A stretch of DNA of 29,731 bases from the IMG/VR virus record IMGVR_UViG_3300002488_000005, positions 1-29,731 of that record; one strand, given 5' to 3'. Source of the stretch: a virus. The notes beneath the pieces were generated by a model. It was given only the letters and a program-made list of their open reading frames with translations. It searched no databases and was not told the DNA's origin. Positions 1 through 29,731 of this stretch are shown piece after piece. Positions within the stretch are counted from its first letter, which is position 1, and each line of letters begins with the position of its first letter. The position numbers were made by a program, and so were the translations under genes.

Positions 1-15
1 ATAGAATAAATTTAC

Positions 16-44
16 TTGACAAATAATATGATATATGTTATAAT
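16..44 (+). promoter_or_regulatory. Sigma70-type promoter with extended -10
   Basis: A perfect TTGACA (16-21) is followed after exactly 17 nt by a perfect TATAAT (39-44), with TG at 36-37 giving an extended -10. It lies 25 nt upstream of the ATG at 69 and should drive the phosphomannomutase operon. Two other intergenic promoters in the window (9092 and 12081) have the same architecture. Such a strong host-type promoter suggests early transcription by unmodified host RNA polymerase; that timing is inferred. Confidence 0.88.
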
Positions 45-68
45 ATATATTATAATAAAGAGAAATAA

Positions 69-872
69 ATGATAAAGAAACATATTGTATTATTTGATAT
101 GGATGGTACTTTAACTGAACCTAGAATGCCATTTCAAAAAAAGTTACTGGGTCCATTAAGAAAATTATCAGCAAATGCTGAAATAGGAATACTCACAGGT
201 TCTGATTTTGACTATTTACATCAACAAATGAACCTAATAATCAGATTTTCTGAGTTGAGATTTGTTACGCACTTGTTGCCATGTAATGGAACAAAACACT
301 ATTACCCTCCAAGACTCCCTGATGACGTTTATAAACTCATTCATGAAATGAATATGGAGACTTTCTTAGGAAAGAATTGTTATAAGCAATTGATAATGTT
401 ATTATCTAGCGGCCAAGAAGAAATGTGTCATTACGATTTCCCACTAACAGGACATTTTATCTCCTGTAGGGGCTCAATGGTTAACTGGTCTCCGGTTGGC
501 AGAAATGCAACTACCGAACAGAGACAGCAGTTTATTGAGTGCGACTTGTCATATTCTCCTTCCCTTAGAGAGCGTGAAATAAACAAACTAAAGTATCGAA
601 TAAATCTTAGGTGTGCTAAAAATGTAACCGTAAAATTAGGAGGCGAAACATCATTTGATATTTATCCTACTGGATGGGACAAGACCTATGCACTAAGGCA
701 CTTTCCTGAGCATATTTGCTGGTTTGTTGGTGATAGATGTGGTCCTAATGGCAATGACAAGGAAATTTATGATCTTTTATCGCAGGAAAACCGTGCATAT
801 TGCACTAAGGACCCCGACAACACAGTTGAAATAATACAAGATATAATCAGGAGAATTGGTAATGGTGAGTGA
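69..872 (+). CDS. Eukaryotic-type phosphomannomutase (HAD superfamily)
   Basis: Predicted to interconvert mannose-6-phosphate and mannose-1-phosphate, the step before GDP-mannose. The start carries the HAD motif DMDGT, with D10 as expected nucleophile and D12 as acid/base. It is followed by ILTGSD, by the family signature RGSMVNWSPVGRN in the cap region (human PMM2 has a closely similar GMLNVSPIGR stretch), by TSFDIYPTGWDK, and by the metal-binding GDRCGPNGND near the C-terminus. The length of 267 residues is close to eukaryotic PMM (about 250). This differs from the alpha-D-phosphohexomutase fold (ManB/AlgC) usual in bacteria. The ATG at 69 follows a strong promoter. The gene overlaps the next one by 11 nt. 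It probably feeds the sugar genes downstream (GDP-mannose epimerase-like 18385, GT15-like 19382). Confidence 0.9.
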   Translation: MIKKHIVLFDMDGTLTEPRMPFQKKLLGPLRKLSANAEIGILTGSDFDYLHQQMNLIIRFSELRFVTHLLPCNGTKHYYPPRLPDDVYKLIHEMNMETFLGKNCYKQLIMLLSSGQEEMCHYDFPLTGHFISCRGSMVNWSPVGRNATTEQRQQFIECDLSYSPSLREREINKLKYRINLRCAKNVTVKLGGETSFDIYPTGWDKTYALRHFPEHICWFVGDRCGPNGNDKEIYDLLSQENRAYCTKDPDNTVEIIQDIIRRIGNGE

Positions 873-1236
873 AATCGAAGTCGTCAAAATGATCTCAGAT
901 CTTATTAAGAACGGTATAAGTTTGGATGGTAAAAACATTTTTGAATGCAACCTCTTTATGAAGGACTTGAATCATTTTTTGAACACCGAGACAACCTTGA
1001 GTGCTCACTACTCTGGGGGCAAAATTACTATCGAATCAATTTTTTTTGATCCTCTATTATCTGTTGAGTTAGAAAAAAGCACTCTCCAATGTATTCCAAT
1101 TACTGATGAGGGGTGGATGGATGCTGTCTATGAGATTTTGAAATTTATCCACATCAGGAAAATTGAGGAATTAGAAAAACAACAACAAGCCAAAAAAAAG
1201 GAAGAAGAAAATAACAAAGAGTTTGATTGGATTTAG
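862..1236 (+). CDS. Hypothetical protein
   Basis: A 124-residue protein of unrecognised family. The ATG at 862 is preferred over an upstream TTG at 856 because AGGAG at 849-853 lies at the right distance. The start overlaps the end of the phosphomannomutase gene, so translation is probably coupled. The C-terminal third is a charged, probably helical tail rich in Lys, Glu and Gln (about residues 100-120). No signal peptide or membrane segment is seen. The last base of its TAG stop is also the first base of the tRNA-Arg, so processing of the tRNA would cut at the very end of this coding region. Confidence 0.75.
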   Translation: MVSEIEVVKMISDLIKNGISLDGKNIFECNLFMKDLNHFLNTETTLSAHYSGGKITIESIFFDPLLSVELEKSTLQCIPITDEGWMDAVYEILKFIHIRKIEELEKQQQAKKKEEENNKEFDWI

Positions 1237-1312
1237 CACCCATAGCTCAACTGGATAGAGCAACGGCCTTCTAAGCCGTAGGTTTCAGGTTCAAATCCTG
1301 ATGGGTGTACCA
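1236..1312 (+). tRNA. tRNA-Arg (anticodon UCU)
   Basis: A full cloverleaf can be drawn. Acceptor stem 1236-1242 with 1302-1308 (first pair G-U), D stem 1245-1248 with 1258-1261, anticodon stem 1263-1267 with 1275-1279, anticodon TCT at 1270-1272, five-base variable loop 1280-1284, T stem 1285-1289 with 1297-1301 and TTCAAAT loop, discriminator A1309, and CCA encoded at 1310-1312. It reads AGA and possibly AGG, codons used heavily in this AT-rich genome. Encoding CCA suggests a bacterial-type tRNA ready for use. Confidence 0.96.
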
Positions 1313-1316
1313 TTAC

Positions 1317-1385
1317 AACAGAGAAGCCATATGAATGCTTACTTGACACCATCATTGAAGCAGTGTTTGTGATTTCTTCTCTGTT
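1317..1385 (+). other. Inverted repeat with 49-nt loop downstream of the tRNA
   Basis: AACAGAGAAG at 1317-1326 is perfectly complementary to CTTCTCTGTT at 1376-1385, a 10-bp stem around a 49-nt loop. The loop can form smaller stems, for example GACAC 1345-1349 with GTGTT 1363-1367, or TGCTT 1336-1340 with AAGCA 1358-1362. It also contains a possible 13-codon frame (ATG 1331, stop TGA 1370-1372). It starts five bases after the tRNA CCA end and finishes just before the ribosome-binding site of the next gene. It may be a processing element, a small structured RNA or a weak terminator; no long U tract follows. Confidence 0.45.
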
Positions 1386-1403
1386 ATTTATTTGGAGAGA
1401 ATT

Positions 1404-1727
1404 ATGAAAATATTTTACCTAAGAAGAGAAGAAGATGAAAGCGGAATAAGCGGTACTGGTAGAGTGGCTCAAGGTTTCGTCTTTGATAATGGAAAGGTGG
1501 CAGTGACATGGCTCTCTGAGCACCCTTCTGTTACAATTTATGACAACATTGGAGAAGTTCACGCTATCCATGGCCATGGAGGCAAGACAACAGTAGAGTT
1601 CGAACCAGACTACAAAAGAGCTTGCAATGAACTCAAATCATTTATTGATAATTTTTCTTTACCTGATTTAGCTAAAGACAAACTACCAACAGAGGGCGCT
1701 GCGGCGAAATTGATTTTTAAAAACTAA
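1404..1727 (+). CDS. Conserved phage-type small hypothetical protein
   Basis: A 107-residue soluble protein. The ATG at 1404 is chosen because GGAGAG at 1394-1399 is correctly placed; an in-frame TTG at 1392 would overlap that site. The central part reads like a compact beta-rich module: GTGRVAQGFVF, then VAVTWLSEHPS, then TIYDNIGEVHAIHGHGGKT. I associate this pattern with small uncharacterised proteins in phages and bacteria, but no function is known to me. The remaining residues form a hydrophilic tail. It follows the tRNA and hairpin and precedes an HNH endonuclease gene. Confidence 0.7.
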   Translation: MKIFYLRREEDESGISGTGRVAQGFVFDNGKVAVTWLSEHPSVTIYDNIGEVHAIHGHGGKTTVEFEPDYKRACNELKSFIDNFSLPDLAKDKLPTEGAAAKLIFKN

Positions 1728-1734
1728 TTGATAT

Positions 1735-2235
1735 GTGGAACAAGAATGGTTAAACAGTTACTCATTAAAACTAGATGCTGCTTGGCAACCTCTAGAAATT
1801 ATAAGCACATACAAGGCTTTCAATATGTGTTATTCTGGTAGAGCAAAGATTGTTTCATCGTCCCTAATTGATGGAATAGAGATCCCATCAGTTATTGTTC
1901 TTCATAACTATGTCCGTAGGTTCCCATTTAGATTATCATGTAATCGAAAGAACGTGTTTTGGAGAGATAGCAATCAGTGTCAATATTGCGGCAATATTTT
2001 CAAATTTGATGATCTAACCATGGATCACGTTAAGCCAAAGTCAAAAGGCGGTGCAAAATCATGGGAAAACATTGTTGCATCTTGCAAGGTATGCAATTCC
2101 AAGAAAAGAGATAGAACCCCGAAAGAAGCACAAATGCCTCTAATAAAAAGGCCGCATTCGCCTAGAGTAAGTTTATTAGATCTAAATAGAAACATTCCAA
2201 TTCATAAAGATTGGAGAATTTTTTTCAAGGAGTAA
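1735..2235 (+). CDS. HNH endonuclease
   Basis: A 166-residue protein with a classic HNH nuclease domain at about residues 80-135. A CxxC pair (C82, C85) is followed by the catalytic MDHVKPKSKGG stretch with H98, then WENIVASCKVCN with the second zinc pair (C117, C120), and a basic KKRDRTPKEA segment. The N-terminal LKLDAAWQPLEII segment is typical of small stand-alone HNH proteins in phages and bacteria. GTG at 1735 is the only possible early start, because an in-frame TGA at 1729-1731 closes the frame upstream. The ribosome-binding site is poor. It could be a free-standing homing enzyme or a DNA-processing nuclease; the interrupted gene that a homing enzyme might target is not visible. Confidence 0.88.
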   Translation: MEQEWLNSYSLKLDAAWQPLEIISTYKAFNMCYSGRAKIVSSSLIDGIEIPSVIVLHNYVRRFPFRLSCNRKNVFWRDSNQCQYCGNIFKFDDLTMDHVKPKSKGGAKSWENIVASCKVCNSKKRDRTPKEAQMPLIKRPHSPRVSLLDLNRNIPIHKDWRIFFKE

Positions 2236-2237
2236 AA

Positions 2238-2660
2238 ATGAAAAGAGTACCAACAATTGCTGTTAGCGGTGGTTTTGATCCCATCCACAAAGGTCACGTA
2301 CAGATGATCAGGGAGGCTGCTGAATATGGCAATGTCATTGTGTTTTTGAATTCTGATGAGTGGTTAGTAAGAAAAAAAGGATTTAATTTTATGTCCTTTG
2401 AAGAAAGGGCCTACATTGTTGGTAGCATAAAGGGCGTGGCAATTGTGAGCAATGTTGATGACTCCGAAGGCACAGTTTGTTCTGCTCTGCGCAGATTCAA
2501 GCCCGACTATTTTGCAAATGGTGGCGATCGAGTAGCTAAAAATACACCCGAGATGGACACTTGTGAAGAGATTGGCATAACAATGTTGTGGAATGTCGGC
2601 GGAGGAAAGATACAGTCTTCTTCTGATTTAGTTAAGAAAGTAAAAGGAGTGAAGGGATGA
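2238..2660 (+). CDS. Small nucleotidylyltransferase (cytidylyl/adenylyltransferase family)
   Basis: A 140-residue protein matching the short cytidylyltransferase-like fold of glycerol-3-phosphate cytidylyltransferase and of the RfaE/HldE adenylyltransferase domain. The nucleotide-binding motif GGFDPIHKGH contains H17 and H20. It is followed by VIVFLNSDEW, FEERAYIV, KPDYFANGGDR and a C-terminal QSSSDLV in the position of the family ISSTxI motif. It would couple a CTP- or ATP-derived nucleotide to a small phosphorylated substrate. The substrate cannot be read from sequence; a sugar phosphate would fit the surrounding pathway. ATG 2238 has AAGGAG at 2228-2232. The fold is not that of GDP-mannose pyrophosphorylase. 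Confidence 0.82.
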   Translation: MKRVPTIAVSGGFDPIHKGHVQMIREAAEYGNVIVFLNSDEWLVRKKGFNFMSFEERAYIVGSIKGVAIVSNVDDSEGTVCSALRRFKPDYFANGGDRVAKNTPEMDTCEEIGITMLWNVGGGKIQSSSDLVKKVKGVKG

Positions 2661-2911
2661 AAAAAGAATTTGATTTCACAACAATGGAGTTATTGATGCA
2701 AAAGCTAGAGAACGATAATAATCCTGAGTTGAAAAAGGTAGTTAATGATTTGATATTAGGATCTAAAAAAGCCGGTACAATTGGCTTAGACATGAAAGAG
2801 GTTGCTAGTATTTGTACATTGGGCTGGGTAGTCTCCCAGCAGCCGGAGCTAGAATCACTAATGGAGTTTCTGCTTAGTAAGACTGTTCCAAAGGATGAGT
2901 TTTTGAATTAA
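2657..2911 (+). CDS. Hypothetical protein
   Basis: An 84-residue protein that starts inside the end of the preceding gene (ATGA overlap), so it is probably translationally coupled. It is predicted to be mainly helical, with repeated Leu/Glu/Lys patterns and one more hydrophobic stretch near ASICTLGWVVSQQ. There is no signal peptide or recognisable catalytic motif. It is the last gene before a strong terminator and so closes the first transcription unit. Function unknown. Confidence 0.72.
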   Translation: MKKEFDFTTMELLMQKLENDNNPELKKVVNDLILGSKKAGTIGLDMKEVASICTLGWVVSQQPELESLMEFLLSKTVPKDEFLN

Positions 2912-2925
2912 AGTGAAATAAAGAT

Positions 2926-2952
2926 AAAGGGAGGCTAAAAGCCTCCTTTTTT
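2926..2952 (+). terminator. Rho-independent terminator
   Basis: GGAGGC (2930-2935), a TAAAA loop (2936-2940) and GCCTCC (2941-2946) form a GC-rich stem that A-U and G-U pairs extend outward, followed by TTTTTT (2947-2952). It sits between the stop of the gene ending at 2911 and the large acidic protein starting at 2991, separating two transcription units. Confidence 0.95.
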
Positions 2953-2990
2953 GCTATTTAGTAAGTAAAACAAATCTAAGAGGGAAACTA

Positions 2991-5900
2991 ATGAAGCTAT
3001 TATTAGAAAATTGGCGCAACTTTATAAATGAAGAAGCCGCCGCCTTACCAGACAATGCAAAGAAACCGGATCTGCCTGCGATTGTTAAGAAAGGTACTGA
3101 AATTGTCAAACAGCAGCCAAAAAAGCAGCAAAAAGCGGCGCTTGCCCAAATGCTAGATGGTGTCACAATTTCTGATGAAGACAAGAAAAAGGTTGCTGGT
3201 GAAATTGTAGCGAATGTAAACAATGATAATGAAGGAAACGATGACAAGCAAAAAGCACTCAAAGCCTTAGTTGATCAGGCCGGCCAAAAACTGGCGGTTG
3301 TCCCAAGCGATAATAAGGAAAAAGCTGCCCTGACACTTGTAAAGCAAATAAAACAGAAACTTGATCTTGGAGATGAAGAGACAAAAGAAGTCTTAAAAGT
3401 AATTACCGATAAAGGTAATGCTGGTGGTGATGGCGGCGGTGGTGAAGGAAACCCAAATAAAATAGGCGACACACCAGAAGAAGTCCAACAGTTTGAGGCT
3501 GCTTTTGATAAATTCAAAAATAAATTTTATTGCGATATGGAGCCCGGGCTTTCAAGATACGAAAGAAAAAAATCATTAGCCAATTGTCAAGATAAAGGTA
3601 TAGCAATTACAAAAAACCAACAGCATGAGATTATAAAGGATCTTATAGTCTTTATTGAAGGCGAGATTGAAGAAATCAAAGGATCTGGGTATGAAAGGTC
3701 AAAACTAAAAGAACCCAAGGTCACACAAGATAAACCAGAAGTCATCGGCGAACAGAAAATGCCAAGAACAGAGATTGCTGCTTACAAGCAAGATCTAAAA
3801 ATGTTTATAAGGCTAGCCAAAGCCGCAAGCAATAATGAACTGGGAAGCGCACAAAAATTCGCAGGCAAAAGAGCAGGAAAATACTGGATTGAAAGATCTA
3901 AAAAGAAAATGAAACAGATGTTAAAACTGTGTGGAACTTTATATGAAGATCTTCGTGACTTGTCTGGTGCGCTTGGATCTGCCTCTAAAAAGCAAAAACC
4001 AGAACTAAAAGAGATGGCTGATGAAGTTGAAAGAGTCTATGACTCTGTCGTCAACTCATTGGAAGAGATTTTGGGCATTGCCGGTGAACACATGCCGGCA
4101 TCTGAAACTTTGCCTAGAATGGAAAAGGCCCTTGAGGAATTGGAATCAATCTTGAGGTATTTTCCAAAGGGTAGAGTTTTTGGAAAAGGAAAGGCTAATG
4201 CTGAAGACATTCGAGACAAATATGATGAAGCGGTAAAATTGTATTTGGGTGATAACTTTGCTGTTCTTATGAACTTGCCCAATGAAATCCCTCGTGGTGG
4301 TGCAACAGCGATCCAAGGTGCGGCTCAACAAGTCAGAGCATTTGCAGAATTTATTGCAAGGATGTTTGGGCTGGAAATGCCAAAGCAATTTGACGATCCG
4401 GTCGAAACCAAAAAAGTCGAAGTTCCCGGCGTACCAGACGTAGATAAAGCAAAAAAGAAAGTTGAAGGCCCGACTACTAAGGACCCAGATACAGACGGCG
4501 ATGAGGCTACTGGTGATAAGCAATTATTTGAAATAAAAAGTATGCAAGACTGGAGAAACTTTATTAATAAACAAATCGCACTTGATTCTTCAATAAGATC
4601 CGCCGCTGACAAAATTGGTGTCGATCTCGCAGATTCAAAATCTGAAGGGTCAATACAACTCAAGACCCTTATTGCACACTTGATGGTTTTAGGCCACCAA
4701 TCGGCTCAAAAGAAAAAAATTACAGAAGATGTTAACACTGCAAAGGTTCACTTTCAATCCCTATCAGGTGCTTTTGGGTTTGATAAATCTAAATTTACAG
4801 ACTTTTTTGTTGATTTAGAAAGGGCCAAACAGACAGATATTCAAGTTTGGTTCCAAGAGACGCTATCAAAACCAGAAAGCAGACAGGCAGTAGCTCTTCT
4901 TATAAAGGCCCTATCAGATGTGATGAACAAATTTGATGCTCAGTTGAATAAAAGTCTAGCAACCCATATTTTTGCTGGTCGCCTATTCAGAACCGACAAA
5001 GCAAAGCAAGGTGACCAAGACCAAGATCAAACCGATCAAGATCAAGGTGACCAAGACCAAGATCAAACCGATCAAGACCAAGATCAAACCGATCAAGATC
5101 AAGGTGACCAAGACCAAGATCAAACCGATCAAGATCAAGGCGACCAAGATCAAGGTGACCAACAACAAGATCAAGGAGACCAAGATCAAGATCAAGGTGA
5201 CCAACAACAAGGTGATCAAGATCAAACTGATCAAGACCAAGACCAAGGTGACCAACAACAAGACGATCAAGATCAAGGAGACCAAGATCAACAACAAGGC
5301 GATCAAGACCAAACTGATCAAGATGCCGATGAAGACACTAGAAAAATAATGGAAATTATAGGTAACATTCCTCCGTTTACTTCCGACGAAGGAAAAAAAT
5401 TCTCTGATGACACAATAAAAAGAATACAGAAAACAGATGGTTTCAATGATGATATCAAAAACCAACTTGAAAACGGAATTGAAAATCCAAAATCTAACTT
5501 AAGGAGTGGCAAGGCACCGCCATGGACCAAAACTGGTCTGGCAAAAGCCTTTCAGGGAATTGACATTGAACAAATATATCGTGATGCTGTAAAGAATGGC
5601 GAGATAGGCCTCAGGAACAAAAAGGAAACAAACGAATCTGTTGAGAGGCTGTTGCGTGAGTTCAGTGAGAATGCCTATAAACAAGCTCGGGTGATTAGGT
5701 TTCTTTTCACAACAGAAGTTTTTAAAGAACATGATAAGCGTTTTAGAGGCTCCGATCTGGGCTTTATGCTTAAATTCAATGAAAAAGGAAAAGTAGAAAC
5801 AGAAGAAGTATTCAAAACGTGGTTTGCTGTGCGGAAATTTGCACCAATTTGTCGGAAGATTATTTTGGAATATATGTTTTATATATCATATAAATTGTCT

Positions 5901-7139
5901 CTGAAAGATGAGAAGTGGGCCAAAGTAACCAAAAAAGTCGTTGAAATTATGAATAAAGGCAACGTTATGGAATTCACTTTTCCATGGAAAGACCCCGGCG
6001 CCGGTGGAGGACAAACCCAAACTGACCAAGATCAAGAAGACCAAGATCAACCTGATCTAGATCAACAAGATGGAGATGATGGTGAAATAAGCGATGAAGA
6101 GCGAATTCTTATTGGCAAAATTGAAGACACTATAAGTCAAGAATTTCCACAATTATCTGCGGGAGATGATAACGTGGATAAAGACAAAATCAAAAAACAG
6201 GTCATGCAATTAATGGGCCCACAAGTTGTTGATACGGATACGGAAATCAAAGACAAGTTGCCGGCAATTATTGACAAAGAAATCGACGACGTCATAAACC
6301 CAGAACAGGATACCGGAGAAGAGACCGACACCAATGACACTGGTGAAGAAACTGATACCGATGACACTGGTGAAGAAACTGATACCGATGACACTGGTGA
6401 AGAAACTGATACCGATGACACTGGCGAAGAGGACTTGGAACCTTCATATAAGCTAAGTGATGAGGTGAAAGAGTCCGAAGGCTACAACTTGTTGAGAAGC
6501 AGTTGGAAAAGCAACAATAACAAAAAAGGTTTTGATTTTGATGATGACTTGGCCGCTTTTATTGGCTTTGTTGCTCCTCTAAGATATGATAGATTACTAA
6601 AGGAAAAAGTAAAGAAAGGTGACCCATGGCAACAAGTTACTACCAACAACAGTTTCTTTTCTCCAAAACCAGAAGCACAAAAGAAAATTAACAAAGCATA
6701 TCAGGCCTTAGATGCCGAGACTCAAGCAAAAGTAGACAGAATCAGTAAGGCTATGGTGGTGTCAGGAAAGGCACCTGAAATAGGCAAAAAAATTGGAATC
6801 TTAAGGTCTATAATAAAGCAGGAGCCAAAATCAGACGAACAAGAACAAACAACATCTAAAAATTGGGAAGATGTAGTTGATAAGGATGAATGGAACAAGT
6901 CAGAAGATTCAAGAGAATATAGTGTTGCATTGAAAAAACTTAAGAATATTCAAAGAAGACTTGGCAAAGTCAACAAAGACGGACCAGAGTGGAACAAATT
7001 GATCAAGCAACAAAAACAACACAGAGCTTCAGTAAAAAAAATACAATCAAATTGGGGGTTTGAGGACAAAGACGATCTCAAACTTGAGTCGCTAATTAGT
7101 GCTTTGTTGCCACTAGTTAAAGAAATTATGAGAGGATAA
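2991..7139 (+). CDS. Giant acidic repeat-rich protein, possible capsid-packaged protein
   Basis: A 1382-residue, strongly hydrophilic protein with no catalytic motif that I recognise. The start MKLLLENWRNFINE resembles the short N-terminal capsid-targeting sequences of T4 internal proteins and ends in I-N-E, which fits the T4 prohead protease L/I-x-E rule. WRNFIN recurs at residues 521-526, just after L-F-E (512-514). Helical Lys/Glu-rich segments fill residues 20-500, a Asp-Gln repeat lies at about 674-777, a further Gln/Asp-rich stretch at about 1010-1030, and four 9-residue TGEETDTDD units at about 1107-1147. The last 250 residues are charged and helical, ending in a hydrophobic patch (ISALLPLVKEIM). 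The gene sits alone after a terminator and one base before PhoH. An internal or ejected virion protein is my inference; a scaffold or linker protein is an alternative. Confidence 0.8.
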   Translation: MKLLLENWRNFINEEAAALPDNAKKPDLPAIVKKGTEIVKQQPKKQQKAALAQMLDGVTISDEDKKKVAGEIVANVNNDNEGNDDKQKALKALVDQAGQKLAVVPSDNKEKAALTLVKQIKQKLDLGDEETKEVLKVITDKGNAGGDGGGGEGNPNKIGDTPEEVQQFEAAFDKFKNKFYCDMEPGLSRYERKKSLANCQDKGIAITKNQQHEIIKDLIVFIEGEIEEIKGSGYERSKLKEPKVTQDKPEVIGEQKMPRTEIAAYKQDLKMFIRLAKAASNNELGSAQKFAGKRAGKYWIERSKKKMKQMLKLCGTLYEDLRDLSGALGSASKKQKPELKEMADEVERVYDSVVNSLEEILGIAGEHMPASETLPRMEKALEELESILRYFPKGRVFGKGKANAEDIRDKYDEAVKLYLGDNFAVLMNLPNEIPRGGATAIQGAAQQVRAFAEFIARMFGLEMPKQFDDPVETKKVEVPGVPDVDKAKKKVEGPTTKDPDTDGDEATGDKQLFEIKSMQDWRNFINKQIALDSSIRSAADKIGVDLADSKSEGSIQLKTLIAHLMVLGHQSAQKKKITEDVNTAKVHFQSLSGAFGFDKSKFTDFFVDLERAKQTDIQVWFQETLSKPESRQAVALLIKALSDVMNKFDAQLNKSLATHIFAGRLFRTDKAKQGDQDQDQTDQDQGDQDQDQTDQDQDQTDQDQGDQDQDQTDQDQGDQDQGDQQQDQGDQDQDQGDQQQGDQDQTDQDQDQGDQQQDDQDQGDQDQQQGDQDQTDQDADEDTRKIMEIIGNIPPFTSDEGKKFSDDTIKRIQKTDGFNDDIKNQLENGIENPKSNLRSGKAPPWTKTGLAKAFQGIDIEQIYRDAVKNGEIGLRNKKETNESVERLLREFSENAYKQARVIRFLFTTEVFKEHDKRFRGSDLGFMLKFNEKGKVETEEVFKTWFAVRKFAPICRKIILEYMFYISYKLSLKDEKWAKVTKKVVEIMNKGNVMEFTFPWKDPGAGGGQTQTDQDQEDQDQPDLDQQDGDDGEISDEERILIGKIEDTISQEFPQLSAGDDNVDKDKIKKQVMQLMGPQVVDTDTEIKDKLPAIIDKEIDDVINPEQDTGEETDTNDTGEETDTDDTGEETDTDDTGEETDTDDTGEEDLEPSYKLSDEVKESEGYNLLRSSWKSNNNKKGFDFDDDLAAFIGFVAPLRYDRLLKEKVKKGDPWQQVTTNNSFFSPKPEAQKKINKAYQALDAETQAKVDRISKAMVVSGKAPEIGKKIGILRSIIKQEPKSDEQEQTTSKNWEDVVDKDEWNKSEDSREYSVALKKLKNIQRRLGKVNKDGPEWNKLIKQQKQHRASVKKIQSNWGFEDKDDLKLESLISALLPLVKEIMRG
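5010..5324 (+). repeat. In-frame GAYCAR hexamer array encoding Asp-Gln repeats
   Basis: About 315 bp built from degenerate GAYCAR hexamers mixed with GGTGACCAA and ACCGATCAA units. It encodes residues 674-777 of the large acidic protein, made almost only of Asp, Gln, Gly and Thr. Longer blocks such as GACCAAGATCAAACCGATCA recur, pointing to expansion by slippage or unequal exchange. The array keeps other frames open on both strands, but those have no gene-like features. Confidence 0.95.
6309..6432 (+). repeat. 27-bp tandem repeat encoding TGEETDTDD
   Basis: Four tandem 27-bp units plus a partial fifth encode TGEETDT(N/D)D. Three consecutive units (from about 6340) are almost base-for-base identical, while the first has synonymous changes and one Asn. 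Near identity at the DNA level suggests recent duplication. The product is an extremely acidic linker of about 40 residues in the large protein. Confidence 0.95.
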
Positions 7140-7140
7140 G

Positions 7141-8466
7141 ATGGCTAAGAAAAATTACGTTATTGATACTTCAGTGTTTCTATCAGATGCTGATGCATTG
7201 TTTTCTTTTGGGAACAATGATGTGTTTATTCCCTTGAAAGTTCTTGAAGAGGTCGATAATCACAAAAAACGCCAAGATTCAGTTGGCTTTCACGCAAGAA
7301 AAATAATCAAACATCTTGACGGTCTTCGTGAGAAAGGCTCTCTGGTAAAGGGAATAAGACCAGAACAAGGCAAAGGAATTATTAAGGTCTGCGACCATAA
7401 CTTTGAAGGAATATCCAAGAACTCATTGGACTTGGCAGTGCCAGACCACATTATTTTGTCTGCGGCATTATGTGTTCAAGATAAGTGGCCTAAGCGAAAG
7501 ACCATTGTTGTTTCACGTGATATAAACATGCGTGTCATTGCAAACTCTTTGGGACTTGAATCTGAGGACTACGAAACACTACAGGCCGTTGAAGACGCAG
7601 ATAAATTGTACGATGGGTTCACAGAGATTCTAGTTGATGATCAGATTATTGATCACTTTTATGCTGGTGAAGAAATTATCTTAGACGAGGAGCAGGGAGT
7701 ACAACTCTATCCAAATCAGTTTCTTATGCTTCAATCGTCCGCTAACCCCAAAAAAACTGCACTTTGTCGTTTCAATGCATCTCACTTACCCCTAAAACCA
7801 ACCTTGCAAAAATGGCCTGAAATTAGCTGGGGAATCAAACCTCGCAATAAAGAGCAAGCCTTTGCATTTGACCTGCTTTTTGATGATAATATTCCTCTGG
7901 TGACTCTAATCGGTAAGGCCGGATCAGGAAAAACCCTAATGGCGATCGCTGCTGCAATGGAACAGTGTTTAGGAATGGGACAAAAGAAATATAAAAAGAT
8001 TATAATCTCCAGACCAGTACAGCCTCTCGGAAAGGACATTGGATTCCTTCCGGGCACAATGGAAGAAAAGATGTTGCCTTGGTTAAAGCCGATTCAAGAC
8101 AATCTACAAATGGTTGTTGGTCACGATAGAACTATGCTCCAAGGATTTATGGAGAAAGGTAAACTGGAAGTTGAGGCTCTGACATACATTCGTGGTCGCT
8201 CGATCTCCAACGCTTTTGTTATTATTGACGAAGCCCAGAATCTCACAGCGCACGAGGTCAAGACAATTATCACAAGGATTGGAGACAACACCAAGATTGT
8301 TTTGACTGGAGACGTTGAGCAGATTGATAATATTTACACAAACGAAACAAGCAACGGTTTGGCATTTGCTGTCGAAAAGTTCAAGACATATGACTTGTCT
8401 GGGCACATAACGTTTAAGCGAGGAGAAAGGAGCAAATTAGCAACTTTGGCCTCAAAGATACTATAG
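7141..8466 (+). CDS. phoH: PhoH-like ATPase with N-terminal PIN domain
   Basis: A 441-residue two-domain protein. Residues 1-150 form a PIN nuclease domain: VIDTSVFLSD with acidic D9, the VLEEVDNHK helix, and ISRDINMR-type VVSRDINMR. Residues about 235-441 form the PhoH P-loop ATPase with Walker A GKAGSGKT (258-265), Walker B FVIIDEAQ (D363, E364) and LTGDVEQID as sensor region. PIN-PhoH (PhoH2-type) proteins have been described as RNA helicase/RNases, and phoH genes are widespread in marine phages; the role in phage infection is unsettled. The start lies one base after the stop of the acidic protein gene, with GAGAGGA inside that gene as ribosome-binding site, so the two are probably co-translated. 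Confidence 0.95.
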   Translation: MAKKNYVIDTSVFLSDADALFSFGNNDVFIPLKVLEEVDNHKKRQDSVGFHARKIIKHLDGLREKGSLVKGIRPEQGKGIIKVCDHNFEGISKNSLDLAVPDHIILSAALCVQDKWPKRKTIVVSRDINMRVIANSLGLESEDYETLQAVEDADKLYDGFTEILVDDQIIDHFYAGEEIILDEEQGVQLYPNQFLMLQSSANPKKTALCRFNASHLPLKPTLQKWPEISWGIKPRNKEQAFAFDLLFDDNIPLVTLIGKAGSGKTLMAIAAAMEQCLGMGQKKYKKIIISRPVQPLGKDIGFLPGTMEEKMLPWLKPIQDNLQMVVGHDRTMLQGFMEKGKLEVEALTYIRGRSISNAFVIIDEAQNLTAHEVKTIITRIGDNTKIVLTGDVEQIDNIYTNETSNGLAFAVEKFKTYDLSGHITFKRGERSKLATLASKIL

Positions 8467-8476
8467 GGGGGGACCA

Positions 8477-9085
8477 ATGCTATTTATATTACTTTTTGCG
8501 CTATTTTCTGCGCTCTATGCACAAGAGCCTGACTATTCTATGGAAATTTCATCTCCACGTGGCATCGTTATTTATGTTGACAAAGAAAGAGATAATCCTG
8601 TTAGCCTGACTCATTTGATTTCTGCAAATGCAAGAACACACAGACACTCAATCAATGATTATTATGCGAGGTGGGAAGGCGTAAACTTCATAAAGAGAGA
8701 GATACAAATATACGATTATAAAAACATCAAATATTTTGATCCGAAATGCGATTACAACAAAGATGCTGTTGGCTGTTCTGTAGAAAATGGACACTGGTCC
8801 CTAACATCCCAAATTGTTCGGGAGGAGATGGAAGCATCGTTTATTCTAAACTTACATGACGAAAGAGGAATAATAATCGGCTCTGCTTCTGTACCGATAT
8901 ATGGAACAATTGAATTCCAGCCAAGATGGAAAAGAACGATTATTGTTGCGGACGGACTTATGGGCCAATCAAAGCAAGAAATATTCGAACAATGGCCCGA
9001 TAAAAAAATTAAGCATCCTCCATATGTTAGATCAAAGGATGTTTCTCAAGCACTGCTTATACTTTTTTCTTCGTTTGATAGATAA
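8477..9085 (+). CDS. Secreted protein with signal peptide, function unknown
   Basis: A 202-residue protein starting with a clear signal peptide: hydrophobic residues 2-14 ending in ALYA, with predicted cleavage before QEPDYS. There is no lipobox cysteine, so it is likely a soluble periplasmic protein rather than a lipoprotein. The mature part looks beta-rich (ISSPRGIVIYVD, SFILNLHDERGIIIGSASVPIYG) and has two cysteines about ten residues apart (KCDYNKDAVGC) that could form a disulfide. ATG 8477 follows a G-rich ribosome-binding site 11 nt after PhoH. I do not recognise the family. Envelope remodelling, inhibition or superinfection exclusion are possible roles. Confidence 0.75.
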   Translation: MLFILLFALFSALYAQEPDYSMEISSPRGIVIYVDKERDNPVSLTHLISANARTHRHSINDYYARWEGVNFIKREIQIYDYKNIKYFDPKCDYNKDAVGCSVENGHWSLTSQIVREEMEASFILNLHDERGIIIGSASVPIYGTIEFQPRWKRTIIVADGLMGQSKQEIFEQWPDKKIKHPPYVRSKDVSQALLILFSSFDR

Positions 9086-9091
9086 TTTTTC

Positions 9092-9120
9092 TTGACAACT
9101 GCATTGTGGTATGTTATATT
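9092..9120 (+). promoter_or_regulatory. Sigma70-type promoter with extended -10
   Basis: TTGACA (9092-9097), a 17-nt spacer and TATATT (9115-9120) with TG at 9112-9113. It lies in the short gap after the secreted-protein gene and 21 nt upstream of the metallopeptidase ATG at 9142. It shares the ATGTTAT core with the promoters at 16 and 12081. Confidence 0.85.
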
Positions 9121-9141
9121 ATATTATAATTGGAGATCAAT

Positions 9142-9813
9142 ATGCAATGGATTCACGAATCAGCCAAAAGATCAAACAGACTGAAGGATCACTATAAAAT
9201 GCACGAGGTAGATATTTTCATTAAAGACCCTCTTCCTGAGAATTATAATCTAGATTTAGTCTTTAAAACATTCAAAAGACTTGTCCCTTCACATTTGATG
9301 TCTGGTATAGACATTATTTATATTGGACAATTTGATGTTTTCAAAAACAAAGAGGTCAATGCGGTGTTTCAAGATGGCGCAATTTATGTTACTAATGAAC
9401 AATCCTCCGAAAAAGACATGATTGATGACATTATTCACGAATTAGCTCACTCTGTTGAAGAAAGGCACACAGAGTTTATTTATGCTGATAGTGAGCTAAA
9501 AAACGAATTCCTTAAGAAAAGAAGAGTGTTACACACTGTGCTGGATGCGTACAATTATAATCCACCCAGTTCTTTGATTAATACTTTTCATTATGAAGAA
9601 GAGATTGATCTTTATTTATATAAAGAGGTGGGCTATGACTCTCTTTGGCAACTGATTGCTAATACGTTTCCAAGTCCATATTCAACCACATCTCTTAGGG
9701 AATATTTTGCGATTGGTTTTGAACATTATTTCATGAAAGATAAGACAAAAATTAAAAAACACTGTCCTGTATTATTTTCAAAACTTGAGGCTTTAGAATT
9801 TATGGAGGACTAA
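9142..9813 (+). CDS. Putative zinc metallopeptidase (HExxH)
   Basis: A 223-residue protein with the zincin motif HELAH (H99, E100, H103) in the context DDIIHELAHSVEE. A downstream REYFAIGFEHYF segment (E187 onward) is well placed to supply a third, glutamate, zinc ligand, as in gluzincins of the anthrax lethal factor-like group, where an EYFAE-type motif follows. No signal peptide is seen, so a cytoplasmic substrate is likely. ATG 9142 is chosen over an upstream in-frame TTG at 9130 because GGAG at 9132-9135 is correctly spaced. It is the first gene after a strong promoter and overlaps the nuclease gene by one base, suggesting an early function aimed at a host protein; that is inference. Confidence 0.72.
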   Translation: MQWIHESAKRSNRLKDHYKMHEVDIFIKDPLPENYNLDLVFKTFKRLVPSHLMSGIDIIYIGQFDVFKNKEVNAVFQDGAIYVTNEQSSEKDMIDDIIHELAHSVEERHTEFIYADSELKNEFLKKRRVLHTVLDAYNYNPPSSLINTFHYEEEIDLYLYKEVGYDSLWQLIANTFPSPYSTTSLREYFAIGFEHYFMKDKTKIKKHCPVLFSKLEALEFMED

Positions 9814-10580
9814 TGAAGCACATATCTTATTCGGAATTAAAAATTTGGACTGAGTGTCCAAGAAAACACAAATTATTATATATTGATAAACTTAAAGGAT
9901 TTACAGGAAATGAATATACTGCTTTTGGTCGCTCTTTACATGCTCTATGCGAAAACGCTGTACAGGAGCTACTCGAAGAATCAGACTATGATGAGTTCTT
10001 TGATCTCCATTTTGAGAGAGAGTTGGCAGAATTGTCCGAAACAAGAGAAGAACTTGTTGAACAAATGCGAGGACAAGCAAAAATAATTAGTCCTCAAATA
10101 ATTCCTGCATTGAAAGAAACCTTCGGTGACTTCGAGGTTGTATCAGTTGAAGAGAAATTATATGAAAAAATATTGAACTTTTCCCTTGACAATCTTGTCT
10201 TTAAAGGTTATATTGACTTAGTAGTCAAAACTGATGATGGAAAATATCATATTATTGATTGGAAAACATGTTCATGGGGCTGGGATAGGGAAAAACGGTC
10301 TAGCAAAATGATCACATACCAGTTAACCTTGTATAAAAAATTCTTTTGCCAAAAGCACGATATTGATCCAAAAATGGTTGAAACACATTTTGCGCTATTG
10401 AAGCGAACAGCAAAAAAAGATAATGTCGAAATTTTTAGAGTTACATCAGGTCCTAAAAAGACTAGCAACGCAACAGATTTGCTACATAAGTCTCTTATCA
10501 ATATTGATAGAAAATTATATATCAAAAATCGTCTGTCCTGCAAGGGATGCGAATTTTACAAAACAGAACATTGTCCATAA
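9813..10580 (+). CDS. PD-(D/E)XK nuclease, Cas4/RecB-like with probable Fe-S cluster
   Basis: A 255-residue nuclease of the RecB/AddB/Cas4 superfamily. Visible motifs are FGRSLHALCE (motif-I-like helix with His), KGYIDLVV with D135, IIDWKT with D149 and K151, and the YQLTLY motif (QxxxY). Cysteine 15 in TECPRK together with C243, C246 and C254 near the C-terminus gives the four-cysteine arrangement that binds a [4Fe-4S] cluster in Cas4 and AddB. It is probably a 5'-3' or end-processing DNA exonuclease acting in phage recombination or host DNA breakdown. There is no CRISPR array nearby, so a CRISPR role is not supported. It overlaps the metallopeptidase stop by one base (TAATG). Confidence 0.88.
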   Translation: MKHISYSELKIWTECPRKHKLLYIDKLKGFTGNEYTAFGRSLHALCENAVQELLEESDYDEFFDLHFERELAELSETREELVEQMRGQAKIISPQIIPALKETFGDFEVVSVEEKLYEKILNFSLDNLVFKGYIDLVVKTDDGKYHIIDWKTCSWGWDREKRSSKMITYQLTLYKKFFCQKHDIDPKMVETHFALLKRTAKKDNVEIFRVTSGPKKTSNATDLLHKSLINIDRKLYIKNRLSCKGCEFYKTEHCP

Positions 10581-10590
10581 CGGAGTATAA

Positions 10591-11856
10591 ATGACAAAAA
10601 AAATAAAAGTATTAACATTAGGCGACCATCCACTGTCGCCTTCTGGCGTTGGTTCGCAAACGAAATACATTTGCGAAGCACTGCTAAAATCAGGTAAATT
10701 TGAAATTATTTCACTTGGGGGAGCAATCAAGCATTCTAGCTACGAACCGGTTAAAATTGAGCCATATGGCGATGATTGGAGAGTAATACCGATTGACGGA
10801 TATGGAACACCAGAAATGATTAGGTCCGCACTCAGAACAGAAAAACCAGATATTTTGTGGTTCATGACTGACCCTAGATTTTATGAGTGGTTGTGGGTAA
10901 TGGAAAATGAAATCCGTCCATTGGTCCCCATGGTGTATTATCACGTTTGGGATAACTATCCATATCCATATTTCAATAAGAAGTATTATGATTCAAATGA
11001 TGCAATTTTTACTATTTCAAAAGTAACAGATGACATTGTGAAAACAGTATCTCCTACTGTGAGATCTAAATATATTCCACACGCAGTTGATTCAGACATT
11101 TTTAAAACCCTTACTGCTACCGAGAAACAGCAGGTAAGAGAACAACTATTACCAAAAGAAGATTGGGACAAAACAATATTTTTCTGGAATAATAGAAATG
11201 CTCGTCGAAAACAATCTGGTACACTTATTCATTGGTTTGCGGAATGGATTCAAAGCACCAACAACCAAAGTAATGCACAATTGATAATGCACACAGATCC
11301 AGCAGATCCTCATGGTCAAGACCTTAGTCATATTATTGAACATTTGGGTCTTGAAAACAGAGAAGTTCTAATCTCCAAAGACAAAGTAGCACCAGAACAA
11401 TTAGCTACAATGTATGGCATGTCTGACTGTACTATCAATATTTCCGACGCAGAAGGGTTTGGGCTGGCAACACTAGAATCACTATCGTGCGGGGTTCCAA
11501 TTATTGTGAATATGACTGGTGGCCTACAAGAACAGGTCACAGATGGCATTGAATGGTTTGGAATCGGACTCGTACCCACATCAAAGTGTATAATTGGTTC
11601 GCAACAAGTTCCATACATTTACGAAGACAGAACAAGTAAAAAACAGTTCTTCAATGCGCTGAACAAGATAATGGCACTTGGCAATGAAGGTCGCCGTGAA
11701 ATGGGCTTAAAGGGCCGTGAGCATGTTCTCAAGAATTATAACTTTACTGACTTCAATAATTCGTGGGTTGATGCAATGCAAAAGATTTATATCGAAGAAG
11801 GTTCTTGGGAAAATAGAGCCAACTATAGCAAAATTAGATTCAAAGAAGTGGCATGA
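10591..11856 (+). CDS. GT4-type glycosyltransferase
   Basis: A 421-residue GT-B glycosyltransferase of the group 1 (GT4) type. The N-terminal half begins with the acceptor-domain pattern LTLGDHPLSPSGVGSQTKYI. The C-terminal donor domain has NISDAEGFGLATLESLSCGVPII, containing the conserved E-x7-E motif, and GREHVLKNYNF near the end. The sugar donor cannot be read from the sequence. ATG 10591 has GGAG at 10582-10585. It belongs to the transcription unit starting at 9092, and lies upstream of the main sugar cluster with only one small gene and a promoter between. No signal peptide or membrane segment is seen. Confidence 0.88.
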   Translation: MTKKIKVLTLGDHPLSPSGVGSQTKYICEALLKSGKFEIISLGGAIKHSSYEPVKIEPYGDDWRVIPIDGYGTPEMIRSALRTEKPDILWFMTDPRFYEWLWVMENEIRPLVPMVYYHVWDNYPYPYFNKKYYDSNDAIFTISKVTDDIVKTVSPTVRSKYIPHAVDSDIFKTLTATEKQQVREQLLPKEDWDKTIFFWNNRNARRKQSGTLIHWFAEWIQSTNNQSNAQLIMHTDPADPHGQDLSHIIEHLGLENREVLISKDKVAPEQLATMYGMSDCTINISDAEGFGLATLESLSCGVPIIVNMTGGLQEQVTDGIEWFGIGLVPTSKCIIGSQQVPYIYEDRTSKKQFFNALNKIMALGNEGRREMGLKGREHVLKNYNFTDFNNSWVDAMQKIYIEEGSWENRANYSKIRFKEVA

Positions 11857-12071
11857 TTGACTATAATGGCAATTTGTGCCATTATCATTTTGTTAACACC
11901 AAGTTTAAAATTGGTGATTTGGTATCCACTGTTTTAGGCGAATATGGAATAATTGTTGATATTGGTGAACACATCAGATATAAATCTGATAACACAGAGT
12001 ACTACCATGTTCTGATTGGGCAACATGTCTATTGTTATTTGTCCTTCGCACTAATAAAAATAAAAAAATAA
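11853..12071 (+). CDS. Small hypothetical protein
   Basis: A 72-residue protein overlapping the glycosyltransferase stop (ATGA). FKIGDLVSTVLGEYGIIVDIG followed by YYHVLI looks like a small SH3/KOW-like beta barrel, a fold common in little phage proteins, but this is only a pattern impression. It ends just before the promoter at 12081, so it is the last gene of its unit. No terminator hairpin is evident after it, only an A-rich stretch. Confidence 0.62.
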   Translation: MIDYNGNLCHYHFVNTKFKIGDLVSTVLGEYGIIVDIGEHIRYKSDNTEYYHVLIGQHVYCYLSFALIKIKK

Positions 12072-12080
12072 AAATAATAC

Positions 12081-12109
12081 TTGACAACATCATAAAAACA
12101 TGTTAGAAT
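12081..12109 (+). promoter_or_regulatory. Sigma70-type promoter with extended -10
   Basis: TTGACA (12081-12086), a 17-nt spacer and TAGAAT (12104-12109) with TG at 12101-12102. It stands in the 61-nt gap before the sugar cluster and should drive the genes from 12133 onward. The ATGTTA core is shared with the promoters at 16 and 9092. Confidence 0.85.
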
Positions 12110-12132
12110 AATAATAGGAGCTAATAATAGCA

Positions 12133-13344
12133 ATGAAAAAGAAAATTTTTGTAAGGGGGCCGGTTCTGTCCCAAAGCGGTTATGGTGAACAATCCCGTTT
12201 TGCACTAAGAGCACTAAGATCAAGAGAAGACTTATTTGATATTTATATCCAACCGATCAATTGGGGTCAAACTGGGTGGGTTTGGGAGAATGACGAATTC
12301 AGAAATTGGATGGATTCTAAAATCACATTGACGCAAATCCTAATTCAAAAGAAGGAGCTACAACCAGACATTAGTCTACAGGTTACAATTCCAAATGAAT
12401 TCCAGAAAATATGCCCAATTAATATCGGTTACACTGCTGGAATTGAGTCGGACAGGGTTGCACCTGTTTGGCTACAGAAAGGCAATGAAGAGGTTGATAA
12501 AATCTTAGTTGTATCGAACCATGCAAAAACGACATATGAAAGTACGAAAGTGCAAGCTAAAAATAGTCGCACTGGGGAGACTATTCCATATTCACTAAAT
12601 AGGCAAGTTGATGTTGTCTGGGAGACAACACCGACATCTGAACCAGAACCAATTCACGAAATGAAATTGGATTATGATAATAACTTCCTTATTGTTTCGC
12701 AAATGGGTCCAAGGAAAAATTTTGAAAACTCAATAAGGTGGTTCGTCGAAGAGTTTATTGACCAAGAAGTTGGCTTGGTTATCAAGACCAACATCAAAGC
12801 TAATTCCATCACCGACTGGGACCATCTTCAAAAGAGAATGAAGAATATTCTTGCCCCCTATAGTGAGCGTAAATGTAAAGTTTACGTTCTTCATGGTGAT
12901 TTAACTTCCGGTCAAATGACTTGGTTGTATAATCATAACAAGATCAAGGCTCTTGTCAACATCTCACATGGCGAGGGCTTTGGTCTTCCTTTATTTGAAG
13001 CAGCCAGAGAGGGACTACCAGTTGTAACTGTTGGGTGGTCTGGGCAGCTAGATTTTTTACATCATGATGGCAAAGACTACTTCCAGTCTGTTGAGTACAC
13101 AATGCAGCCTATTCAACAACAAGCGGTCTGGGACGGGGTTCTTGATAGAGAGTCAATGTGGGCATATGCCAATCAAGGCAGTTATAAAATGACCCTTCGT
13201 AAAACGCTCAAAAACTGGTCAAAATGCAAAGAAACGGCAGTTGAGCTATCATCTATCATAAAAGACAAATTCAACGAAGAAAAGCTATTTGCGGGCTTCT
13301 GTGAAGCAATCTACAACCCAGATTCGGATATAGTTATTTTATAG
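12133..13344 (+). CDS. GT4-type glycosyltransferase
   Basis: A 403-residue GT-B glycosyltransferase and first gene of the sugar cluster. The N-terminus FVRGPVLSQSGYGEQSRFAL is a typical acceptor-domain start. The donor domain has NISHGEGFGLPLFEAAREGLPVV with the E-x7-E pattern, preceded by FLIVSQMGPRKNFENSI, the usual linker into the second Rossmann domain. The length fits GT4. ATG 12133 follows AGGAG (12116-12120) at a rather long spacing of 12 nt. The donor and acceptor are unknown. It is related in pattern to the gene at 10591, and the two may be ancient paralogues. Confidence 0.9.
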   Translation: MKKKIFVRGPVLSQSGYGEQSRFALRALRSREDLFDIYIQPINWGQTGWVWENDEFRNWMDSKITLTQILIQKKELQPDISLQVTIPNEFQKICPINIGYTAGIESDRVAPVWLQKGNEEVDKILVVSNHAKTTYESTKVQAKNSRTGETIPYSLNRQVDVVWETTPTSEPEPIHEMKLDYDNNFLIVSQMGPRKNFENSIRWFVEEFIDQEVGLVIKTNIKANSITDWDHLQKRMKNILAPYSERKCKVYVLHGDLTSGQMTWLYNHNKIKALVNISHGEGFGLPLFEAAREGLPVVTVGWSGQLDFLHHDGKDYFQSVEYTMQPIQQQAVWDGVLDRESMWAYANQGSYKMTLRKTLKNWSKCKETAVELSSIIKDKFNEEKLFAGFCEAIYNPDSDIVIL

Positions 13345-13355
13345 GAAGCCAATAA

Positions 13356-14399
13356 ATGAATGAGTTCATAAGATGCAATCTCTTTAGCGATAAAGCATTC
13401 AAAGTGCAAGATAGATTTGTTGTCAAACAAAAAGAACTAGTTCTCGACAGAGAGTTGACAAATGGTAAGTCAAGTTTTAATAAGGCAATAATTGATTATA
13501 AGTGTCAATGGCTAAGGCAAAACGATTGGCAGACAAGGCCAACTTTCATAATACCAATCAGAGATAGTTCTGAATTATTGCAGATAACAATAAAGAATTT
13601 TCAAGAGCACGGCATTGATAAATTATTCAATATAATTGTTGTTGACGATCGTTCAATTGAGGACATCAAGAAAATTACAATCATGAACAATTTATCTTAC
13701 CTGAGAATTGATAATGACAAAGGTTTCAATTTTTCAATGCTAAACAATATACCATGCAAAATTTGCTTTGAATTGGGAGTTGAAACGGTTATTTTCTGGA
13801 ATGCTGATTTGTGGCATGCTAAGAAAGCGTGGTTTTTAGAGTTGCTTGAAAGGCACTACCGGGACAAGTCAGTAGTTTCAGGTAGCAAGTTACTATACCC
13901 ACCAGCATCGATGTCGCTTTGTGGTGAAGACGACACAGCGAATATAAAAGAAAACTTTAAAACAAAATTAGGCGACTGGAGAGAGACAGTTCAATTTGGA
14001 GGAGACGGCTGGATTGCTATTGCCGAAAGAGACAGTATGCTCATTTATACGCCGTGCCACTCGTTACGATTTCAAAAGGCAGATAATCCAAGAGTGAATT
14101 GCGATAGAGGGAGTTTATTTGTAACTGGTGCGCTTCATGTTTGGAATTTAGAGGCTTTTATACAATTGGGAGGCTTTAACCCAACATTGTCTAAAAATTT
14201 TCAAGATAGTGACATTTGTTTGCGCCTATATAAGGGCGGAATCTGTCCCATGTATTATGGTAAAGATATTTTCTTTTATCATGATGAGTCTGCTGTTTTG
14301 AGTAAATATAACAAAAAAGATAAACAATTTCGAAGTGACGAAATCATCTTTTATAAACTATGGGATAAAAAACTACAGGAAATGATTTATGGATTATAG
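13356..14399 (+). CDS. GT2-like glycosyltransferase
   Basis: A 347-residue protein whose glycosyltransferase domain (GT-A fold, family 2-like) starts at about residue 65. Motifs are TFIIPIRDSSELL, IIVVDDRSIED for nucleotide binding, FWNADLW in the DxD position, a GGFN loop and FQDSDICLRLYKGG, the acceptor-side motif of rhamnosyltransferase-like GT2 enzymes. The first 65 residues form a charged extension that I do not recognise. The metal-binding motif is the variant N-A-D rather than D-x-D. It overlaps the RmlB-like dehydratase gene by 11 nt, consistent with coupled translation and a shared sugar pathway. Confidence 0.82.
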   Translation: MNEFIRCNLFSDKAFKVQDRFVVKQKELVLDRELTNGKSSFNKAIIDYKCQWLRQNDWQTRPTFIIPIRDSSELLQITIKNFQEHGIDKLFNIIVVDDRSIEDIKKITIMNNLSYLRIDNDKGFNFSMLNNIPCKICFELGVETVIFWNADLWHAKKAWFLELLERHYRDKSVVSGSKLLYPPASMSLCGEDDTANIKENFKTKLGDWRETVQFGGDGWIAIAERDSMLIYTPCHSLRFQKADNPRVNCDRGSLFVTGALHVWNLEAFIQLGGFNPTLSKNFQDSDICLRLYKGGICPMYYGKDIFFYHDESAVLSKYNKKDKQFRSDEIIFYKLWDKKLQEMIYGL

Positions 14400-15381
14400 A
14401 ATATTAGTAACAGGCGGCGCCGGTTTTATAGGACATCAAGTAATTTACAGATTGTTGAAAGATACAGATTATGATGTGGTCACAATTGACCGCTTAGATA
14501 CCTCTGGAAACCTAAACAGGATTCAGGAAGTCTTAGATGTAAACCCGGAATGGAAAAAAAGGTTTAGCTTTCATTGGCATGACTTAAAAGCCCCTATAAA
14601 CGAAACACTTAGAAAACAAATCGGAAAAATAACTCACGTTATACATTTAGCTGCCGGTTCTCACGTTGATCGCTCTATTGAAGATCCAATGTCTTTTGTT
14701 ATGGATAATGTTGTTGGTACGACAAATGCCCTTCTTTATGCAAAAGAGCTAGATGATCTTAAGATGTTTATTAACTTCTCCACCGACGAAGTATTTGGTC
14801 CCGCTCCAGAGGGTGTGGCCTATAAGGAATGGGACAGATATAACAGTGGTAACCCATATTCCGCTTCCAAGGCAGGCGCAGAAGAAATGTGTTTGGCATT
14901 CTGTAACACTTATAAAATGCCCATTGTTACAACGCACACAATGAACGTTTTTGGAATCAGACAACATCCAGAAAAATACATTCCCCTTTTGATACAAAAG
15001 ATTCGTGACGGAGAAACAGTAACAGTTCACTCGAACAAAGAAAAGACAAAAGCCGGATCCAGATTTTACATCAACACAGATGATGTTGCTGACGCTATTT
15101 TGTTTTTACTTGAGAACGCTGTAGTTGGCGACAAATACAACATTGTGGGTGAACAAGAGGTTGATAATTTAGAATTAGCAAACATGGTCTCAAAAATCAT
15201 GAATAAGCCATTGAAATACAAAATGGTTGATTTTCATTCATCAAGGCCGGGACATGACTTGCGCTATGCTCTGTGTGGTGAAAAAATGAAAAGTCTTGGC
15301 TGGACTCCAAAAGTGCCTGTACAAAAAAGGCTAAAGGAGGTTGTTTGTTGGACTCTTGATAATCAAAGGTGGCTAAAGTGA
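14389..15381 (+). CDS. RmlB-like NAD-dependent sugar nucleotide 4,6-dehydratase
   Basis: A 330-residue extended SDR, most like dTDP-glucose 4,6-dehydratase. It has NAD-binding GGAGFIG (9-15), the RmlB-type AAGSHVDRSI stretch, STDEVFG with the dehydratase-specific D133-E134 pair, and the catalytic Y157-SAS-K161. It would form a 4-keto-6-deoxy sugar nucleotide, the first committed step toward deoxy sugars. The usual partners RmlA, RmlC and RmlD are absent from the window, so the substrate and downstream steps must come from the host or from elsewhere in the phage. ATG 14389 lies within the end of the preceding gene. A relative acting on another nucleotide sugar (UDP or GDP) cannot be excluded. 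Confidence 0.85.
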   Translation: MDYRILVTGGAGFIGHQVIYRLLKDTDYDVVTIDRLDTSGNLNRIQEVLDVNPEWKKRFSFHWHDLKAPINETLRKQIGKITHVIHLAAGSHVDRSIEDPMSFVMDNVVGTTNALLYAKELDDLKMFINFSTDEVFGPAPEGVAYKEWDRYNSGNPYSASKAGAEEMCLAFCNTYKMPIVTTHTMNVFGIRQHPEKYIPLLIQKIRDGETVTVHSNKEKTKAGSRFYINTDDVADAILFLLENAVVGDKYNIVGEQEVDNLELANMVSKIMNKPLKYKMVDFHSSRPGHDLRYALCGEKMKSLGWTPKVPVQKRLKEVVCWTLDNQRWLK

Positions 15382-16067
15382 AAAATAAAAATGTAGTTTA
15401 TACTGCGATCTATGGCAACAAGGATACACTTAAGGACCCGCTGTATAATAATAGCGACTATGACTATGTTTGCTACACAGACAATAAAGACATAAAATCA
15501 AAAGTTTGGAAAGTTATTTACCATGAACCAATTAGTAAAGATCCTGTTAGGAGTGCAAAAATCTTCAAGGTCAAGCCCCACGAATTTTTGAAAGATTATG
15601 ATCTTAGTATTTGGGTGGATGCAAATTTTTTGATTTGCTCTGATTTGGGCGGATTTACAAGTCGATTTGGGGATCAAGCAAACATCTTAACATTTCAACA
15701 TGACCAAGGCAGGAATTGTATTTATGATGAGGCCAAGGTTGTTACTAGATTCAATAAGGACAACCCAGAAATTGTTAGTGCCCAAATGAAGAAATATAGA
15801 ACAGAACAGTATCCCGAACAAAATGGCTTAACAGCAAATTCTATTTTACTGAGGAGGCACAATAAAACGGATGTTATTGAGCTAATGAATTTTTGGTGGA
15901 ATGAGATTGAAAACCACAGCAGAAGAGACCAGCTAAGTTTTTGCTATAGTAAATGGAAATTGAAGACAAAAATGTTTATGCTAAAGTACCCAAACTACAA
16001 CATAAGATTAAATGAGTGGTTCCGTTGGTTACCGCACAACTACGAATCTCAACCATGGGAGTTATAA
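15378..16067 (+). CDS. TOD1/MUCI70-like (DUF616) glycosyltransferase-like protein
   Basis: A 229-residue protein with the pattern of the DUF616 (PF04765) family. VVYTAIYGNKDTLKDPL is followed by YDYVCYTDNKD, DPVRSAKIFKVKPHEFL, YDLSIWVDANF in the DxD position, and a C-terminal QLSFCYSKWK segment. Plant members (TOD1, MUCI70) and bacterial relatives are regarded as glycosyltransferases or related enzymes. GTG 15378 is preferred because AAAGGTGG lies just upstream and the start overlaps the previous stop (GTGA). GTG 15369 is possible but would have no ribosome-binding site. The sugar donor is unknown. Confidence 0.75.
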   Translation: MKNKNVVYTAIYGNKDTLKDPLYNNSDYDYVCYTDNKDIKSKVWKVIYHEPISKDPVRSAKIFKVKPHEFLKDYDLSIWVDANFLICSDLGGFTSRFGDQANILTFQHDQGRNCIYDEAKVVTRFNKDNPEIVSAQMKKYRTEQYPEQNGLTANSILLRRHNKTDVIELMNFWWNEIENHSRRDQLSFCYSKWKLKTKMFMLKYPNYNIRLNEWFRWLPHNYESQPWEL

Positions 16068-16780
16068 TGCTACTATCAGTGATAATTTCAACTTATAATA
16101 GAAGCGATGTTTTAAAGAAAAATTTAGACTGTTTTCAAAACCAAACAGATATGCAGTTTGAGATTGTTGTGGGCATAGACGGCTCCACTGACAATACTGT
16201 GGATATGCTAAGAGAATATAAATCTGACTTTGAGATCAGATGGGTTGACTCAAAAGAGACGAATAAATACTGCTTAGCGAAAGTAAGGAATATGGCCCTT
16301 ATTGAAACCAGAGGCACCGGTGTTGTAATTCTAGATGATGATAGCTTTCCAACGCCTGAATTCATCGCAGAGCACAAATCGTCAATTAGGCCGAAGACAC
16401 TGACTGGCGGATATAGAAATTCTTTTGATCCCAAGGATCATTTGCATGCAAAAATGGCAAGATATTTACAATCTTATGGCTCTCTGAAGCCGACAAAAAT
16501 TAGAGAGATTTTAGTTGAAAACAATTGTTCAATGCTAAGAAAAGATTGGATTGGTTGTGGTATGTTCTCTGAAAGGTTTGAGGGCTATGGCGGAACAGGG
16601 CAAGAGTTTTTCTTGAGACTTAAGCACCTAGGGTTCGATTATCAGTTCAATCCACGAGCTATGATTTTTCACCATAAAGAGTTTGAGGGTGACAACGGAC
16701 TAACCAGAGAAATAAAAATGAGACAAGCAGCAGAAATGAAAAAACTAATAAATAAACACGCTTGGAGTTATAATGGTTAA
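16067..16780 (+). CDS. GT2 glycosyltransferase
   Basis: A 237-residue GT-A glycosyltransferase of family 2. It opens with LLSVIISTYNRSDVL and has EIVVGIDGSTDNT for nucleotide binding, the metal-binding V-I-L-D90-D91-D92, and a later RKDWIGCGMFSERFEGYGGTG-like acceptor region with the GGTGQEF motif. It is of the short single-domain type. ATG 16067 is preferred because GGGAG precedes it at 16057-16061 and the start overlaps the previous stop (TAATG); upstream in-frame starts lie inside the preceding gene. The next gene starts with the same GGAGTTATAATG sequence. Confidence 0.9.
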   Translation: MLLSVIISTYNRSDVLKKNLDCFQNQTDMQFEIVVGIDGSTDNTVDMLREYKSDFEIRWVDSKETNKYCLAKVRNMALIETRGTGVVILDDDSFPTPEFIAEHKSSIRPKTLTGGYRNSFDPKDHLHAKMARYLQSYGSLKPTKIREILVENNCSMLRKDWIGCGMFSERFEGYGGTGQEFFLRLKHLGFDYQFNPRAMIFHHKEFEGDNGLTREIKMRQAAEMKKLINKHAWSYNG

Positions 16781-17441
16781 TACAGCAGATTTATTATCAA
16801 CCAGAATAGAGGAAATTGAATTGCCTCCAAAATACCTTGAGTTGTGGAATGGGATCAATTACCCAATCCAAAAAAGAAAAGCATCCAATTTCAGATTAGA
16901 TGAAAACGAAAAAGAAATAATCTTGAACAAACTTTCCAAAAGAGCATTTTTCCTTACAACGATCGCTGAGTATTTCAAAGCAAAAAATATTGTAGAAGTA
17001 GGAACAGCAGAAGGTTGGCAATTCTTTAGCTTCGCTGAATACTGCAAAAATGTTGATGGCAAGGTATGGAGTTGTGACATTGACGACAGAAGAAGCCAAA
17101 AGTACACAAAAGAGTATAAAGACACTGCGACTTTTGTTCTGGGTGACAGTAAAAAATTAGCAGAAGAGATAATTCAAAACGGAACTAAAATTGATTTATT
17201 TTATATCGATGGATCACACGACAGAAATGCTGTATTAAGAGATGTAAGTAACTTGAAGAGCATACAAAACCCAGATTCAACTCCTGTTTGGATTTTTGAT
17301 GATTATGATGAACGTTTTGGGTGTTATCATGACATTTCATTGATATTGAAGTCTGCCCCAAGTTATTTTGTTTATTCGCCCGGCAAGACAGCTAGTGGCA
17401 ACCCAACGCATCAGGCAATTATGAGAGGATTTTTTAGGTGA
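16773..17441 (+). CDS. SAM-dependent methyltransferase (class I), probably sugar O-methyltransferase
   Basis: A 222-residue class I methyltransferase resembling the Methyltransf_24 / macrocin O-methyltransferase group. Motif I is IVEVGTAEG (73 onward), followed by SCDIDD for SAM ribose binding and DLFYIDGSHDRNAVLRD (D146-H149), the characteristic metal-associated motif of that group. IFDDYDERFGCY is the next conserved block. In the middle of a glycosyltransferase cluster it most likely methylates a sugar hydroxyl, for example to cap a glycan. It overlaps both neighbours by 4-8 nt. Confidence 0.85.
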   Translation: MVNTADLLSTRIEEIELPPKYLELWNGINYPIQKRKASNFRLDENEKEIILNKLSKRAFFLTTIAEYFKAKNIVEVGTAEGWQFFSFAEYCKNVDGKVWSCDIDDRRSQKYTKEYKDTATFVLGDSKKLAEEIIQNGTKIDLFYIDGSHDRNAVLRDVSNLKSIQNPDSTPVWIFDDYDERFGCYHDISLILKSAPSYFVYSPGKTASGNPTHQAIMRGFFR

Positions 17442-18385
17442 AAATTTTATTTTTTGAAAGAAACCATGGCAATTCTTATTCCTATTATAATGAAATAAGA
17501 AATGCACTTGGACGCATGAACACTGTTTATCAATTTGGAAAATGGTCTCCAATAGGAGGACCGGAAATACATATTAATGATGTATTGAGCCTGTGCCCGC
17601 AAAAGCCGGATATAATTTTGTTTGGATTCGGATGGACAGATTGTTCTGAAAATTACCCCAAGCAAGTCAAAGGTCTCGACGCATGCAAAATCCCAGTCGC
17701 TGTGATCCTAAACAAAGAATATGCAGCATTAGATAAAAAACTTGATTGGATAAAGAAGATGAAACCGGAAGTAGCTTTTTGTGTTCATCATGATTATGAT
17801 GAGTATTCAAAAGTAACTGGTGTTCCGTTTTATCAAATTCCCTTCGCAGTTAATCCAAAAATATTTAAAAAGTATGATAATGAAGAGTATGATTGTGATT
17901 TTGGTTTTTCTGGTGTTATCAGACCAGAGCAAACAGAAGATTGGAGAGCTAAAATTGTCGAGAAGAGCAGCCAATGGTCTGACATTGAGTTTTCATTCTC
18001 GCAGCATCGACATGACTCTCTGGAATCTTACGCCAGAAGACTCAACAGATCAAGAGCATGGCTAAGTACAACAGGTCCAGCAGACCTTGTTGGGACAAGG
18101 TATTACGAAGTTATGGCCTTGGGCACTACTTTGCTCGTGTGCAATAGGTTTGATAGAGTTTACGATGGCCTATTTGAAGAAAATAAGCACTGTGTCATGT
18201 TCAGTTCTATCGAAGAATTAGAAGAAAAGATAAAATACTATTTGAAAAACCCAACAGAGATGAAGACTATTATTGACAATGCTATGAAACACACTTTAGA
18301 GAATCACACTTGGGACCACAGAGCGGAAAAAATCACAAAAATTCTGAAGGATGTGGCCTTTGAAACCAAAACAGGAGAATTGTAA
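17438..18385 (+). CDS. CgeB-like glycosyltransferase
   Basis: A 315-residue GT-B-type protein of the Glyco_trans_1_2/CgeB-like group. It has a Rossmann-like N-terminus with KPDIILFGFGW. Its donor-domain core is CDFGFSGVIRPEQ followed by STTGPADLVGTRYYEVMALGTTLLV, the equivalent of the RxxEixAcG motif of that group, and ends with EELEEKIKYYLKNPTEM and HTWDHRAEKI. GTG 17438 overlaps the previous stop (GTGA) and has AGAGGA at 17424-17429. The sugar is unknown. Confidence 0.82.
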   Translation: MKILFFERNHGNSYSYYNEIRNALGRMNTVYQFGKWSPIGGPEIHINDVLSLCPQKPDIILFGFGWTDCSENYPKQVKGLDACKIPVAVILNKEYAALDKKLDWIKKMKPEVAFCVHHDYDEYSKVTGVPFYQIPFAVNPKIFKKYDNEEYDCDFGFSGVIRPEQTEDWRAKIVEKSSQWSDIEFSFSQHRHDSLESYARRLNRSRAWLSTTGPADLVGTRYYEVMALGTTLLVCNRFDRVYDGLFEENKHCVMFSSIEELEEKIKYYLKNPTEMKTIIDNAMKHTLENHTWDHRAEKITKILKDVAFETKTGEL

Positions 18386-19392
18386 TGAAAAAAGCATTAG
18401 TATGCGGCGCAGGTGGCTTTATTGGTGGTCACTTGGTTAAGTTTCTGAAATCCAAAGGATATTGGGTTCGTGGGGTTGATTTGAAGCAGAACGAATTTCA
18501 AGACATTCATACAATCGCAGATGAGTTTTGTGTAGGCGACTTAAGAGATCCAAAATTTGTTCGTTCTGTCATCGACACAGGCATGGATGAAATTTATCAA
18601 CTAGCAGCCGATATGGGAGGGGCAGGTTTTGTCTTTACTGGTGAGAATGACGCCGATATTATGCACAACTCTGCACTGATTAATTTGAATGTTGCTTATG
18701 AGGCGTGTAAGAAGGGCGTAGGGAGAGTGTTCTATTCATCATCCGCCTGCATGTATCCAGAGCACAATCAGATGGATTCTGATAATCCCAATTGTATCGA
18801 AAGTAGCGCTTACCCTGCAAATCCAGATTCAGAGTATGGCTGGGAAAAACTATTCTCTGAAAGAATGTTTTTATCTTTTATGAGAAATAAAGGCCTTGAG
18901 GTTAGAGTTGCAAGGTTTCATAATATTTTTGGCCCTTACGGAACATGGACAGGTGGACGTGAAAAGGCCCCTGCTGCATTTTGTAGAAAAGTTGCCGAAG
19001 CTCCTGAGGGGAGTTCTGTTGAAATATGGGGTCCCGGAACACAAACTCGTTCGTTTTTGTATGTAGATGAGTGTGTTGAGGCAACGTATAGATTTATGCA
19101 TTCTGATTTTGAAGGACCAGTCAACATTGGCTCTGAAGAGATGATTTCGATGAATGATTTTGCTAAAATGATTATTGAGATAGCCGGAAAAGATCTGTCA
19201 ATTTACAACATTCAAGGAAAGGAATTTGAGGAAAAGTACGGGCACAAGTGCCCTGTTGGCGTGAATGGTAGAAATTCTGATAACGCCCTATACAAAAAGA
19301 TGGTTGGTTGGGTTGTATCTGAGCCTTTGCGTGATGGAATTGTAAAAACCTACAAATGGATTGAAAATGAGGTTAATAAAGATGAAAGCTAA
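18385..19392 (+). CDS. GDP-mannose 3,5-epimerase-like enzyme
   Basis: A 335-residue extended SDR that closely follows plant GDP-mannose 3,5-epimerase, which makes GDP-L-galactose and GDP-L-gulose from GDP-D-mannose. Motifs are GAGGFIG, AADMGGAGF, SSSACMYPE with C122, YGWEK with Y151 and K155, FHNIFGPYGTW, GGREKAPAAF with K194, QTRSFLYVDECVE and NGRNSDN. The spacing C122-Y151-K155-K194 equals that of the Arabidopsis catalytic residues as I recall them (C145, Y174, K178, K217). It is slightly shorter than the plant enzyme (about 377), mainly at the N-terminus. It overlaps both neighbours and is followed by a mannosyltransferase-like gene. A related epimerase on another GDP-sugar is the main alternative. 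Confidence 0.9.
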   Translation: MKKALVCGAGGFIGGHLVKFLKSKGYWVRGVDLKQNEFQDIHTIADEFCVGDLRDPKFVRSVIDTGMDEIYQLAADMGGAGFVFTGENDADIMHNSALINLNVAYEACKKGVGRVFYSSSACMYPEHNQMDSDNPNCIESSAYPANPDSEYGWEKLFSERMFLSFMRNKGLEVRVARFHNIFGPYGTWTGGREKAPAAFCRKVAEAPEGSSVEIWGPGTQTRSFLYVDECVEATYRFMHSDFEGPVNIGSEEMISMNDFAKMIIEIAGKDLSIYNIQGKEFEEKYGHKCPVGVNGRNSDNALYKKMVGWVVSEPLRDGIVKTYKWIENEVNKDES

Positions 19393-20260
19393 GCACAATG
19401 CTTGTATAGCAATTTTAAGTGCAAGAAAAGAAATGTTACCAACTTGTTTGAAAAACTTTTCACTTTATCATCCTTGTGACTATGATCTTTACGTCTATCA
19501 ATTTGGAAACATCTATACAGATGATGATAAAGAGAAGGTTATAAATAGTTATTCCGGAAAAGTTACATTTGTTACAATACATCCTAAAGTCCCCCCTCAC
19601 TTGAGTGAGGTTGATCTATTTTATAATAGAACGTATAACCAGTATGCTCGTTTTGAGTTTCCCAAATCTAGAACAAATTATTTACATATGTGTAATTTTT
19701 TGACTTGGGAGTTGTTTGAAAGGCAAGAGTTGAGTAGTTATGATTATATAATAAGATTTGATGACGACTCTTGGTTCAAAAAGAGCTTTGGTTTTGATGT
19801 CGTCGATAAATTTATAGAAGAAGAGAGTAAAAGAAATGGTGAGTTATTTTGCATTAATTCATATTTTTGGGGAATGAACGAGCAGTTCAACCCAAGACAT
19901 TCTCAAACTAGAGAAAATTTATTTAATTTTGTAAAGTCATATGTTGAATCTAATGAGGTTTGCCCAAAGAGTTCAAGTCTTAGGAGAGCTATTGATGACA
20001 ATGATGAAATTGCTTTCCACAAAATGGGATGGAAGTCAGATTTATCTGTTTGGAAAAACGGCTTTCAATATCATGAAAATTGGATAAATTGGGTTGATCG
20101 CATAAGAAAGCATGGAGGCATCTACAAGCATAGGTGGGGATGTTGCGAACTACATCATCTTTATGGCTACATGTATTATAAGGACGGTGTTCATAACATG
20201 AATCTAAAAGAACAACAACTATATGATGGGCATTTGCCAAATTTTTACATTATAAGATAG
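19382..20260 (+). CDS. GT15-like (Kre2/Mnt1-type) glycosyltransferase
   Basis: A 292-residue protein whose pattern recalls the GT15 alpha-1,2-mannosyltransferases of fungi. An early NYLHMCNFLTWELF block is followed by YDYIIRFDDDSWF (DxD position) and INSYFWGMNE. A C-terminal block NWINWVDRIRKHGGIYKHRWG-CCELHH corresponds to the family's GGFFYERWGDAPVH region. GT15 enzymes use GDP-mannose, which fits the phosphomannomutase and the adjacent GDP-mannose epimerase. ATG 19382 is preferred because GAGG at 19369-19372 is correctly placed; an in-frame ATG at 19361 lies deeper in the previous gene. No membrane anchor is seen, unlike the Golgi enzymes. The family call needs a profile search. Confidence 0.62.
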   Translation: MKAKHNACIAILSARKEMLPTCLKNFSLYHPCDYDLYVYQFGNIYTDDDKEKVINSYSGKVTFVTIHPKVPPHLSEVDLFYNRTYNQYARFEFPKSRTNYLHMCNFLTWELFERQELSSYDYIIRFDDDSWFKKSFGFDVVDKFIEEESKRNGELFCINSYFWGMNEQFNPRHSQTRENLFNFVKSYVESNEVCPKSSSLRRAIDDNDEIAFHKMGWKSDLSVWKNGFQYHENWINWVDRIRKHGGIYKHRWGCCELHHLYGYMYYKDGVHNMNLKEQQLYDGHLPNFYIIR

Positions 20261-20273
20261 AGGAGATTGAAGA

Positions 20274-21221
20274 ATGAAAATAAATAAATGTTGCGTCATT
20301 GGCGCAAACGGCTTTATAGGATTTGAGATAGTGAATTATTTACTTTCTAAGGGCGATGAGGTGACTTGTTTTGATGTTGACACGAGTAGAAAGGAAGCGC
20401 ATGGTAATTTGAGGTTTGAAAGTTTAGACATTACAAATAGAAAAATGTGCTTTGATAAGTTGAAAAATTTTGACGAAGTTTACAATTGTGCTGGTGTTTT
20501 AGGAACTTCTGAATTGAACGAAATGATTACAACTGCTGTGAAGGTCAATGTCATAGGATGTTTGAATGTTTTTGATGCTTGTAACAATAATAAAATACCG
20601 AGAGTATTTTATCCATCTAAGCCAAACCCTTGGCTCAACACCTACACGATAACAAAAGAAGCATCAGAAAAATTTTCACAAATGTACAATGAAAAGAGCA
20701 ACACTACCAAAATAATTTCTATGAGGTGGTTCAATGCTTTTGGTCCACACCAGCATACACACCCAGTCCGAAAAATAGGCCCCACATTCAGCTTATTGGC
20801 TAAAGAAAGATTGCCAATTGAGATATTTGGTTCCGGCGATAATGTTGTAGACATGATAACCGCAAAAGATATTGCTAAATGGTCTGTCGAAGCAACCAGA
20901 CACAATTTTTGGGAAGAGGTGTATGATCTCGGAAGAGGAGTGCCTGTGACTGTTAAGCAATTTGCAAAAGATATTAATAAAATTTCTGGTAACAAGTCGG
21001 GAGTTAGTTTTGTTAGAATGAGAGAAGGAGAGGATGAAGACACTATTCTAGTCGCAGACATTTCTGAACTAAGAAAGCGATTTGCTGAAAATGGAATTGA
21101 AATGGTATTTGAAGACTATCAAAAAAGTCTGAAAGAGATGTATGATTTTTACGCTTCAATACCAGACACAAAGCGACACGAGATATTATCTTTTCATGGT
21201 TTTGGAGTTTCTAATGGCTAG
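20274..21221 (+). CDS. NAD-dependent nucleotide-sugar epimerase/dehydratase (extended SDR)
   Basis: A 315-residue extended SDR with GANGFIG (10-16), an NCAGV motif, the catalytic Y124-TIT-K128, MRWFNAFGPHQ for substrate binding and FGSGDNVVDMITAKDIA, the usual motif before the C-terminal domain. It belongs to the UDP-glucose/UDP-GlcNAc 4-epimerase-like set. The stretch before the catalytic Tyr is short and Pro-rich (YPSKPNPWLN) and lacks the usual SSxxVYG serine run, so the substrate may be unusual. It is separated from the preceding gene by 13 nt with its own AGGAG site and overlaps the next SDR gene by 8 nt. Confidence 0.85.
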   Translation: MKINKCCVIGANGFIGFEIVNYLLSKGDEVTCFDVDTSRKEAHGNLRFESLDITNRKMCFDKLKNFDEVYNCAGVLGTSELNEMITTAVKVNVIGCLNVFDACNNNKIPRVFYPSKPNPWLNTYTITKEASEKFSQMYNEKSNTTKIISMRWFNAFGPHQHTHPVRKIGPTFSLLAKERLPIEIFGSGDNVVDMITAKDIAKWSVEATRHNFWEEVYDLGRGVPVTVKQFAKDINKISGNKSGVSFVRMREGEDEDTILVADISELRKRFAENGIEMVFEDYQKSLKEMYDFYASIPDTKRHEILSFHGFGVSNG

Positions 21222-22098
21222 ATGTTTAGTAACAGGACATAAGGGATTTATTGGTTCTAGGCTTTATAGGAAACTAAAAGAGGATGGCCATGAAGTATTA
21301 GGTATAGATATAAAGGACGGCCCTTCTAGAGATATTTTGAACTGCTTGAAGGAGGACGTTGATGGGTCTTTTGAATCTTTATTTTGGGATTTCAAACCTG
21401 AATTTATTTTTCATCTGGCTTGTATACCTAGAGTAGCTTATAGTGTTGAAAATCCTGTTCAAACGATGAAAAATAATGTTATTATAACAACATATGTTCT
21501 TAACTTTGCCAAAAAAGTAGGAGCTAAAAGGGTGATTTATTCTGGGTCCTCTTCTGTGGTCGGTAATGGCGACGGCCCTAATAGCCCATATGGACTTCAA
21601 AAGCTAATCTCAGAGATGGAGTGTAAATTATATTCTGATTTATACGATTTGGATACTGTTTCTTTGAGATACTTCAATGTCTATTCTGAAAACCAGACAG
21701 TAGACGGCCCATATGCTACTGCTATTGCAAACTGGATGCATTATATCAGAATTGGCAAGACGCCATTCATCACAGGGACAGGAGAGCAAAGAAGAGATAT
21801 GGCTTATGTTTGGGATGTTGTTGATGCTAACATTTTTGCAATGAAATACAAAAACAAATTCAATGGACAACATTATGATGTGGGGACTGGCGAGAACATC
21901 TCTCTCAATGAAGTAAAGACGATAGTGAAAAAATATCACGATATAGACTTTGTGTATGTAGAGGAAAGAAAAGGCGATGTTTTGTTAACAAAAGCTAACA
22001 TCGAGCCTTTATTACGAATAGGGTGGAAAGCAAAAACTAATTTACAAAGCGGAATTGATAAATGTTTCCGCTTCAAAATAAAAGATAATAGGAGTTAA
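21214..22098 (+). CDS. NAD-dependent nucleotide-sugar 4-epimerase-like (extended SDR)
   Basis: A 294-residue extended SDR with TGHKGFIG (7-14), HLACIPR, the serine run SGSSSVVG, catalytic Y126-GLQ-K130, RYFNVYSEN and RRDMAYVWDVVDA. These features are typical of UDP-GlcNAc/UDP-Glc 4-epimerases. ATG 21214 is chosen over in-frame starts upstream because GGAG lies at 21204-21207 and the Rossmann strand begins directly after it. It closes the sugar cluster; the next gene starts two bases later. Its presence directly after a second SDR suggests successive steps on one nucleotide sugar or two alternative donors. Confidence 0.86.
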   Translation: MARCLVTGHKGFIGSRLYRKLKEDGHEVLGIDIKDGPSRDILNCLKEDVDGSFESLFWDFKPEFIFHLACIPRVAYSVENPVQTMKNNVIITTYVLNFAKKVGAKRVIYSGSSSVVGNGDGPNSPYGLQKLISEMECKLYSDLYDLDTVSLRYFNVYSENQTVDGPYATAIANWMHYIRIGKTPFITGTGEQRRDMAYVWDVVDANIFAMKYKNKFNGQHYDVGTGENISLNEVKTIVKKYHDIDFVYVEERKGDVLLTKANIEPLLRIGWKAKTNLQSGIDKCFRFKIKDNRS

Positions 22099-22100
22099 GA

Positions 22101-22307
22101 ATGAATTATAAATTATCTAATCAAGCGATTGGGGCTGTGATGATGGCCCTCCAGAAATCATTAATGGAGCAAACTGATATTGTTCCCGTGTTGCAAGAAT
22201 TCAATGTTCAGATAGACGACGCAGGCCAATTGGTAGTGATGAATCCTCCAATGGTAAAAGCACCAGAAACCACGATAGCCACGCCAAGTAAGGTAGTAAC
22301 CAGCTAA
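22101..22307 (+). CDS. Small hypothetical protein
   Basis: A 68-residue protein with a good AGGAG site (22090-22094) and a one-base overlap with the next gene. The N-terminal half is probably helical (AIGAVMMALQKSLMEQ), followed by VVPVLQEF-type and a Pro-rich C-terminus (NPPMVKAPETT). I do not recognise a family by name. Its place next to a zinc-ribbon gene, a membrane-anchored gene and the late sigma factor suggests a conserved late block. Confidence 0.7.
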   Translation: MNYKLSNQAIGAVMMALQKSLMEQTDIVPVLQEFNVQIDDAGQLVVMNPPMVKAPETTIATPSKVVTS

Positions 22308-22564
22308 TGCCTTTTTATATTTATAACTGTAAGGAATGTGACTCAAGTTTTAAAGTTTGGCACGGCATGACTGAAACACAAAAAGAATGTGTGTTATGTG
22401 AAAAGGAAGGTGGACTTGTCCGAGTTCCTCAAATTCCTTCTGTTGTTAGAGCAACTATAGAAGACGAAAAAATTGGTCGATTGACCGAAGAATGTATTGG
22501 CGAAAACCAACAGCTTCTCAGTGAAATGAAAAAAGAAGCAAGGAACCAAATTTATGAAGATTGA
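22307..22564 (+). CDS. FmdB-like zinc-ribbon protein
   Basis: An 85-residue protein starting MPFYIYNCKEC, the usual start of FmdB/CxxC_CxxC_SSSS regulatory-type zinc ribbons. C8 and C11 are followed by a second CVLC pair about 22 residues later, giving a four-cysteine zinc site. The first two thirds match the ribbon; the rest is a charged helical tail (LLSEMKKEARNQIYED). Function is unknown, but such proteins may bind nucleic acid or act as protein adaptors. It overlaps the previous gene by one base and the next by 11. Confidence 0.8.
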   Translation: MPFYIYNCKECDSSFKVWHGMTETQKECVLCEKEGGLVRVPQIPSVVRATIEDEKIGRLTEECIGENQQLLSEMKKEARNQIYED

Positions 22565-22955
22565 TTTAGCATTTTGGCTAATTATGGCACTTTCTGCGTC
22601 CGTAATTGGCAATATAGTAGCACTTTATTACGTTAGGGTACTCTTGACTAAGCTATTTGATGTGGGCGAAAATTTGGTTGATTTAGTCGATATGATAACT
22701 AGTTATAGGAATCACCTCAAGTCTGTTTACGAAATGGAAATGTTTTATGGAGACGAAACATTGCAATTTTTACTACAACACACAAATAGTCTATCTACAA
22801 TGTTAGAAAGTTTTGAAGAGATTGGCGACATTGTTAGTCCTTTAGTGTTGGAAGAAGGCGAGGGTGAGCAACAAGAGGAAGAAAAAAATAATGCCGAGAA
22901 GACGATCACCGAACAAGATGTATTTTACGGCGGAACACGAACAAGCAATAGTTGA
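22554..22955 (+). CDS. Small membrane-anchored protein
   Basis: A 133-residue protein with one clear N-terminal membrane segment at about residues 7-28 (FWLIMALSASVIGNIVALYY). A helical, probably coiled-coil region follows (VGENLVDLVDMITSYRNHLK), and then a very acidic stretch (LEEGEGEQQEEEKNN). There is no signal cleavage site, so the segment probably acts as an anchor. The last 65 nt also encode the start of the sigma factor in another frame. Function unknown; its position next to the sigma gene looks like a conserved phage arrangement. Confidence 0.78.
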   Translation: MKIDLAFWLIMALSASVIGNIVALYYVRVLLTKLFDVGENLVDLVDMITSYRNHLKSVYEMEMFYGDETLQFLLQHTNSLSTMLESFEEIGDIVSPLVLEEGEGEQQEEEKNNAEKTITEQDVFYGGTRTSNS

Positions 22956-23577
22956 TTATTGCAATTCCGCATGTAATAAAGTCAGAACAAGACTGTATGT
23001 TAGATGGATACAGCCAGCATTTGACCAAATGGTTGATAAAATTGTATTCACATACAAGTTTACCACTTTACCTAATATTGATGAACTTAGAAATGAATGT
23101 AAAGTATGGTTAACAACAATTTTAGAAAAATATGACCCCAACAAAGGCTCAAAGGCTTTTTCTTACTTTAGCGTCATTACAAAAAACTGGTTTATTCATC
23201 AGGTTAAAAAGACCACTAAGAGAAACCAAAGAGAGGTTGATTTTGATAAAGCACTCAAAGAAATTGATCCTTCGAAAATAGTATGCCACCAGCCCTACAT
23301 AAAAGACAGAGAAAGGGATGAATTTTGGCAGAAACTGTGGGTCGAAATGGATGGCTGGGGAACTGATGATATGAAAGACAACGAAAGAAAAGTTTACAAA
23401 GCTGTTGTTGAGATAATGAACTCTGTTGAAGATATTGAGATTTTTAACAAAAAAGCCGTTTATCTTTACCTCAGAGAAATTACAGGAATGAACACGAAAC
23501 AAATCGTATGCCAGTTGAATAAGTTTAGAAAAAAATATAAACTTTTCAAGTCTGACTGGAATAACGGGAAAATCTAA
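22891..23577 (+). CDS. T4 gp55-like late sigma factor
   Basis: A 228-residue protein resembling the minimal late-transcription sigma factors of T4-like phages. After a basic start comes a helical region with LRNECKVWLTTILEKYDPNKGSKAFSYFSVITKNWFIHQVKK, the sigma-region-2-like core found in gp55-type proteins (YDP/K..K.F.Y...I..N.F.....K). The C-terminal part (about 150-228) contains a possible helix-turn-helix-like segment. Such factors direct host RNA polymerase to late promoters. ATG 22891 with AGAGGA at 22874-22879 is preferred over GTG 22864. It overlaps the membrane protein gene by 65 nt. The gene precedes the virion genes whose expression it would control. Confidence 0.8.
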   Translation: MPRRRSPNKMYFTAEHEQAIVDYCNSACNKVRTRLYVRWIQPAFDQMVDKIVFTYKFTTLPNIDELRNECKVWLTTILEKYDPNKGSKAFSYFSVITKNWFIHQVKKTTKRNQREVDFDKALKEIDPSKIVCHQPYIKDRERDEFWQKLWVEMDGWGTDDMKDNERKVYKAVVEIMNSVEDIEIFNKKAVYLYLREITGMNTKQIVCQLNKFRKKYKLFKSDWNNGKI

Positions 23578-23598
23578 GTAAATTCTATTTATGTTGTT

Positions 23599-23889
23599 AT
23601 GAGTAAAAAACTAAATGAATACATTGACGAGGCGCTCTCTAATATAAGAAATGATAGAGAGATAACCCGTGAACTTTTAGATGATGCGATTAAGTGGCTA
23701 TCAAAAGATGAAGCACGGCATAAAGAAGTTGGCATAGTTATGTCCAAATATGTCGAGACGTTGCAAAGATCGAATGAGCAATTAGTTAAGATTGTGGGAA
23801 TGATGTCGAAGAAAAGCGGTGATGAAGGGCTATCTGCAAAAGACATGGAAGAGATCTACAACGCAATAAGCAATTCGGAGGAAGAGTAA
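23599..23889 (+). CDS. Small helical hypothetical protein
   Basis: A 96-residue, highly charged protein predicted to be helical or coiled-coil (ITRELLDDAIKWLSKDEARH, then YVETLQRSNEQLVKIVGMM) with an acidic end. ATG 23599 is the only start that keeps this conserved-looking sequence, yet no Shine-Dalgarno sequence precedes it; the upstream bases are a T-rich tract. It overlaps the baseplate-spike gene by one base (TAATG). A small structural or chaperone role in virion assembly is possible from its location. I cannot name the family. Confidence 0.72.
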   Translation: MSKKLNEYIDEALSNIRNDREITRELLDDAIKWLSKDEARHKEVGIVMSKYVETLQRSNEQLVKIVGMMSKKSGDEGLSAKDMEEIYNAISNSEEE

Positions 23890-25259
23890 TGGCCGGATTC
23901 AGAAAAATCCCAGATAGATACACGCCTTTCTTTGATTCAATTGCGGATAAAGAATCTAGAGATGCTCATAGAAGCGACTTAGATGAATATTTCAATCCAA
24001 TAAACGGTATTTTTGGAGGACAATCTGAGTTCGAAGCCATAGTACTTTCCGAAGAATCAGAAGTTACTAATACTGCATCTAACACAACTACTGATTTCAA
24101 ATTTAAGAGATGCTTTGTGAGGATCTTGGGACTTTCTGACAACTTTCTCATAGAGCAGTGTGAACTAGAGAATACCGTGACATCTGATGAGGAGAAAAAA
24201 AAGCTATTTGCTATGATATCTTCTTGTCATCCGATAGCCTACGCAGAGAGGCCATCAACAGAAAACTCCGATCCTCCTAAATTGTCACCGGGTGACATTA
24301 TTGTAGTAAAGTTTGGCGAAGGTCCTTCATATTTAGGTCGGCAGCGTGTGTTGACATACGACCCATTTAGAGTAAATAGAAGAGTTTCTAAGACCAATGA
24401 AAAATGTAAGGGACGTAGTGGCGATTTTATGAACAAGCCATCAGATGGCAATAGTGGAAGATTAGGACCAGTTTCTGATAATGGCGGTGGAAGCCCAGCT
24501 ATAAAGATAGGAGTTCAGCAGAGTGCATACTCTGGCCCAGACTACGAACCAGCTCTGAACGCAGAGTTACCCTACACGCCCAGAAAAAACCAAGGCAAGC
24601 CATATGAGCCAACTACACCAGCTAAAATGATCGACTTTTCTAAAAGAGGGCCCGATTACAATGGCCCTGATGGGGTAGCACAATTTGATTGGCAAGTTGT
24701 CGGTGCTAGTTACCCAACTCACCCTAAAAGAACAATAATTGGCAGATTGTTTGGAGAACAAAGATCAAAAAGCCTGCACGGCGGAACAGATATTTCTGGT
24801 GGGAATGGGATTGGAGAACCTATGTATGCTGTCTTAGACGGCAAGGTTTACAGGGCTAATTGTTGTTCTAAAAGCGCTGGCGGACATGTAATTGTAGTTC
24901 ATAAAGGAAAAAGAAAAGACGGAAAAGACATTGAATTTTTAGTTCATTATATGCATTGTGAAGCTATTTATGTTAAGAAAAACCAAGAAATCAAAAAAGG
25001 ACAACATATTGCAGATCAGGGAAACACGGGCAATTCTTATGGCGCCCATTTACATTTTGAATTGTGGTGGGGCGTTAATTGGTATGACTGGAATGGGCAA
25101 CAAAAATATAGAGTCAATCCAACAGTTGTTTTGGGCTTGCAATATGGCTATGCTGGAAAAGCAAAAAAAGAAGTTGAAGCCGAAGGCGGTGGGGAAAAAT
25201 TGGCAATTGGTAAGGCACATATAGATGGTGCCACTGGAACCACGGTTTCTGGTGGATAA
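23889..25259 (+). CDS. Baseplate hub/spike protein with C-terminal M23 peptidase
   Basis: A 456-residue protein. The N-terminal half (about 1-160) looks beta-rich with LSPGDIIVVKFG, like the OB-fold domain of gp5-type baseplate spikes. A low-complexity Pro/Gly linker follows (about 175-260). Residues about 280-420 form a complete M23/LytM zinc endopeptidase: HGGTDIS with H297 and D301, VIVVHKG, HYMHCEA and HLHFE with H387 and H389. The enzyme would cut peptidoglycan cross-links while the tail penetrates the cell wall, in the place where T4 gp5 carries a lysozyme domain. The tail-spike assignment is inferred from the adjoining gene and gene order; the peptidase domain itself is clear. Confidence 0.85.
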   Translation: MAGFRKIPDRYTPFFDSIADKESRDAHRSDLDEYFNPINGIFGGQSEFEAIVLSEESEVTNTASNTTTDFKFKRCFVRILGLSDNFLIEQCELENTVTSDEEKKKLFAMISSCHPIAYAERPSTENSDPPKLSPGDIIVVKFGEGPSYLGRQRVLTYDPFRVNRRVSKTNEKCKGRSGDFMNKPSDGNSGRLGPVSDNGGGSPAIKIGVQQSAYSGPDYEPALNAELPYTPRKNQGKPYEPTTPAKMIDFSKRGPDYNGPDGVAQFDWQVVGASYPTHPKRTIIGRLFGEQRSKSLHGGTDISGGNGIGEPMYAVLDGKVYRANCCSKSAGGHVIVVHKGKRKDGKDIEFLVHYMHCEAIYVKKNQEIKKGQHIADQGNTGNSYGAHLHFELWWGVNWYDWNGQQKYRVNPTVVLGLQYGYAGKAKKEVEAEGGGEKLAIGKAHIDGATGTTVSGG

Positions 25260-25270
25260 ATGGAGTAATA

Positions 25271-26176
25271 ATGTCACATAACAAAGCGTATAACAAAAAA
25301 GATTTTTCACAAGCAAATCTAGAAGACACAGTTCAAAAAATCATTGACCGAGGAATTGAGCCGGGATTATTTTGCACAGATATAGTAGAAGACGTACCTA
25401 CGTTTCGTCAGGCTCAGTGCGAAAAGGTTATAAAAAACTCATATAATTCTTCAATAGTACTAGGAAGGGACAGGAATGAATCTAGAGCATCCGGTGCTGG
25501 TGGCAAAGGCTACACACAGTGCGGTATGATTGATATAGTTGTCGGCAGAGGGGCAACATACTCTGCTAAAAAAAGAAAACAATTGACACCAAAAGACGTA
25601 ATAGGTCCTAGTTTTTCATCTGATGCTGCTAGAATCTATATAACTCAAAAATCCTTGGGAATTGATTCTTATTTTGGATTTGCTAATACAAAAACGGACT
25701 CATTTGGTAAATCTGCTGTCGCTTTGAAAGCAGACCACACAAGAATAATAGCAAGAGAGAGTGTTAGGATCTATTGCGGCGCAGGTGCATTTACACAAAA
25801 GGAAACAAACTCAAATGGCGCAAGTTTAGAAGTTCCGAAAATAGAACTGATAGCCGGAAATGAGGACAAGCTACAACCAGTTGTTTTGGGCGACAACTTG
25901 GTTGAACATTTATCTAACAACCAAGACATGATGCGTGATATGTTGTCGGCATTAGTTACAATTTTTTCACAACTCGCACAAATAAATGGCTTAATGTCTG
26001 TACTTACGCTTGGCACCGGTGGTAACTTTATAAATAACCTTATTGATGATGTTGATGGTTTGGTGGAACAAAGTATGCAAATAATAAATACTTGGCTAGA
26101 AGAAACATCAGCCTTAGATAAATGCTTGTTACCCGGCAATAGATCGATTTTAAGCAACACTGTTTATACAACATGA
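25271..26176 (+). CDS. Putative baseplate/spike structural protein
   Basis: A 301-residue virion-type protein. After a helical start comes a Gly-rich region (ASGAGGKGYTQCG, VVGRGATY). A repetitive beta segment follows (SAVALKADHTRIIARESVRIYCGAG, then IELIAGNEDKLQPVVLGDNLVEHL) resembling the needle-like tail of gp5/VgrG-type spikes, and the protein ends in a helical region. I have seen the KADxxRIxxRExIRIxxG and LQPxxxGDNLVE patterns in structural proteins of marine T4-like phages; that is memory, not a search. ATG 25271 has GGAG at 25262-25265. It directly follows the M23 spike gene. Confidence 0.72.
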   Translation: MSHNKAYNKKDFSQANLEDTVQKIIDRGIEPGLFCTDIVEDVPTFRQAQCEKVIKNSYNSSIVLGRDRNESRASGAGGKGYTQCGMIDIVVGRGATYSAKKRKQLTPKDVIGPSFSSDAARIYITQKSLGIDSYFGFANTKTDSFGKSAVALKADHTRIIARESVRIYCGAGAFTQKETNSNGASLEVPKIELIAGNEDKLQPVVLGDNLVEHLSNNQDMMRDMLSALVTIFSQLAQINGLMSVLTLGTGGNFINNLIDDVDGLVEQSMQIINTWLEETSALDKCLLPGNRSILSNTVYTT

Positions 26177-26183
26177 GATAATT

Positions 26184-29100
26184 ATGACATCCAAATTTAA
26201 AAAATTTCAAAGAGACGAATGTCAAGAGGAAGTAAAAGAGCCAGTTGACATGTCTAAGTTCTGTCCAACCTGTGTTCCGGATAAAAATTACAAAGAACCC
26301 AGATGGTGGACAACAGAAAAACCTTACCTAAATGCAAAGAAGTGTGAATACTACACCATGGTCTCTATCAACAAGGATGGAGAAATGTTCACACATAGCT
26401 CCATAAAAGAATCAGGAAAGTCTTTTTCGGATGTTTTAGATTCTTATAAAAAAGTTGGAATTCAGTTTTTATTAAATTTTTATAACAAGGTGCCAACAAA
26501 CGAAATAAACGGTCGCCCAATTGAGGATTACGCAACAGCAGCAGATTATCATTTTTATAGTTTTGCGGACAGCACAATGGTTGTGTTAGTAACAATACCA
26601 GCAAATGTTTTTGATTCAATTCCGGAACAGCCAGTTATAGAAACTGAAGAAGACTTGATGACTGAAACAATGACTGTAAAAACAAAATATTTGATTTTGG
26701 TGTTGAAAAAGTTGAAAGCAACACTTTCTGTTTTTAGTAAATTTCAAGCGATGTACTATCAACTAGAAGGTGGAATGGTAGCATATGAACAAACTGGAGA
26801 GCCTTTTTACTTAGAATTTTATCCAAACAGAATTGATATGTTTCTAGATGAATTGGAAAAGATTATTGAATTAAACAATTACTCATATGGGATTATTTCT
26901 GACCCACTGAACGAGGCCTACGAGTTGAAATTTACCTTTGAAGTATCTCAGGCCCTTGGTACATATAAGATCAAAAAAATTCAAGCCAGAAAGAACTTTG
27001 GCCGCAAATTCAAAACACTAAAAAAGGGACTATCAGCTTTTACAAAAGCGCCACCCATGAAAGACGCTACATTAGTTGGTTATATAGCAAATGTAAAAAA
27101 TATTGGCTTGCGAATAGATGCTAAAAAAACTCCTGCTTGGACTGATTTTGTTGAAACTTTTACCTTTCCAAAAGTCATAGCGACTACTAAAGATAACTTT
27201 ATCAAAAAAACTGGTATTAAGTGTGTTGACGATCAAATTTCAAAAGTTATCGGAGGCTTGGATGATTTTTTATTTAATCAGGTAGTAAAGTTTTCTGATG
27301 CTTTGGAATATCAATTGAACAAGGCGAACAAGACTGGCATTGCCACAATCAATTTGGGGCCTGATTCTATCGTAGATTCTAAAACACAACGCAAAATCGA
27401 AAATGAGTTCAGACTCAGTATACCAGAAATCTCTTTAAATGTTGAAAAAGAGAAAAAAACCTATAGAATCAAGAAGCCATTTTGTCTGGCAGACATGTTA
27501 AAAAACAACAAACAAATCTCAGAAGAATTTTTAAAATCAGTTATCAGTAGCTTAAATCCTTGTAAATTTATTGAATTATCTAAAACTGCAATTACTTGCA
27601 TTATGTCTAATTTGGATTTTGAAACGAGTAACAGAGCAATTATGAAAACTTGGTTTTCAAATGCAACGGCTCAAGGTCTGGAAGGCCTTCTTATGGGACT
27701 ACCAGAGCCAGTTAGGCTTCAAATTTCTCAGGAAATTGCCTTAGAGCTTGGCGAAGAGGCCAACTTGGTTCCTACCGAAGAGCCAGACGACAGAGAAGGT
27801 CAGGTTTCTATTGCAAAGTTTTTAATTGATTCTGGGACTACGATTACTGACGCATATGGCGACGCACTCACAGCTAGTGCAATAACTGGTATATCTAGTA
27901 GATCTAATTTGAGCGAGTCGCAAATAATGAAGGTCTATGAAAAGGTGATCATGAAAGTGGCATCAATTCAGGATTTGATGAAATCTATAGAGAACTTGCC
28001 GGGAATGGATTTACTAATGTCAATGACGGGCATCGGTGGCAGTGATTTTCCTGTTACCCACTATATAACACCGCCTATTGATAGTTTTCTGAATTCTTTG
28101 TCTTTTGATATTTGTGGAAAATGGCCATCTGGCTTGAGAATGCCAAAAATTGATTTCAAATTTACTTCGTGGAGTTGGCCTAAGGCTTTAGGTATAATGT
28201 TTATAAAATTTTTGAGACTCAAGATAAAGGACCTCATAATCAATCTGATAGGTTTTGTTGCGGGCAAGATAAAAATTGAACTCCCAACGATACACAGTTT
28301 AGATTGTAACAACGTCAAGGATTTTGCAAAAGCTGCTAGTGATTTACTGACAGATCGTAAAGATCTGAAAGATATTTTGTCTGAGGTTGTTTGCGGAGAG
28401 ATAGACCAAGACAGAGACAAGCAGGAGCTATGTAATAATCTTTTGGGCCAAACTGGGCTTACAACAGATAATGCTATGGCAACACTAGCTTCTACGAACT
28501 ACGATTCTCTAAATAATCCAATTGCAACAATGGATTCGCCATCAAACCAGTTGAGTGACAAGGAGACAGTCGCTAGAGCACAGCAACCATTCATAAAGCT
28601 AACCAAGGCTATCTCCGTTTCTTCTACAAAAAATGAAATGATAAGAGCCATTACATTGCCACCGGAAGAACAAGATTATAATTTTTTCAAAAACTTGTCC
28701 CTAACGATACCAATTGTCGTGCCTGAGTTTGCATCTTCTTTTGACACCGTAGAAAAAGTAGCTGAATTTTTTATCAAATTGTCAAACACGTTAACTTTTG
28801 ACCAGAGACAAGCACTAAGAGACTCTGTAGATCCAACCGAAGAAGATCAGCCGTTAGAAAGCAGCATTTGTCTAACGAGCGAGCAAGTGGAACAGTGGAA
28901 TGCGGAAAGACAAAGAGCTTTTGAAGAGTCCGGACTAAACCCAGATGTAGCAAAAGATTTTGTTGACAAACAGAATGAAAGAATAGCAACTGATTTGGAA
29001 GAGATGTTAGATCTAATTTCAAGATCACCAGAGGACTTATTCAAGGATGCTATTGATAGAGCCCTTGATATTGAAGGAGATGGGTGCGAAAATCCCCAAG

Positions 29101-29731
29101 CAGCTTTTGTCATGAGAGAAACCCCGGCAGAAGAAACTGTCAGTAGTTCTGTCCCGGCTGTATTTGGTAGGCTACAAAAGGCTTTTATCGATGACACTAT
29201 AGAGTGGAATTTCTTTGAAAGACTTGTCGATACGCCCGGAATTCTAAGTCTGATTTTGGCAGACAAAAAAGGTTTTACACTAAATTATCATAATGCTGTT
29301 AATAAAAGCGCCATTCTAAAGTTTTTCTTACCAGACCCCGGAGAAAACCCAGAAACTGTCTCGATCCAGATGCTTAAGTATTTAGAGTCTAACGATGTAG
29401 AGTTTGATGATAATAAAATTATTTTGAACTACAGTAACGAACTTGACGATGATGATCTTTTTGAAAGTAAAATAATTTGCAGAAATGCGAAGAAAGGCTT
29501 GAATTACGGCGTTTCTTGTCGTTCGCCATTTGGAACTAGAAACTTTTTTGTTAACCAGCATACATTTAGTGAGTTTGACAAGCAGTTTATAGCACCAAAG
29601 GGTAGTGAAGATTTTAGAACGATCACAATGCAAAACGTTTTGAACAATAGGTGGCAAAAGTTCAATAATGAAATAAACTTTTCGCAAGTAAACAAGATGT
29701 TGAAATCGATAGATAGACTAATTTTCACCGG
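26184..29731 (+). CDS. Very large virion protein, N-terminal part (runs off the window)
   Basis: From ATG 26184 the frame stays open without a stop to the last base: at least 1182 residues. It starts MTSKFKKFQRDECQEE and has a C27-x2-C30 pair (FCPTC) followed by a Trp-rich turn. No enzyme motif or signal peptide is evident. Mixed alpha/beta sequence includes one more hydrophobic stretch near LGIMFIKFLRLKIKDLIINLIGFV (about residues 670-695) that could be membrane-active or buried. Codon use is like the neighbouring genes. The size and place after spike genes suggest a large baseplate or tail structural protein. The ribosome-binding site is weak (GAGA at 26175-26178). The end and full length are not visible here. 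Confidence 0.85.
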   Translation, partial: MTSKFKKFQRDECQEEVKEPVDMSKFCPTCVPDKNYKEPRWWTTEKPYLNAKKCEYYTMVSINKDGEMFTHSSIKESGKSFSDVLDSYKKVGIQFLLNFYNKVPTNEINGRPIEDYATAADYHFYSFADSTMVVLVTIPANVFDSIPEQPVIETEEDLMTETMTVKTKYLILVLKKLKATLSVFSKFQAMYYQLEGGMVAYEQTGEPFYLEFYPNRIDMFLDELEKIIELNNYSYGIISDPLNEAYELKFTFEVSQALGTYKIKKIQARKNFGRKFKTLKKGLSAFTKAPPMKDATLVGYIANVKNIGLRIDAKKTPAWTDFVETFTFPKVIATTKDNFIKKTGIKCVDDQISKVIGGLDDFLFNQVVKFSDALEYQLNKANKTGIATINLGPDSIVDSKTQRKIENEFRLSIPEISLNVEKEKKTYRIKKPFCLADMLKNNKQISEEFLKSVISSLNPCKFIELSKTAITCIMSNLDFETSNRAIMKTWFSNATAQGLEGLLMGLPEPVRLQISQEIALELGEEANLVPTEEPDDREGQVSIAKFLIDSGTTITDAYGDALTASAITGISSRSNLSESQIMKVYEKVIMKVASIQDLMKSIENLPGMDLLMSMTGIGGSDFPVTHYITPPIDSFLNSLSFDICGKWPSGLRMPKIDFKFTSWSWPKALGIMFIKFLRLKIKDLIINLIGFVAGKIKIELPTIHSLDCNNVKDFAKAASDLLTDRKDLKDILSEVVCGEIDQDRDKQELCNNLLGQTGLTTDNAMATLASTNYDSLNNPIATMDSPSNQLSDKETVARAQQPFIKLTKAISVSSTKNEMIRAITLPPEEQDYNFFKNLSLTIPIVVPEFASSFDTVEKVAEFFIKLSNTLTFDQRQALRDSVDPTEEDQPLESSICLTSEQVEQWNAERQRAFEESGLNPDVAKDFVDKQNERIATDLEEMLDLISRSPEDLFKDAIDRALDIEGDGCENPQAAFVMRETPAEETVSSSVPAVFGRLQKAFIDDTIEWNFFERLVDTPGILSLILADKKGFTLNYHNAVNKSAILKFFLPDPGENPETVSIQMLKYLESNDVEFDDNKIILNYSNELDDDDLFESKIICRNAKKGLNYGVSCRSPFGTRNFFVNQHTFSEFDKQFIAPKGSEDFRTITMQNVLNNRWQKFNNEINFSQVNKMLKSIDRLIFT

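What the first reader, a model, noticed from the sequence alone, without database searches (positions are those of the whole stretch)
69..872. Eukaryotic-type phosphomannomutase in a phage
The gene has the PMM1/PMM2-type HAD architecture (DMDGT, the SMVNWSPVGRN cap signature, GDRCGPNGND) and not the alpha-D-phosphohexomutase fold normal in bacteria. A phage making its own mannose-1-phosphate implies dependence on mannose-derived sugars. The enzyme type points to transfer from a eukaryotic or unusual bacterial source.
Basis: partly seen in the sequence, partly recalled or inferred. Interest (0 to 1): 0.7.

Follow-up and report, generated by a model that had tools for sequence, protein, structure and literature searches.

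The report
Phage phosphomannomutase in mannose-activation module
A large marine phage carries a real animal/fungus-type phosphomannomutase, and across dozens of related phages this enzyme travels with two partners that together look like a complete viral route from fructose-6-phosphate to an activated mannose, built with a different last enzyme from the one cells use.

Summary
Window 69-872 is an intact PF03332 phosphomannomutase (E 1e-31); its predicted fold is closest to mammalian PMM2, and all catalytic and substrate-binding residues checked are present. The inference of transfer from a eukaryote does not: 62 distinct viral homologues form a broad group of their own, sampled eukaryotic PMMs are one tight clade outside it, and direction is unresolved.

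The gene is not alone. It starts a predicted transcription unit (perfect sigma-70 promoter 16-44, terminator 2926-2950) that also encodes a small HldE/TagD-type nucleotidyltransferase (2238-2660). That enzyme is the commonest neighbour of viral PMMs (39/62 loci) and is present in 25/26 PMM-bearing virus records. In other phages it abuts, or is fused to, a type II mannose-6-phosphate isomerase domain (20 of 66 distinct loci fused, in both domain orders), sometimes near GDP-mannose dehydratase genes. The canonical GDP-mannose pyrophosphorylase fold (PF00483) was not found in 26 PMM-bearing marine phage records. The window also has a GDP-mannose 3,5-epimerase and many glycosyltransferases.

Best reading: a phage isomerase-mutase-nucleotidyltransferase pathway to GDP-mannose, with a non-orthologous last enzyme. 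Substrate and nucleotide are inferred, not assayed. This also argues that abundant viral manA is anabolic.

The parts
16..44 (+). promoter TTGACA-17-TATAAT with TG before the -10 box, 24 bases upstream of the PMM start codon
   Evidence: 12 of 12 consensus matches; at least 11/12 before the PMM gene in 19 of 61 relatives, 1 of 61 after shuffling
69..872 (+). phosphomannomutase (PF03332, HAD IIB cap)
856..1236 (+). uncharacterised ORF overlapping the end of PMM (TTG 856 as listed; an ATG lies a few bases further on)
   Evidence: ORF list; no Pfam hit; 62% identical copy in L002
1236..1312 (+). tRNA-Arg (tct)
1392..1727 (+). conserved small protein, 94% identical in L002
1735..2235 (+). HNH endonuclease, lies between PMM and nucleotidyltransferase in close relatives
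   Evidence: PF01844 6.6e-16
2238..2660 (+). HldE/TagD-type nucleotidyltransferase, proposed mannose-1-phosphate nucleotidyltransferase (AAGGAG upstream of ATG 2238)
   Evidence: PF01467 3.4e-12; Foldseek best Fom1 CyTase, HldC, TagD; linkage
2657..2911 (+). small conserved ORF, last of the predicted unit
2926..2950 (+). intrinsic terminator
   Evidence: RNA fold -17.1 kcal/mol, z -3.7
10591..11856 (+). GT4 glycosyltransferase
   Evidence: PF00534 2e-12
12133..13344 (+). GT4-like glycosyltransferase
13356..14399 (+). GT2-like glycosyltransferase
   Evidence: PF00535 2.8e-5
14389..15381 (+). SDR closest to dTDP-glucose 4,6-dehydratase
   Evidence: PDB 9.7e-52; TIGR01181 253.7 bits, below its 365.1 cut-off
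15369..16067 (+). TOD1/MUCI70-type glycosyltransferase
   Evidence: PF04765 1.4e-19
17438..18385 (+). glycosyltransferase (Glyco_trans_1_2)
   Evidence: PF13524 9.6e-22
18385..19392 (+). GDP-mannose 3',5'-epimerase
   Evidence: PDB 2c59 (GDP-mannose-3',5'-epimerase) 1.3e-88; next family 5e-23; 58% identical to the S-SCSM2R protein
19379..20260 (+). GT15-like (alpha-mannosyltransferase family) glycosyltransferase
   Evidence: PF01793 8.4e-9
20274..22098 (+). two further SDR nucleotide-sugar epimerase/dehydratase genes (20274-21221, 21214-22098)
   Evidence: PF01370 1.6e-29 and 7e-46

Best explanation
The gene encodes a working alpha-phosphomannomutase that turns mannose-6-phosphate into mannose-1-phosphate. 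It is one step of a phage-encoded mannose-activation pathway: a cupin (type II) mannose-6-phosphate isomerase makes Man-6-P from Fru-6-P; this PMM makes Man-1-P; and the small HldE/TagD-type nucleotidyltransferase of the same transcription unit couples Man-1-P to a nucleotide, most likely GTP, giving GDP-mannose in place of the ManC pyrophosphorylase. The product feeds the window's GDP-mannose 3,5-epimerase and the glycosyltransferases, for glycosylation of virion or host surface (target unknown). Shown by sequence and structure prediction: the enzyme classes, linkage, co-occurrence and fusion. Inferred: reaction direction, the nucleotidyltransferase's sugar and nucleotide, and the final glycan.
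For: PMM identity. Every PMM2 residue checked that binds substrate or acts in catalysis (D12, D14, R123, N128, R134, R141, S179, D181, K189) is kept in the window protein and in 61-62 of 62 viral PMMs, whereas N128 and R141 are changed in the alpha-PGM-like bacterial and Acinetobacter-phage proteins. Linkage: the nucleotidyltransferase is the commonest neighbour, 39/62 distinct loci, always on the same strand; the next family is in 20/62. It abuts PMM upstream (L056, L060, L071, L088, L102) or downstream (L070). It is in 25/26 PMM-bearing records including cyanophages S-SSM7 and P-TIM68, although only 34 of 50,697 phage records hold a relative. Fusion: 20 of 66 distinct nucleotidyltransferase loci fuse it to a PF01050 mannose-6-P isomerase domain, one of them (L146) in reversed order; 8 more have the isomerase gene abutting. 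GDP-mannose 4,6-dehydratase and GDP-fucose-synthase-like SDR genes lie nearby (L151, L168, L135). PF01050 is in 12/17 larger PMM-phage contigs. No PF00483 in G000-G007, G009-G025, S-SSM7 or P-TIM68. GDP-mannose 3,5-epimerase in the window.
Against: No enzyme was assayed. The nucleotidyltransferase superfamily mostly makes ADP- or CDP-products, and its nearest curated family is ADP-heptose synthase, far below its cut-off (51.5 of 181.5 bits). The window's own 78.6 kb fragment has no PF01050 isomerase. Nucleotidyltransferase contigs without a nearby PMM, among them those with fusions, lack PF03332 (0/21), so all three activities are not seen in one fused locus, though L008, L052, L054, L065, L068 and L073 have all three genes within about 3 kb. 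GDP-mannose 3,5-epimerase was found in only 1 of 24 PMM contigs. Some loci have no nearby nucleotidyltransferase (17 of 49 with at least 4 kb downstream). The PMM2 Q177 position varies (E in the window).
Confidence: 0.72

Rival explanations
1. Heptose route: the PF03332 mutase and the HldE-like nucleotidyltransferase activate a manno-heptose (heptose-7-P to heptose-1-P to NDP-heptose) rather than mannose.
For: The nucleotidyltransferase's best curated family is the heptose-1-phosphate adenylyltransferase domain and HldC is among its closest structures; manno-heptose has the mannose configuration at the ring (general knowledge).
Against: Only 1 of 24 PMM contigs has a strong GmhA-type SIS_2 isomerase, two more are marginal. 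The isomerase that is fused or adjacent is the ManC-type mannose-6-phosphate isomerase domain, and GDP-mannose dehydratases are neighbours. HldE works on the beta anomer while PMM makes the alpha anomer (general knowledge).
Confidence: 0.12
2. Catabolic or phosphatase role: viral isomerase and PMM drain mannose phosphates into Fru-6-P and the pentose phosphate pathway for dNTPs, or the PMM acts mainly as a sugar phosphatase.
For: This is the published reading of viral manA (PMC4053976; repeated in PMC9602691). Human PMM1 has a phosphatase side activity (general knowledge).
Against: Consistent pairing with a sugar nucleotidyltransferase, fusion of that domain to the isomerase, glycosyltransferases and GDP-sugar enzymes nearby, and the S-SCSM1 isomerase gene lying beside GDP-mannose dehydratase, GDP-fucose synthase and GDP-mannose epimerase.
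Confidence: 0.1
3. Recent acquisition of a single eukaryotic PMM gene by this phage.
For: PF03332 is rare in bacteria: 1 of 150 Actinomycetota, weakly, and 1 of 14 control genomes. The best non-viral matches are PMM2.
Against: At least 62 distinct viral homologues, all of them phage or virus contigs. Sampled eukaryotic PMMs are one clade, 100/100, not containing any viral row.
Confidence: 0.06

Closest known systems
Eukaryotic phosphomannomutase PMM2/PMM1 (PF03332; PDB 9hn3, 7o0c, 2fuc)
   Same: Fold, DMDGT nucleophile loop, cap substrate residues, GGxxSFD and GND motifs; about 31-35% identity.
   Different: Separate viral clade; GGSD loop is TGSD; Q177 replaced by E/D/S/N; phage operon with a nucleotidyltransferase.
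Lactococcus alpha-phosphoglucomutase (PDB 4bnd) and sphingomonad plasmid HAD-IIB proteins
   Same: PF03332 superfamily in bacteria.
   Different: Lack N128, P131, R134 and R141 equivalents; separate clade 100/98.
ManC/AlgA bifunctional mannose-1-P guanylyltransferase / mannose-6-P isomerase (TIGR01479)
   Same: The C-terminal PF01050 isomerase domain is the one fused or next to the phage nucleotidyltransferase; same proposed pair of reactions.
   Different: The pyrophosphorylase domain (PF00483) is replaced by a smaller HldE/TagD-type domain (PF01467).
HldE C-terminal domain / HldC / TagD / Fom1 cytidylyltransferase
   Same: Fold and HxGH motif of the window nucleotidyltransferase.
   Different: Own conserved signature (SGGFDPxHxGH, KKxxxFM, GGDRxxxNTPE, KxQSSS); far below family cut-offs; linked to mannose genes.
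Marine viral manA (mannose-6-phosphate isomerase) AMG, PMC4053976 and PMC9602691
   Same: Viral mannose phosphate enzyme, widespread in the ocean.
   Different: Reported as a carbon-metabolism (catabolic) gene; PMM and the nucleotidyltransferase partner are not mentioned in the passages read.

Membership tests
PF03332 phosphomannomutase (PMM1/PMM2 type) | Profile match above gathering cut-off over most of the length | tested here: met
   110.9 bits against 22.4, residues 30-260; 42/42 viral members
PF03332 phosphomannomutase (PMM1/PMM2 type) | HAD nucleophile and acid/base aspartates plus cap residues R123, N128, R134, R141, S179, D181 | tested here: met
   assignment of these residues to substrate binding is from general knowledge of PMM1/PMM2 structures
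PF03332 phosphomannomutase (PMM1/PMM2 type) | Three-dimensional fold with PMM-type cap | tested here: met
   AF2 pLDDT 96.3; top 24 PDB matches are PMM family, TM-score up to 0.87 by target length
PF03332 phosphomannomutase (PMM1/PMM2 type) | Mutase activity on Man-6-P / Man-1-P | not testable with these tools
   needs purified enzyme
HldE/HldC heptose-1-phosphate adenylyltransferase (for 2238-2660) | Curated equivalog score (TIGR02199 cut-off 181.5 bits) | tested here: not met
   51.5 bits
HldE/HldC heptose-1-phosphate adenylyltransferase (for 2238-2660) | Cytidylyltransferase-like fold with HxGH | tested here: met
   PF01467 3.4e-12; Foldseek HldC E 2.7e-8
ManC/AlgA type II PMI-GMP (module as a whole) | PF00483 NTP_transferase domain | tested here: not met
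   absent from PMM-bearing marine records and from 20/21 NTase contigs
ManC/AlgA type II PMI-GMP (module as a whole) | PF01050 isomerase domain joined to the nucleotidyltransferase | tested here: met
   fusions in L164, L168, L184, L146 and others; not in the window's own fragment
GDP-mannose 3',5'-epimerase (18385-19392) | Closest to known GME rather than other SDRs | tested here: met
   1.3e-88 against 5e-23 for the next family; SSACMYPE and YGWEK motifs visible in the sequence

The most novel reading that the evidence does not exclude
Phages evolved their own GDP-mannose pathway whose last enzyme is a mannose-1-phosphate nucleotidyltransferase of the cytidylyltransferase fold, unrelated to ManC, and the phosphomannomutase of that viral pathway belongs to the lineage from which eukaryotes obtained PMM1/PMM2.
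Probability: 0.1. Interest if true: 0.85.

Novelty: new variant of a known kind. Interest (0 to 1): 0.6.

Why it matters
Viral manA was reported in all Pacific Ocean viromes, at frequencies its authors call similar to psbA, and explained as mannose catabolism. The fusion and linkage of that isomerase to a sugar nucleotidyltransferase, and the linkage of that enzyme to PMM, point to the opposite direction: phages making activated mannose for glycosylation. It also proposes a new, easily tested sugar-nucleotide enzyme, suggests functions for PHROG families now called unknown, heptose kinase or cysteine dioxygenase, and shows that the PMM1/2-type enzyme is widespread in marine phages, which matters for where the eukaryotic enzyme came from.

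Tried and rejected
Genome-contig scan for bacterial relatives gave only one remote HAD (Agreia, 24%). PF03332 in 150 Actinomycetota: 1 weak hit; other phyla could not be sampled for lack of a genome handle, so the bacterial side of the tree is thin. ManC-type pyrophosphorylase sought and not found. GmhA sought for the heptose rival. GDP-mannose 3,5-epimerase sought as a general partner of PMM: only the window has it among 24 PMM contigs, so it is not a constant part of the module. The large structural protein at 26184 gave no phage match, so taxonomy rests on the terminase. A base rate of the nucleotidyltransferase in comparable uncultured large contigs was not obtained (terminase relatives are mostly short fragments); the only base rate is from isolated phages. 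Literature searches found no paper on PMM as a viral auxiliary gene or on this nucleotidyltransferase in phages; the library is open-access only.

Full report
What is there. ORF 69-872 on the + strand is an intact 267-codon gene. Its best Pfam family is PF03332, phosphomannomutase, at 1e-31. Its best solved relatives are mammalian PMM2 proteins (4e-31). A model built from 42 viral homologues has pLDDT 96.3, and the first 24 PDB fold matches are all PMM family. Every substrate-binding and catalytic residue of PMM2 that I checked is kept in the window protein, and in 61-62 of 62 viral relatives. The bacterial members of the superfamily (Lactococcus alpha-PGM, sphingomonad plasmid proteins) and the Acinetobacter phage proteins lack several of them. 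The record is a 78.6 kb virus contig with a T4-type terminase nearest to Flavobacterium phage immuto at 47%; the host is not known.

Where it comes from. 135 IMG/VR contigs encode relatives; 84 loci reduce to 62 at 85% identity. In a tree with 7 eukaryotic PMMs, the bacterial group and cyanophage proteins, the viral rows are one side of a branch (77/84), the eukaryotes are one clade (100/100), and the bacterial group is apart (100/98). The window gene groups with L002 and other phages. Eukaryotes attaching to one viral subgroup is not rejected (AU p 0.18-0.22). Transfer from within sampled eukaryotes is thus not supported, but the direction of the ancient link is open. Eukaryotic sampling is small (animals, fungi, kinetoplastids; letters taken from PDB alignments, Lactococcus).

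What it sits with. A perfect sigma-70 promoter (16-44) lies just before the gene and a strong terminator (2926-2950) closes the unit. Promoters of at least 11/12 precede PMM in 19 of 61 relatives, against 1 of 61 after shuffling. Inside this unit is a CTP_transf_like nucleotidyltransferase, 2238-2660, modelled at pLDDT 92.2 and closest in fold to the Fom1 cytidylyltransferase domain, HldC and TagD. Clustering all neighbours of the 62 PMM loci, this nucleotidyltransferase is the commonest family (39 loci, always same strand; the next has 20). It occurs at varied distances and on either side, sometimes overlapping PMM by a few bases, so the pair has been kept through rearrangement. L006-L008 share only these two genes with the window. 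Searching whole records, 25 of 26 PMM-bearing viruses have it, including the isolated cyanophages S-SSM7 and P-TIM68, while only 34 of 50,697 phage records hold any relative of it.

The link to mannose. In L007/L008 the nucleotidyltransferase is followed at once by a PF01050 mannose-6-phosphate isomerase cupin; six distinct loci have all three genes close together. A reciprocal scan from the nucleotidyltransferase gave 66 distinct loci: 8 have the isomerase gene abutting and 20 have it fused in one protein of about 250 residues. Pfam confirms both domains (for example L164: PF01467 4e-14 and PF01050 2.5e-24), and L146 has the reverse order. The isomerase half carries what I know as hallmarks of the ManC C-terminus (ERxWGYYxVL, KVKELTVxPG, EIQYG...EEDIER; sequences). 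GDP-mannose 4,6-dehydratase genes (PF16363 at 1e-133 or better) lie nearby in L135, L151 and L168. PF01050 is present in 12 of 17 larger PMM contigs. PF00483, the domain of conventional GDP-mannose pyrophosphorylases, is absent from all PMM-bearing marine records searched and from 20 of 21 other nucleotidyltransferase contigs; the only phage record with both a PMM-like protein and PF00483 was Acinetobacter phage AB1I1M-1, whose PMM-like protein is of the alpha-PGM-like group. The window adds a GDP-mannose 3,5-epimerase (1.3e-88), a GT15-like glycosyltransferase and several others.

Mechanism proposed. Fru-6-P to Man-6-P by the cupin isomerase; Man-6-P to Man-1-P by the PMM of the window; Man-1-P plus NTP, probably GTP, to NDP-mannose by the HldE/TagD-type enzyme; then epimerases and glycosyltransferases. 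Enzyme classes, linkage, co-occurrence and fusion are results; direction, substrate, nucleotide and target are inference. GTP is favoured because the neighbouring and downstream enzymes (GDP-mannose dehydratase, GDP-mannose epimerase) use GDP-mannose. The phage that owns the window may still draw Man-6-P from the host, as no isomerase was seen in its fragment.

Against the known. Viral manA was reported in all Pacific Ocean viromes and read as mannose catabolism (PMC4053976), and again in cyanophage S-SCSM1 (PMC9602691), although in that phage the gene sits beside GDP-mannose dehydratase, GDP-fucose synthase and GDP-mannose epimerase. I found no report of PMM as a viral auxiliary gene and no fused NTase-isomerase protein in isolated phages or plasmids. 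PHROGs lists this PMM as unknown function, the nucleotidyltransferase as heptose kinase/adenylyltransferase and the isomerase as cysteine dioxygenase. The PMM alone is a new member of a known family; the module is a new variant of the GDP-mannose pathway.

Noticed in passing
window 2991-7139: 1382-aa protein with long D/Q/G low-complexity repeats and N-terminus MKLLLENWRNFINEE; similar N-termini occur at record 65432 and in L003, L004 and L005. Looks like a capsid-targeting leader of packaged head proteins; the body is hypervariable (25% identity in L002 while adjacent PhoH is 95%).
   Followed up: partly
record 29700-78617 (L009-L011) and L003-L005: Many small ORFs start with MK(I/L)TKxxLxxIIKEE(L/M), a shared N-terminal motif of unknown role.
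   Followed up: no
window 15369-16067 and 19379-20260: Glycosyltransferases of families named from plants (TOD1/MUCI70, PF04765) and fungi (GT15, PF01793).
   Followed up: partly
L014:5529-6747 (Acinetobacter phage Ab1-TPeters): An alpha-PGM-like PF03332 protein directly follows a CTP_transf_like nucleotidyltransferase, a possible parallel pairing in an unrelated phage.
   Followed up: partly
L104-L108 and 43 plasmid records: Alphaproteobacterial, mostly sphingomonad, plasmids carry alpha-PGM-like PF03332 proteins annotated HAD-IIB hydrolase; in Nitrobacter beside beta-phosphoglucomutase-family and phosphoketolase genes.
   Followed up: no
phrog_7851, phrog_7878, phrog_29277: PHROG names look wrong or empty here: 'cysteine dioxygenase' matches isomerase cupins, 'heptose kinase/adenylyltransferase' matches proteins without a kinase, and the PMM family has no function.
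   Followed up: yes
window 69-872 compared with L002: PMM is 64% identical between window and L002 although nearby genes (1392-1727, PhoH 7141-8466) are 94-95% identical: faster evolution or replacement of PMM.
   Followed up: no
Streptomyces phages such as TunaTartare and Jay2Jay, 25 records: A remote relative of the nucleotidyltransferase lies directly beside a glycosyltransferase gene.
   Followed up: no
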